From Globodera rostochiensis (lineage: Eukaryota; Nematoda; Chromadorea; Rhabditida; Heteroderidae), in assembly GCA_018350325.1 (NCBI GenBank), contig JAEVLN010000030.1:620001-684000 (forward strand): 64,000 nt of DNA. The letters are read 5' to 3'. Under the pieces are notes generated by a model that was not told the DNA's origin, ran no database searches, and saw only the letters and a list, made by a program, of their open reading frames with translations. Made by a program: the position numbers and the translations under genes. Shown here piece by piece: positions 1 through 64,000 of this stretch (positions are counted from its first letter, which is position 1; each line of letters opens with the position of its first letter).

Positions 1-1394
1 GTTGTTGCATTTTTGGCGAGAATGGCTTTCGCTGTGATACTTTGGCGAAATAGTGTGGGCGAATATTAGAGAACGAGAGATAAACTGGCCCAAATTCAAA
101 TTTCGCCCCACGCCGTGTGGGAATGAGCTGATTTTGGCTCTTTTGTCCATTTCCTTACGAGGAAGTTAATTTCAGAATTGAATGGTCCTCCCAGCCGTGA
201 CTAGGGCCTGTTTTTAGAGAATTTTGAGAAAGTTCGCCAAGACATGCTGTTTAAATTTGGCACAAAACTTTTGTTTTTTTTTTTTTGGCGAAAATGTATG
301 CCTTCGTTTCGATTCATTTGCTTAATTGTTTTAGAAATGGTCTGCTTCTGGCCAAAAAAAACTCCCGTACCTTCGAAGCATTATAAGAATGACAGGTTCC
401 CGGAAAATTTTTTGAATGTTTTAACATGGTTTGTTAAGAGAATTGCCCGAAAATTTTAGGAATTTGGACATTTTAAGCGAGAATTCCCAGAAAATTTATT
501 TGCTTTGATCAGCTTAATATTCATCAACATTTTAGGAATTTTTCCCTTATGCGGTAGTGGACCAAATCGAGCAATTCATATCCCAATCGACTCCTCTCGT
601 CAAGCTGAGCACACAATTCAAGTGCGGAGACGCCCCTTTGAGGCAGGCGTCTGCCAGATCGACTTCTTACGAGACCAGGTTTGCCACGCACCAGTAGTGG
701 ACCCTTTTAAAATTCCCATTTACAAAAAAAATTTTTTTTGACCAACTTGCCTCTGATTTGATCTTTGTTTTGGGCGGTTTGGAACTTTTGCATGCTTTTT
801 TTTTTTGATTACCGTGGACTGGTCTCCACAGGGTGATTCAAATTGAAAGGGGTTTTCCCTCTTTTTTGGTTTTTTTTTCAAAAGAAAATTTTGGGTTTTA
901 TTTCAGCTTTTGGCCCTCGGGCCAGGTTCAATTTCTTCAAAAAGGCTTGGACTCGAAGCTGCGGACTTTAAAGAGGTTACCTCAGGACTTTTGAGTCAAG
1001 TGTGTCCACGGATAAGGGCCGAAACACACTTTAGGTTAGGCAAAATTCGAGACCGTGCTGATGATGGCCCGCTCGTTTACCTTTTCGTTTTGCGCATGAC
1101 TGACTAGCCTCAATTCGGGTCTCGAGGGCGTAGAATCCGAATCTGACCTCATTTCAGCTGGTTTTCTAACTCCGGATCGGAATTCGTCCCATTTTTCGGC
1201 GTTTGTTTACTGCTCCTGGCCCTCGAGCCAGTTGTGATTTTTTGAACGCGGAGAGTTCATGCCACTGCTAAATACAGAAAATGGCGCCATTCTGTTCATG
1301 GCTGGTTCCTTCACAAATTTGAGGTTTTAAACCAAGTTTTTTTTTTTTTGGCTTCTGGCTGGCAAGCCAGGATTGTGCACCATGCGAATTGTGT

Positions 1395-2690
1395 TCAGCG
1401 TCTCTGATCGCTGCCTTCTTCCGGAGCAGAGCGACCGGTGTTGCTCCGGACACTCATTTCGACCAGGGACCTTGCCAAATCTTCCATAAACCCAGCGGAT
1501 GTCGTTGAGGGAAGGTGAATTTCGGCCGAATTTGTTTGATTTCGCCATCCCATCTGCGGTTGTGCCGATTGCTGATCACTCCATTCCTCCTGTCCTACAG
1601 CCCTGCCTTGATCGTCCTCGAAATCAGCCTGCCGTTCCTGGCAATCATAAACGAGGTGACCAATTCGTCCGCAATACTGGCATTGGCGATCGCCCGACCA
1701 ATTGCTTTGGCTGAACTGCTCCTGCCGTCCCTGTGCCCAGTTTCGAAAGCCGCCACGCGCTCCTCCGAATGACGGCGGCTGTCTTTGCACGTTTGGCGCG
1801 AAGAATGGTCCGAAATTTCGCGTGTTGCTCCCCGCGGGTCCCTGCTCATTCCCGGCAGCTCCAGGGGATGGACCGGCGCTCCACTGAGGTTGTGATGGTC
1901 GGTTGTTGATCACATTGACTGCTTGCGACAGTCGGCTTACCTCATCTCCCCTGTTGACCAGCAGCAACGCTTCCAATTCTTCCGCTTGGGCTTTAACAAC
2001 ATCCAAGCTTTTGACCCGTGTTAATCCAACCAACCGGATTAAGAAGCTCATGTTTGGCTTGAGGCGGTCCAGAAATTCTTCACAACCTTTCTCTTTCCTC
2101 TGTGTTTCGGTGAGGGACTGATTTGTCGCCTCGATCAGCGGCGTCAATCGCCTCAAAAATTGTGCCACCGACTCGTCCTCGCGCTGTCTGCACAACGTCA
2201 GTGTTCTTTTGGCGATCTCTCTGCGCTGAGGAGAGTCCAGCTTGGCTCTGAGTGCAGTCATGGCCAAGTCCAGCGTTGTGGTTTGCGCCGGAGACAGTTC
2301 CTTAAACAGTGCCCGTGGGGTATTCTTCAAGCACAATTTGAATCGGGTCACTTTCTCCTGATCCGTGAAATTTTTGCCAGAGACCGTGAGATGGTCTTTG
2401 AACCGTTCCGCCCAGTCATCAAATTCAATTGCCGATTCTTCTCCAAACATTTCCAGGCTTGAACCGACCGAAAGTCCGCTAGAGAGCATGTTGATGCCAT
2501 AAATGGTGCGCTCATTCTTCTTTGGATGAACCTTTTCCACCTCTGGCACCTTCGCTGACATTTTTCCCTGCCAGAATTTCCTGGCACTTGCCCCGATGGT
2601 CACTTCACCATCTCTTTTATTTACATTAACTGCTTCAGGCCCGCAGGCCAGGGGAATTCCAGACCCGGTGGGGTAGCTGGTCAAAGGCAT
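1395..2690 (-). CDS. gag: Retrotransposon Gag polyprotein with CCHC zinc knuckle
   Basis: This is an open frame of 431 codons. The central part (about residues 85-250) is helical and charged, with the look of a retrotransposon capsid domain. A Gln/Pro/Gly-rich linker follows, then one CCHC knuckle in the C-X2-C-X4-H-X4-C form, beginning CQYCGRIGH. Gag packages element RNA into cytoplasmic particles, and the knuckle binds nucleic acid. The frame is intact here, whereas the paralogous copy at 26417-27749 is broken, so this is the better reference for the family. No protease or reverse transcriptase follows in the window. The start is the first ATG after the leader; a shorter start is possible. 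Confidence 0.8.
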   Translation of the reverse strand: MPLTSYPTGSGIPLACGPEAVNVNKRDGEVTIGASARKFWQGKMSAKVPEVEKVHPKKNERTIYGINMLSSGLSVGSSLEMFGEESAIEFDDWAERFKDHLTVSGKNFTDQEKVTRFKLCLKNTPRALFKELSPAQTTTLDLAMTALRAKLDSPQRREIAKRTLTLCRQREDESVAQFLRRLTPLIEATNQSLTETQRKEKGCEEFLDRLKPNMSFLIRLVGLTRVKSLDVVKAQAEELEALLLVNRGDEVSRLSQAVNVINNRPSQPQWSAGPSPGAAGNEQGPAGSNTRNFGPFFAPNVQRQPPSFGGARGGFRNWAQGRQEQFSQSNWSGDRQCQYCGRIGHLVYDCQERQADFEDDQGRAVGQEEWSDQQSAQPQMGWRNQTNSAEIHLPSTTSAGFMEDLARSLVEMSVRSNTGRSAPEEGSDQRR

Positions 2691-3224
2691 GCAATCGTTG
2701 GGGTTTTGGGCAAAATAATAATTTTTGAGTGTAATCTAAATTTAGGAAACATTTGCTTTTTGCAATCTTAGTTAACGATTCCGTCCCGCATAAATGAAAA
2801 AGCAAATAGAAATGAATCTCGGTTTGACATGAGAATGAGTTTCCTTTCCGATTCTCACTGCATTCCTGCGGCGATCAAATCAGTTGCTAATGGACTTCCG
2901 CTGACACTCCCGATCGTGAGAGCGGCAATTGAATGAGAAAGTGTTGAATGCGACTAAAGGCCAGCTCGGCCGTTCTTCTTTGAACCCTTTGGAATGCTGG
3001 GAAAGCAATTGATCACCGACTTTTCGACTTTGATCTCCTGACTTGGTCAATTTTAAGTGACCTTTAGTTTTTGTACCCGAGTCTTGACCGGTTTTCTGAG
3101 TTTTTGTTTTGAGTACAATGATTGGCTGCTTCTGGCCCTCAGGTCAGTTTAATTCATCTCCCGATGATGCTTTTACCATTTTCTGACTTTTGGTCGTCCC
3201 TTTGGACGTTTTAGTCCGGACTCA

Positions 3225-3640
3225 AATGACCGAACTTGCTTGACTTTCATAGGCCCCTTTAGTTTTTTTTAGACCGGGCAACCATTGACGGCACTTTTTC
3301 TCAAGGTCCCTTTAGTTCGTACTAGGCCGGACAACAATCAGCACTCCGTTTATTTTTTCCAACGCCCTTTAGTTTTTCACTAGCCCAGGCAACAAATTTT
3401 ATTTCAAAGAGAAGCCCCTGTAGTTTGTGCCAGTCCGGGCATTAGCTTTCGAACTCCATTTTCGGCATGGCCTCTTTAGTTTTGCACTAGTCCAGGTAAC
3501 AATTGGCCGAACTCCTTATTTCTTTTACATGGCCACTCTCGTTTTGTACTGGCCCGCGCATTAATTTACCGTTCCATTTTTTGCATGGCCCCTTTAGTTT
3601 GTCCTAGTCCGGGCAACAATTTCACCATTCAATCATTTCT
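3225..3640. repeat. Degenerate tandem repeat in the retrotransposon leader
   Basis: About six imperfect units of roughly 60-70 bp recur, each built around CCCTTTAGTTT, then an ACTAG core and a CCGGGCAACAA-like end. They lie between the 5' LTR and gag on the minus strand. The same block, with fewer units, is at 29050-29330 in the second element. Position suggests the untranslated leader; a function cannot be read. Confidence 0.7.
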
Positions 3641-3770
3641 CCGTGCACATTTACTGCTTCAAGCCCGCAGGCTAGGGGTACCCCGTTTTTTCCGCCGGCA
3701 TATTCATCCTCTGCCCTCGTTGTTGTGCCGATGGACCTTTTCCCAAAAAGGGAACCATCCGGTGCTACCA

Positions 3771-4119
3771 GTGAGGGAAGCGCACTGTGCCCCCCAGATT
3801 AAGCACCGTTGACTCTCCGGATGAAATTGGGGGAAGGGGAAAGATGGGGAGGATGCCCGGGCCCTGGGCATTGGTGATGGACTCGCCCAACTCTCCGATC
3901 CAGCACTGACGATAGAGTTTATTCCGTCCTGCTCAACGACCGATGGAACAAGGACAGAGGGATGAAGACTGATCGATGGGGGAAAGGAGGGGAACAGGAT
4001 GAAGCAATGTGGGCGGGGACATAATTGAAATGGATAAATGTGATCAATAATAGGGGTAAAGTCCAGCAGTTCTTTGAGGGGTGAGATTGAATGGAAAATG
4101 CCGACCGGAAACCCTTACA
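3771..4119 (-). repeat. LTR of retrotransposon copy A (5' LTR on minus strand)
   Basis: About 349 bp, homologous end to end with the 356-bp LTRs at 25071 and 29474, with scattered substitutions and small indels. On the minus strand it begins TGTAAGGG. The bases just inside it (TGG plus about 11 more on the minus strand) have the form of a tRNA primer-binding site. Divergence from the second element marks this as a different, probably older insertion. Confidence 0.8.
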
Positions 4120-5242
4120 CAATTTAGCATGTATTTAAAAATATAATTTTTGTATTAAATTTTATTTATTCATTGTTATTTTATTTATATTTGTCATTTT
4201 CTTTATTTTAGGCTTGTGGGCTGCAACCACAATTCTTCAGAAAACACGCCTCCTCATCTTTTAATTTGTTCTGTTTTTAATTTTGCAAAAATTAACAATG
4301 AATTTCATGTTTATATTTTTAAACTAATGATATTGATGTAAATTTTACCAATTATATAGTTTAAATATTGGTAAACTGAAAAGTCCCAAATTTAAGTATT
4401 TGGCCAATTTTGGAGCGATTTTTTCATAACAAACATTGCTAAAACTTCAACAAAATTTCCCCAGCGGCGCCTATCGGCACCGCCGACTCCTCCCAATCGT
4501 TGTCTGACTATCTCTTTTTAGCACACTATTTCTTCAAAAAATAAAATCTTCTAAAACTAACTAAATGTATAATTAATATAATTTTGGGAAAAGGTGGAAA
4601 AACATTATGTCATATGCTACAATTACCTAATTTATTTAATTAAAGATTGAAATATATTAACTGTGACAGTTCAAGTACACACATTAATGTTTGGATATCT
4701 TCGTTTCAAAAATAAGAAAGACGATTAAATCAGTACAAAAATAATATTACAATAACTAAAATTAATAATATTGAATTATTATTAGAATTTTTTGCACTTA
4801 AACGATAACAAGAACAAAAGTCCATTAAAAACGCATTGAACTCGCCAAGTGGTCAAAAATCTGTCTCCAAACACCACATTTATCTATTAATAATATTATC
4901 AACATCGTTTTAGGACAAATAAAGAAATGAAATAATAAAATAAGAAAATTTATTTTAATAAAAATGATATTTAACTAAAATGACATAAAATTCTGAATTA
5001 AGAATAATTTAGCTTTATTTATTTAAAATGATTTTATTACAGTCGTGCAAATTAGTTGTTGCTTTTGAAAAGTTTATATAAATCTTATAATAATAAATCC
5101 GTTATTTAATATTATTATTCATTTTTAGAATCGAGGTCGTATCAATTTAAATGATATTCATTAGATATTTAAGCGAGTCCGCTGTAGTTTTGATCTTATA
5201 CATACGAGTTTTTTCCTAGTGGGAATGGGATGAAAATGACTG
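4120..5242. other. AT-rich intergenic DNA with one GC-rich palindrome
   Basis: No coding region is supported. The one notable feature is a GC-rich palindromic motif near 4464-4495 (GGCGCCTATCGGCACCGCC core) embedded in AT-rich sequence. The same motif recurs at about 30014, 30960, 35454 and 43510. Confidence 0.6.
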
Positions 5243-5248
5243 CATATA
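5243..5248. repeat. Target site duplication, left (CATATA)
   Basis: CATATA directly abuts the first base of the left terminal inverted repeat and is repeated exactly at 22645-22650 after the right end. A 6-bp duplication is the known signature of Maverick/Polinton integrase. Confidence 0.93.
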
Positions 5249-6428
5249 AGCAGCATATAGCGTCAAAACCGAGCGGGTACCAAAACCGAGCGGGTACCAA
5301 AACCGAGCGGTCTTTGATCATGCCGCCACCAAACCTAAGCCTATTGGAGGGGGTCTGCCCTTTGATCATGCCGCCACCAAACCTAAACCTATGGGAGGGG
5401 TCCAACCCGTTGACCTTACCACCACCAAACCCAAACCTATTGGAGAAACCCTTTGATCATGCCGCCACTCAACTTAAACCCATTGGGGCTTTGATCATGC
5501 CGCCCGCAAGGCCTAAACCTATTGGAGGGGTCAGATCCTTTGATCTTGCCGCCCCAAACCGAAAGCTATGGGTACTTTGATCTTACCGCCCCAAGCCAAA
5601 ACCTATTGGGTTCTATCATCATGCCGCCCGCAAGGTCTAAAGCTATTGGAGGGTTCGGGTTCTTTGATCATGCCGCCACCAGACCCAAACCTATTGGGTC
5701 CTTTGAACATCCCGTCTCCTAACAAACCACAAAAGCGAGCGGCTTGCGGTCAAAACAAAACCGCGCGGGGTTAGCGGATTAACACGCAACCCAAAGGAGC
5801 CAGAGGGTTGTGAAGGAAACTAATTAATGGCATATAAAGAAGGTCGAAGGATGAGTTGCCATAGTATGACTCGGGTATGACAAAATTATGACTATTGTAT
5901 GACATATTATTACAAAGTATGACAAACAGTATGACTATGCATGACAAATAGATGACAAAGGACGACTAAGGCATGATAAAAGGTGAACATTTATGACAAA
6001 CTGTATGACAAAATATAACATACGCATGAACCGACAAAAGATGACAATAATATGACAAAACGACTATGATGAGGATGACAGCGATTGTTAATGATGATTA
6101 GGCAATTCTCTTTTGTTACCCGTACTATCGATAAGAGGTCTACAAAACCTATCTAGTCTGTGAATTTTGATCTGTTTTTTACAAACGATATACCATTTGA
6201 AAGAGGAGATTTTTCTGTACAAAATTACTTCACAAATATTTTTTTTAAGGACCAGTGAACGATACTATGTGCTCTCAATGTAAAAAGGGTATTGGCGCCT
6301 AATCCATAATTCAACTTTTTCCTCCCCCATCCCTCAAGGTCATTACGGCACCTGTCAATCAAACTTTCTCCGCACACCAAAATTTTTCCCTTCTCACCTG
6401 TCAATCAAACTTCCGCCGTTCAAATTTT
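5249..6428 (+). repeat. Left terminal inverted repeat of the Maverick
   Basis: About 1.18 kb, matching the reverse complement of 21171-22644 with very high identity outside copy-number differences. From the outside inward it holds three 17-bp units (GGTACCAAAACCGAGCG), degenerate 40-60 bp units built on TTTGATCATGCCGCC, a block rich in TATGACAAA, a unique stretch, and inner units containing CTGTCAATCA at 6352 and 6398. The right copy has five 17-bp units and one more inner unit, which accounts for most of the length difference. Confidence 0.95.
5860..6080 (+). repeat. Degenerate TATGACAAA array inside the left inverted repeat
   Basis: About 15 imperfect copies of a 9-11 bp motif close to TATGACAAA occur here and, as the complement, at about 21590-21790. 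They have no coding content. Their location suggests terminal protein or replication-factor binding, but nothing in the sequence proves it. Confidence 0.75.
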
Positions 6429-6449
6429 CCGAATGTGAGGGGCCATCTC

Positions 6450-6470
6450 TATAAATGGTACCATATAAAT
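6450..6470 (+). promoter_or_regulatory. Paired TATA boxes ahead of the packaging ATPase
   Basis: Two TATAAAT motifs at 6450-6456 and 6464-6470 lie 43 and 29 bp before the ATG, just inside the inverted repeat. They are candidate core promoters for the first forward gene and fit the TATA-plus-short-leader pattern seen at other genes in the element. Confidence 0.55.
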
Positions 6471-6492
6471 AATAATTAATTTAAAAAAAAAA

Positions 6493-7113
6493 ATGAAAAT
6501 GTTTAGTGGACCTTTCACACTAATTCTTTCAGGGGCTACCGGAAGCGGTAAAACCCAATGGCTTTTGAAATTTTTGAAATATTATAGGGAATTAATTGAT
6601 CCAGTGCCAAATAAAGTTTTATATTGTTATGGTGAAATGAATGACAGTATTTTGGGGTTAATCGGGCAGGGTATAGAGACGCACAACGGAATTCCAGATT
6701 TGAAATTGATAAAAGAACAAGCGAAACCGTTGTTACTTATTCTCGACGATTTAATGCTTAACGTAAAAAATAATTTTCTTGATTTGTTATTCACGAGGGG
6801 ATCTCATAATTGGAACGTTAGTATAATTTTTGTTACCCAAAGCCTATATGGTAGGGATATAAAAACTGCACGAGCAAATGCTCATTATCTTGTCTTGATG
6901 CGAAACCCATCAGGACAGCTTCAGGTAAGAACCGTAGGCTCACAGCTGTTCCCCAAAAGACTGAATTACTTTATGGAAACATATAACAACGCAACCAGTA
7001 ACCAATTTAGCTATCTGGTAATTAATATGCATCCAAACGCGGATGAAGAATTTAGATTATCGAGCAAAATATTTCCAGGTGAAATTTTAGAAGTATATTT
7101 GCCAAATGAATAA
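6493..7113 (+). CDS. A32-like DNA packaging ATPase (FtsK/HerA superfamily)
   Basis: This 206-aa protein has a Walker A motif GATGSGKT at residues 14-21, a hydrophobic Walker B ending in two aspartates (LLILDD, 81-86), and a sensor strand followed by TQ (about 113-116). This is the compact layout of Maverick, adintovirus and poxvirus A32-type ATPases, which pump DNA into preformed capsids. Length is normal for Mavericks and no motif is missing. It is the first gene inside the left repeat; a TATA-like motif separates it from the next ORF. The ATG at 6493 is preceded by a run of A and the Walker A motif follows closely, so little could be missing upstream. Confidence 0.93.
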   Translation: MKMFSGPFTLILSGATGSGKTQWLLKFLKYYRELIDPVPNKVLYCYGEMNDSILGLIGQGIETHNGIPDLKLIKEQAKPLLLILDDLMLNVKNNFLDLLFTRGSHNWNVSIIFVTQSLYGRDIKTARANAHYLVLMRNPSGQLQVRTVGSQLFPKRLNYFMETYNNATSNQFSYLVINMHPNADEEFRLSSKIFPGEILEVYLPNE

Positions 7114-7118
7114 AAATC

Positions 7119-7126
7119 TATAAAAG
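7119..7126 (+). promoter_or_regulatory. TATA box ahead of the 147-aa ORF
   Basis: TATAAAAG begins 28 bp before the ATG at 7147, in the 33-bp gap after the ATPase stop. The spacing is short for a polymerase II promoter, so a chance match in AT-rich DNA or a very short leader must be considered. Confidence 0.45.
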
Positions 7127-7146
7127 GAAATTAAATATCAAAAAAT

Positions 7147-7590
7147 ATGAAAATGTACCATTTTAGCTCTCAAGTAAAGGAGAATACAGCATTTTTAAAA
7201 AAACTTGCCTCCACCAGATCCGATCAAAAGAAGAATAATTTAATCGAAACGGCAACTACTGATCAAATTTTGGCAATTGTTGAAATTTGTGCAAACATTT
7301 TGAGCTTTACATTTAAACTTAATAAAAGACAAAAACAAAGGCTTGTTCAGTACGCAGATTTTTATCGAGCCATTGCTAAATCAAAATCTGAAAAGGCAGC
7401 AAGAAAAAAGCTACAACAGGGCAGCGGAATAGCACTAGGAGCAGTTTTAATTCCAGTTTTAAGTGTTCTGGCGCAACATTTACTAGAAAAATTACGTCAT
7501 GAAATTTGCAAAGAAAATGTTAATGGTTCCCGAAACGGAATATTATGCACTGTTAAGTGCCATCCAGGGCGGAGATTATCTGCAAAATGA
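7147..7590 (+). CDS. Small basic protein with C-terminal hydrophobic segment, adintovirus-type
   Basis: 147 aa. The layout is that of a small protein recurrent in Mavericks and adintoviruses: a Lys-rich N-terminus, a TDQILAIVEICANI-like helix (residues 38-51), a KLNKRQKQRL basic stretch (about 57-66), then a Gly/Ala/Leu-rich hydrophobic segment (about 92-112). In related elements such ORFs sit beside capsid genes and are thought to be virion core or membrane-active components; exact function is unknown. Its last 92 bases overlap the next ORF in another frame, a compact viral arrangement. The residues after 118 lie wholly inside that overlap. Confidence 0.65.
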   Translation: MKMYHFSSQVKENTAFLKKLASTRSDQKKNNLIETATTDQILAIVEICANILSFTFKLNKRQKQRLVQYADFYRAIAKSKSEKAARKKLQQGSGIALGAVLIPVLSVLAQHLLEKLRHEICKENVNGSRNGILCTVKCHPGRRLSAK

Positions 7591-7969
7591 AAAATCAATG
7601 CTAGATGCAAAAATCAGGCAGAATTTAGACGATCCGACAATAAATGAAGATGTTAAAGCTAGCAAGCATAACTGGCTTTATAAGGAAAGACGGATGCTAA
7701 AAGAAATGACAGAAAATCGACCGCAAAAGGTGATTATTGAAAATCAGGCTCCAACACCAAATATTGCACCGTATTTGGGGGTTAGCCATGCGAAAACGCA
7801 GATGACTGAAGAGCCAAGAAAGGTCATTATTCCCAGAATAAGACTCAAAAGCATGCCGGAACCTTCTGAGCCGCAGCCCCAAAAGCGTGATGACGAACCC
7901 CAACTACCGCTTTCTACTTTATCTTCTCCAATTTTTAAAACGCCTGAAAAATTGCAAGCAACAGCGTGA
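7499..7969 (+). CDS. Conserved Maverick/adintovirus ORF with an N-terminal KMLMVP motif
   Basis: 156 aa. The start (MKFAKKMLMVPETEYYALL, residues 1-19) resembles the short ORF that regularly follows the hydrophobic one in adintovirus-like elements. A charged helical segment to about residue 75 and a Pro-rich, probably disordered C-terminus follow. The start is inside the previous gene (92-bp overlap). At its stop a GTGAGT donor-like sequence occurs, and another frame carrying 7990-8205 opens. In relatives this protein has a further globular C-terminal part, so the two ORFs may be pieces of one protein. Function unknown; a virion role is inferred from context. Confidence 0.6.
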   Translation: MKFAKKMLMVPETEYYALLSAIQGGDYLQNEKSMLDAKIRQNLDDPTINEDVKASKHNWLYKERRMLKEMTENRPQKVIIENQAPTPNIAPYLGVSHAKTQMTEEPRKVIIPRIRLKSMPEPSEPQPQKRDDEPQLPLSTLSSPIFKTPEKLQATA

Positions 7970-7989
7970 GTAATTATAAGGATGTTTTG

Positions 7990-8205
7990 ATGTATCTTGT
8001 CGGTGGGAAAAAAGAAACGCCAAAGGGAGTAAAATTTCTAAAGGATCGACTCTTAAAAGACCAGACAATACGAGAAATGGTTGGCAAGTCAAGCGACATG
8101 TGGGGGGAGGGTAAAAAAGTTGTTGTCAAGATAAAACCTATAAAAACAATCGGCATCATTCGAGAAAAGAAGCTTTTTAAACCAACAATATGGGCAAGGC
8201 TATAG
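7990..8205 (+). CDS. Small basic ORF between core ORFs and integrase
   Basis: 71 aa from the ATG at 7990. The frame opens at a GTG at 7966 that overlaps the previous stop, which would add eight residues. It is Lys-rich (about 25%), with a PKGVKFLKDRLLKD helix (residues 11-24) followed by a WGEGKK turn. The helix vaguely resembles the C-terminal domain of the preceding protein in related elements, which would make this a detached exon or frame of that gene. I saw no canonical -1 slippery site in the overlap. It overlaps the integrase start by 16 bp. I do not recognise a function. Confidence 0.45.
   Translation: MYLVGGKKETPKGVKFLKDRLLKDQTIREMVGKSSDMWGEGKKVVVKIKPIKTIGIIREKKLFKPTIWARL
8139..8146 (+). 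promoter_or_regulatory. TATA box ahead of the integrase
   Basis: TATAAAAA lies 51 bp before the integrase ATG, inside the preceding small ORF. It is a candidate core promoter, weak on its own. Confidence 0.4.
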
Positions 8206-9266
8206 ATAAAATTTTATCAAAAGTTTATTACGATCTCAAATCTCCGGCGAGTTTTGCGGGAATAAATAAAATTTTAGACGAAGCAAGGAAGGTAAATCCA
8301 AAAATTAAAATGGAGCACGTTAGCAATTTTCTCGAAAAACAAAAAACTTACACTCTCCATAAACCTATTAGAAAAAGATTTCCAAAACTAAAAACAATAC
8401 CTAGTGGGTTTCATACCGATTGGCAATGCGACCTTTGTATTTTTGACCAATTAAAACAATATAACAACGGGTATAAATATTTATTAGTCTGCATTGAGGT
8501 TCTGAGCCGAATGCTTTTTGTTGCCCCTGTAAAGTCAAAAAGAAGTGAGGATATGATAGATGCTTTTGAAAAAGTCTTCAAAAAATCAAATATACTCCCA
8601 AATAAGCTGTATAGCGACAGCGGGCTTGAATTTCAGGCAAATAAAATGAAAAGATATTTTGAGGATAAAGATGTAATAAAGCGGGCAATGCATAGCCCAC
8701 ACCTCCATGCAGGCGTAGTGGAAAGGGCTAATCGAACAATAAAAGAGCGTCTCTATAGATACTTTAGTAAAAATAACACACTTAGGTGGGTCGATGTTAT
8801 AGATGAAATTGTTAAAAACCTAAATAATAGTGTTCATCGAACAACGGGGATGAAACCAACTTCCGTAAAATTTGAAAATGCCAGAGCACTATGGGAGAAG
8901 TTATATAAGGAAAATGTGGTACCAGTGTCTAAGAAGAAATTTAAAAGAGGTGACATCGTTCGCATCACGAAAGAAAAAGGAACATTTACAAAAGGTTATT
9001 ATCCGAATTTTACCGAGGAATTGTTCAAAATTTCCATTGTTAATCCAACAAGTCCGGTCTCTTATCGCATTGTAGATTTTGATGATAATTTAATCAAGGG
9101 TATTTTTTATAATCAGGAACTTGTAAAATCAAACGAAGATATTTTTAAAATTGCAGAGGTCCTAAAAACGCGCGTCAGGAAAGGGATTAAAGAGCATTTT
9201 GTAAGGTGGGAAGGATATTCAGAAAAATTCAATAGTTGGATAAAAGATTCAGATCTAGTAAAATAA
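8190..9266 (+). CDS. Maverick integrase (retroviral-type DDE) with C-terminal chromodomain
   Basis: 358 aa. A helical N-terminal part with His residues leads into the catalytic core: D81 (WQCDL), D143 (YSDSGLEF) and E179 (VVERANR), spaced D-D(35)E exactly as in retroviral and Maverick integrases. After an SH3-like basic segment (about 245-310), a chromodomain occupies about 318-356 with the VRWEGY and SWI aromatic-cage landmarks. The enzyme joins the element ends to host DNA, giving the 6-bp duplication seen here; the chromodomain probably steers it to methylated histone tails. The stop overlaps the next ATG as TAATG, suggesting coupled expression. All catalytic residues are present. Confidence 0.96.
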   Translation: MGKAIDKILSKVYYDLKSPASFAGINKILDEARKVNPKIKMEHVSNFLEKQKTYTLHKPIRKRFPKLKTIPSGFHTDWQCDLCIFDQLKQYNNGYKYLLVCIEVLSRMLFVAPVKSKRSEDMIDAFEKVFKKSNILPNKLYSDSGLEFQANKMKRYFEDKDVIKRAMHSPHLHAGVVERANRTIKERLYRYFSKNNTLRWVDVIDEIVKNLNNSVHRTTGMKPTSVKFENARALWEKLYKENVVPVSKKKFKRGDIVRITKEKGTFTKGYYPNFTEELFKISIVNPTSPVSYRIVDFDDNLIKGIFYNQELVKSNEDIFKIAEVLKTRVRKGIKEHFVRWEGYSEKFNSWIKDSDLVK

Positions 9267-10720
9267 TGGATGATTTTTATATTGTATTACCATCAAATAC
9301 ACCCTTTTCAGGAAACAAAACTTCAAAGTTTACTGTAAGACTACCAGAAACACTAGAATTAGACACAAGCTGGGCAGTTGCCCTTTCTTCGATAATTTAT
9401 CCCTATTCGTTTACAGCTCTCGGAATAGAAGGAAGAGAATTTATTAACGTCTTTGAAAAAGGAAAGACTGAAGGTTTAAAAATATACCTGCCAGATATGA
9501 ACTTTAAAACTGCAAGAGGGCTGGCAAAGAAAATTAACGAAGCATTTTCTCATTATTATGATTTGGAAAAACGACAAGGGAGAAGAAAAAGAGAGGCAAA
9601 ATCAAAGGAAGAGAGCACAGATAAGCAAATAGACTCTGCTAAAAGAGCATCCGGTCGAGCTTGGAAAGAGACTCAAGGATATGTTCAAAAAGCTAACAAT
9701 ATAATAACGCAAACAAGGCGTCTAATAGCAGAATCAAAAGAATTGAGTTCAAACTCACTAGAAGCTCCGGGTGTGAAGGAGTTGTTTGAAAAACTAGCAC
9801 AAAAGAGTACCAACTTTGAATCATTGTTTGAAGAAATTAACACGCTTTCTAAAGAAGTCGAAGGTGCTCAAAATAGTACTCTAGAATGTGTAGCTAAACA
9901 AGATCTTAAGGGGGCGAAAAAATTTGCAGACAAAGCAAAAGCTGCTGCAAGACATGTTAAGACCAAACAAATCGAAATAGCTAGAGAGCATGAAAATACT
10001 ACTGAGGAGGGATTTGCCGGACTTGTAACAAGAATAAATAAGACCATTGGAGTTTTCTTACAGCCTCAATCAGAAAATCTTAATAAAGATGCGCCGCAAC
10101 ACGCCGAAATTGAACCAGTCGAAGCACAGAGAGAAGAATCGGAACAAATAACAGGTGCACAGGAAGAAGAGGATCCTAAGGAGAAAATGTCAGAAGAAAC
10201 GCAAAAAGAGGAAAAATTTTATGAAGAAACCCAACCAAAAATTGCCGTCGTAGAAGATGTTGGTAATGATATATCTCCGCCTAGGCATATAGAATTTAAA
10301 TATGACACTGTTGATCAAAAATTTATTGCCCATCTAGATACTGCAATATCACATATTGAGTTGTCCGAACATTTAGCATATGTATTAGGCTTTAAAAATC
10401 GGGTGTTGCATCATGGTGATGAGGCTCCTTATATGCCAGATTTAACAGGTGGAGTAAGACAGATATATATTTATGCACCAAATCTGGTGGAAAACACTAT
10501 AATAGGCAACCGATTGGCACCACTTTTGCGAATCATTAATGTTGTTGGAGATCCGGGATCAATAAACGAGGTTATATATAGCACGGAATATTTTCATCGT
10601 TTACAATCAAAACGAATTACGGAAATTTCTGTAGAAATTTATACACCTTTTGGAGAATTAGTGAAATTTCATTGGGGAACGTGTATTCTCACCTTACATT
10701 TTAAGAAAACTATATTTTAA
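9266..10720 (+). CDS. Penton-like minor capsid protein with a long helical insertion
   Basis: 484 aa. The N-terminus (DFYIVLPSNT, residues 3-12, then a FTVRLPE strand and a WAVAL..I.YP motif) and the C-terminal segment from about residue 335 (RQIYIYAPNLVE, then PLLRIINVVGD) match the single-jelly-roll penton/minor capsid protein of Mavericks and adintoviruses. Between them, about residues 100-330 is highly charged and helical (Lys/Glu/Ala-rich, heptad-like), an apparent coiled-coil insertion I do not expect in the family. Role: five-fold vertices of the capsid. The ATG at 9266 shares a base with the integrase stop; upstream codons in this frame lack ATG. Confidence 0.85.
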   Translation: MDDFYIVLPSNTPFSGNKTSKFTVRLPETLELDTSWAVALSSIIYPYSFTALGIEGREFINVFEKGKTEGLKIYLPDMNFKTARGLAKKINEAFSHYYDLEKRQGRRKREAKSKEESTDKQIDSAKRASGRAWKETQGYVQKANNIITQTRRLIAESKELSSNSLEAPGVKELFEKLAQKSTNFESLFEEINTLSKEVEGAQNSTLECVAKQDLKGAKKFADKAKAAARHVKTKQIEIAREHENTTEEGFAGLVTRINKTIGVFLQPQSENLNKDAPQHAEIEPVEAQREESEQITGAQEEEDPKEKMSEETQKEEKFYEETQPKIAVVEDVGNDISPPRHIEFKYDTVDQKFIAHLDTAISHIELSEHLAYVLGFKNRVLHHGDEAPYMPDLTGGVRQIYIYAPNLVENTIIGNRLAPLLRIINVVGDPGSINEVIYSTEYFHRLQSKRITEISVEIYTPFGELVKFHWGTCILTLHFKKTIF

Positions 10721-10721
10721 A

Positions 10722-11081
10722 ATGACACATGTATTCTTTGATCCCCAGTCGGTGGATTGGTCATCATTTTTGGAAGCTCAAGTAGGAAGAGGCCAAAAAC
10801 AATATTTTGTTGGAAGCAAATATCAGCGAGGATTTGGATTCCTCGACAATGTTGTTCGTTTCTTAACACCAATAGCTAAAAATATTGCAACAGCTGCTGG
10901 TAACGAAGGAATTGCCGCAGGTCAACGGGTTTTAGGTGATATGGCCCACGGTAAAGTTTTAAAGGATGCCCTTAGGGAACATTCGAAACAGGGGCTTGAA
11001 AATCTCTCGAATAAATTCCAGCAATGTGGAAAAGGAAAGCGAACTAGGAAACAGGTTATTGATCAATTAACTTTCGTTTAA
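10722..11081 (+). CDS. pVI/pX-like minor virion protein
   Basis: 119 aa. It has a Gly/Phe-rich N-terminal half with YQRGFGFLDN (residues 34-43), followed by an amphipathic helical segment and a Lys/Arg-rich tail containing GKGKRTRKQ. This matches the small protein found between penton and hexon genes in adintoviruses and Mavericks, likened to adenovirus pVI/pX (membrane lysis or core condensation). It starts one base after the penton stop and precedes the major capsid gene, the usual order. I saw no clear GxG-type protease site, so processing by the element's protease remains open. Confidence 0.75.
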   Translation: MTHVFFDPQSVDWSSFLEAQVGRGQKQYFVGSKYQRGFGFLDNVVRFLTPIAKNIATAAGNEGIAAGQRVLGDMAHGKVLKDALREHSKQGLENLSNKFQQCGKGKRTRKQVIDQLTFV

Positions 11082-11087
11082 AAAAGG

Positions 11088-11096
11088 TATAAATAG
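11088..11096 (+). promoter_or_regulatory. TATA box ahead of the major capsid gene
   Basis: TATAAATAG starts 36 bp upstream of the capsid ATG and lies in a 42-bp gap between ORFs, so it is not constrained by coding. It is one of the better promoter candidates in the element. Confidence 0.6.
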
Positions 11097-11123
11097 AATT
11101 GCGTAGTTAATAATTAAAAGCTT

Positions 11124-12476
11124 ATGGCGACTTTAAAGAAAATTGACAAAACAAGTGAAGATGGTCTCGAAGGAGGCCTGGCACTATTCGATATTCCTCC
11201 TACCAATGTTGCGATAAACAAATCCAGTGTTCGGGAATTACTACCACTATCGGCTATAAATCAATCGGGCCCATATATTTTTAGATTATTTTCGGACAGC
11301 CAGTTTTGCGATCTTAATAAAACCTTTTTATTCCTATCAACATCAATAGAAAGAAAACAAAAGAATAATTGGATACCAATTACAAGCGCTAGCGACGCTG
11401 ACAAGCATGCCGGAGTTATTCAAAACTTTGGCCAAAGCTTTATAAAAACTTTAAAAATCAGTGTTTCCGGTGTGGAAATATATGATTCTGGCGTATATTA
11501 TGCATACCGGTCATATATGATGAACGAACTAGGATTTTCAGATGTTGTAAAGAGGGGGCTATATGAAGCAAATTGTTACTATGTTGATGAAACTGATCAG
11601 AATAATTATGAAAATGAAGGATTTAAAAACAGGGCATCTCGATTTGCAAACGGCGTTAATTGTGAAACTATGGTGAAACTAAATTTCGATTTGGGGCGTC
11701 AGCCCAATTTACTATTAAATAATTCCGATGTAATATTTAGCATATATCGTAATAGTGATGAATTTTTAATTTTGGCTCCGCCTTACAAACTAGAAAAAGA
11801 GATGCTGCCAAATCCTCATGAATTTCGGATTAGAGTAAATGACATTCGAATTTATGTGAAGACCGTTGATGTTGCTCAATCATTAAATAATGCTATCAGT
11901 AACCATTTGGAGATTACCCCGGCAAAATATCCAATGAGAAAAATAGAGATTAGAAGTCTTTTCCTGCCCGAAGGTACCTCCGATCTATCGCACAATGTTT
12001 TTACAAGCGTCATCCCTAGAAGGTTAATTATTGGGTTTGTTTCCACTGATGCATATACTGGTAATAAGGCTCTTTCGCCCTTTAAATTTGAACATGCAAA
12101 TATTCGATCGATTACTATTGAGGCAAATGGGTATACATTTCCCGGAGCACCATATTCATTTAATTTCAAAAATGGAAAATATGTGAGGGCTTTTGTTGAT
12201 ATGTACACCGGTCTAGGCATGGATGATGGCGACAGAACAATGTCAATAAATATGTCTAAATTTTTAGGTGGCTGGTGCTTCTTTGTAATACCAATGACTT
12301 CTACCCTTGATGACACTCCAGGATTTGAGCTTATACGAAATGGAACCACTAGTGTCAAGGCTCAATTTACTGAACCTATAAAAGCGGGGGGCTATGAGAT
12401 GATTGTTTTGGGAGAATTTGATTCAATATTATCGATCAATGCAAATCGCGTTATTTGTAGTGACGGAAGCATTTAA
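11124..12476 (+). CDS. Major capsid protein (hexon-like, double jelly roll)
   Basis: 450 aa, the usual length for Maverick capsid proteins. Landmarks include LALFDIPPTNVAI (residues 19-31), LPLSAINQSGPYIF (40-53), a NFGQSFIKTLKISVSGV strand pair and a YAYRSYM motif (about 126-132), all typical of the first jelly roll. The second half carries RRLIIGFV and NGYTFPG-type strands. Trimers would form the capsid shell. The ATG is preceded by a TATA box, and the stop overlaps the protease ATG (TAATG). Codon use is like its neighbours and no disruption is seen. Confidence 0.93.
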   Translation: MATLKKIDKTSEDGLEGGLALFDIPPTNVAINKSSVRELLPLSAINQSGPYIFRLFSDSQFCDLNKTFLFLSTSIERKQKNNWIPITSASDADKHAGVIQNFGQSFIKTLKISVSGVEIYDSGVYYAYRSYMMNELGFSDVVKRGLYEANCYYVDETDQNNYENEGFKNRASRFANGVNCETMVKLNFDLGRQPNLLLNNSDVIFSIYRNSDEFLILAPPYKLEKEMLPNPHEFRIRVNDIRIYVKTVDVAQSLNNAISNHLEITPAKYPMRKIEIRSLFLPEGTSDLSHNVFTSVIPRRLIIGFVSTDAYTGNKALSPFKFEHANIRSITIEANGYTFPGAPYSFNFKNGKYVRAFVDMYTGLGMDDGDRTMSINMSKFLGGWCFFVIPMTSTLDDTPGFELIRNGTTSVKAQFTEPIKAGGYEMIVLGEFDSILSINANRVICSDGSI

Positions 12477-12931
12477 TGAATTCTAACCAGGTAGACAGTA
12501 TCTTGTCAAACATTAAAGCAACTGAAAAAAATTTTATTGGTGTTTTTGCCTCCAATAATATTCCAAAAGTCCATAGAGGGAGAAAATATCCATATTGTTT
12601 TGTGGCTAATACGGGCAAAGCTGGCACAATTGGCGAGCATTGGGTGGCCTGTTTTGTTAGCTCGAATACTCAAATAGAGTATTTTGATTCGTTGGGTGAA
12701 CACCCAAATGAAGATTTGGGTGCATACCTTAACCAATTTGACAAAATTTTGTTTAATGAGCGTATTATTCAGCACCCGTTTTCAGATTCATGCGGTCATT
12801 TTTGTATTTATTTTTTGGCTGTTCGCTGTTCAGGAGTTCCATACTGCAAAGTCATGGATAACTTATATAAGACTCGCTCAATAGCTGATTTGTTAGTTAA
12901 AAAATTTGTTAGATCATTATGTTATCGTTAG
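12476..12931 (+). CDS. Adenain-like cysteine protease (Ulp1/C5 type)
   Basis: 151 aa. The catalytic set is visible: H55 in GEHWVACFV, D71 in IEYFDSLG, Q99 (oxyanion glutamine) and C106 in SDSCGHFC. This is the fold shared by adenovirus protease and SUMO proteases, in Mavericks responsible for cleaving capsid and core proteins during maturation. Length is close to the minimal catalytic domain. It overlaps the capsid stop by one base and the next gene by 13 bp. A TATAAAAG at 12377-12384, inside the capsid gene, could serve it but is 99 bp away. Confidence 0.95.
   Translation: MNSNQVDSILSNIKATEKNFIGVFASNNIPKVHRGRKYPYCFVANTGKAGTIGEHWVACFVSSNTQIEYFDSLGEHPNEDLGAYLNQFDKILFNERIIQHPFSDSCGHFCIYFLAVRCSGVPYCKVMDNLYKTRSIADLLVKKFVRSLCYR
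12864..12871 (+). promoter_or_regulatory. TATA box ahead of the membrane protein gene
   Basis: TATATAAG lies 55 bp before the ATG at 12919, inside the end of the protease gene. The same octamer precedes the PAZ gene, and its complement precedes the polymerase. Confidence 0.5.
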
Positions 12932-13854
12932 TAATTTTGGTTACAATATTTGTTCCAAGTGTCAGTGAAGAAATTAATGTGGAAATTTCCACGGATAGAC
13001 CGAACTTTTTTGACAATAAATATATTACAATTTCAAAACCCTCAACACTTGATAGATTGTTTGGCTTCGACCAAAATAGTTTGTGTATGATAAGCAGAGA
13101 CCTTAGGCTGGGATGGACTATTTCAATTCAGAAGATAAATTCTATTGAAAGAATTGGACCAACAAAGATCGATTTATATCAGGATTTTAGAGTTATGAAA
13201 CCCATGGCATGTTTTTACTTTAATGAACACACTTACCTTATTTTTAAAAATGTTAACACAAATGAAACATCTGTCATACGCGGTCATTATGAAAAAGTTT
13301 TGAAAAATTTTCCAACCGGTGACTTACGGTTTGATCACATCAGCAAAAGGCTCTTCATAATAAGATATGACAAAATCGATGAAATCAACATGAGCTCGTT
13401 TGAGAACTGGTGGCTTCACGATAGCCAGAAAGAGTTTGAAAAATTACATTTAGACCCGATTGGTGCAATACCTTCCGAGTACACCGATTTCCTAATAGTC
13501 GACAATCAGATTTATTTGATCAACAATAGAAAAGTTTATCGACATGCTCTAGGATCTAACGATATACTTCCAAAATTAATTTCACCTTCAAATTCCGACA
13601 AGTTCAACATTATGATATTTAAAGAGCTCAAACCGATAAACCTATCTAGTTCAAATGATTGGGTATATTTTTTATATGCTTTTGACGTGTTAATGTTTTT
13701 GCTTTGTATTTTTATTATTAAAAAATTGAAGCTAAGGAAAAAGAAGAATGATTCTTTAAACACCTCCGTGTTTTATTCATCAGATGATGAAAGAGTATAT
13801 AAGGAAGTGATTGAGACAATACGACCGCCTCAAAATGTGCACCAGTCTCATTGA
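12919..13854 (+). CDS. Type I membrane protein, candidate envelope or surface protein
   Basis: 311 aa. Visible parts are: an N-terminal signal peptide (about 1-16, cleavage after SVS), an ectodomain of about 230 residues with two cysteines (C56, C98) and N-glycosylation sites at N115, N157 and N241, a transmembrane helix (about 248-266), a KKLKLRKKK stop-transfer stretch, and a 40-residue acidic tail. Repeated strand-loop units (for example FYFNEHTYLIF, 99-109; DFLIVDNQIYLI, 190-201) look like beta-propeller blades. Nematode Mavericks are known to carry envelope fusogens at such positions, but this protein is shorter and I cannot place it in a fusogen family. Its start overlaps the protease and its end overlaps the PAZ gene. 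Confidence 0.7.
   Translation: MLSLVILVTIFVPSVSEEINVEISTDRPNFFDNKYITISKPSTLDRLFGFDQNSLCMISRDLRLGWTISIQKINSIERIGPTKIDLYQDFRVMKPMACFYFNEHTYLIFKNVNTNETSVIRGHYEKVLKNFPTGDLRFDHISKRLFIIRYDKIDEINMSSFENWWLHDSQKEFEKLHLDPIGAIPSEYTDFLIVDNQIYLINNRKVYRHALGSNDILPKLISPSNSDKFNIMIFKELKPINLSSSNDWVYFLYAFDVLMFLLCIFIIKKLKLRKKKNDSLNTSVFYSSDDERVYKEVIETIRPPQNVHQSH
13796..13803 (+). promoter_or_regulatory. TATA box ahead of the PAZ gene
   Basis: TATATAAG starts 39 bp upstream of the PAZ ATG, the same distance as between the TBP gene's own TATA box and its ATG. It is inside the tail-coding part of the membrane protein gene. Confidence 0.5.
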
Positions 13855-14188
13855 AATTTTATGCGAATTTAACAGGTGCGAGCCCCATGAGCTTGCACAA
13901 TTTTTAAAGAGAAGAAGAGTTGAAAATCTCAATTTTCTAAGAAATAACCCGCTGGTCACAACACATCTTAGGCATAACCAATTTATTTCACCGGACGGCA
14001 TCACTTTTAATGGTGCAAATAGGTTATTTGCATACAGGGGATTCCTTGGAGTAACAGTTGAGCAGCATTTGTACTCCAAACATCGAGTCAAATTAGACTA
14101 CCCGCAATTGCCTTGCATAGTGATGTATCAAAATAGTGGTCACCGAAATTATTTTCCCCTGGAACTTTTACAAAAATATTGCGGCTAA
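13835..14188 (+). CDS. Stand-alone PAZ-domain protein (Argonaute-type small-RNA 3'-end binder)
   Basis: 117 aa, essentially one domain. In order it shows an N-terminal helix (SLIEILCEF, 4-12), an Arg-rich loop, VTTH (41-44), DGIT (54-57), the PAZ core VTVEQHLYSKH (73-83), KLDYPQLPC (86-94) and NYFPLELL (105-112). These match Argonaute PAZ domains in order and spacing: the -V-QYF- helix, the L-YP-LPC strand and the YLP-EL ending. PAZ holds the 3' end of small RNAs. There is no N, MID or PIWI domain. One classic helix tyrosine is replaced by His (H78); the following Lys-His (82-83) is kept. Inferred role: sequestering host small RNAs. The ORF overlaps the membrane gene by 20 bp. The frame is open from 13811, but the first ATG is at 13835. 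Confidence 0.8.
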   Translation: MCTSLIEILCEFNRCEPHELAQFLKRRRVENLNFLRNNPLVTTHLRHNQFISPDGITFNGANRLFAYRGFLGVTVEQHLYSKHRVKLDYPQLPCIVMYQNSGHRNYFPLELLQKYCG

Positions 14189-14269
14189 CAGGTGCGGGCT
14201 TTCACTTTATCGTTCACACATCCTGATAGTCCCAATAATAATATTATTTTTAGTATTTATTTATTCATC

Positions 14270-14680
14270 GAAAAACAAAATAATCAAATCCAAAGCAAAA
14301 CATTAAAATCTCGTCGAATTATCCCCTTTGCACAGATCGGGGACGCAGTACATCTGTGCTTTCTGAGTCCCATGTCTAAACCTTTGCAACTCCCGCGTTT
14401 TTAAAAATGTTTTTTTACAATTTAAAAATTCAAAAAAAACTTACTCCAAATCGTTCTTGTATCCAAAGAGGCGGTCCATCTCCCGCCGTAGCTCAGCCTC
14501 CATTCTGGAACGCCTCAAATGCAGTTGTTTTGATTTTGTCCACATCCATGTATCCTCATCCTCGAATTTCATCACGTAGTCCAATCCCCCTCTTATAATT
14601 GTCCCATTCAGGCCGAATTGTGTTTTGTTAACTCTGGCAAAAATAAAAATTTTAAATCCCCGGGGGGGGGAAAAATTCCC
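14270..14680 (-). pseudogene. Decayed duplicate of the polymerase 3' end
   Basis: This segment aligns with 15597-15985, covering the last polymerase exon, the last intron and the start of the preceding exon, but carries many substitutions and indels that break the frame. The intron boundary and the phrase encoding the C-terminal region are still recognisable. It lies downstream of the intact polymerase terminator region on the minus strand. It probably arose by local duplication together with the flanking SINE-like repeats. An N at 14681 and a G run mark its edge. Confidence 0.8.
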
Positions 14681-14681
14681 N

Positions 14682-14900
14682 GTGGCCAAGTGGTTAGTGC
14701 TCTCCTCTCTCTCTCGCAGCTGCAGCGGGGGTTCGGATCCCCTCAGCAGCGGATGAATTTTTCGGATTAAAAATATTTTGGCAGAGTCAAAAAAGTCGCG
14801 CAGCTTCGCAAGTGAAATTTAAAGATTTAAATTTCGAAAAAAGTCGCGCAGGGTGCGCGAGTACCTTGCGCAGTGAAAAAAAATAAATAAAAATTAAAAT
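14682..14900 (+). repeat. tRNA-derived SINE-like element, copy 1
   Basis: It begins GTGGCCAAGTGGTTAG. A polymerase III A box (TGGCCAAGTGG, 14683-14693) and B box (GGTTCGGATCC, 14730-14740) are 36 bp apart, separated by a CT-rich tract. The body holds repeated TCGCGCAG words and ends in an A/T-rich tail. The head resembles a degenerate serine/leucine-class tRNA but does not fold as a full tRNA by eye. A second copy at 15088 is nearly identical over about 210 bp. Confidence 0.75.
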
Positions 14901-15087
14901 AATCAAAATATTAAATATTAAATAAACTCGCGCAGCAAGCAGCTGCCTGCAGCGCCCCTTACTCGCGCAGGGGTGGCTGCAGACCCCCTCACTCAATACT
15001 GCAGTGGAGACTATTTGTTTATTCCCTTTGGCTGACGTCATTCTCCCCCATATAAGGGCAATAGTGGCCATTGCTCCCAATACACCA

Positions 15088-15320
15088 GTGGCCAAGTGGT
15101 TAGTGCTCTCCTCTCTCTCTCTCGCAGCGGCAGCGGGGGTTCGGCTCCCCGCAGCGGCGGATGAATTTTTCGGATTAAAAATATTTTGGCAGAGTCAAAA
15201 AAAAGTCGCGCAGCTTCGCAAGTGAAATTTAAAGATTTAAATTTCGAAAAAAGTCGCGCAGGGTGCGCGAGTACCTCGCGCAGTGAAAAAAAATAAATAA
15301 AAATTAAAATATTAAATAAA
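15088..15320 (+). repeat. tRNA-derived SINE-like element, copy 2
   Basis: Same structure as copy 1: A box 15089-15099, B box GGTTCGGCTCC 15138-15148, and a body with TCGCGCAG words. The sequence beyond 15320, up to about 15560, contains more TCGCGCAG units, then GC-rich DNA with no ORF. The two copies flank a 180-bp spacer and, with the polymerase duplicate, fill the gap between PAZ and polymerase. Confidence 0.75.
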
Positions 15321-15591
15321 GTCGCGCAGCAGAAATTTGCATAAAGTCGCGCAGTGCGCAAGATGCTCAAACGTCTTAAGATTTCGAAATTTAAAAAATT
15401 TAAAAAAGTCGCGCAGCAACCCTGCCAATAGGTTTAGGCTCTGGGACTCACTTGGCAAGGCCTCAGTTGGCCGGCGCTCACCTGGCTGGCTGGCGCTCAC
15501 TTGGCGCCCCACCCCCTCCATAGGTATGGGGGGCTACCGTACCCGGGGAAAAAGCAGGTAGTAACTACTTTTAATTTTTTTATATTCATCT

Positions 15592-18500
15592 TTATTCAGC
15601 AAAAAAAAAAAAATAATCAAATCCAAATGGCAAAACATTAAAATCCTCGTCGATAATCCCCTTCTGACAGATCGGCATGTACATCTTGTGTTTCTCCCTC
15701 GTCACGACCTTTGACTCCCGCGTTGGCCTAAAAGATGTTTTATAACAAATTTTAAAAAAAAAATTAAAAAAAACTTACCCAAAATCGTTCTTGTACACAA
15801 AGAAGGCCGGGTCCATCTCCTTTCCGTAGCTCAGCACCATCTTCTTGAACGCCTCATAATGCAGTGTCTTGTGATTATCCACATCAAATGTTATCCCTCG
15901 AATCTTCATCACGTAGTCCACATCCCCCGTCTTTTTGCTTCTCATCTTCAGGCCATACTGCTTCGCCCCGCCACAACAAAATTCTTCAATTTCGTAACCG
16001 CCATACTCCTCGCTCATCTGCCCGAGATACTTCCCCGTCGTAATCGGCTCCACATCTCTATCGTGCATAACAAATATACTGTCAGTATCCGTGTACAATA
16101 TTTCTCCCCCATTCCGTTCCGCCTCCTGCATATATTCCAACAATTTCAGCCGTGCCATACTCGTCGTCCACAAACTTATGATGATGTTGCTCGAACTATG
16201 TTCCGTGACGAAATCCTCCTTGTCCTTGTAAACAACACGTATTGCCCCATCCGAATACTCAACAATGTCGTGAATCTCAATCTTGTGGTCGCACACCAAT
16301 CGGTAAAACTCTGTTGCCTGATCAATCACCTTATTCTTGCACAACGAATTCCTCATTGAAAATTTCCCCTAAAAAAAATTTTTATGTAAATTCTGTAATT
16401 TTGCTAATTTTTTTTCTTACCCATAAACTATTCAACATCAGCTTACTGATGTACCGCAGGCCCGCATTCTTCTTCACTCTCTCCAAATCGATCTCAATTC
16501 CATACTTTTCCTTATATTCTTCTGCCCATTTCTTCTTCTGCTCCTCTGTCTCAACTCCTTTCGGAAAACCGCTTGCCTCCTCCTTCAATTTCAAAAACAA
16601 TCTCACATAGCCCTTGAACAAATCGTCGTTGTCCTCCCCATAGTGCCACGCCCTATAAAATCTGTCCACTGTGTACCCGCTTTCCAATGCTTTGGCCTAA
16701 AAATTTGTTATTAACCAAATTATTTTTAAATTTTTTCCTTACCAATTCAACACTTGTATACGTGGCAACATATCTCCTCTGAGCTTCATCATGGGGGCAC
16801 TTGTATTCACATCTCGTATTCTCCTTCTTAAAGCTTGATGCGCACCTCCAACACAGCGGAAACAATAATCTATCATCACACTTCAACTGCAACACCGGTA
16901 TTCTAAGCCCCTTCGGCGGGTTGACCCTCACTTTGTACAGCCCCTTGTACTTCAAATCATCCGGCTTTGTCCAGCTCACGTCAATTTCATCTCGCGTCGG
17001 TATAATAATGTCGGGCAGTCGTGTCGGATATGCTGTTTCGTAGTTCACTGCCGGGTACAAGCTCACAATATCGTAGATTGAAATCTTCTTCTTCTCATCG
17101 GCCTTTGCAAATAACTTCATTGGGCCCGTCCTCCCTCCCGCATATGCCATCCTCGGGTCAATTGGCCCCTTCTCGTTCCCTCTGTCCTCGAAAAATTCTT
17201 TCATCTCGGCATCCTTTTTCAACTCTTGCTCAATTTCGCAAGTCCAGACTTCCTCAACATCCAGCGTTTCCCGCAGCTCAGCCAACCGCTCCTGCGTTTC
17301 ATCATACAAATCTTGCGCTGCTCGTCCTCCAATCAATTGCGCCGTCGGGTCATAACATTTCAAACATCCGTGGATAAAACAGCCCATCACTTCAATACAT
17401 TTGCCTCTGCCGCTCACATTCTCAATATATCCGTCCAATTTGTATTTCCCGACTTGTTCCTCTCGCCCATTGCCCGCATGCTTAATGTCCACATTGTCTC
17501 GTTTACTCCTCCACTCCAAATATTTGATGGCGATTACGCTGGCCCTGTCACAGCGCTCATATCCCCTCTCCGGCACAATCGATAACTCCTCCTCTTGCAA
17601 AAACATGGCCTTGAAAATACTCATTGCAACACCAGCATTCGTACAGCTCCTCGGCAGCGGATCAAACCCTCCCGTAATGTCCTCGACCAAGATCCTCCGG
17701 AATTCAACTATCGACTTCAGCAAAATCTCCGTATCGTTTCGGCAATAATTCTTCAGCTCTTCGGGCAAATAAAACGGCGTCTCCTTGTTCTCGTTGTACC
17801 ATTTCTCAAATTTGTCGAATTTTTCCTTCTTCATCGATCCTGGCGAATAGTCTTCCATGGGCGGTAAGTGGGGCAGATGTGTTTTGTAATTCTCCTTCTT
17901 GTTGTAATAATACGGGAAAAACGGCTTCTCCTCGCAGTCCAGATTAAATGTCCCCTTCATCGCTTCAAGTTTTACCGGCATAAGCAAGCATGAGTCCCTC
18001 CATATCAGCATTGAGTGTTTCTTCGAGTTTTGCACCGTAAATTCGTAAATCTTCAGCCCATTAATCAGCGGCATCGGGCTCTTCCCGGCTCGGCAGAGGT
18101 AGTTAAACACGAAATGCCCATCAAATCTCCCGGCGTTGTGTGCGAATAGGTAGGTCTTGTACTTCTTATCAAATGCGGCTAAAATCCACTCCAAAAATTC
18201 CTTGGTCGGCTCCTGTCCCTCCGCTTCACTCCAGTCCTTTTCTCGCTCAATTCCACAAATCCGACAGTCTTTCCTGTTTCCGTCGTCACAACACTCGGTA
18301 CACGTCACTCTCGCCGAGATATAATTAATCACATGTTCCTTTTGGTCTCCTTTATAAGTCTTGTCCTGTGACGTCTCCGAATCCTAAAAATTTACATATT
18401 TTTCTGAAATCGGGATTACTATTGACTTACCCAAACAACAATCCTGTAGATATCCTTTTCCTCTTTGACCACGATCGGTTTGATGTAACAGCCTCGCTTC

Positions 18501-19881
18501 GGGTCATGGCAAATTCCACATGATCGGCAGAAAATCTCCCCACATTCGTGTTTACTCTTCGGGTTAAATTGATAGGTCTTATTGCACTCCACACACCGCT
18601 TCCATATGTTGCAAGTTTGATGTCCTTGGTGGTAATTGTAGCATTGTTGGTTGTAAAAGAATCGACGGCATTTGGGACATTCAATTTTCACTCCTCTTTC
18701 CTTGGTGCATGGCATTCCACCCACCCGGTTGCAGTAATAACATCTGGCCTTGCACTCATAAGTATGATAAACGGCTTGGTCGTAAAAACATTCACAGTCA
18801 ATACAGAAATTTCTCCCTCTGTTGAAAAAGCAGACAAAATTCTTCAGACCGTCCCAATGATTGTTCTCCAAAAAAATCGGCACAACAGCTTCACGCCCCA
18901 TCGGCCCCTTCCAAAGCACGCGAATTGATCTCCTCGGGTCTGCACATTTTTCAAAGGCCACAATTCGGTATTTTCCCGGAATATTTTGGTCCTAAATAAA
19001 AAAATAAATTCCTGAAATATTATTTTATTAGTATTACCCAATATTTCTGAATTGCCGACAAATGCTCAACTCCGTAACCATTTTCCATATTGTTAACTCC
19101 GGATTTGTGTAATAATTCAAATGCCGCCTCCCTTTGTCGCACCATGTTTTTCATAAACCGATTAAACGCAAATCTGTCAACCTCCAAATAATTCTTCGCC
19201 GCTGCCAGCGCATAAAATAAACACAATTTGTCGTTATTGTTGATCCTAAAATAATAATTTGTACAATTATTCCTGTAGCGGTTCTAGAACCCACTCTTGG
19301 GTTCTAGAACCAAAATTTATTTATTTGTACGAATTTGTGAACATTTCTTGGCCCTTCTCCAGCTGGCAGCGCGACACACGTAACATTCATCTGCATCGGA
19401 CGAGAAAGTAAAACCGTCCTCATGTCGTCTCCGCTTTCTCCTCCGCTTTGCCCCAACTTGTTGATTTCCTCCATTACGACATCCGCGTTGTTTTGTGGGT
19501 ATGGGCGATACGGCAAATAGACTGGGTATCCAAGTCCCGTCCCCGTCAGTGACACTCCAAACATTTTCACCTTTCGCCCCATTGTCTCTTCAGTCCGCTT
19601 GAAGGCCTTGTTAATCATGTCCTCAATTGCATCTCTCATTCGTTCATCCGGGTGCGGCGTATCAGGGTTGATGGTAAATTCGGTAATGTTTTTCATAAAC
19701 CCAAACTTTTTGCAAGTCTCCGTGCGATGATCGTTCAATTTGTACATCTCGTCCGAAAAATTGTTTCTAAATAAAAAAGTTCTATTTATCGAATTTTTAT
19801 TTATAATTCTTACCCAATTGTTCGGAAGTCCCATTTTTTAGCCGCCGGTCCGCCGGATTGGTTCACACGTTTTGAAGTCAT
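15592..19881 (-). CDS. polB: Protein-primed DNA polymerase B (pPolB), eight exons
   Basis: Exons on the minus strand are 19881-19814, 19766-19311, 19245-19038, 18991-18431, 18383-16743, 16696-16421, 16368-15779 and 15727-15592. The total is 3936 nt, 1311 aa, in phase throughout. Introns are 46-65 bp with GT-AG ends; only the second donor (GTTCTA) is non-consensus and uncertain. The N-terminal third is followed by a Cys-rich zinc-binding region (exon 4), the 3'-5' exonuclease (FAHNAGRFDGHF; YCRNDTE), and palm motifs A (DIVSLYP), B (NSLWGKFS) and C (YTDTDSIFV). The last exon supplies the conserved C-terminus. The enzyme replicates the linear element, primed by a terminal protein. Splicing in an otherwise intronless element implies nuclear expression. 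An A-run at 15601-15613 encodes consecutive Phe and may slip. Confidence 0.93.
19280..19311. promoter_or_regulatory. Two GGTTCTAGAACC palindromes in polymerase intron 2
   Basis: Perfect 12-bp palindromes at 19280-19291 and 19300-19311 are separated by 8 bp. The TTCTAGAA core is the classic inverted heat-shock element (nTTCnnGAAn). The second palindrome spans the predicted intron donor, which may explain its odd sequence. Whether it is an enhancer or a small inserted hairpin cannot be told from sequence alone. Confidence 0.5.
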
Positions 19882-19977
19882 TTTAATAAATAATAAAAAA
19901 CTTTTAATAAAAATGCGCAAATGATAATTTTAAAAATTTTGCTCAGTTAAGAGTGAATACGGAGGCAAGATCCGTGC

Positions 19978-19985
19978 CTTATATA
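19978..19985 (-). promoter_or_regulatory. TATA box of the polymerase gene
   Basis: The minus strand reads TATATAAG, followed by G, in an otherwise non-coding stretch 97 bp upstream of the polymerase ATG at 19881. This spacing would leave a 5' leader of about 65-70 nt. Confidence 0.6.
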
Positions 19986-20034
19986 GTGGGAAAATGGGGC
20001 GTAATCATTGCGAAATACCTGTCACGTGATTAAT

Positions 20035-20515
20035 CTGTCATGTGACAGATTACGAAATAACTGTCTGGCGCGACAGATTTCGTAATGATTGTCTGCCAAA
20101 TTGCAAAATGTTGAAGGTCATCAATCATTTTTGATTGACAGGTGACAGATTTTGAAATATTGCGTGCCATTTTTGCAAAATATTAAAGGTAATCAATCAT
20201 TTTTGATTGACAGGTGACAGATTGCGAAATAACTTTGATTTTGATTGACACGTGATAGTTTCAAAATTATTCAAGGTCATCAATAATCAAAAATTTTTTT
20301 TTTGAGTCATCAATCATTTTGATTGACAGGTGACAGATTTTGAAATAATTTTGCGAGTCATCAATCATTTTTGATTGCCAGCTGACAAATTTTAAAATAA
20401 TTTGTGAGTCAAAGCTTTTTGATTGACAGGTGACAGATTGCACAATAATTTACGAGTCATTAATCTCGTAAAATGATTTGTGAGTCATCAGTCTGTCATG
20501 TGATCATAGTGTGAC
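20035..20515 (+). promoter_or_regulatory. Repeat array with TGATTGACAG motifs between polymerase and TBP genes
   Basis: Imperfect units of roughly 40-80 bp follow the pattern GAGTCATCAATCATTTTTGATTGACAGGTGACAGATT, with AAATAATT-like spacers. TGATTGACAG occurs exactly at 20132, 20204, 20320 and 20420, with one-base variants at 20242 and 20372. The same decamer is in both inverted repeats (6352 and 6398 as the complement; 21192, 21236 and 21282). TGATTGACAG is the known composite site for PBX-MEIS/PREP homeodomain pairs. The array lies between divergent promoters, so it is a candidate shared enhancer; a replication role is an alternative. Confidence 0.6.
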
Positions 20516-20565
20516 CTTGACCGTATTTTATGTCCATAATAATGCGTCCTTGAAATATTTTTGCC

Positions 20566-20574
20566 TATATAAAG
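20566..20574 (+). promoter_or_regulatory. TATA box of the TBP gene
   Basis: TATATAAAG lies 39 bp before the TBP ATG in non-coding DNA. A TATA box directly ahead of a TBP gene raises the possibility of autoregulation. Confidence 0.6.
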
Positions 20575-20604
20575 GACTAAAATCGATTGATTATTTGGTT
20601 CAAA

Positions 20605-21144
20605 ATGCAAAAACCTATCATTGTCAATATCGTTGCTGTCGCCAATTTGGGAGTTGAAATTGACCTCTCTTCATTATCGATTAATGATTGCAAATTTAAG
20701 TATAACCCCCAAAAATTTAAAGCTGCAATTTTGAAATCTGAAAATCCTATAAAATCCACTGCTTTGTTATGGGAGTCGGGAAAAATAATTTGTTTAGGCA
20801 CCAAAAATTTGGAAGATTGCGAAAAAGCGATAAGAAAATTTATTGAAATTATTAAATTCTCGGGATGTCCCAGTGTTTTTTACACTGGACATTTAATTGA
20901 AAATGTTGTTACCTCATTTAATTTTGGGCGGGAAATTGATCTAAATGAATTCCGAAAAATTCGTCCCAAAAATAGTTTTTATGAGCCTGAAATTTTTTGT
21001 GGTCTAAACTACAAAAGAGGAAAAAGATTGACTGCCTTAATTTTTTGGACGGGCAAAGTGGTAATAACGGGTGGAAAAAATATTGAAGAAATTCATGAAA
21101 TGTACTATCACATTATGCCTTATTTAAAAATGTCACAAAAGTGA
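20605..21144 (+). CDS. TATA-box-binding protein (TBP) homolog carried by the Maverick
   Basis: 179 aa, intronless, corresponding to the TBP core with no N-terminal extension. Repeat 1 (about 6-88) has VNIVAVANLG (7-16), YNPQKF (33-38) and a TALLWESGK stirrup with ICLG. Repeat 2 (about 97-175) has IENVVTSF, SFYEPEIFCGLNY (124-136), TALIFWTGK (143-151) and VVITGGK, closing with IMPYLK. The four residues equivalent to the DNA-kinking phenylalanines are F38, W56 (a Phe-to-Trp change), F131 and F147. Host TBP nucleates transcription at TATA promoters; this copy could recruit the transcription machinery to element genes. It lies just inside the right inverted repeat and runs forward. The ORF opens at a TTG upstream; the ATG at 20605 is chosen because the saddle begins at once. 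Confidence 0.92.
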   Translation: MQKPIIVNIVAVANLGVEIDLSSLSINDCKFKYNPQKFKAAILKSENPIKSTALLWESGKIICLGTKNLEDCEKAIRKFIEIIKFSGCPSVFYTGHLIENVVTSFNFGREIDLNEFRKIRPKNSFYEPEIFCGLNYKRGKRLTALIFWTGKVVITGGKNIEEIHEMYYHIMPYLKMSQK

Positions 21145-21170
21145 AATCGATTTATAAATCTTTTTGTTGC

Positions 21171-22644
21171 AAAATTTGAGCGGCGGAAGTTTGATTGACA
21201 GGTCAGTCTGGAATTTTTGGTGCGCGGAGAAAGTTTGATTGACAGGTGAGAAGGGAAAAATTTTGGTGTGCGGAGAAAGTTTGATTGACAGGTGCCGTAA
21301 TGACCTTGAGGGATGGGGGAGGAAAAAGTTGAATTATGGATTAGGCGCCAATACCCTTTTTACATTGAGAGCACATAGTATCGTTCACTGGTCCTTAAAA
21401 AAATATTTGTGAAGTAATTTTGTACAGAAAAATCTCCTCTTTCAAATGGTATATCGTTTGTAAAAAACAGATCAAAATTCACAGACTAGATAGGTTTTGT
21501 AGACCTCTTATCGATAGTACGGGTAACAAAAGAGAATTGCCTAATCATCATTAACAATCGCTGTCATCCTCATCATAGTCGTTTTGTCATATTATTGTCA
21601 TCTTTTGTCGGTTCATGCGTATGTTATATTTTGTCATACAGTTTGTCATAAATGTTCACCTTTTATCATGCCTTAGTCGTCCTTTGTCATCTATTTGTCA
21701 TGCATAGTCATACTGTTTGTCATACTTTGTAATAATATGTCATACAATAGTCATAATTTTGTCATACCCGAGTCATACTATGGCAACTCATCCTTCGACC
21801 TTCTTTATATGCCATTAATTAGTTTCCTTCACAACCCTCTGGCTCCTTTGGGTTGCGTGTTAATCCGCTAACCCCGCGCGGTTTTGTTTTGACCGCAAGC
21901 CGCTCGCTTTTGTGGTTTGTTAGGAGACGGGATGTTCAAAGGACCCAATAGGTTTGGGTCTGGTGGCGGCATGATCAAAGAACCCGAACCCTCCAATAGC
22001 TTTAGACCTTGCGGGCGGCATGATGATAGAACCCAATAGGTTTTGGCTTGGGGCGGTAAGATCAAAGTACCCATAGCTTTCGGTTTGGGGCGGCAAGATC
22101 AAAGGATCTGACCCCTCCAATAGGTTTAGGCCTTGCGGGCGGCATGATCAAAGCCCCAATGGGTTTAAGTTGAGTGGCGGCATGATCAAAGGGTTTCTCC
22201 AATAGGTTTGGGTTTGGTGGTGGTAAGGTCAACGGGTTGGACCCCTCCCATAGGTTTAGGTTTGGTGGCGGCATGATCAAAGGGCAGACCCCCTCCAATA
22301 GCTTTAGACCTTGCGGGCGGCATGATGAATGAACCCAATAGGTTTTGGCTTGGGGCGGTAAGATCAAAGTACCCAATAGGTTTCGGTTTGGGGCGGCAAG
22401 ATCAAAGGATCTGACCCCTCCAATAGGTTTAGGCCTTGCGGGCGGCATGATCAAAGCCCCAATAGGTTTTGGCTTAGGGCGGCAAGATCAAAGGATCTGA
22501 CCCCTCCAATAGGTTTGGGTACCCGCGCCCTTTTTGGCCGCGCCGTACCCGCGCGGTTTTGGTACCCGCTCGGTTTTGGTACCCGCTCGGTTTTGGTACC
22601 CGCTCGGTTTTGGTACCCGCTCGGTTTTGACGCTATATGCTGCT
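21171..22644 (-). repeat. Right terminal inverted repeat of the Maverick
   Basis: About 1.47 kb, inverted copy of 5249-6428. Relative to the left copy it has one extra inner unit (three TGATTGACAG instead of two), two extra 17-bp terminal units (five instead of three, about 22540-22630), and about 200 bp more of the TGATCATGCCGCC-type units. Apparent ORFs here (for example 22062-22454 on the minus strand, rich in MPPPNLNL) are translations of these repeats, not genes. Confidence 0.95.
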
Positions 22645-22650
22645 CATATA
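22645..22650. repeat. Target site duplication, right (CATATA)
   Basis: It directly follows the last base of the right inverted repeat and is identical to 5243-5248. Confidence 0.93.
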
Positions 22651-25065
22651 TGATTAGATAATAAATTTAATTTATTGCGCGGATATTGTAAGCCTAAAAA
22701 TTTTATTTTATTGATTTAAATCATGTCGACCTCATAACCAGCAGATTCTTTATCTGATTGAAAATTTTATAATATGATATATATATTTTTTTATATTTGA
22801 TAAATATTTTTTTATATTTGCTTTGACTAAAAAAAATTTATCTCCCTGTCTATTTATTTTAGATAAATTATTATTAATCGTTTTGTTAAAAAGGTGGTTT
22901 TGGCATTTGTTTTTGGTGGATAGATTTTATTGATTTTAAAATATTAGTTTTCAATATTTTGATCTTTATAATACTTTGTTTACTAAACTCTTTTCTTTAT
23001 GCCGCTTCATTCATGTAGATACAGCCTTGTGATCATCTTTAGCCGAATTATATGATTTGATGATGCTTCAATTAACGACATTAAATTTTAAAATGTGTAT
23101 AATTGACTTTATGCTAATTAAACGCAGGCCTCACCCACTATATATAGAGGCTAGGTTTAATGAAGGACAATATGTCAGTATTCAAATAGATAACTTTGAA
23201 AATTAAAAAAGTTTAAGTAAGTCAAGATTTATTTTTATCAAATTTTGTAGGAAAGAACTAATGACCCAACACTTTTGTGAGAAAGGAATCAATGAATGTG
23301 CGGCCAACACTCCCCCCCCCGCCCCTTCCCCAAATGTTCGCTTTTAATTTATGCTATTGGGAAACCCATTGTTCAATTCGTTCTTGTTAAGGGAGAGGTC
23401 CAAAATTCGTCAATTGAACAGTTTTTAAATCAAATTTTGGGAGGGGATGGGCGAATTGGACTCGTCGATATTTAGAGACAGAAATTGAATCAGATTTTTG
23501 AGAGTTCAAATTGTGTAAAAAGTTGTATGTTTAAATTTTAAAATGTCCATGTTCTGTACATTTGGGACAAAGCCCAAAAAGGTTTAACCTACACTACGCC
23601 AAAGATAAATAGATTAAAAAGTACTAATTGGTTAAAAATACAGTAAATTGTAATCGAGTTAACACCAGGGGTGCTCGTAATTACTTTTACTTATTACGGA
23701 TTACTTACTTTTACTTGGTTTTTGCTTTTGTCTGAGAACTTGAAAGTGAAATATGAGCCGTCCCGCTCCCATTCCTAAAAATCTTCAAAAAATTACCGTT
23801 TTTTCATATTTTGGTAGCAAATCTCATAGAAAATTGAGGTAAAAATTCAAAATTTTTCCCGTTTCTCCACGGGAATCCAGCAACCAGATCCAGAATCCAA
23901 ATCGGGGTTTTTCAAAATTTCGACCTCTAAATTTTGTTATGAAATTCAAATAATTTTTTAAAGTTTTGACTCTTTCGAATTGTTAAATGAATGGCGCCTC
24001 GAGCCAAGATGCAGTAAAAAGTTGAAAACATAATCTTTAAAACTAAAAATTAACATAGAAACATAACTAACTATTAAAATTAAGATAAATTTTAGCAAAT
24101 AATAAAGCTTATCCGGCGACTATGCTTCTTTGAGAGTATATACAATAGAAAAATCTTATTTAGTAATTTAAAAAAAATATTAATGTTTGAAACAAAACCA
24201 AAAATAAACCTTTAAGATGCTATAACTTAGAATCAATATTAAATATTAAAATTTCATTTAATGCTGTTTAACATAGAAATTGTTTGAACGCACAGTGCTA
24301 TTAAAAAGAAATTTAAATAGATTAGTTTTAATATTAAATCATATTATAGTGCGAGACCAAAAAATTAAGTATCATAGAAATACAAACAAATACCCGAATT
24401 ATGTATAATTTGACCAGACAGAGGTCAATAGATGGAAACTAAATAGCAAGCAAATTTTTATGAACTCATTTGGGAAAATATTCAAAACTAATAATTTTTC
24501 GTTCCGATGAAATGAAGGAAACAAAAATATTAAATCAATAATAATTAAAATCAATTAAACAATTTTAGTCTAATGAATTGAAATACTAATATCTGTAAGT
24601 ATTAAAATATTAAATTTGCAATAGCGAGGTTGCCGCGGGTTACCTGAAACCCGAGAGCCGAAAGCCGGCGTTTTTATCAACCCGAAACCCGACCCGGCAT
24701 TTTTCTCAACCCGCGGCAACACTGATGCACACATTTGGCAGTATAAGTGAATCGTTGAAGCAAAATAGAAGATTATACAACTATTTATGTACGCACGATA
24801 TCGACGCCATTAGTTGCAATTCGCTGACTGCGCCCTCATACTTAACTTTCTTTTTTATTTATTGTAATTTTTTAATCATCATAGAGTAATTTCGAGGTTT
24901 TATTGGTTTGTAGAATATAGAAGTAATAAATACATATTTCGTTTTATTGTTGTAATATAATTTAAGTAAAATATTTGTATTGGAAGTCATTTTTATTTCT
25001 CGATTTTTTGTTTTGTTGAATTATTTATTTAATATAAACAAGTTTAAAATGTACAATTTTATTTA
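22651..25065. other. AT-rich intergenic DNA
   Basis: I see no coding region with support. A GC-rich foldback lies at 24629-24720, a C/G run near 23312-23323, and a GGTGCTCGTAATTACTTTTAC repeat-like stretch near 23670-23725 that resembles the end of a degraded hAT MITE. Confidence 0.55.
24629..24720. repeat. Short GC-rich foldback with 13-bp inverted ends
   Basis: GTTGCCGCGGGTT at 24629-24641 is inverted exactly at 24708-24720. The inside repeats AACCCGAAACCCGACCCGG-like words. No convincing target duplication is seen. It is probably a tiny non-autonomous element. Confidence 0.6.
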
Positions 25066-25070
25066 ATATA

Positions 25071-25426
25071 GTGAGGGAAGCGCACTGTGCCCCCCAGATT
25101 GAGCACCGTTCACCGTTGACTCCCCGGATGGAATTGGGGGAAGGGAAAAGATGGGGAGGATGCCCGGGCCCGGGGCATTGGTGATGGATTCGCCCAACTC
25201 TCCGATCCAGCACTGACGATAGAGTTTATTCCGTCCTGCTCAACGACCGATGGAACAAGGACAGAGGGATGAAGACTGATCGCTGGGGGAAAGGAGAGGA
25301 ACAGGATGAAGCAATGTGGGCGGGGACATTGTTGAAATGAATAAATGTGATCAATACCCGGGGTAAAGTCCAGCAGTTCTTTGAGGGGTGAGATTGAATG
25401 GAAAATGCCGACCGGAAACCCTTACA
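25071..25426 (-). repeat. 3' LTR of copy B
   Basis: 356 bp, reads as identical to 29474-29829. Minus-strand start is TGTAAGGG. A minus-strand ORF just inside it (25422-25886, 154 codons) has no recognisable domain and is probably residual 3' coding sequence or chance. Confidence 0.9.
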
Positions 25427-26416
25427 GCTCCCCCTTTCTCATAGGATCGTCCTCGATCCTCAGATGCAGAGGATGTATTTCCCACGAGTGGAAATGGAGA
25501 CAGAGGATCCCGGCACTCCGACTCTCGGCTTCGCCCTTCGGTCCTCCTACTCGAACGTCCACGGCCAGGCTGCGCATTTGCGTGAACAGCTCGTCCACCA
25601 TTTGGATGGATGGCATGGGGACGTCGGGGAGGAACACCCCGGGGTCATTCCTGTTCAGAGAGGGAGATTGTTGAAGAGAGAGAGAGTGTGTGAAGAGAGG
25701 GTTAGAGGAAGTGGTCCAGGCATCCCAGTGGCATTTTTGGAATTTTGGGTTGGGGAAATTGAACTGCTGACTCCCCGGAGTTTTTTTGGGAGGGAGGGGG
25801 TTGGGTTCGCATCGTTCATTCGACATCCTTCTTTCTTCTTCGGGTCGTTCATCGTCGTCGCCACCCGTCACTGCCCGGCGCGCCACGTCTACCTTGAGAA
25901 AGGTAGGGTTAGTTTCTGTTCATCTTCACGTCAAAACTTACCGGTGCTGCTTGACCGGCCCGTCCGTTCCATACACGCGGTTGAAGTCCTCCGACCTCAA
26001 ACGCTTTTGTCCTTCCGCGTCAGTTTTTCACCGTCGTGTCGGTGTCCGTGCCGACCAGCTCTGCGCATCGCTGAGTTTCATTTCTCATCACTCCCACTCC
26101 CTCCTTTTTATTTTTCTTTTTCAGTTCATCCGGTTACATTTCCTCATTTTTTTGAGATTCAACGGCCGGGATGTTTCTTCGCCAAGACGGCGGTTTGAAT
26201 TTACGCCGTTGTTGCATTTTGGCGAAGAGTGGTTTTCGCTGCTTAGGCAAAATTCGAGACCGTGCTGATGATGGCCCGCTCATTTATATTTTGGTTTTTT
26301 TTTTATGACTGACTTGCCTCAATTCGGGGTTCTCGAGGGCCTAGAATCCGAATCTGACCTCCATGTCCGCTGGTTTCAAATCCCGGATCGGCATTCAACC
26401 GTTTTCCGGCCTTTGT

Positions 26417-27749
26417 TTACTGCTTCTGGCCCTCGAGCCAGTTGTTTTTTTGTTGTTTTTTTTTGAACGGGAGAGTTGTGTTCAGCGTCTCTGATCCACT
26501 GCCTTCTTCCGCAGCAGGGCGACCGGTGTTGCTCCGAACACTCATTTCGATTCGGGACCTTGCCAAATCTGCCATAAACTCTTCGGATGTCGTCGAGGGA
26601 GGGGGAATTTCAGCCGAAATTGGTGAATTTTGCCATCCCATCTGCGGTTGGCGCTGTTGCTGATCAGCCTATTCTGCCTGTCCAACAGACCTGCCTTGAT
26701 CGTCCTCAAAATCAGCCTGCCACTCATGGCACGCATAAGCGAGGTGGCCCATTCGTCCACAATACTGGCATTGGCGATAGCCCGACCAATTGTTTTGGCT
26801 TCGAAAGCCGCCACGCTCTCCTCCGAATGATGGCGGCTGCTTTTGCCCGTTTGGCGCGGAGAATTGTCCGAAATTTCGCGTGTTGCTCCCCGAGGGTCCT
26901 TGCTCATTTCCGGCAGCTCCAGGGGATGGACCAGCGCTCCACTGAGGTTGGGATGGTCGACTGTTGATAACATTGACTGCTTGTGACAGTCGGCTAACCT
27001 CCTCTCCCCTGTTGACCAGCAGCAACGCTTCCAATTCTTCCGCTTGGGCTTTAACAACATCCAAGCTTTTGGCTTGGGTTAATCCAACCAACCGGATTAA
27101 GAAGCTCATGTTTGGCTTGAGGCGGTCCAGAAATTCCTCACAAACTTTCTCATTCCGCTGTGTTTCGGTGAGGGACTGATTTGTCGCCTCGATCAGCGGC
27201 GTCAATCGCCTCAAAAATTGTATTGAGGAGAGTCCAGCTTGGCTCTGAGTGCAGTCATGGCCAAGTCCAGCGTTGTGGTTTGCGCCGGAGACAGTTCCTT
27301 AAACAGTGCCCGTGGGGTATTCTTCAAGCACAATTTGAATCGGGTCACTTTCTCCTGACCCGTGAAATTTTTGCCAGAGACCGTGAGATGGTCTTTGAAC
27401 CGTTCCGCCCAGTCATCAAATTCAATTGCCGATTCTTTCCAAACATTTCTAGGCTTGAACCGACCGAAAGTCCGCTAGAGAGCATGTTGATGCCATAAAT
27501 GGTGCGCTCATTCTTCTTTGGAAGAACCTTTTCCACCTCTGGCACCTTCGCTGACATTTTTCCCTGCCAGAATTTCCTGGCACTTGCCCCGATGGCCACA
27601 TTACCATCTCTTTTATTTACAATAGCTGCTTCAGGCCCGCAGGCCAGCGGAACTCCAGACAGTTCACCATATCTTTCATTTACATTAGCTGTTTCAGGCC
27701 CGCAGGCCAGGAAAATTCCAGACCCAGTAGGGTAACTGGTCAAAGGCAT
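26417..27749 (-). pseudogene. gag: Broken gag of LTR copy B
   Basis: Homologous to the intact gag at 1395-2690 but split into at least three frames (27749-27345, 27214-26669, 26641-26417). A deletion of about 65 bp at about 27220 removes part of the capsid region, other indels shift the frame, and the Gln-rich segment before the zinc knuckle is shortened. The knuckle itself remains (CQYCGRMGH). Near the N-terminus a 60-bp unit encoding a LACGPE-like phrase is duplicated. The element could not make its own Gag. Confidence 0.85.
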
Positions 27750-27796
27750 GCAATCGTTGGGGTTTTGGTCAAAATAATTATTTTTTTTTGAGTGTG

Positions 27797-28543
27797 ACTA
27801 TGTCGGAATTCTTCCTATGTCAATCAAATTGATTGACAGATTTTGGGGAATGATGAGGGAAGGGCAACTTTTTCACCCCTGCCCAATGTTGCACTTGTTT
27901 ATCACCCCCCTCCTCCCTCACTGTTATCTTCTGCCCCCCCCACTGTACGTTTTGGGATGTGTGAGTGACATTTTGGCTCTCATTATCAGGCCAAAGTACT
28001 CTGTGTCCTCCCCTTTCCCTAAATTGGTGGACCAATTGTTGGCCAATAAATACCTTACAATCAATTCCCCTCACTCATTTTGTCTCCACCAATCGAGCAG
28101 TTCAACTGCATCTCCCCCTCGAACATTTGCTCGGCCTTGCCCTGTTGTTCTCCCAGCACTGCTTGAGGCCCGGGCCCTTCCAATTTCCTTCCTTTGGGGA
28201 ACTCCCTCCCCAACTCACATTTGTCCATTGCCCCCAGGGCTTCTTCCCAAACTTGCGGTCCTTTGAGGCCAAAAGTTTCACCATTGTTTTCAATGTAACC
28301 ATTTTTCCCCAATGCCATCTCCAAACCCCATTTTGTGCCTTGGCAAAATTGCCACATTCCAATGTACCAATTTTGCCCCCCTCCTTCCACACGGTTTTTT
28401 CCCCCTGGGATTTCCACATTCCTGGGGATTTTTCCTTCACCTTTTTTTGTAAGGGTTTAATTACCCAAGTTTGAGCGTTTCGAATAAAACGGCATTTTCT
28501 TATTGCTTTGGTCTCCGACCCCCAGCACCAAAATCCCACATCT
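27797..28543. other. Segment present only in copy B
   Basis: Between the shared sequences ending GAGTGT and starting ATCTAAATTTAGG, copy B carries about 750 bp missing from copy A (junction at about 2740). It is less AT-rich than its surroundings, with ORFs on both strands (27817-28266 plus, 28102-28539 minus) but no domain I recognise. It is either a captured host sequence, a nested insertion, or DNA lost by copy A. Confidence 0.6.
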
Positions 28544-29049
28544 AAATTTAGGAAACATTTACTTTTCGCAATTTTAGTTAATGATTCCGTCCCGCAGAAT
28601 GAGAAGACAAAATGAAAATGAATCTCGGTTGGACATGAAGAATGATTTTTTTCCGATTTCTACTGCATTCCTGCGGCGATTAAATCAGCTTGCTAATGGA
28701 CTTCCGCTGACACTCCCGATCGTGAGAGCGGCAATTGAATGAGAAAGTGTTGAAGCGACTAAAGGCCAGCTCGGCCGTTCTTCTTTGAACCCTTTAGAAT
28801 GCTGGGAAAGCAATCTGATCACCAACTTTTCGACTTTGATCTCCTGACTTGGTCAATTTTAAGTGACCTTTAGTTTTTGTACCCGAGTCTTGACCGGTTT
28901 TCTGAGTTTTTGTTTTGAGTAAAATGATTGGCTGCTTCTGGCCCTCAGGTCAGTTTAATTCATCTCCCGATGATGCTTTTACCATTTTCTGACTATTGGT
29001 CGTCCCTTTGGACGTTTTAGTCCGGACTCAAATGACCGAACTTGTTTGA

Positions 29050-29330
29050 CTTTCATAGGCCCCTTTAGTTTTTTAGACCGGGCAATTATTGACGGCACTT
29101 TTTCTCAAGGTCCCTTTAGTTTGTACTAGACCGGACAACAATCACGACTCCATTTATTTTTTCCAAAGCCCCTTTAGCTTTCACTAGCCCAGGCAATAAT
29201 TGACAGCAAATTTTATTTTTCTTGAGAGAAGCCCCTTTAGTTTGTACTAGTCCGGGCATTAGCTTTTCGAACTCCATTTTCGGCATGGCCTCTTTAGTTT
29301 TTCACTAGTCCAGGCAACAAATTCACAATT
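29050..29330. repeat. Leader tandem repeat of copy B
   Basis: Same CCCTTTAGTTT...ACTAG...CCGGGCA units as 3225-3640, but with about four units instead of six. Confidence 0.65.
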
Positions 29331-29473
29331 CAATCATTTCTCCGTGCACATTTACTGCTTCAAGCCCGCAGGCTAGGGGTACCCCGTTTTTTCTCGGCCG
29401 GCACTTCATCCTCTGCCCTCGTTGTTGTGCCGATGGACCTTTTCCCAAAAAGGGGAACCATCCGGTGCTACCA

Positions 29474-29829
29474 GTGAGGGAAGCGCACTGTGCCCCCCAG
29501 ATTGAGCACCGTTCACCGTTGACTCCCCGGATGGAATTGGGGGAAGGGAAAAGATGGGGAGGATGCCCGGGCCCGGGGCATTGGTGATGGATTCGCCCAA
29601 CTCTCCGATCCAGCACTGACGATAGAGTTTATTCCGTCCTGCTCAACGACCGATGGAACAAGGACAGAGGGATGAAGACTGATCGCTGGGGGAAAGGAGA
29701 GGAACAGGATGAAGCAATGTGGGCGGGGACATTGTTGAAATGAATAAATGTGATCAATACCCGGGGTAAAGTCCAGCAGTTCTTTGAGGGGTGAGATTGA
29801 ATGGAAAATGCCGACCGGAAACCCTTACA
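29474..29829 (-). repeat. 5' LTR of copy B
   Basis: 356 bp, reads as identical to 25071-25426. Transcription would start here on the minus strand. Confidence 0.9.
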
Positions 29830-29834
29830 ATATA

Positions 29835-30481
29835 AAAAATAATATTTTCAAATAATTAGGGCTCTAACTATTTTTAGCATAATTATGCGGTCACGTAGAC
29901 GCTTTCTATTTCGTCGACGGTTCAATAACAATTGGACCCTCGATTTTAAAAATTGGAAATGTCGTTATTTTCAGAAATGTCTTTATAAATGAGCATTTAG
30001 ATTCAAGACATTTTTCGGTGGCGCCTATGGCCCGCCGACTCCTACCACCCGAGTAAAGAAAGCAGTGTTCGCAAAAAAATGGATTTTTAAAATTTGAATA
30101 TCAAATTGCTGGTATTTCCTTGAAATAACATTTTGTCCTTGAAATTATCTTTGCCGGATCGCAACCTTGGTTTAATCTTTATGTAAGCAGCATAAACTAA
30201 ATGTTTGGAAGAAAACAAAAAAGTTAAACGCAGAAAAGTTCGAAAAACTGTAAAAATCTCAACTTTTGGCAGTTTAACAAAAATAACTTCTTGAATGCTT
30301 TGATACATATAGTGAGTCTAACCTAAAACTTTTGAGATATTAAAATTAATCGAGGAAATTTTGCCAAGATTTTATTCATTCGTGTCTTTTGTTCCAATGT
30401 TGGCCTTTTTCAATTATGTGTTTTTCTGGCTTCATCACTTGGCATTATGATTGTATGTTGGCATTAAGCCTTCAGGGAATT
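29835..30481. other. Intergenic DNA
   Basis: AT-rich, with a copy of the GC-rich palindromic motif near 30014-30046. The minus-strand ORF at 30087-30308 has no recognisable domain. Confidence 0.5.
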
Positions 30482-31632
30482 TCAACAATTTTGCACTGGC
30501 AAATTTAATGGCACAAGTATCAAGTGCCTAAAATCACCCTTCTCATGCGGCTGAGTCATGATAGGCTCCGCTGGAAGCGTGAACTGTGCATTCCCATTAT
30601 CTTCACCCTTTGCACCATAAGAGCACACGCAGGCAACATTGCTCAATCGGGTCCCCTTCTCGGCCTTCTCTTTAGCGCGTTCGGCACACAATTTTTTGTT
30701 TTGCTCCCTTTCGCATCGCCAAATAATTTGAGCAAATTTTATAACTTCATCTTAAAATTTTAAAGTGTTGGCGTTATACCCTGTTTAAGCATCAGTTTCG
30801 GTTCAAGTTGAACCAAAAACATGTGCGACTTAGGTACACGAGTTCAAAAATGTGGGAAATCGTGGCCATTTTTTAAGCCTTTAATTTAATGTAAAATTGC
30901 TTGAACAATCATTAAATGCAAAATTTTGAGAATTCTTTTTAACGGGGGTGGGGGGGGGGGGTCGGTGGTGCCCGATATGCGCCACCAAGAAAATTTTTAA
31001 TTTTTGACTCAATTTGTTAAATTTGCATCAAAGTTTTAAAAAATGGCCGTATCTTTTGAAACTTTTTAGAAATGGGAGAGGCCCGGCGGCGTCGACAAGC
31101 GCCACCAAATTTTTTTTAGAAGATTTTACAAGAGTTTTAAGAAAATTGGGCCAAATATTGGCGAAATGTTTACTAATTTTTAAAAATATATACATTAAAT
31201 TGGGATTAAATGGTAAAACATCGAATTCGAGGCAGAAACGGGGCAAAAACGTGGCACTCAACCCCAAAACGGGGTGAATGCCACGTTTCCGGGGCAACAT
31301 CCAAGCGGAGTGTCCGACCCGGTATCCTCGGTTTAGGAGCACGAATTTCTGATTATGCCACTCACCACCCCATAGCGATACAACAAAAAAATGACACCAT
31401 CACTGACCAGTTGTGCAGGTCACAGCCACACAGTATTGTGCATTTGGTTCGTCAATGCATTCTTCGGCTTGGGCTTGCTTTTGGCCAGTCAGCCGAGACT
31501 CGTAGCCCTGTTTGCACTCGAGACCTTTTGAATCAAATAGTATTTTGAATTAATAGAATAAAAAACAAAATCACCGAACAGATTCTCATGCTTTTGAGCG
31601 AAGATTACAAGCAGAAAAAACAATGACAACAT
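30482..31632 (-). CDS. Secreted Ly6/uPAR-like cysteine-rich protein, member 1
   Basis: Three exons: 31632-31575, 31524-31408 and 30750-30482, in phase, 147 aa. Introns of 50 and 657 bp fall at the same codon phase as in the paralogs. Exon 1 encodes a signal peptide (MLSLFFLLVIFA). Exon 2 gives LECKQGY, then a C...AQYCVAVTCTTG pattern. Exon 3 gives IIWRC, then VACVCSYGAKGEDNGNAQFTLP. The cysteine pattern (C, C, YC, C, C, C, CxC) resembles Ly6/uPAR three-finger or nematode ET-module domains. It is probably extracellular; target unknown. Exon 3 has no obvious GPI tail, unlike member 3. The 657-bp intron contains a GC-palindrome repeat. Confidence 0.72.
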
Positions 31633-32131
31633 TGAAAATATTTATTTTATCTGGGAATTGTCATTGGGATAATAAATTGTATTCTAAACCAATTGAGCCT
31701 CTCCTGAATAATGCAAGCAAATATTTTTTCCCCAATCAAAACTCTCATCACAATTGATGTACAAACCAGCGAATGTTTGGGTGATTCATTGGAAAGAATC
31801 GATGGGTTTTCTGAATTTATGTAAACGCTTAAATTCAAAACAAAACAATCTATATAAGACAATAATTAAATAAAATTAATTCTCCAATTTCCCCCGAACC
31901 CTGAGCCCAAAAAAGAGGTCGTCCCCGACCCCCGACATGGTTAACCCAAAGGCCTCCCAAACAATTTCTAAACATTCCCCGACCCCCGACCCCACAATTT
32001 GTTCGTCCCCGACCCCCGACTTTTCCGCCCCCGAGGGGTCGGGACCAACCCTACTCCAAATACAAGAAATTTTTACTTCAAAGAAATCAATTTCTTAAGG
32101 AAAATTAAATTAAATACAATTTAAGAATTGC

Positions 32132-32358
32132 AACTCTAGAGCATATTGATCGATTCTATAAAAAAGAATAAAATAAATAATCCTTCACATTAAAAATTTT
32201 GTTTAAGTATTTACTTTAATTCTAATATTAAACCATTTTATTTTTAAAAATAATAAACGCTGAAACTCTAGAGCATATTGATCGATTCTATAAAAAAGAA
32301 TAAAATAAATAATCCTTTAATATTAAACCATTTTATTTTTAAAAATAATAAACGCTGA
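32132..32358. repeat. Direct tandem duplication
   Basis: A 132-bp unit starting AACTCTAGAGCATATTGATC (32132-32263) is repeated from 32264, with a 35-40 bp internal deletion in the second copy. Confidence 0.8.
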
Positions 32359-32557
32359 ATCATCTGATAGGCCAACCGTTATTCCATCCAAATCGCATCG
32401 TGAGAACAGTTTTTTAAAATTAATTCAATCACTATTACTGCCAAATGAGTGCAATAAAAAAATAAAAATTTTTAACGGTTCCGTATTTCATTCATTATAT
32501 AGAAATATTAGCATTTGGTTGACCAAAATGAATACACAATATATTATTTTACAGAAA

Positions 32558-33368
32558 ATGGAGTTAATTGGAACTTTGTGCATTTTGTTTGTGATCTTGA
32601 TTTGTCTGCACCAATGCTCTGGTAACATCACCTTTAACAATAAAAATAATTTAAATTTGTTAAGGATTAGAATGCAAAAGAGGCTATCGTGTAATCACAA
32701 GCGAAGGAGCCGCCGAAAAAGGCATCAGAACTGAACAATGCCCCTCCTTTGAGTTTCAATATTGCGTGGCTACCATTTGTACCACAGGTAAAAAAATTCT
32801 CTCAAATGTTAGAGAGAGATTTTACTAGATTATATTTGACAAAAATTTATTGGAAAGGAGCCGGAGATGCCTATGCCAATAAGGCGGACGGAAACAATTT
32901 AGAAAATTTAATTAATTTTAAGAAAATTGCTTAAAAATTTCACAAAAATTTATATTTTTGTTCAATTTTTGAAAAATGGACTTTTGGTCAAGGTGCGATG
33001 ACTTTAAAAAAATTAATGATTGTAGAAATTGTTTTAAAGCAGTTTATAGAAAATGAGCCTGGCATAAAACAAAAAATTAATAGCCGGAAGTTGAAATGGG
33101 AGTTTGATTAAGCGCGATCTTCGGGAAGAAGCTCAATAATTATGTAAATGTGGTTGCAATTAAATTTCCAGTTGGTGAGCGAGCACTTTCATCCATTGTT
33201 TGGGGATGTTATTTGCATAACGACGAAGCAAGCTGTGCTAATTACACCACAATGAGCATGATCGACAAAACTAAACTCAAAAATATTCGCTGCTATTGCG
33301 AGTTTGGCGAAATTGGAAAGGATCTGGCAAATGAGCAGTTTTTGCTACCAACGGGTTGGCGCAGATAA
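32558..33368 (+). CDS. Secreted Ly6/uPAR-like cysteine-rich protein, member 2
   Basis: Exons 32558-32621, 32665-32787 and 33172-33368, 127 aa, in phase. An in-frame ATG at 32528 would add ten residues. Introns are 43 and 384 bp. Exon 1 is a signal peptide (ELIGTLCILFVILICLHQC). Exon 2 carries LECKRGY and FQYCVATICTTG. Exon 3 carries IVWGCYLHNDEASC, then IRCYCEFGEIGKDLANEQFLLP. Cysteine order and intron phases equal those of member 1, which proves common descent. A secreted or surface role is inferred; with no recognised ligand I assign no function. Confidence 0.75.
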
Positions 33369-33509
33369 CCGAAAAAAACAAAAATTTTTGATCATGCTGG
33401 GTCATTGGCAGAGATGCCTTGGTCCTAGACCGCTTTCTTCAAAGTCGAATATGGAACCGGAGCTGCTTCGGAACCGGTTCTGGGACGGATAATTGTTTGA
33501 GTTTGAACT

Positions 33510-33695
33510 AGGGTTGCAGCCGGACGGGGAAAACCGGGGATGCCCGGCCATTCTCATTCCCGTCCCCTGGTTTGCCCATTCCCGAAAACGGAGATCCCCG
33601 GTCCTCATCCCCGCCGGGGAGGGAGATGAAAATGCACTTCCAAAATGGATTTTGCCTATCCCCGTACGGTTTGGCCGAGACATCAATTTCACGGG
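33510..33695. repeat. GC-rich GGGGATG/CATCCCC repeat
   Basis: This block of CCGGGGATGCCC, CATTCCCG and ATCCCCGG words occurs again, more strongly, at 57215-57362 and 63860-63990 in the opposite orientation. It begins after AGGGTTGCAG and is probably a hAT-type MITE. Confidence 0.55.
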
Positions 33696-33804
33696 TGTAG
33701 TCATTTTAATACATAATTGATGTCATTTATCATTTTTAATCACTTCGGGAGTTGTAATTTTGTTTTTGTTTTTTCGTTTTATCTCGGTATTTTTTATTAA
33801 AAAG

Positions 33805-34923
33805 ATCACATCAAGTGTCTGAGTGGGGTTTTTAACGTGAAAGGATACGGTAGCACTGTTGTTAAAAATTGCACGAAAGAAGCCCAGTATTGTTACACGG
33901 CAAGCTGTGAATCAGGTATTTGATTTTTGTGCTAACCAAATACCTAAATTCTAATAAAAATATTAAAAAAGACAATTTAAATACTATTTAAGCTTTGTCT
34001 GTTGTCTTTTAATACAGATAATAATTCCGCTGCCATGCTGTGGGGTTGCCGTTCGCAAGACGAAAGCTGCACTGCCATTGCAGCTAAAGAAGCTGCAATC
34101 TTGAAGCATTCTTTGCGTTGCCAATGCGTTTTTGGAGAAGAGGGCGTCGAATTGTCCAACGAAAATGTCACGCTTCCGATACCGCCAGTTTTCATTGATA
34201 TTGAAGCCACCAACATGGACTCTTGTAATAAGTTCATTGTTCTCCTTTATATTATTAAGACATTTCATGAAATTTCTCTAGTCATTACTAGAGTTGAGAT
34301 TTTCAAATTTTAAATTTTGCGACAGGGTTTGACGTGGGTGTTTTTTTTGAAAATAAGTCCAGATTTGGCCATTTTTAATCCATATTTTAGGCATTTTCCC
34401 GAAATTTCTTAACAAAAATTCAATAGAAACAAAAATTATGCCCCCCTAAAGCTAATTTGATATTTTTATTTTACAAAATATGTTAGCAGCAATTATGATA
34501 GGTAAAGCGATTCATTTTTGCTTTTAATACCGTTTGGGAAATTGCACTTCCTTTTTTGCATAGAGCTTACTAATTAAATATTGAGCAAACTAATTCTATC
34601 TGAGCTAACTTCTTGAAGTTTGAAAGTAGTCTGGAAATTTAAATTTAACTTAAAATGAGCAAAAATGCTCAACATAATTTTTGAATTCAATGTCTCCTGG
34701 CGAAAGGGCTAAACGGTACTAAAATGCAAAAATAAATGTTGTGTAATTGGTAAAATTGGCGAATTTTGAATGGATTTGGTCAGTTAACGCAAATTCCATT
34801 TCTAATAATTACGTTACAGCAAGTCCTGACATCCGTCTCATTGGTGAAATCAATCGTATTTTGCTGCTGCTGCTTGGTACATGTTTGCATTACTTAAATT
34901 TATTTTCCAAAAATCACAATTAG
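33805..34923 (+). CDS. Ly6/uPAR-like cysteine-rich protein, member 3, likely GPI-anchored (5' exon not found)
   Basis: Recognised exons are 33805-33915, 34018-34224 and 34820-34923, all in phase with each other and with the paralogs. Exon 2 gives IKCLSG and AQYCYTASCESG. Exon 3 gives AAMLWGCRSQDESC and LRCQCVFGEEGVELSNENVTLP. The last exon gives a hydrophobic tail (INRILLLLLGTCL) typical of a GPI signal. The signal-peptide exon is not visible; a candidate ending at 33786 would need an 18-bp intron, too short. A GC-rich repeat (33510-33695) sits where the first exon would be expected, so the gene may be 5'-truncated. Confidence 0.6.
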
Positions 34924-37665
34924 ACAATTTTCGTTTTCGTTTTTGATTACTCTAAACAAATTATAAATTTAATTTTATATAAATATTTTTTAAACGGAAA
35001 ATTGCATCTTGGGACTGAAATGTCAAAGGTTCTAAAGACTATAAAAACACAAAATCACACTGAAAAATACTGCTTTACTTTTTTTGCTTCTAATGCTCGC
35101 TATTGGCGGCCCGTTACGCGAAGTGTGGAGCCTATAAAAGGTGTCAGGACTGTGTATCGTATCGTATCGTATTTTGGCTAAAAATCACGCGTATCAAAAT
35201 TTTTGACCTGACCTGGACCCCAGATTTGGGAGGGGGGTCGGGGAGAAAATTTTTGAATTTTTTTACTCAATTTGTTAAGAGTCAAACAAAAGTCCCCCCT
35301 ATGGTTTTTTTTTGAAAAAACATTTCGGGGGGGGGGCATGCCCCTACTCCTGCCCCCTTCATATGCACCTGCCTAAAACTAAAAATTACCGCATTTTTAA
35401 AATTTTCGGTTAAAAATTTCTTAACAAATTGAGTCAAAAATTCAAAATTTTCTCGGCGGCGCCTATCGGCACCCCCGACCCCCCGTTCTGCCCCACAGAA
35501 TTTATGAAAAAATTTGCATTCTCATTGGGAATTTTATAAGAATTAAAATGAAAAAAAACTGAAAATTTCTACCGAAAATTTTTTTTTTGAATTTTGAACA
35601 CAGCTAGAAAAAATATCGAATCGTATCGTATCGTACTCGTAAATATCGTAATTTTGGGGTGTATCGTAAAAAAATCGTATCGTATTCTGGTGTATCGTAA
35701 TATCGTATCTCGTGTATCGTATTTTGATTAGACGATATCGACTGGCATGACGTTTCGGTACTGGGTTCTAAAAGTTGCCAAAAGGGCCCTTTATATGGTT
35801 TTCGGGGCCGTTGAATCCGAATCTCACCTCGTTTCGACCTATTCCAAATTCAAACAATTTTTTGAAAATTTAGAGCTCAAAATCTTCAAAAGAATAAGGA
35901 TATTTCCGTTCTGGCGCTAATTTCACTCGTTTCCCTACTTGCGCCACGCCACAGATCGATTTGTCTCGTCAATAACTGTTGATTAAAACCAAATTTGTGG
36001 AGATTTGGACCACAACAAAACCCAAAATTGAAGTTAATTAAAGTTTGTAACCACAGAACGGAAAAGTACCTTCATTCTTTTTGAAAATTTTGACCGCGTA
36101 AATAATTTTTGGAAATTTTAAATTTTCGAAAAAGATTCAACGCCACCGAAAACCCTACTAAAGACTCTTTTGGCAACTTTAAAAACTTAGTGTTGAAAAG
36201 TCAAATGTCAAAACGCCCTTTATCCGTTTAAAGACGGGAGCGCCAAAAATGATGGAATATTTCTTAAGCAGTTTTGGGTGATTTGAAGTCTGGAAAGCAA
36301 TTTTACCATTCAGTTAACCTTTGCAAAAGCTATTTATCCTGAAAATGCGTTCCTATTTATTCGTAAATAATGTCATTAGTCTTTGCAGGAATGGTGCCTT
36401 TCCATGCCATGTTTGCTTACCATATCTTCGGCATTGTTTGAGGGATTAAACTTGATGAAAAAGTGAAGAAATGATAAAAGGATGTATCCCAAACTTCGGG
36501 AATTGCAAAAATTTTGAATAAATTAAAAAATTGCCTAATTTTTACAATTTGCTTAGCGGAATGTTAACTTTATGATCTTAACCACTTAAAGTGTGTACAA
36601 CAGCCGTATTATTTAATAAAAATTTACTTTTGGACACACATCGTTTTGTTTTAAAAGGGCAATATTGGTAATGAGATGGAAATGCTTAAGAAATTTTTTA
36701 TGGTGACAAACCGGATTTCATTGGGCAAAATCCTGAGTGTGCATTTTTTTAAATTATCATAAATTTTTATTCAGTGAAGCCACATACATAACAATTGCTT
36801 TTTTAAAGGTCTTTTTTTGATTAAATAATTAATGGAACATTGGCTGGTCTGTGTGATAAAAAACTTGCAGTAGCAATGAAAAAATATAGTTATGGTTAAA
36901 TGTAAGGTTGTCTCTCCGACCCCGTCCCCGATCGCAAATTTGGGCCATTTTTGGAGCTTTTCGCGACGACGCCGTCGGACCCTTCAATCGTATTTCAGAA
37001 ATTTAGCGAAAAGTGCGTTAATTATTATTTGTAGAGACCGGCAACTCAGCCCAAACAAAATTTTGTACAAAATTTTTTGGGGTTCTTTTGGTTTTGGTTT
37101 CTTTTGGGTTTTGCTCAATTTGACCAAAACCAAAACCAAATTTTTGGTTTTTTTTTGTACAAAAAACCCCAAAAAATCTTTGGTTTTTGGTTTTGGTCCG
37201 GACTCTAATTCTTGGATTTTCCTGACAGTTTTGGGTAAGAATTCCGGTTTCCGGACACTAATTTTGGCTCTAATGTTAAGACAGTCCACTCCCAAAAATC
37301 CTGACCCCGCAATTCTCAACCCCGGCGTCTGTTTACAACTGTAGTTTATTCGTAATTTTATTTTATTCGTTTAATTGTTCTTTTTATTTGGATGACAATA
37401 AAAAATTTCTATAATTTATTCCATTTTTTAATGTTAACAAATTTTTCGTATGCTAACAGCAATCGCATTCTGTGTTTATCCAATGTGATTCATCATTTAA
37501 TTATGGGAAATCAAAATATTTAGAATGCATTTCAGTTTTACAGTTCTTCGTTTATTTAAACAAATAAAGCGCATTGCTTAATAAGAGAAAAATATTTAAT
37601 TTTATTTTATTTTATTTCTACTTTTGGTATTGATTTAGTTCTGAACATCCGCGGCTAAACTAAAA
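34924..37665. other. Intergenic repeats and low-complexity DNA
   Basis: No gene is supported. Contents: a TATCG-rich block (35150-35175 and 35615-35720), which looks like the two ends of a degraded element, with a GC palindrome at about 35454 inside; and a block of ACCAAAACCAAAA words at 37080-37200. Confidence 0.5.
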
Positions 37666-38157
37666 ATGTTCGGAGGGCGATGCCTCATCTTTAACCTCAC
37701 CCTGCTCCTAATTCTTCGATCAACACTGCTCGATCCAGGCTTGGTAGTGCGGGAACATCAAATAATGGCGTACGACCAGGACGAGAACCCGCAAAAGTTG
37801 GAAAGAATGGCGACGATCCTTGATGCTAGCGTAAAAGCAGGAACAATATTTGGAGCTGCTGTTGGAGCAACCGTAGGAATGGCTACGACTGCTGTAGCTA
37901 CAACGGGGGCTGCAATTGGTGGTCCTGTTGGGTTTCTGGTAGGATTGGCTGCGGGTGTTGCGGGTGGAATGGTTTACTGGGGCGCTGAAAAATTGTGGTG
38001 CTCAACTCGGTGTTCAAAAAATCTCGCATGTGTCATTCGGGAAGGTGCAAACCATGTTTGCTGTTCGGCTGGATTTAAACGGCAGTGTTTCAACGACTGG
38101 GAGGAGGTAAATGTGTGCGGTATCGATGTCAGCAGCAATGATTCGCCGGTTTTATGA
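37666..38157 (+). CDS. Putative secreted glycine-zipper, cysteine-rich protein
   Basis: A single-exon ORF of 163 aa with markedly higher GC than its surroundings, which supports coding. The N-terminus has a hydrophobic signal-like segment (LIFNLTLLLIL, 7-17). Residues about 55-108 are a long Gly/Ala/Thr/Val run with GxxxG spacing (AAVGATVG, AAIGGPVGFLVG, AAGVAGG), a glycine zipper suited to membrane insertion. The C-terminus carries seven cysteines (WCSTRC, C, CC, C, C). I do not recognise the family. A secreted membrane-active peptide or surface protein is possible. No intron is needed. Confidence 0.55.
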   Translation: MFGGRCLIFNLTLLLILRSTLLDPGLVVREHQIMAYDQDENPQKLERMATILDASVKAGTIFGAAVGATVGMATTAVATTGAAIGGPVGFLVGLAAGVAGGMVYWGAEKLWCSTRCSKNLACVIREGANHVCCSAGFKRQCFNDWEEVNVCGIDVSSNDSPVL

Positions 38158-38929
38158 AAATTTTCTTAAAAAATGCAATCAAAAGCGAAAAACGAACCCT
38201 TAAATATAAAACATTTTCTAACCCAAAAATGCACCACTAAAAAATAATTTTTTCGAATACCTTATGGAATGGAAGCGCCCCTGCTTATATGTGCTTTTGC
38301 TCGAAATCTTACATTTTCGTGACCCCAAAATGAGTTAAAACGCAGATTTGGGAACCCTGATAAAAAAATGCAATAGAAAACGAAATATGCATCTCACTTT
38401 GATGAACTTTTTTATTTTCCAAAAATACGCCTTTTATAATTAGGGCCGAGATTTATATTGACCAAAAAGTTGGGGGGGGGGGGTACCGAAAAAAGTCGAT
38501 TTTTAAGGGTGTATTTTTGGGGGGTTTATTGCATTTTCTTAACAATTTTTTCCGAAAATTTTTGATTTTTAAGATTGAGGCGTTATTTCCGATTCCGACA
38601 ACGGCGCGGCCAACGCCGCCTCCGATAATGCCCACTGCAAGTCTTATTTTCCTTTGGCTTAGATGCAGAGTTGGGTTTAAAATTGGGTTGTCACCCCGCG
38701 TGCGGGGTTGAGAATTGCGGGGTCGGGGTTTTTCGGGCGGGACTGTCGGGGTCGGGGTTACCCAAATCGGTCGGGGTCGAGGTTGCGGGGTTTTTTGAAA
38801 AATTTTCTTCAAAATTTTAGAGGTCAAAATTTTTTTAGAATAATTTCCGAAATTTATTGACATTAAAGCCGATAAAATTTTAATTTGCGGGGACGGGGTC
38901 GGGGTCGGCGTGACGGCGCGGCTGCATTT
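38158..38929. other. Intergenic, GC-skewed low-complexity block
   Basis: No gene is seen. GGGGTCGGGGTT-type words run from 38680 to 38920, with a poly-G tract at 38473. Related CCCCGACC words occur at 31900-32045 and 36915, suggesting one dispersed element family. Confidence 0.5.
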
Positions 38930-39740
38930 CGCCTATGTACCACTTCGCCTACACAGTCAAAATGTACCACTTCGCCTACAAAGCCAAAAAATACCACTTC
39001 GCCTACGTACCATTTCGCCTATGTACCATTTCGCCTATAAAGCTAAAAAGTACCATTTCGCCTACGAAGCTAAAAAATACCACTTTGCCTATATACCATT
39101 TCGCCTACCGACCATTTTGCCTACACAGCCAAAAAGTACCATTTCGCCTACAAATTTTAAAAATTCAATTTATTTTTTTTAATTTTCTTAACAAACGAAA
39201 GCATTTTGGTAATGCGCGAAAGCATAAAAGCTTCAAATTTTATTAACTCTGCAATTCTGTGCCCATCTCCACAAACAGTTCGGCAAATCTCAATGAAGTA
39301 ATTACTGATTTGTTTCTTCTCGAACTGTACTGTGCTTTACCGCAATGTACTGCTTCTTCTTCTTCTACTGGCCTCAACTTTGTTGCGCAACAAAATTTTC
39401 GAGATTCATTTTCGTTTATCTATAAATCAACTATGAATTATACGTGTGCTAGAATGAATTTATTCAATGCTTTTGCCCTCGATCTGACTTAATCTACCAA
39501 ATACGCCTTCAATTTGTCAAAGGAAATGTTAAAAACTGAATTTTAAAATTTATAGGCGAAGTGGTACTTTTTAGCTTTGTAGGCGAAATGGTACGTAGGC
39601 GAAGTGGTATTTTTTGGCTTTGTAGGCGAAGTGGTACTTTTTTGCTTTGTAGGCGAAATGGTACATAGGCGAAATGGTACGTAGGCGAAGTGGTACATAG
39701 GCGAAATGGTACATAGGCGAAATGGTACATAGGCGAAATG
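38930..39740. repeat. Foldback element with TTCGCCTAYGTACCA arrays at both ends
   Basis: The left arm (38930-39160) has about ten copies of a 15-16 bp unit, TTCGCCTATGTACCAC, some separated by AAAGCCAAAAAG. The right arm (39550-39740) has the inverted units. The outer edges read GGCTGCATTTCGCC and its near complement. The 390-bp middle has an ORF (39259-39492) without a known domain. Confidence 0.75.
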
Positions 39741-39744
39741 CACG

Positions 39745-40209
39745 GCAGCGGGCGTGACAACCCTAGGTCAGAATGTGTAATGAATTACAAAAATATATCC
39801 GGGTTTTGAATTTGCAAATACTTATGCCGGATTTCAGTTTTTTTATTTTTTATTGTGAGATATTGCAGTTTGTTCCGGAATGGCAAGAGGTGTCGCTGCA
39901 AGAGGCACCGGGGAAAGAAAACATTAAGGTAAATTATGTCTTGAAATTAAATTATTTAAAGCTTTTAATTTGTTAATACATAGTAGAGAATTTTAGGTAA
40001 TACTGTACCGGGTCTTTATAAAAGTGTCTGATCAGCTTAGTGTAGTTTTCTTTTTTGAGCATTATCCAAAGATGATTTTTTTGATTTTGGACGGGCCAAA
40101 ATATTACCAATGTTAAAATCAAAATATTTATAATAAAATTTTCGCACAGTGGCTAAAGAATTTAAAATCTTTTTAATTGTTCGATCTAATTATGCTTTGA
40201 CTTTATTAG
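39745..40209. other. Intergenic, one possible exon
   Basis: A short AG/GT-bounded open segment (39868-39929 plus) could be an exon of the following family member, but has none of its cysteine pattern. Otherwise nothing is seen. Confidence 0.35.
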
Positions 40210-40744
40210 CTGGCTACGGCGACATTCTTGTGCAAACGCGGACGCCGAACTCTTTCTGCGAATAATTTCGGCGCAAATAATGCCTTGTGGAATCAAATCA
40301 ATGCTATTACCTCTACTGTCATGATGGTAAAACATTTTTTTTTTGTAGATTTTGTACAAACAAAATTTGTAACAAATATTCACGCGTTTTTAAAAATCAT
40401 TGATTAAGATGGCTTTCTTGCTCGAAATGCAAATTTGTATACAATGTTTTTAAATTTTCATTAAAAAACATGTTTTAAACCGCAAAACATTCTTAATTTT
40501 TACAGAATCTACGAATAACGGACACTTTGCGGACTGGGGTTGTATCCCCAAAAATTCCACACAATTCTGTAATTACATTTTTACGCTGGAACAAAGGCAC
40601 TTTACGTGCTACTGCGTTTATGGTGTTCGTGGTTTAAACATGAACAACGAAATGGAAACCTTCGAAAAGACCTACGACGATTACTTTCACAAGGAAGCAC
40701 GTCATCGTCCTCTAGTTATCAAAGGAGTCATCATCGTTACCTAG
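40210..40744 (+). pseudogene. Ly6/uPAR-like family member 4, frameshifted
   Basis: Exon 3 (40506-40744) is well preserved: ADWGCIPKNSTQFC, then FTCYCVYGVRGLNMNNEM, with the family's AG acceptor and codon phase. Upstream, 40210-40326 encodes FLCKRGRR and, after a one-base frame change near 40285, NQCYYLYCHDG, ending at the expected GT donor. A frameshift in exon 2 and no visible signal-peptide exon point to a pseudogene, unless the assembly has an indel. The exon 2 start is approximate. Confidence 0.6.
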
Positions 40745-40914
40745 TTATCAGACAAAAGAGTCGCCGTTGAACCCGTTTTGGTAATCCCAAAGATTTTGGC
40801 TTTTTGAATGATTTTGAGGCTAAAATTGATTTTTGCTTTTTCTAAAATTTGTTCGAATTCGGGTGCGGGGTTCGGAGTTGCTCAAAATGGAGTTCATATC
40901 CGGAATCTGCGGGC

Positions 40915-41481
40915 CCGAGTACTAGGGATGCTCGAGAGTCTCGGTCTCGATTCTCGAGGCGACAAATTACTCGGTTTTTTTGGGTCTCGGTAGGTCCGGA
41001 TTATTAGCATTTAACCTTTTTTTTTGCGGATAGGGTTTGACGAGAGAAGCCTGGAAATAGCATTCATTTCAAAAATTTTTGAATTATCCCTATTTTGGGG
41101 GGTTTTTAGTTCCTATTATAGGCCCCTTTTTCACGTTTTTTTAGTCCCTAAAAATCCGGACCTAAACATCCAATGTTCTTAACAAAAAGCAATAAAATTC
41201 AAAATATTCCTAAAATTGAATTTTTTTTTTTGAAAAAGGATGTTTTACGAGTTGTATTTTGATGGATAATGTTTAGTGTTAAATTATTTATTGAAAATTT
41301 GTGGAGCTTAAAATCAATATTTTTTTTTTTAGTGAATTTCGAAAAAAATTGAAATTTCTCCGTTCCCGAGCCGAGAAATTTCTCGGGTTTTTTGGTCTCG
41401 GTCTCGAGTCTCGGTGTCATTTCTCGGTCTCGGTTCTCGATTCTCGGTAAATTTCAATTCCCGAGCATCCCTACCGAGTAC
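40915..41481. mobile_element. hAT-type MITE with 8-bp target duplication
   Basis: The element is 40923-41473, 551 bp. Ends are TAGGGATGCTCG and CGAGCATCCCTA, flanked by CCGAGTAC at 40915-40922 and 41474-41481. Subterminal TCTCGGTCTCGATTCTCG words are repeated. No transposase is present. The 8-bp duplication and TAGGG termini are hAT traits. Confidence 0.85.
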
Positions 41482-43225
41482 CACTATAAAATCTTTTTAT
41501 CGACTTTGAAAACCAATTTGTATTTTTTCAAAAAAAAGATCTTAGATTCATGATTGGCACCCCCGAAAACCCCTAAATGCAAATTTTTAGACCAAATTTT
41601 CAAAAAAAAAAAATCGGGCCTCCACATTCTTTAGGATTACCAAAGTTTTTACAACAAAGTAAGTTTGAGAACACATATGTTCATCAATATAAAGTCGTAG
41701 AGGACGTGACCTTTGGTTTTGATAAATATAACAAAGATAAGAGAAGTTTTTTTACAAAATAAAAATAATTCGAAAAAAAGATTCTTCGCGTAAGTGTCGA
41801 TTTAAAAATGTTTTCTCATTTTTGGCGGGATAAAATTTTGTTCAAAACAGTTTGGGAAGAAGAATCCATGTAATCACTTTTTTCCTTTCTAAATTTAATT
41901 TCATCTTCAATCCTCGTTTTAATCTTTTTGAATAACATTTTTTTAGTATTCTTAGACACAAATCTAACAAAATAAACTAAAATATCTTCATTTTCTTTAA
42001 TCCTTAATTATTCTTGAATATCGCTATTTTATTTATTTTGTATCTAATTGGTTTTTAATTTACGGCAAAAATGAAAACTAAGCAACTATTTGATTTTTGC
42101 TGTTTAAACTCTTATACTTATATTTTAGACATCAAACTTGACTTAAGAACTAATGAATATTTTTTTTTGTCTCTTTTAATTTTTTTTGCTTCTAAAATAT
42201 ATATATACCTATATAATCCGAATTGTATTTCACTTATTATTTTAATAAATTTGAAAAATAGCTTGCATAGACGGAATGCTAAAATAAAATGAAGCATAAT
42301 TAGGCCCGGATTTATATGTTCCAAAATGCTCAAATATGCGCATATATATGAACCGAAAAAGGATGCCGAATCGGCATCATTCGGAAGCTATTCGACTCTT
42401 GACGCCAATCGTCACTGAAGTCTACATAGATCCCGATTTTTAATGATATTTGAGAAGTACTTTTGCTTTTTGGCTTTATTTGTTCTTGAACAATTTGAGC
42501 TGTCAAAATTCATTGGCCATCGTTTTAAAAATAGTATTTGAAGATCGCTATTTTGTGCCATTTGGAGCTCTAATCCATGGCTTTTTCGTTTAAGTCATAT
42601 CTTTTCCATTACAGGCTAGTGCAAGCTTAGCGCGCGCTTTTGAATGTTACAAAAATAGTTTTGAATTGTTTAGCTAACTAAACGGTTAAGATCTTTCTAA
42701 TTGAAGAGGCCAAAACGATCGGCGTAACCCCGCCTAGGCCGATATTGCGCCGGTATCGGTTCGATTCGGAGAGCTTCAACATCGGGAATGGTTCTTAGCA
42801 ATGACGTACATAGACAGATTTAGCCTTTTTCAAAAAAATGAGGCGAAATTGCTGTTTTTGAATGCCGCTCACGATAATATGGGTAATTTTCGTTGACTTA
42901 CTTGTTCTGAAAGGCGCTATTTGTCTTGAAAAGTAACTAATTCAACAAATACCGATTTAACAGCAGGTCATTTTTCATAAAAATTTCAACAATGTTTTTA
43001 CTAGGCAAGCATAAAATATAATTTTATTTTTAAATCCGTTCATCATCTTTAAAAATCTCAAGAGTACAACTCAGAATAATAATCATCAAATTTTTTTTAA
43101 TAAAAGTATACTATATTAATTAACGCTTTCTTCATCATTTAAACAGTCTTTAGTCATTCTATTTTTTAATTTACGAAAACTTCAAACCTTTTCATTTTTA
43201 TTTCTTTGAACAAAAATGAATGATG
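41482..43225. other. AT-rich intergenic DNA
   Basis: No coding region has support. The ORFs at 41577-41762 and 42071-42292 are low-complexity. Nothing else is seen. Confidence 0.5.
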
Positions 43226-43730
43226 GTTTAATGCAGGGCTGCGATCGGGTAAAGTCAATTCCCAAGTACAAGCATGTTGATTTCCAAGTACCTAATGAGC
43301 CAATTTTACGAATTCCAAGTACACTCAAAAATTTATATTTTCAAAACAAAAACGCTTTATTCTTGTTCAAATGGCTTGTATTTCACGCCCGAATGAATCT
43401 TTTCCAACAATTTCTTGCTTCCGCTCAACAATCGGTGCATTTCTTATATCTATTTTTTGCGCGTGATTTTCCAAATATTTTTGTGAAAAGGTGGGAGGGG
43501 GGGGGGGAGGGTCGGCGGTGCCGATAGGCGCCGCCGGGAAAAATTTTGAATTTTTGACTTAATTTGTTAAGGGAATTGCAACCAATTTTATGAGAAGTCC
43601 AAATTTTTTTTGGTCTCATTTTCCAAGTACATTCTTGGAAATAAGTACGCTTTTAAATTTGTAAGTACGAGGGTCCGTTTCCAAGTACTGTACTTGGCAT
43701 CCAAGTACGAATCGCAGCCCTGGTTTAATG
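43226..43730. mobile_element. hAT-type MITE with CCAAGTAC repeats
   Basis: The element is 43234-43722, 489 bp. Ends are CAGGGCTGCGAT and ATCGCAGCCCTG, with GTTTAATG duplicated at 43226-43233 and 43723-43730. Subterminal CCAAGTAC/GTACTTGG words are repeated at both ends. A G-run and the GC-rich palindrome (about 43512-43540) lie inside. Confidence 0.87.
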
Positions 43731-45995
43731 TCATTGTTATATTTGTTTAATCATTGAGTTTCTATTAAAAAAGCTAAGATTATAATATTAATTTATAAAA
43801 AATTATCTTAAGGTAATTATTTTAATCATTTGTATATTTGTAAAATCATTTGCGACTTATTTTGTACAAAACAATAAATTATATATTTTGATTAACTTTA
43901 TGGACGGTTCAAAAAGAGGCAAAAAGATTGTTGGGTTTCTGATCAGTTCGCTAAATTGGAGAGGGTCTCCACTTCAACTCTTTTTAAGGAGCTTCTGTGT
44001 CGTTCTACATTTACAACGCATTTTACTATTACTTCTTCAAAACAAAGTAAAATGCGTTTTCTGACTATTTCTTACGCACCTGAGGGAAGGAAAGAAAAAA
44101 GGAAGCATTGATGTTATGTGATTTCTTTTTTATCATTGACACAGAACAGCTCTTTATTTTTGCGCAGTCGATCAAACCACAAACATCCAATTTAGAGGAT
44201 TTTTTTTAATCCTTTCAAGGAAAATTTATTTTTTGTTCTTGTGAGTGAACATTTTAAATAAAGCGCTGTGAAATGATATATAATCCGTTTTTTCACATGT
44301 TAATTGTGGTTTGCTGAGTGCGCAGTGGACAACCAAATATAGGAATTATTTTTGTTGAGGGTTTAAAAATGATTACTGTTACCAACCAATCTGTCACCAC
44401 TTTGTTTCATTGCCAATTAATTTGTGATGTATTGCATACATAATATTTAAATTTGGGTAGAATCATTCTTTCTATTTCGCATAAACGTTTTTAACTATTT
44501 ATATGCGGCATACATTGAGGCTAGTGAAGGGTACTTTTCCGTTATATGAGAACAACAATAAAAGTTTTTTTCAAAGTCGATAAAAGCTGTTTCTAGATGT
44601 TTTCTTCAAACTCCGAACCCAAATCCAACTCTTTCATTGAATGACAAACGAACGGTTCATTCATCACACCCGTCCTCCGCCTTCCGCCGCCGATTTGTTA
44701 ATTTTCGCCCTTTACTGCACATGCAATCCAGAACTGGCACAGGCGATGAGCAGACCAGCAGGAAGGGGGGGGGGCAGGGGGAGGCGAAGCTCATGAGTCG
44801 TCCCGGAAAATTGGTCACCAGGATATTTTGAGTTTTTCGTTCTAACTTTTTTCCAACAACTCTAAAAACTTAGCTTTCTTTTGCAAAAAGCTTCTTCAAA
44901 CTGAATGCTGTCAAATGGTATAAATTTTTCGTATTCTGTAGACTTTAACATCCCCCCCCCCATTCATTTCTAAATACTATAGGGAAATTATGTTTTAAGT
45001 GCCGGGGGGAAAAGATATACCGGGATTCCCTTTGGTTCGAATTGGCTGAAAATTTGCATGGTGATAAAAGGGTTTTATTGGCATAATTTCTACCTACAAA
45101 GGGTCGAAAAGTCTAACCGCCCTCAAATCGCAGCCCTTTTTTAGCGACCATGTTGCAGTTGGAGGGGCAAAAGTGGTTGGGGGTCTAACCAATTTATACG
45201 TAATTTGGCTGGGGTCAAAAAATTAAAAGGTCGAATTTAGCCTTAGGAGGTAATTGAAAAGTTATTTTGACTCAGCTTGATGGGCTGAGTCTAACAAAAA
45301 AAAGTTTGTTGAGTTCTGATCAAAACTGATTAAGTTACGGTATTTTATTTTAAGCAAAAATTCAAAAAATTAAATTTTGAAATTTATAGATTCAGCTTAA
45401 AAAGCTGAGCTAAAAAATAAAAAAAGTTTATTCGATTCTGATCAGAATTGATCAAAATATGGTTTATTTAAAAAATAAATGCTACGAAATAGTGTGGGAA
45501 AGTGAGAGATAGTTGATAGAGAAAGATAAGTAAGGTTAGAGATTAAGTGCCCTTTTGCAGTAGTTTGCTCCCCATAAAACATTTTTGTTGGTGAAATGCT
45601 AAGGGGAGAGTAAATTAACGACAATTAGATAAAAAATTAAAATAAGTAAATAATTTTGAAAATCCCTTAAAGGGCTTCTTGGGCCCGTAAAGGGCTTGCC
45701 CGCCTCGTAATGCTTAATCGGCTTCGTGAATGGCTTTTGCCCGGCTTCGGATAGGGCTTGCCGCCCAGGAGCGTGCCCATACTTTGATCACATTAAATAA
45801 AAATCAAATCAAATAAATTGAAATAAAAAAAAGAAAATTTCGTTTTCGTAATTTTTTTTTCGTTTTCGTTTTCGAAAATGAAAATTCTGATTTCGTCCAC
45901 CCCTTGTCCCCCGCTCAATTGGGTGGGGCGATACGACGATGAATGCCCACATTCACCCGCCCTCGGGGCAAAATGCTCTGCCCGCAAAACTCCGT
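43731..45995. other. Intergenic DNA
   Basis: No gene is supported. A pair of similar 100-bp segments with GCTGAG/CTCAGC palindromes is at 45262-45330 and 45384-45470. Confidence 0.5.
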
Positions 45996-46437
45996 GCTGG
46001 ACGTGATCACGGATCACGCCTTCGCTTTTCTCCTTCACCATGTCCTAAAGGCTTTTTGACCAATTATTCTTTTTTTAATGGCTATTAGCGTGTATACTTT
46101 TTTAATCAACCCATCCTCCGAGTAGGTTATCCGACCGAATCCAGTGCCTGTGGCGCTGGTTTCGTTTTTTGCGCTTTACGGTGATAAATAGGGGACGATA
46201 TGAAAATGGAAAATGACAAGAATATCAAAAACTTTTGTTTTCCCTGACAAATAGAATAAATAAAATTATGTGGGCAACAAATCTGAGACGAGTTAAAGCT
46301 GTTTGAAAAGTGTAAATTTAGCGACTCATTTTCAGAATCGCAACTCGCTCGGATTTCTTCGTTCATGCGCTTACACTTTCACTTTAAATATTCCATTTTA
46401 AAAGTAGCTTTAGGTTTCCAATTTCTTAGCCAAGTGT
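45996..46437. repeat. Local duplication, copy 1
   Basis: Nearly identical to 51484-51933 (start GGACGTGATCACGGATCACG). Copy 2 has ten extra bases near 51650. Minus-strand ORFs in both (starting MNEEIRASCDSENES) are short and unsupported. Confidence 0.8.
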
Positions 46438-49400
46438 TGTATCTTTTTATAAATTTCGAAGTACTGTCAAAATCCATGACTGTCCAAAAAGTCTGATATT
46501 GTACGAAATGTTCACTTTTTAAGGGATTCTGTCATTACTTTTAAATTAAAATCCAATCGTTAGAGGTGGTAGTATCGCGCGATATTGCACGAAATGCGAT
46601 AGCGATATACGATTGGCGATAAAACCATTTTCCAAACAGGCACAGCAAGAAGCGCCTCGTGCCGACGAACAACAAAATTGCCCGTTAGATCACCAGCGTA
46701 GACCTCAAAAGCTTTTGGAAAAGCAGAACCCGGCTTTGTATGCGGAATTATTTAACAACAGCAGCAACAACCAATATTCTCACATCGAGACAACCAAGAA
46801 CAGAAGCCACTGCCCTGGCTGCAAACGAGTTTGCCGTTTTGCACTGGTTCGATTCCCGACATGCTGGCTAACACGCCATGGACACCAAGACTCCAAAAAA
46901 ATGGAGACTTCAAAAATGGCTGGTTCTTCTTGATTTAGAATTTTTGGTAGGTTTATCATTTAAAAAATAAGAAGTTCCGACGGACAAAATGTCAGGTAAG
47001 CCAAAAAATCGGTCTAAAAACCATTTTTTTTTGATTAGTGCATTCGCTCCAAATTTTTCTTATTTTGAATATTAGATCAAAATGATATGAACTAATCCAA
47101 TTCCAATAAAATAAGAACAAATCACCGGTTCAAAAGTTGTTCCGTATTTTGCGGTTCCGGAACCAGTAAACCACTGATTGTCTGACAGATAGATATAAAC
47201 ATGATTATAAATTATGCATAAAAAAATTTCATGCTCGTTCCGCGGCTGGCATGTGATTTTGTCCGATTGGCTTACCGCACATTTCGGCGTCGGACATTTT
47301 ATCCTTTTCCAAGCGACCGGACTTTTTGTCCACGTACGTGTCGGAACTCCCGCCGTTTGATTGAGAAGGAGTTCCTCCAAGATTCGCACACGGTAGTGCT
47401 TTGGTGGGCCGGAGGAAAGTGGTCGGGGGGGTTTAGGCCAGTTGTAGGAATAAAAACGCCAAGATTTTGCACAATTATCAGCTCAAACTCAAACTTGGGT
47501 AATTAAACCGAGATTTCTCTCGAAATGTGAAACAAAATGTGATCACCTAGGATTGAGGTGATCACACAAGTGACTAGTGGGGGACAATGGTGAATTGGTC
47601 AATCGGTCAATTGGATGCAATGGAAAAACCGGAAATTGATGACCCCCGAATTGCCAGAAGTGGATGAAAGTTGAATTGGCGAATTTGGCAAGACAATGAT
47701 TGGATTTTGGATGAGTTGGCCAAAAGAGGTTAATGGATTTGGACTGACGGATATCGAGTGGCAAATGTGTGGATTGTTGTGTTGTGCAGAGTGAGGGAGG
47801 GGGGTATAGGCAGGTCGAGAGTGAAACTGTTGATGGTCGGCACAATGCCTTGAATGTGGTCAATGAACTGATTTGTGGTGAAAAGCAGCGGGCTTATAAA
47901 GGGGCCAAAATTGTTTACAAGAAGGTGAAGTTAGCAGAAATTGACTGACATGTTTGATCAGTTGGGGGAGATAAGAGCGAAAATGTGCATGCAATGGGCA
48001 AAATGGGGTGACTTACGAACAATTTGCTCCTCTTACAAAAATGTGCACCTTTGTGCAAACAAGGGAAATTGGGCCAAAAATGTGGTAAAGCGGAACTTTC
48101 GATTTTTCGGATTTTACGACTAAATCCGACAACATGTTTGAGCTGAGCGTTTTTAGTCTATATAACCCTTTGGCTTTTTTGAGAATGAATCCATATTTTG
48201 CCATTTTTCATAATCATTTTTGAAGACAAAATTTTCTAAAATTTTCTGGGGATGCTTGGGGAGGGTCGACGGCAGGGATGGGCGAATTCCGATTTCAGGC
48301 CTTTTGATTTACAAAATTCGTTTTTGGCCCAATTTTCCTAACAAAATCGACTTCAAAGCAAAATTTCCTTACGTGCCTGGTTCCGATTTCCGAATTGGGA
48401 AATTTAAAACAAAACTGAAAATCCCAAAAGGCCACAAAAAACCTCGTCAAACTCTAAAAAGCAACAAAATAAGGCTAAAACTAGGTTGGACGGGACCGGG
48501 ACTTTTGGGGGAAAACCGGGACCGGGACTTACCGAGACCAGAAAACCGGGACCGGGACCAAGATTTTCACCCGGGACCGGTTCCGGGACCAACCGGGACT
48601 TTCCAAGTGAAAATTTTTTTTTAGAATCTTATTAATGAGGGGATGCCTATTTGAGTAAAGGGGAACCCATTAATAACTGCTTGCACTCAAGCGGGTTCGA
48701 ACCCAACACATAACATAAGACTCACCAAAAAGGCAAACCACTAGGCCATCTACTTACTAGGGTCACATGTAAAAAGGATTTAAATTGTCGCTTGATGATG
48801 CCATCATTAGGGTGTAGATTAGTCCCGGTTGGTCCCGGTCCCGGCGGGTCCAAAAACCGCGACTTTCAGTTTTCAAAAAATCCCGTCTCGAAAAAGAATT
48901 ATTGCAAAATAATTCTTCAACGAGTTCAATTCCAACCAAGCATTTTTTAGCTGTTTTGATTTCCTAAAGATGGCTTTCGGATTATGACGCGGCCACCAAT
49001 ATAGACAAAACAAATCATATTGGGCCCGCCAATTTCTGAAGATGAAAAAGACAAATCTGTTATCATAACACATATTTTGGTGTTTAATTTCAAATATTGA
49101 ATAAAAAGGCTTACTATTATACCCGTGGGGCTGGTAATTTTACATTAAATTTTATTTTTAGTTAAAAAACTGAAAACACAAAGCCGAAAAAGTAAAATTT
49201 AATTTCATTTTTAATGGGTGGGAGTGATCGGTATCGGTGACGATTTTACGTCAACTTAAAAGATCCAAGGGGGGCAGTTTCTCTGCGTTTTAGTTAAATA
49301 AAGGCCTTTTTGTTTACAAAATTCTCTATTCAAAACGAGATATGTACATTTTTGCAGCAAAATGATTTTGCCGTCCAGCAAAATATGCCAGAGTAGACCC

Positions 49401-49840
49401 CGGCATTTGTGATTCTTTGTGACAATGGAAATAACTCGGTCCTTCCATATCTTAACATTTGAATATACTCGTTAACACGCAATAACACTTTTTGAATACA
49501 TACCACAACCAATTACGTATTATATTATCCAACACGTCTTATAACATTCAATCACATATTACAACATCCGATCACACGCTCCCCACATATTTTACCATCC
49601 ATTCTGTTCCGAAGGAATGGAAAATAGTATGGGAGTTTGACGAAATAGAAAAGAAATAGCGTGCTTGTCAGACGCTCACACCCAGAGGCTTTCATTGTGT
49701 ATTTCCTGTTTTTGTCCCATCATTTTGCTAACAATAGTGCCCGTCCATTCTTTTTGATAATTACAATTTCCATTTTGCCTGAGTTTTGTCAACAGTTTTT
49801 ATTTAAAATTATAACAAATTGAAGAACTCGAACCACCTGT
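46438..49840. other. Intergenic DNA with degenerate repeats
   Basis: No gene is supported. Contents: GCGATAT-type words near 46580; a GGGACCGGGAC block at 48490-48600, with its complement at 48825-48850; a tRNA-like repeat at 48690-48750. Confidence 0.45.
48690..48750 (-). repeat. tRNA-derived SINE-like head
   Basis: The minus strand shows an A box (TGGCCTAGTGG, plus coordinates 48738-48748) and a B box (GGTTCGAACCC, within 48693-48704). The inter-box sequence does not suggest a functional tRNA fold. A decayed relative is at about 57045-57095 (GAATCCGAACCC) and its duplicate at about 63680-63735. Confidence 0.5.
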
Positions 49841-50053
49841 TTAAAAGGACACGTAACTTTGAATCAAGAAAGCAAAATATGAGATAAATTCTTCCTCTCT
49901 TGCTTGGGTGTTTGCACGCCCAAGGAGGAAGTTTAGGGCCTGCCGTTCATTTTCCGGCATCTCGAACATGATGAACCCTCTGCGGCGTAGTAACAAATGC
50001 ACCAACAAACGTGCGGTTCGGCCATTTGCGTCCGGAAAGCCATGGATTTTTGT
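49841..50053 (-). CDS. Fic-domain exon (AMPylase-type), isolated
   Basis: A 70-residue open segment on the minus strand, opened by an AG acceptor-like site (just above 50053) and closed by TAA. It starts TKIHGFPDANGRTARLL, the Fic signature HxFx(D/E)GNGRxxR with the first Gly replaced by Ala. A hydrophobic helix and an RGFIMFEMPENERQALNFLL stretch follow, as in Fic C-termini. Fic proteins transfer AMP or related groups to target proteins; the catalytic His is kept. Upstream exons with the rest of the fold are not found; an open segment at 50211-50135 could be spliced in phase but does not resemble Fic. It is either a terminal exon of a spliced gene or a remnant. Confidence 0.65.
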   Translation of the reverse strand, partial: TKIHGFPDANGRTARLLVHLLLRRRGFIMFEMPENERQALNFLLGRANTQAREEEFISYFAFLIQSYVSF

Positions 50054-50849
50054 CTTAAAAATGATTCAAAAATTCCCGTATTTTTTAAATTTTTGTCACT
50101 TCTCTCCCTCCCCTCCCCCCGATCTCAAGCGGGTTTAAACCCATGAAGAGGAGAGTGATGGAGGGGTTTCTTGCTCATTGTCTTCATCTTCAATTGCCTC
50201 ATCAGGGTTGTGTAGAAACTATAATAAAATCGGAACCCGAAAATTTACACAAAATCAAAATTTTTTTATGTGATTACAAAAAATTATTTTAATAATTGAC
50301 AATATTTTAATAAAATATTGTTAAAAAAATTCAATGTTATTCAAAAAAGACAAATAAAAGCAGTTACCAAAAAATTTCCTCAGATTCGTGCGACAGGCTT
50401 AGAATGTTCTAATCATTGTCCAGTACATATATTCCGAAATTTACTTAATTTGTTTCAACAGCAATTGTCAGCTACCAAACATGCGGCACTGCCGTAGAGT
50501 TCGGCAAAAATGACCCAGTTTGCACAGTCCGTCCCTTCTCTTCACAAAATCGCCGCCGACTTCGATTTCATCGGACCATCCAGCCGGTAGTCGGGAGCAG
50601 GGATGGGCGCAATTTCGTTCTCCGCTCTTTTTTGGCTCTTTTTTTTTGTTCGTTAAAATACCTTTTTACGGAAAGACCGGAAAAATATGCACCCTCTAAG
50701 AATGAAGTAGAGTAAGACGGGACCGCGACGGGATTACGATTTTTCAAAAGCCGGGATCGGGATTCCAAAACCGGAATTTTCCTACCGGGACCGGTTCGGA
50801 TCCTCTCGACCTATTCTAGAATTAAGGTATTTTACTAAACAAGTTGTCA

Positions 50850-51000
50850 ATTTTGGTTCAATTTTCAAAATTTCTTTTTTTTGGCGCACTGTTTTCAAAA
50901 TAAATCAAAATAAATGGAATTTCTTTAGCGGCCATTCCGTCACGAGTGCTTGAGTCATCATCAAGCGGGTCAATAAAAAGGCGAAGTATTGAGGTTGACC
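50850..51000. repeat. Local duplication, copy 1 of a 130-bp segment
   Basis: Nearly identical to 51936-52062 (AATTTTCAAAATTTCTTTTT ... GGGTCAATAAAAAGGCGAA). Confidence 0.75.
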
Positions 51001-51483
51001 TCGTAGGGTCCTCTAAAGCGCAGGAAGCTAAGAAATGTTTGGTGTAGCCGGCTTTTTTTTCTTGACTTGTTAAATCTAAAAATATGTTAATAGCCAAAGG
51101 AATTAGTAAGCTGCTTTTTTTTGCTCGTTGTTTTATAAATTTTGTTCGAAAGTTTTTGTGGGGGCAAGAGAGGGAGGGGGGGGGGAGTGTCCGGAAATAG
51201 AATGAAACCAAAAGTCGTGAAAAGAAATCGAACAGGACATTGACCGATAACCTTGCTCGCAAAGCTTTGTGCTTTATCAGGGGGTATAATCGGCGAAGGT
51301 CAATATTTGTGGTAAAAAGGCTTGTTCTTGCCCAGTTTTGTGATGATGGATTCCTTTTGCACGCGAAAACGATTCTCCCTTTGTCCCCGCAAGTCGGTGG
51401 ACGAAATTTCGTTTCGGTTTCGTGGGTTTTTGAGTTTCGTTTTCGTAATTTTTTTTTTTCGTTTCGTTTTCGAAAATGAAAAC

Positions 51484-52062
51484 TGGACGTGATCACGGAT
51501 CACGCCTTCGCTTTTCTCCTTCACCATGTCCTAAAGGCTTTTTGACCAATTATTCTTTTTTTAATGGCTATTAGCGTGTATACTTTTTTAATCAACCCAT
51601 CCTCCGAGTAGGTTATCCGACCGAATCCAGTGCCTGTGGCGCTGGTTTCCCTTTGATCGTTTTTTGCGCTTTACGGTGATAAATAGGGGACGATATGAAA
51701 ATGGAAAATGACAAGAATATCAAAAACTTTTGTTTTCCCTGACAAATAGAATAATAAAATAATGTGGGCAACAAATCTGAGACGAGTTAAAGCTGTTTGA
51801 AAAGTGTAAAAATTTAGCGACTCATTTTCAGAATCGCAACTCGCTCGGATTTCTTCGTTCATGCGCTTACACTTTCACTTTAAATATTCCATTTTAAAAG
51901 TAGCTTTAGGTTTCCAATTTCTTAGCCAAGTGTTAATTTTCAAAATTTCTTTTTTTGGCGCACTGTTTTCAAAGTAGATCAAAATAAATGGAATTTCTTT
52001 AGCGGCCATTCCGTCACGAGTGCTTGAGTCATCATCAAGCGGGTCAGTAAAAAGGCGAAAGA
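51484..52062. repeat. Local duplications, second copies
   Basis: 51484-51933 repeats 45996-46437 and continues directly into 51936-52062, which repeats 50850-51000. The adjacency suggests that copies 1 were once parts of a single unit rearranged by nested events. Confidence 0.75.
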
Positions 52063-53803
52063 CCAACATAAGACTTTTGTGCTAATAAATAAACATAACA
52101 CTGTTCAGCACCAACCCCTACTGCTGCTTGTCGAGAAAGATGATTTTGGGTAGTGAACTGTTCCAACTTCTCCAGCTACCTCAACTGTTGTTGTTGCAGT
52201 TGTTGTTCAGCTTACTCAAACCAAACAGTTTGCTGTTGGACAATGCCAATTAAATTCGGGGGACGGCCACCGACCTATCTCCGTCGGCGGTGTCGTTGTC
52301 GTCGATGCTCTTTCGATTGGCATTATACTTGACAAAGTCAATTTGATTTCAAATTGCTTGATATTTTTCCGCATATGAAAATTAAAAAATTGTTTATGAA
52401 ATTTAACCCGAGATAGAGGCAGTAAATAGTTACTTGATCAAAAAACAGAACTCACTTCAAATTGATCGAGCTTTGTTTGTTCCACCTGCTGCTGATCAGC
52501 CGTGGATTCATCGTCATTATTCGGCTCAATTGCGCCGTTTTGATATTAAAAAGGCAAAAAATGAAATTAGAATTGACATGAACACAATCAAAAAATTTAA
52601 ATCTTCAAATCAAAAAATTTGAAATAATGGGAAGGAAGAGCACCTTGCGCAAAACATTTTCTATCGGATGATATTTTGATTACCTATATCGGCCAATTTT
52701 TTTTAAACATCTTGAGGGTTAAAAAATTTATTTTAAAAAATCACCTCAAATATCGCTTTATTCAAAAAACGTCTAAAGGGGATGCTAAAAGCATGTCTTC
52801 AAAAATTTGGTAGAGAAATACAACTGTTGAGTTGTGTTACATGGAATTTTTGCAAAATTCAATGCCGGGATTTGTTAAAGGGGCAAATTGAACATCAATC
52901 AATATTTTACGCGCCCCGATTGGGACTGAAGTGCCCAGGTCCAATTGGATGATGGCCGAAGGGGTAAGCGATGACAGAGGGCATTCATTTATTGGCAGCT
53001 TTACTCAGCGCAGCGCTTCCGGCGTTGCATTTTCCGTCAAGCCAATACATCAAATGAATTGTTGTTTATGCGCTGCTGACAAGAGCCCGGTCGAGACGAC
53101 AATCTCGTCTCAAGATCTCGAAAAATCTCGATCTCGCTCAAAGCTCAAGTCCGGGCTCTAAAAAGGACGTTTCGCACATAAATTTCGTACACATTCAATA
53201 ACACTTGTAAAGTATTTTAAATGGATGCTAAATTTGAAATTAAGCTAATGTTGAATTATTTGGTTAAAATTGCACTCAAAATTTCAATAAATTATCAACA
53301 GCAAACTCAAAAAACACAATGCCAACCCCTTTTGGCCAACTTTTGGTGCTCATAACTTTCTTCATAGGGGGCACTGCCAAATGCTCGATAGCCGTTTGAA
53401 AATTGGTTTGGTTTAGCCATTTGCTTTCCAGCAAATAGGCCTCGCAAAATCTGCAAATTTCTGGTTGCATTGTCACTTCATTTGGAAGAGTATGGATTCT
53501 CAAAATTCTTCTTTAATTCACAAGCCTTCGCAATCCCGGTTAACAATTGTTTCGACGAATGTCTTTTTTCACTCAATTTTGCCCTTTTCTCCATATTTTT
53601 CAGTATTTTTGTGCCGTCCATGCCCGTAGTAACCGACCCCCCAGGGGGGGCAGCTGTAACGGATATAAAAGTATGACCAAATAAGTTATGCCGGGGGGGG
53701 GGTATTTTGTATTGATTTTGCTGCTTCTTCCCCTCGCCCCCTCTCTCTCCGTCGTCACACAGCCGTTAATGCTCGCTCCATTTTTATATTACATATTCAC
53801 TAA
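52063..53803. other. Intergenic DNA, weak exon candidates, one small foldback
   Basis: A minus-strand open segment at 52456-52550 ends at a GTGAGT donor and encodes an acidic Gln-rich phrase (DESTADQQQVEQ) but has no visible acceptor. A 78-bp foldback lies at 53082-53159 (AGAGCCCGG inverted as CCGGGCTCT, ATCTCG-rich). No confident gene. Confidence 0.4.
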
Positions 53804-54073
53804 TTCAATACTAGGGTTGCTCACGGTCGGTTAACCGAACCGAAACCGAAACCGAAAACCGGCTTTTTTGGCCCAAAAACCGAAACCGAAAACCGGGGGT
53901 CGTAAAACCGGCCTAACCGAAAACCGGGGGTACCGGTTTATCGGTTTTTCGGTTTGAAAATTACACCCCTAATGATGGCATTTTATGGGTGTTTGTTGAG
54001 AAAATTAAATATTGTATCAGACATTTTGCCAAAAAATGATTTTTTAATTAATAATTCAGTTTGCACGAACTAA

Positions 54074-54508
54074 TTGACTTTTACACCAAAAATTGCGATA
54101 GTAATTGTGTTGTTCATGCTTCAACCATATTTCTATATTTGTTATTCGGTATTTTTTAATTTAAGAGATTGCGCGATCGTCGCAAAAATTTGGAAATTCT
54201 TTTCTGAAGTTAAAACGGGAGTCGAAACAAAGAGAAAATGCCTGAAATGTGGTGAGTTATTGATGACACCCAAAGACCGATCGACATCAAATATGATTAA
54301 TCATCTGAAGACCAAAAATCATGAGGATGCGCTCAAATTGTTTGAGTCGGAAAATGCAGAAATGGTTAAGCCTAATTTCTTAACCAAAACGAATCAATTT
54401 CAGACTCCTAAGTTAACATCAGTCTGGGCTCAGAAAAACGCCGAAGCGGATTTACAAAATAAATTGGATGAACAGCTGGTCAGAATCATGGTGCTTGGCG
54501 GCAATTGA
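54074..54508 (+). pseudogene. hAT transposase N-terminal part with BED zinc finger
   Basis: The segment encodes a BED-type finger, with CLKC and then a HLKTKNH pair, following a WKFF aromatic stretch. It is open to 54508, then cut off before the RNase-H-like catalytic domain. The frame starts at a non-ATG codon. The finger would bind the subterminal repeats. Confidence 0.75.
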
Positions 54509-54914
54509 ATCAAACAAAATATTGAGACTCTCCATGTTGGTTGATCCCCGATTCGCATTTGATGAAAATTTTTTACTTGGCTTTGAATGGGAAATTTTGA
54601 GGACGAATTCATTCATTTAATTATCAGAGGTGAATTTGAAAATTTAATTGATTTATATTTGTATCTGATTACCTAATCTAAGAAAAAGACAGTGCCAGTA
54701 CAACAACAGTCGCCGGACCAAGTGCTGTAGAATTTGATGATATGGAGTTTGCTGAGGTCGGAATTGATCCTTTGGACGAAGATTCGATGGATATTGATTT
54801 GTGGGCGCGTGACGTTAGATCGCCATCGGCTCTTTTCCAAAAATCAACGGATTCCCAGAGAGAATTAAAATCTGCTTATAAAGTAACAATTGGAATTGTT
54901 TAAAAACTGATGAG

Positions 54915-55166
54915 TTGTTTCAGGCTGAATTCAATCTTTTCCGGCCTGGAATTGTTCGACTGGGGAGGGATGAAAATGTTTTTGAATGGTGGAGCAACAA
55001 CAAATTTCGTTTTCCTTTGATTGCTGAGGGGGCCAAACGTTTTTTGTCAGTTCCTGCCACTTCTGTAAGCAGTGAGAGGACATTTTCAATGGCAGGGCTC
55101 CTTTATGCAAACACGTTAAGGAACAGGTTCAAAATTATTGACTTACGGTATCATCATATTTATTAA
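54915..55166 (+). pseudogene. hAT transposase C-terminal dimerization domain
   Basis: The sequence contains FEWWSNNKFRFP, then LSVPATSVSSERTFSMAG, the conserved hAT dimerization signature. It ends shortly after the usual N/R-rich helix. The preceding catalytic domain is missing. Confidence 0.8.
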
Positions 55167-57362
55167 GGCTGGGCGCAAAAATGGCGGAAAATTTGATGCT
55201 TATTAAATCCAGCTTAAAGAAAACCATGCTCGCGCCAAGTGTTGAGCCAGATGATGATGAATTAGACAACAAAGAAGAAATTGAAGAAAATGTACTTAGG
55301 CAACAGCAAATTGATTAAAAATGTTGAGAAATTTTTTAAAATAAAACGCAAGTGTTAAAAAATTGGTTGCAAAAATTACGATTGAAAATAAAAGGGTCCC
55401 ACATATTGTTTGCCAAAAACCGCTTTCGGTTTTCGGTTAACCGGGTGTCGGCCAAAAACCGAAACCGAAAACCGGGGGTCGCAAAACCGGCCTAACCGAA
55501 AACCGGGGGTACCGGTTTAAAACCGACCGTGAGCAACCCTATTCAATACCTTTTTAGTATTTGATTTCCAATCTTTATAATTCTACAAATTCTTATTTTT
55601 ACTCTGCGTATCCTTCTTATCCATCTAAGTTATTATAATTAATTGATGTTATTAATTGTCGTTCATGCAATTTTGTGGTTGAATATATTTGGTTTTAGCC
55701 TTTTTTTTGAAAATATAATTTTAATTTATTTTATTCTTCTTTCTTTCATCCATTTTATAGTTGAGCCCGCTATTTTAAATTTTCGAACAGGAACTGGACT
55801 TTGGAACTAGGGAGGTGCCAGGACCTGATTTCCTGAACAAAAATTTAGGTAATGGACGCCTGAGCCAGACTTGGGCCCGGATTTGCTCAAAAAAATGTAA
55901 CCATTAGGAGTTTCTCAGAAAAAGGCAGTATTCCAGATTATATTTCTGGTTGAACAAAAATTATTTTTGATGTGAATAAAATAATCATAGCGTGTCAAAA
56001 AACACAGCGAGTAACAAATTTGACATTTTTAAAAATAATATTTATAACACACAGATGTGGTGACAACCCTAGGTAAAACTGTATTTCGGAGTTTGATATC
56101 AATTTATTAATTATTTAATTGAAATTGTGTTTTTTGGGGTTTGCTTTTAATGAAATTATTTATATTGCGCCCTATTTTATAACTAAATATAATTTTGTCA
56201 AATTATTCAATGTTTATCACCAACGGCCGGCATGAAGATGATTCCTTCATTGAATTCTCTTTTGCTTACATGTCTACCGAATTTGGGGGCGCCGAAGGTA
56301 TGACGTCATTTGATTCTGCAGTTGTCTTTACTGTAATATATATGTGTTATATTTGCTAATTTACTATGGTTTGTTTTGCTTTATGCATTTTTTTTGTTCT
56401 ATTTGTAGTATAATTTTAATGCTAGATCAAAATATACAGCAACCAATTCATAATTTAAAGTTTTATGGCTAATAGTAGCTGGGTAATAGCCGAATCCAGC
56501 ATCCATGAAAGCACGTAATTTAATTGTTTGGTTTATATTTAGGATAATAAATTTTTCTATTATTTCATTATCATGCAATTCAGTTCATTTTGTAAGCATT
56601 ATTATATTAGTTTGGTTTTATTTATTAAATTTATTACTATTTCTTATAGAAGAAAAGTTAAGTTTTTAGTTTTTTAATTACTATTTGGCGATTTAGCTCA
56701 CCAATTATTGTTAATTTTTGTTACTTAATTGCGATCTACTTCTTTTTTTAATTGTATTATCTTTTTGCGTTACAATTTATAAAATAAAATTGTTTATCCA
56801 ACGCAGTCAAAAATATATTTTAAAAATAAATTTCATAAATGGTAATGTTTGGTTTAATTGCATATTGCATATATACAGATGAAATAAGAGCGTAAAGGAT
56901 AAGGGCAACTTGAATTTTCTAAATTCAAAAAATTCATTTTTGCATTTTAATCAAAAAATATTTGAAAAATTACTAAAATATTCTTTTAGTGGGGGAGCAC
57001 ACGCGACAGAACCAAAATAAATTAAAAATTGATCGCACTGAAGCGAATCCGAACCCAGACCGCAACATAAGAATTTAAGGAAGACAAACCAATAATTTCG
57101 GAGGATTCACCTAAACGGATTGAAAATCTTTCATCAAAAAGCACGTCTCAACCAAAATTCAAACAGTAAATGAATATAATTAATTAAAATTCCTGATGTG
57201 ATGGCCATCTTTAGGGGTGCATTTTCATCCCCGCCCCCGCCGGGGATGAGGACCGGGGATCCCCGTTTTCGGGGATGAACAAACCGGGGAACGGGGACGG
57301 GGACGGGGATGAGAATGGCCGGGGATCCCCGGTTTTCCCCACCCGTCCCCCCCCCCCCCCCC
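55051..57362. repeat. 2.3-kb segment duplicated at 61695
   Basis: It starts inside hAT 1, crosses its right end and target duplication, and continues through 1.8 kb of non-element DNA to a poly-C tract. The first 490 bp match the second copy without an indel (constant offset 6644); later parts have small indels. It contains the GGGGATG repeat at 57215-57362 but no gene. Confidence 0.9.
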
Positions 57363-59699
57363 GGCGACCCACAAGAGCGAAGTTTAGGCAGTAATGTAGA
57401 AATGGCATTTATAAAATAGGCCTGCGGGAGGCTAAAAATAGCCATCTGTATGGGAACAATATAAAAAAATAATAAAATAAAATTTCCGCCTTTTTAATTT
57501 TATGATGCTTAAATTTTCCTAAACATTTGAATTTATAACAAGCGCATTTTAATATGATTTGGTTTAATAATTTTATAATAAATATGCGTTTTTAATTATT
57601 ATAGCATAAATGAAATAATTCATTAAACTCAAAAGAAATATTTTAAAAGTATGCATTATAATTCGACAAACTTCTTTTTGGTACAGCAAGTAATTTTGTT
57701 AAAGTTAAAGTTTTAGTTTTTTATTTTTTACATTACCACCGTATATTCATTTAAATTTTACCGATATTAAAGAATTGTCGTCTGTTTTTTAAATTTATTT
57801 TTTAGTTTTAGAGAGATTTTTCATTTTTTTATTATTCCAAACCAATTAATCACTCATTGTTTTTCTGCCGATCTATAATTTTTTCAAAATGTTTTTTAAA
57901 ATAGCTTAATTTAGAACCGGACTCATGCATTTTTGATTGGCGTTGTATATTTAAATTTATATTTTAATCAACATATATAATTTTAAGAAGATTAAAAGTA
58001 AAATGTCTCATATGCTCCAAATTCTTAGGTAAAAATAACAAAATAAAAATTAAACAAAAGATGGTTTAAACTAAAGAACTACGGTATTTCTAATATAAAC
58101 TGCTGATTTTATAATAACACAAACAAAGTTTGCCTTTCAAAAAATCAACTCAATAATAAATCTTTATTTCAAAATTGATTTTAGATTTAATGAAACGGAA
58201 ATAAATTCGTTTATTTGATCAATAAAATTATTAACGAACAAAAATTAAAACAAATAAACAACACAATTAAATTCACTGATTATACTCATTTATGCTACGC
58301 AGTCGGACAAATGGATGGACTTAGGCGTAGGCCATACACATAAATTATGGCATTCTTTTGAATCCGGTTACTAGAACCTATTTAATGATTTTTGAAAAAT
58401 AGAAAAACTTATCTTCAGCATATAATAAGAGAAGTATTACATTAGAGTTATTTTATTTAACAGTTTTTAAATCGAAGCTTTTCATTTATTTACATTTATA
58501 AAATAAAATCTGATAAGCACAAAAAAATAATTTAGTCGTTAGTATAAAACAAATCTTTTACATAATATAATAACGATAGATCTTTTTTAGTTGGTTTTAT
58601 ATTCATTTGATATCGATGAGACCAAGGGGATCCTCGACGGATTTTTCTAATTCATCTCTTTATTTTGTCATTAGAGTTCTTTTTTTATAATAAGTTTTTT
58701 GTATTTGTTTATTTTTAGTTTGAAACGTTCGTAAAATGATTTCATAGTCTCCTACAGACAAAAAATATTTAATAAGTAGCTCGTGTTTCAATTATAATTC
58801 AGGGGATCATCCAATCCACTAACAAATAAGTTGATTCAGCAGAATAAAATATAAACTGTTTGATCATAAATTATATAAGGCAGCGGTTCACCAAACTGTT
58901 ATTTTTGATTGTTTTTATAATTTTCTTGAAATAAACTGAATAATTTTGCGCAAACAATCAACTCAACACTTGTCGCTGAAAAGCGACATGCATGCCTTTT
59001 AGCTTTTTGAAACACAGAGTTAAACAATGCTTGCATTTAAAATAATTGTATTACAAATATTGAGTGATGTTATGGTAAATTTTTTGTAAATATAAGTTTA
59101 AATCTTCTTTATTTGCATCTATATAACCCATTTGTATTTATATCTCATTTGAATTATATTGTATTGCACAATCACTGAAGCATAAGCGTTTCTTTTTGTT
59201 TTTTCTGTATTTTAATGCAATAATTTTAAATGAGGAAAAGAAAAAATTATTAAATATTAAAAAGATTTAACAAGAATTAATAATATTTTAAATTGTGGTT
59301 TTTGATTATTTTTTTTTAAAATTTTATTTCGAACTAGAATAAAGTTTATATAATATTTATCTTAAATTGTTTATTTAATTTCTACTCAACAATAATGCTA
59401 GAAGTTTGATTGATTATTATATTTATGTTGTGAATATCTCCTTTTTAATAAAACGCCTTATATTTGGAAATATTAATTTTTGTTTTTCGGTGATAATTGT
59501 AATTTTGGTTTTGATTAAGCTTTTGTAGACATCATATAACTTTTTTCTTAATATGGATTTAAAACTAATGGATTTATGTGTCAAAACAGCTCGTTTTGTT
59601 GCTCCAGAACCGGTGGCTTAGCGGTTTTTTTCTTATTTAAAACGGGTAGATTGATTATTTTTGGAAATAATTTTTTAAGTTTGCAATTTTTTGTTAATC
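57363..59699. other. Very AT-rich intergenic DNA
   Basis: I see no gene, RNA or defined repeat. Confidence 0.55.
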
Positions 59700-61351
59700 A
59701 TTTTTACCAGGCATGGACACGGTTATGAATTTCCTTAACCGTAACCGCCCGTCCTCAAACACTTATAAACGTTAACCGTCCGTAACCGCCCGTCCTAAAA
59801 ATCTCATAACCGTTAACCGCCCGTAACCGTGCCCTTTGAAAATTTCATAACCGTTAACCGCCCGCGGTTATCCGCGGTTAACCGCATTATTTAAAAATCA
59901 TTATTCAAAGCAAATTTTTTCCGATCGTGATGTATCGTCTTAGTAAAATTAAATAGAAATTAACAAGAGATTTATTAAATTTTGTTTAAAGAATCAGCAA
60001 GAAGTAGCTTCGAAACATTCTCTTCGGTCAGGTTAAATCGCTGATCATCCATTACATATTTCAATCTACTGAAGCCACGTTCAATTCCCGAAGAACTCGC
60101 TGGTAGCGCAAGCACACTTCCAGCTACTTGCGACAAAAATGGCAGCATTTTCTCGTTCTTCTTCCAAAATTTTCCAGGGGTGGTGCAATCCTGGGCATCT
60201 TTGTCGAATACATTAGAAATGTAATGGTCCACTTCGTCCGGTTCGGATCGCCTTTGGGTTCTTTGCTGTCGTTCGCTCAGAAAATCATCTTCAAAGAATT
60301 CGAGCTCCTCAGTACTGTCAAGATTTAGAGCATATTCTCCTCCAATTGCCTCACTGACCGAAGAGAGCCTTCTTTTCTGCCGCATCAATTGGCGCGTAAA
60401 AGCATGGATCTAGAAATTTTAAAATAGATTTGTTGATTACAAAGTAAAAATACAGTAAATTTTTCCGCTTCTGAGACTCCATTCAGCAGCCGCCTTTTAG
60501 GAGCTAAAAAAGTGCCCGTTTTGTGAAGATCGGTGATAAACCCTTCGTCGATTTTTCGTTGCAAACATTTTTGAGCTGAACGCACAATGGCCGATGAAAT
60601 TTCTGAATCAACGAATGGCTGCTCAATCAATAGAGCTCTCAACCTCTTTTGAATTTCAAAAATTTTCGGCCAAACCAAATGGATTGTTGGCTGGTGTTCT
60701 TGCTGTAAACGAGATATAAACAAAATTGTAGTAGTAAATTAAGTTCCGACCTGGAAAAAGAGAACACATTCATAAAAAATTGTAAGGACTTTCTGGATGT
60801 TTTGCAGCTCTTCCAAATTCTTTGTGATTGTACGTAGGTTTTCAAGAAATTCCTTTACATATTCAATTGAATTATTAATGAACGTTTTTATACCTGAGTC
60901 ATTTTTGTTCGATGCTCAGTGTTTTTTAACTCGTTCAATTTCTGAATAATCCGGAGAACACTACTGATCATTTTCAGCTTACTAAGCCAACGCGTCACAA
61001 CCTCTTCTTGTGGTACAAATTCGACTTCTTTTCTAAGCCAACCGTGATTTCTAAATGCAATTGTTTTACAAATTTTACTAGTATTTTGCAAACCTGACAA
61101 AAATGCCCACAGAGGCAAATCGTCTTAATAAATTTTCTTCAGCAGCCAAAAAATAACAGATACGACGGTTAACCGCGGTTTTAGAGGTCATAACCGTTAA
61201 CCGACCGTAACCGCCCGTCCTCAAAATCTCATAACCGTTAACCGCCCGTAACCGCGACCTTTTAAAATTCCATAACCGTTAACCGCGGGTAACCGCGGTC
61301 AACCGCGGATAACCGCGGTTACGGGTAACCGTGTCCATGCCTGATTTTTAC
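59700..61351 (-). mobile_element. hAT transposon 2 with decayed transposase
   Basis: The element is 59708-61343, 1636 bp. Ends are CAGGCATGGACACGGTTA and its inverse; ATTTTTAC is duplicated at 59700-59707 and 61344-61351. Subterminal CCGTTAACCGCCCGTAACC words are repeated at both ends. It is a different family from hAT 1 by both ends and protein. Confidence 0.92.
59975..61118 (-). pseudogene. hAT transposase remnant, spliced, N-terminus missing
   Basis: Minus-strand pieces at 61118-60888 (VTRWLSKLKMI), 60723 down to about 60450, and from about 60412 to 59975 (FWKKN, then [18 protein letters not shown], the dimerization signature). An intron with a TTTCTAG acceptor joins the last two. The BED finger and the first catalytic Asp region are not seen, so it is probably inactive. 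Confidence 0.7.
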
Positions 61352-61694
61352 TATTAATTACATATTTTAAAAAATTATTTTATTGATTTATGATGACAAT
61401 AAATAAAATATTGCGGAAAAACAGAAGAAAATTGATTGGTAAGTAGTGACTGAATAATGATGTTTTGTGCAGCCGTTCGTTTGAAAATCGATGTGAATTG
61501 ATTCGTCGTATTTGCTGTGAGGAACATCGTTTCCACAAAAATATTTAAATATTTATATTTTATTTTTTCCTTCCATACTAATAAAATAGCCATAAACTTT
61601 GTAACATTATTGAGAAAAGTTATAAAATACGAATTCATTAAATAAAATGTAAAATAACACAAAGATATAATGTAAAAATCGGATTGATGGCAGT

Positions 61695-64000
61695 TTCCTG
61701 CCACTTCTGTAAGCAGTGAGAGGACATTTTCAATGGCAGGGCTCCTTTATGCAAACACGTTAAGGAACAGGTTCAAAATTATTGACTTACGGTATCATCA
61801 TATTTATTAAGGCTGGGCGCAAAAATGGCGGAAAATTTGATGCTTATTAAATCCAGCTTAAAGAAAACCATGCTCGCGCCAAGTGTTGAGCCAGATGATG
61901 ATGAATTAGACAACAAAGAAGAAATTGAAGAAAATGTACTTAGGCAACAGCAAATTGATTAAAAATGTTGAGAAATTTTTTAAAATAAAACGCAAGTGTT
62001 AAAAAATTGGTTGCAAAAATTACGATTGAAAATAAAAGGGTCCCACATATTGTTTGCCAAAAACCGCTTTCGGTTTTCGGTTAACCGGGTGTCGGCCAAA
62101 AACCGAAACCGAAAACCGGGGGTCGCAAAACCGGCCTAACCGAAAACCGGGGGTACCGGTTTAAAACCGACCGTGAGCAACCCTATTCAATACCTTTTTA
62201 GTATTTGATTTCCAATCTTTATAATTCTACAAATTCTTATTTTTACTCTGCGTATCCTTCTTATCCATCTAAGTTATTATAATTAATTGATGTTATTAAT
62301 TGTCGTTCATGCAATTTTGTGGTTGAATATATTTGGTTTTAGCCTTTTTTTTGAAAATATAATTTTAATTTATTTTATTCTTCTTTCTTTCATCCATTTT
62401 ATAGTTGAGCCCGCTATTTTAAATTTTCGAACAGGAACTGGACTTTGGAACTAGGGAGGTGCCAGGACCTGATTTCCTGAACAAAAATTTAGGTAATGGA
62501 CGCCTGAGCCAGACTTGGGCCCGGATTTGCTCAAAAAAATGTAACCATTAGGAGTTTCTCAGAAAAAGGCAGTATTCCAGATTATATTTCTGGTTGAACA
62601 AAAATTATTTTTGATGTGAATAAAATAATCATAGCGTGTCAAAAAACACAGCGAGTAACAAATTTGACATTTTTAAAAATAATATTTATAACACACAGAT
62701 GTGGTGACAACCCTAGGTAAAACTGTATTTCGGAGTTTGATATCAATTTATTAATTATTTAATTGAAATTGTGTTTTTTGGGGTTTGCTTTTAATGAAAT
62801 TATTTATATTGCGCCCTATTTTATAACTAAATATAATTTTGTCAAATTATTCAATGTTTATCACCAACGGCCGGCATGAAGATGATTCCTTCATTGAATT
62901 CTCTTTTGCTTACATGTCTACCGAATTTGGGGGCGCCGAAGGTATGACGTCATTTGATTCTGCAGTTGTCTTTACTGTAATATATATGTGTTATATTTGC
63001 TAATTTACTATGGTTTGTTTTGCTTTATGCATTTTTTTTGTTCTATTTGTAGTATAATTTTAATGCTAGATCAAAATATATAGCAACCAATTCATAATTT
63101 TAAGTTTTATGGCTAATAGTAGCTGGGTTAGCCGAATCCAGCATCCATGAAAGCACGTAATTTAATTGTTTGGTTTATATTTAGGATAAAAATAAATTTT
63201 TCTATTATTTCATTACATGCAATTCAGTTTAGTTTAGTAAGCCTATTATATTAGTTTGGTTTTTTTGTTAAATTTATTACTAATTTCTTATAGAAGAAAG
63301 GTTTTTAGTTTTTTAATTACTATTTGGCGATTTAGCTCACCAATTATTGTTAATTTTTGTTACTTAATTGCGATCTAGTCTTTTTAAATTGTATTCTTCT
63401 CTTTGCGTTACAATTTATAAAATAAAATTGTTTATCCAACGCCTTCAAAAATTATATTTTAAAAATAAATTTTATAAATGGTATGTTTGGTTTAATTGCA
63501 TATATACAGATGAAATAAGAGCGTAAAGGATAAGGGCAACTTGAATTTTCTAAATTCAAAAAATTCATTTTTGCATTTTAATCAAAAAATATTTGAAAAA
63601 TTACTAAAATATTCTTTTAGTGGGGGAGCACACGCGACAGAACCAAAATAAATTAAAAATTGATCGCACTGAAGCGAATCCGAACCCAGACCGCAACATA
63701 AGAATTTAAGGAAGACAAACCAATAATTTCGGAGGATTCACCTAAACGGATTGAAAATCTTTCATCAAAAAGCACGTCTCAACCAAAATTCAAACAGTAA
63801 ATGAATATAATTAATTAAAATTCCTGATGTGATGGCCATCTTTAGGGGTGCATTTTCATCCCCGCCCCCGCCGGGGATGAGGACCGGGGATCCCCGTTTT
63901 CGGGGATGAACAAACCGGGGAACGGGGACGGGGACGGGGATGAGAATGGCCGGGGATCCCCGGTTTTCCCCCCCCGGCCCCCCCCCCCCCCCCCCCCCCC
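61695..64000. repeat. Second copy of the 55051-57362 segment, runs to window edge
   Basis: It begins abruptly within the hAT dimerization domain and keeps the hAT 1 right end (to 62185) and its target duplication (62186-62193). It ends in a poly-C run at the window edge. Small indels against copy 1 argue against a simple assembly echo; two haplotypes joined in the assembly remain possible. Confidence 0.9.

What the first reader, a model, noticed from the sequence alone, without database searches (positions are those of the whole stretch)
20605..21144. A Maverick that encodes its own TATA-binding protein
The 179-aa ORF inside the right inverted repeat reads as a full TBP saddle: both direct repeats, three of four intercalating Phe kept (F38, F131, F147), the fourth Trp (W56), and closing hallmarks such as YEPEIF and LIFxxGK. 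It lies clearly within the mapped element ends and is intronless. TBP is not a standard Maverick gene to my knowledge; among DNA viruses only diverged TBP-like proteins are known in some large DNA viruses. It could redirect host RNA polymerase II to the element's promoters or escape host control of TBP.
Basis: partly seen in the sequence, partly recalled or inferred. Interest (0 to 1): 0.93.

Follow-up and report, generated by a model that had tools for sequence, protein, structure and literature searches.

The report
Nematode Maverick with its own TBP
A virus-like Maverick element in a roundworm genome carries an intact, selectively conserved gene for TATA-binding protein, the host factor that marks where transcription starts, which suggests that the element brings part of its own gene-switching machinery.

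The parts
20605..21144 (+). Maverick TATA-binding protein (TBP-A), 179 aa, both lobes, intronless
20566..20574 (+). TATA box TATATAAAG, 39 bases before the TBP start codon; present in 9 of 9 full-length copies
5249..22644 (.). Maverick/Polinton element, 17.4 kb, ends AG...CT
   Evidence: boundaries read by eye
5243..5248 (.). target-site duplication CATATA, left
   Evidence: by eye
22645..22650 (.). target-site duplication CATATA, right
   Evidence: by eye
5249..6418 (.). left terminal inverted repeat, with tandem-repeat outer part
21225..22644 (.). right terminal inverted repeat; a further 43-base stretch at 21171-21213 pairs in a shifted register
20029..20449 (+). array of 7 related 33-base repeats upstream of TBP; 4 exact TGATTGACAG copies at 20132-20429
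6493..7113 (+). packaging-type ATPase (Pox_A32 8.8e-8, over the cut-off); TATAAAT at 6450 and 6464
8190..9266 (+). retroviral-type integrase (rve 1.3e-9), with a C-terminal chromodomain match (7.4e-5) that is under the cut-off; TATAAAA at 8139
9236..10720 (+). 494-aa ORF (TTG start as listed), function not assigned
11124..12476 (+). putative major capsid protein, named by position and size only; TATAAAT at 11088
   Evidence: no match
12476..12931 (+). adenovirus-type/Ulp1-type cysteine protease (weak, 6.2e-4 and 8e-4, under the cut-offs)
13811..14188 (+). ORF with PAZ-like domain
15775..19834 (-). DNA polymerase B region: 16653-18332 has the Pfam match (DNA_pol_B_2 9.9e-30); the ORFs at 15775-16687 and 18419-19834 are taken by eye as further exon-like parts, three junctions being short GT...AG gaps

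Best explanation
The ORF is a working, element-encoded TATA-binding protein. SHOWN here: it is a TBP by sequence and predicted fold; it belongs to a Maverick family and is under purifying selection; half of the element ORF starts examined carry a TATA box; it keeps most DNA-contact residues and the two acidic TFIIB-contact residues; no TFIIB-family match lies near the Maverick genes mapped. INFERRED: it binds the TATA boxes of its own and other element genes (its own gene has TATATAAAG, so it may be autoregulated), recruits host TFIIB and RNA polymerase II, and because its TFIIA/regulator face is changed (R-to-E in helix H2, E-to-K in the TFIIA strand) it is less dependent on or less controlled by host TFIIA, Mot1/BTAF1, NC2 and TAF1. 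It would thus keep element transcription going when host TBP is scarce or host promoters are repressed.
Against: No RNA, protein or binding data. F210 is Trp and T218 is Leu in 5 of 6 rows of the clade, so sequence preference may differ from TATA; PMC7221094 (passages) notes the same Phe-to-Trp change in TBPL1 and suggests a different promoter preference. The regulator face is not wholly lost: R231 stays basic in 5 of 6 rows and K221 is kept in 6 of 6. Copies are 94-98% alike, so shared TATA boxes are weak evidence by themselves; the random-position control is not matched for AT-rich intergenic sequence, and two of the 12 starts (9236, 13811) are listed TTG starts. No TATA box was found for the PolB start. 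Loss of the TFIIA face could equally mean a decoy.
Confidence: 0.6

Rival explanations
1. Host shut-off or decoy: the protein binds host TATA boxes or TFIIB but cannot build a regulated complex, lowering host transcription and freeing Pol II for the element.
For: Most DNA-contact and the TFIIB-contact residues kept, most TFIIA/regulator residues lost; two loci carry two full TBP copies in inverted arms with no integrase, capsid or PolB match between them. The TBP-B family has lost the TFIIB acidic residue at 282 in 27 of 27 rows while keeping the TFIIA residues, which suits a decoy better.
Against: Half of the element ORF starts examined have TATA boxes, which a pure decoy would also silence; the decoy idea does not need TATATAAAG before the TBP gene itself.
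Confidence: 0.2
2. Replication or packaging role: a DNA-bending TBP fold used at the terminal repeats or at intergenic repeats, for origin opening or genome packaging, not for transcription.
For: The gene lies next to the right terminal repeat and a dense repeat array.
Against: The TFIIB-contact pair has no reason to be kept in such a role (E280 5 of 6, E282 6 of 6); TATA boxes lie before genes in sense rather than antisense (6 against 1 of 12).
Confidence: 0.08
3. Co-opted host TBP-related factor: a nematode TRF gene that hitch-hikes in Mavericks and serves the host.
For: TBP paralogues are common in animals (recalled); the test does not reject TBP-A with three nematode TBP rows (p 0.067).
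Against: Host TBP (C7) and TLF (C23) exist as separate intron-bearing genes. At all five loci that have a full copy and a PolB match, the two lie within 2.5 kb on opposite strands, the same layout as in the window, and many further copies are degraded. The free tree places TBP-A away from nematode TBP, log-likelihood 39 better.
Confidence: 0.05
4. Passive cargo: a captured cDNA without function.
For: Intronless, so capture through RNA is possible (inference).
Against: Strong purifying selection and a second, diverged TBP lineage in another Maverick family.
Confidence: 0.03

Closest known systems
Eukaryotic TBP (e.g. human TBP, PDB 1cdw, 7egb)
   Same: Both lobes and the saddle fold, minor-groove Asn pair, three of four intercalating Phe, TFIIB-contact Glu pair
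   Different: 37-39% identity; Trp at F210; TFIIA strand and helix H2 changed, with charge reversals; no N-terminal extension; encoded in a Maverick
TBP-like proteins of large dsDNA viruses (e.g. Heterosigma akashiwo virus; ASFV B263R type)
   Same: A DNA virus-like genome with its own TBP fold (PMC7221094 passages; PMC5825884 title and abstract start seen in a listing)
   Different: The viral rows are 8-25% identical to P0001. Per PMC7221094 almost all viruses with a TBP-like sequence also have a TFIIB-like protein (none found in poxviruses), and conservation at the first TFIIB-contact position is about 40%. Here the pair is kept and no TFIIB match lies near the Mavericks
TBPL1/TRF2/TLF
   Same: Trp at the N-lobe position N.L5.1, the same substitution as W56 here (PMC7221094 passage)
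   Different: TBP-A is a separate clade; the host's own TLF-like gene is at C23
Maverick/Polinton elements of nematodes and other eukaryotes
   Same: Terminal inverted repeats, 6-base duplication, integrase, PolB, ATPase, protease-like ORF
   Different: TBP is not among the genes that I recall as standard, and in the listings I saw no paper said to describe one

Membership tests
TATA-binding protein family | Two direct TBP lobes over the curated cut-off | tested here: met
   Pfam 143.5 bits, cut-off 22.9, two stretches
TATA-binding protein family | Saddle fold | tested here: met
TATA-binding protein family | Four intercalating Phe and minor-groove Asn pair | tested here: inconclusive
   Three Phe and both Asn kept, the fourth is Trp: aromatic kept, identity not
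TATA-binding protein family | TFIIB-contact Glu pair (C.L3.2, C.L3.4) | tested here: met
   E127 and E129, i.e. E280 and E282 of 1cdw numbering; roles from PMC7221094 passages, which number them E284 and E286
TATA-binding protein family | TFIIA-contact residues and basic helix H2 (eukaryotic TBPs only) | tested here: not met
   N185, E187, R201 0 of 6 rows, R227 to E 6 of 6; R231 still basic in 5 of 6. The TFIIA residue list is recalled; the H2 cluster is from PMC7221094 section 12. A eukaryote-specific trait, not defining for the whole family
TATA-binding protein family | Binds and bends TATA DNA | not testable with these tools
   Needs purified protein
Maverick/Polinton | Long terminal inverted repeats, 6-base target duplication, AG ends | tested here: met
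   (ends read by eye; that these traits define the family is recalled)
Maverick/Polinton | Retroviral-type integrase and B-family DNA polymerase | tested here: met
   rve 1.3e-9, DNA_pol_B_2 9.9e-30, both over the cut-offs
Maverick/Polinton | Packaging ATPase and adenovirus-type protease | tested here: inconclusive
   Pox_A32 8.8e-8 over the cut-off; protease matches 6.2e-4 and 8e-4 under the cut-offs
Maverick/Polinton | Double jelly-roll capsid protein | tested here: inconclusive
   450-aa ORF at the expected place; no match in Pfam, PDB sequences or PHROGs; no fold predicted
Orthogonal viral TBP-TFIIB system (large dsDNA viruses) | Own TFIIB homologue encoded with the TBP | tested here: not met
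   TFIIB family in the whole genome: three matches on C8 and C34, none near the Maverick matches; none in the 15 element ORFs scanned with Pfam
TBPL1/TLF | Groups with TLF in a tree | tested here: inconclusive
   TBP-A is not near the host TLF row in the free tree, but that row is a long branch (1.86) and its protein was pieced together by eye; this grouping was not put to the AU test

The most novel reading that the evidence does not exclude
Nematode Mavericks acquired TBP at least twice and kept opposite halves of its host contacts: TBP-A (the window) keeps TFIIB contact and drops most of the TFIIA/Mot1/TAF face, making a regulator-blind initiation factor for element TATA promoters, while TBP-B keeps the TFIIA face and drops the TFIIB pair, making a competitor that occupies TATA or TFIIA and damps host transcription.
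Probability: 0.3. Interest if true: 0.92.

Novelty: new variant of a known kind. Interest (0 to 1): 0.82.

Why it matters
Mavericks sit close to the origin of several eukaryotic DNA virus groups but are thought to rely on host transcription (recalled). A TBP close to the eukaryotic kind, under selection in a Maverick, with TATA boxes on element genes and no TFIIB found beside it, is a minimal natural case of a general transcription factor captured by a selfish element. It makes testable how such elements gain control of Pol II, gives two natural TBP variants with opposite losses of contact surfaces for structure-function work, and would explain 'TATA-box-binding protein' and 'hypothetical' models in cyst nematode annotations as Maverick genes.

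Tried and rejected
Relatives in IMG/VR viral contigs: none for P0001, P0024, P0069, P0070 or the putative capsid protein. PHROGs gave only two matches near 0.05 for P0001 and none for three other element proteins. The putative capsid protein found no convincing relative in PDB sequences (best E 0.77) or Pfam, so that name rests on position and size. Literature: ten searches; in their listings I saw no paper said to describe a TBP in a Polinton/Maverick. I read listings only, plus passages of PMC11071308 (0 hits for TATA or TBP), and of PMC7221094 passages and sections 9 and 12. The most relevant nematode Polinton paper (doi 10.1093/molbev/msad274) is not held, so absence from print is not shown. 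Whether TBP-A and TBP-B have one origin: the free tree separates them, but the one-clade test is not significant (p 0.074), and TBP-B with host TLF is not rejected either (p 0.40).

Dropped before counts: the two PolB-internal ORF starts listed were left out of the 12 starts (neither has TATAWAW within 120 bases). In one search identical second arms (C31, C14) were counted once, giving 7 copies. The tree used 73 rows chosen by hand: 70 of the 182 proteins held plus human TBP, host TBP and host TLF; short and partial hits were left out. The interface table used 6 TBP-A, 27 TBP-B and 15 other rows, plus human and host TBP; P0114, a partial TBP-A-like hit, was left out. The draw used a mismatched threshold and is replaced. 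The genome searches score only the best candidates, so their counts are lower bounds and a missing match (for example at C31 or C14) is not proof of absence.

Full report

THE ELEMENT. The two longest pairs of inverted-repeat arms are 100% and 99% complementary. Reading the outer ends by eye gives AG...CT termini at 5249 and 22644 and a 6-base duplication CATATA on both sides. Pfam finds a Pox_A32-type ATPase, an rve integrase, DNA_pol_B_2, and, under the cut-offs, a chromodomain in the integrase and a protease. The 450-aa ORF at 11124 is called capsid by position only: Pfam, PDB sequences and PHROGs give nothing convincing. PolB is split by three short gaps that begin GTAAG and end TTTTTAG (by eye, no RNA evidence), which suggests nuclear Pol II transcription and splicing. 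TBP lies between PolB and the right repeat.

NOT A STRAY COPY. The assembly of 92.6 Mb gives 94 matches to P0001, a lower bound. Nine are full-length and open, at seven loci, 94-100% identical; most of the others are fragments or carry stops, and two are the TBP-B genes described below. Integrase, putative capsid and PolB matches lie in the same layout at C24 (window), C1:3.282-3.294 Mb and C26:253-265 kb. C3:1.066-1.076 Mb lacks a capsid match and C49 has PolB only. The two-armed copies at C31 and C14:1.266-1.272 Mb have no such match between the arms. Partial TBP copies lie with PolB, capsid and a broken integrase at C45:4.11-4.12 Mb, with PolB at C56, and with a capsid fragment at C12.

SELECTION. 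Between the window copy and the other copies dS is 0.13-0.20 and dN/dS 0.04-0.17. Among all pairs the highest is 0.52, for the C31-C14 pairs, which differ by 3 bases. Over the 7 different copies there are 36 synonymous and 19 nonsynonymous variant bases; the same changes placed at random give 39.7 +/- 3.2 nonsynonymous, and 0 of 2000 draws were as low. Three pairs chosen by hand to be independent give 29 synonymous to 10 nonsynonymous, pN/pS 0.087. The TBP-B pair has dS 1.15, dN 0.196.

HOST GENES. The host's TBP is at C7, in several exons separated by short introns, 85% identical to human over 172 columns. A TLF-like gene with introns is at C23. The element protein is 39% identical to human TBP.

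TREE. With 73 rows, the 6 TBP-A rows are one clade (100/85) and the 27 TBP-B rows another (100/99), not neighbours. Holding A and B together costs 18.6 log units (p 0.074); A with three nematode TBP rows 39.4 (p 0.067); B with host TLF 3.1 (p 0.40). None is rejected at 0.05. So two captures are favoured, not proven, and the donor is not identified.

CONTACT SURFACES (1cdw numbering). TBP-A, 6 rows: F193, F284, F301, N163, N253, V255, T309 kept in all; F210 is Trp in 5 and T218 is Leu in 5. TFIIB pair: E280 5 of 6, E282 6 of 6. TFIIA residues (list recalled): N185, E187, R201 0 of 6, A180 1 of 6; E187 is Lys in 5. Helix H2 of the N lobe: R227 is Glu in 6, R235 is Glu or Asp in 5, K239 is never basic, but R231 stays basic in 5; net charge of 21 columns -3 to +1, against +2 to +5 in 17 rows taken as eukaryotic TBP. 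TBP-B, 27 rows: A180 26, N185 26, E187 24 (not P0008 itself, which has Val), R201 26; H2 charge 0 to +6; E282 is Thr, Ser or Ala in 27, E280 is Asp in 25; F301 is Tyr in 23; V165 is Thr in 24. PMC7221094 (passages, sections 9 and 12) states that C.L3.2 and C.L3.4 contact TFIIB, that a basic N-lobe cluster serves TFIIA, Mot1, TAF1 and Brf1/2, that viral TBPs have diverged at both and that almost all viruses with one also have a TFIIB-like protein, and that TBPL1 has Trp at N.L5.1. The text that I read does not give residue numbers for the N-lobe cluster, so I report the whole helix. Here the TFIIB family is found three times in the genome, on C8 and C34, none near the Maverick matches.

PROMOTERS. 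Of 12 element ORF starts, 6 have TATAWAW at -60 to -20 in sense and 1 in antisense; random element positions 3.7% (binomial 2e-6). With -120 to -15 it is 7 against 2, random 10%, 5e-5. The PolB start has none. TATATAAAG stands before TBP in 9 of 9 copies, and boxes before integrase (4 of 4), putative capsid (4 of 4) and ATPase (3 of 3) are shared by the copies looked at. Before TBP-B no TATAWA lies within 200 bases in either copy, though its ATPase has one in both.

HOW IT MOST LIKELY WORKS. An element TBP that uses host TFIIB and Pol II at the element's own TATA promoters, freed from host TBP regulators. Shown: fold, selection, contacts kept and lost, boxes. Inferred: binding, recruitment, escape. 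Large DNA viruses have TBPs, but much more diverged ones (best rows 25 and 23% identity) and usually with a TFIIB of their own; hence a new variant of a known kind.

Noticed in passing
window 13811-14188 (+); also C1:3287682, C45:4116865, C44:3672, C3:825241, C80:1496765, C80:1707735, C28:480071, C59:9764, C45:1607043, C18:677406: A free-standing PAZ-like domain (Argonaute small-RNA-end binding fold) in the Maverick: Pfam 1.7e-6, 28.4 bits against a cut-off of 28.8, PDB Argonaute 1 at 8.5e-4. Of 24 PAZ matches in the genome, 11 (window included) lie beside Maverick genes. It could be a suppressor of RNA interference.
   Followed up: partly
window 6352-6407, 20132-20429, 21192-21291: TGATTGACAG occurs 10 times in the window against 0.03 expected, 9 of them in the element, in the terminal repeats and upstream of TBP. 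I recall this as the PBX-MEIS composite site; not tested.
   Followed up: partly
L033:990-1502 (-), i.e. C14 near 1.251 Mb: A thymidine kinase gene (Pfam TK 3.9e-39) beside TBP-B in the second Maverick family.
   Followed up: partly
C31:393-401 kb; C14:1.266-1.272 Mb; C16:988-994 kb, C33:219-227 kb, C59:53-59 kb, C28:65-71 kb and others: Stretches with long inverted arms that each carry a TBP copy or its 3' part, in outward orientation; arms at C14 are 99.9% identical over 3.5 kb. Integrase matches form similar inverted pairs elsewhere (C67, C2, C22, C56, C42, C44). They look like end-duplicated deletion derivatives of a protein-primed linear replicon (inference).
   Followed up: partly
L041:4698-5614 (C17) and L055 (C45:1588.7-1589.9 kb): Further, very diverged TBP-like stretches near other Mavericks, in which the YEPE motif is gone (by eye); the C17 one does not read as a single frame.
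   Followed up: partly
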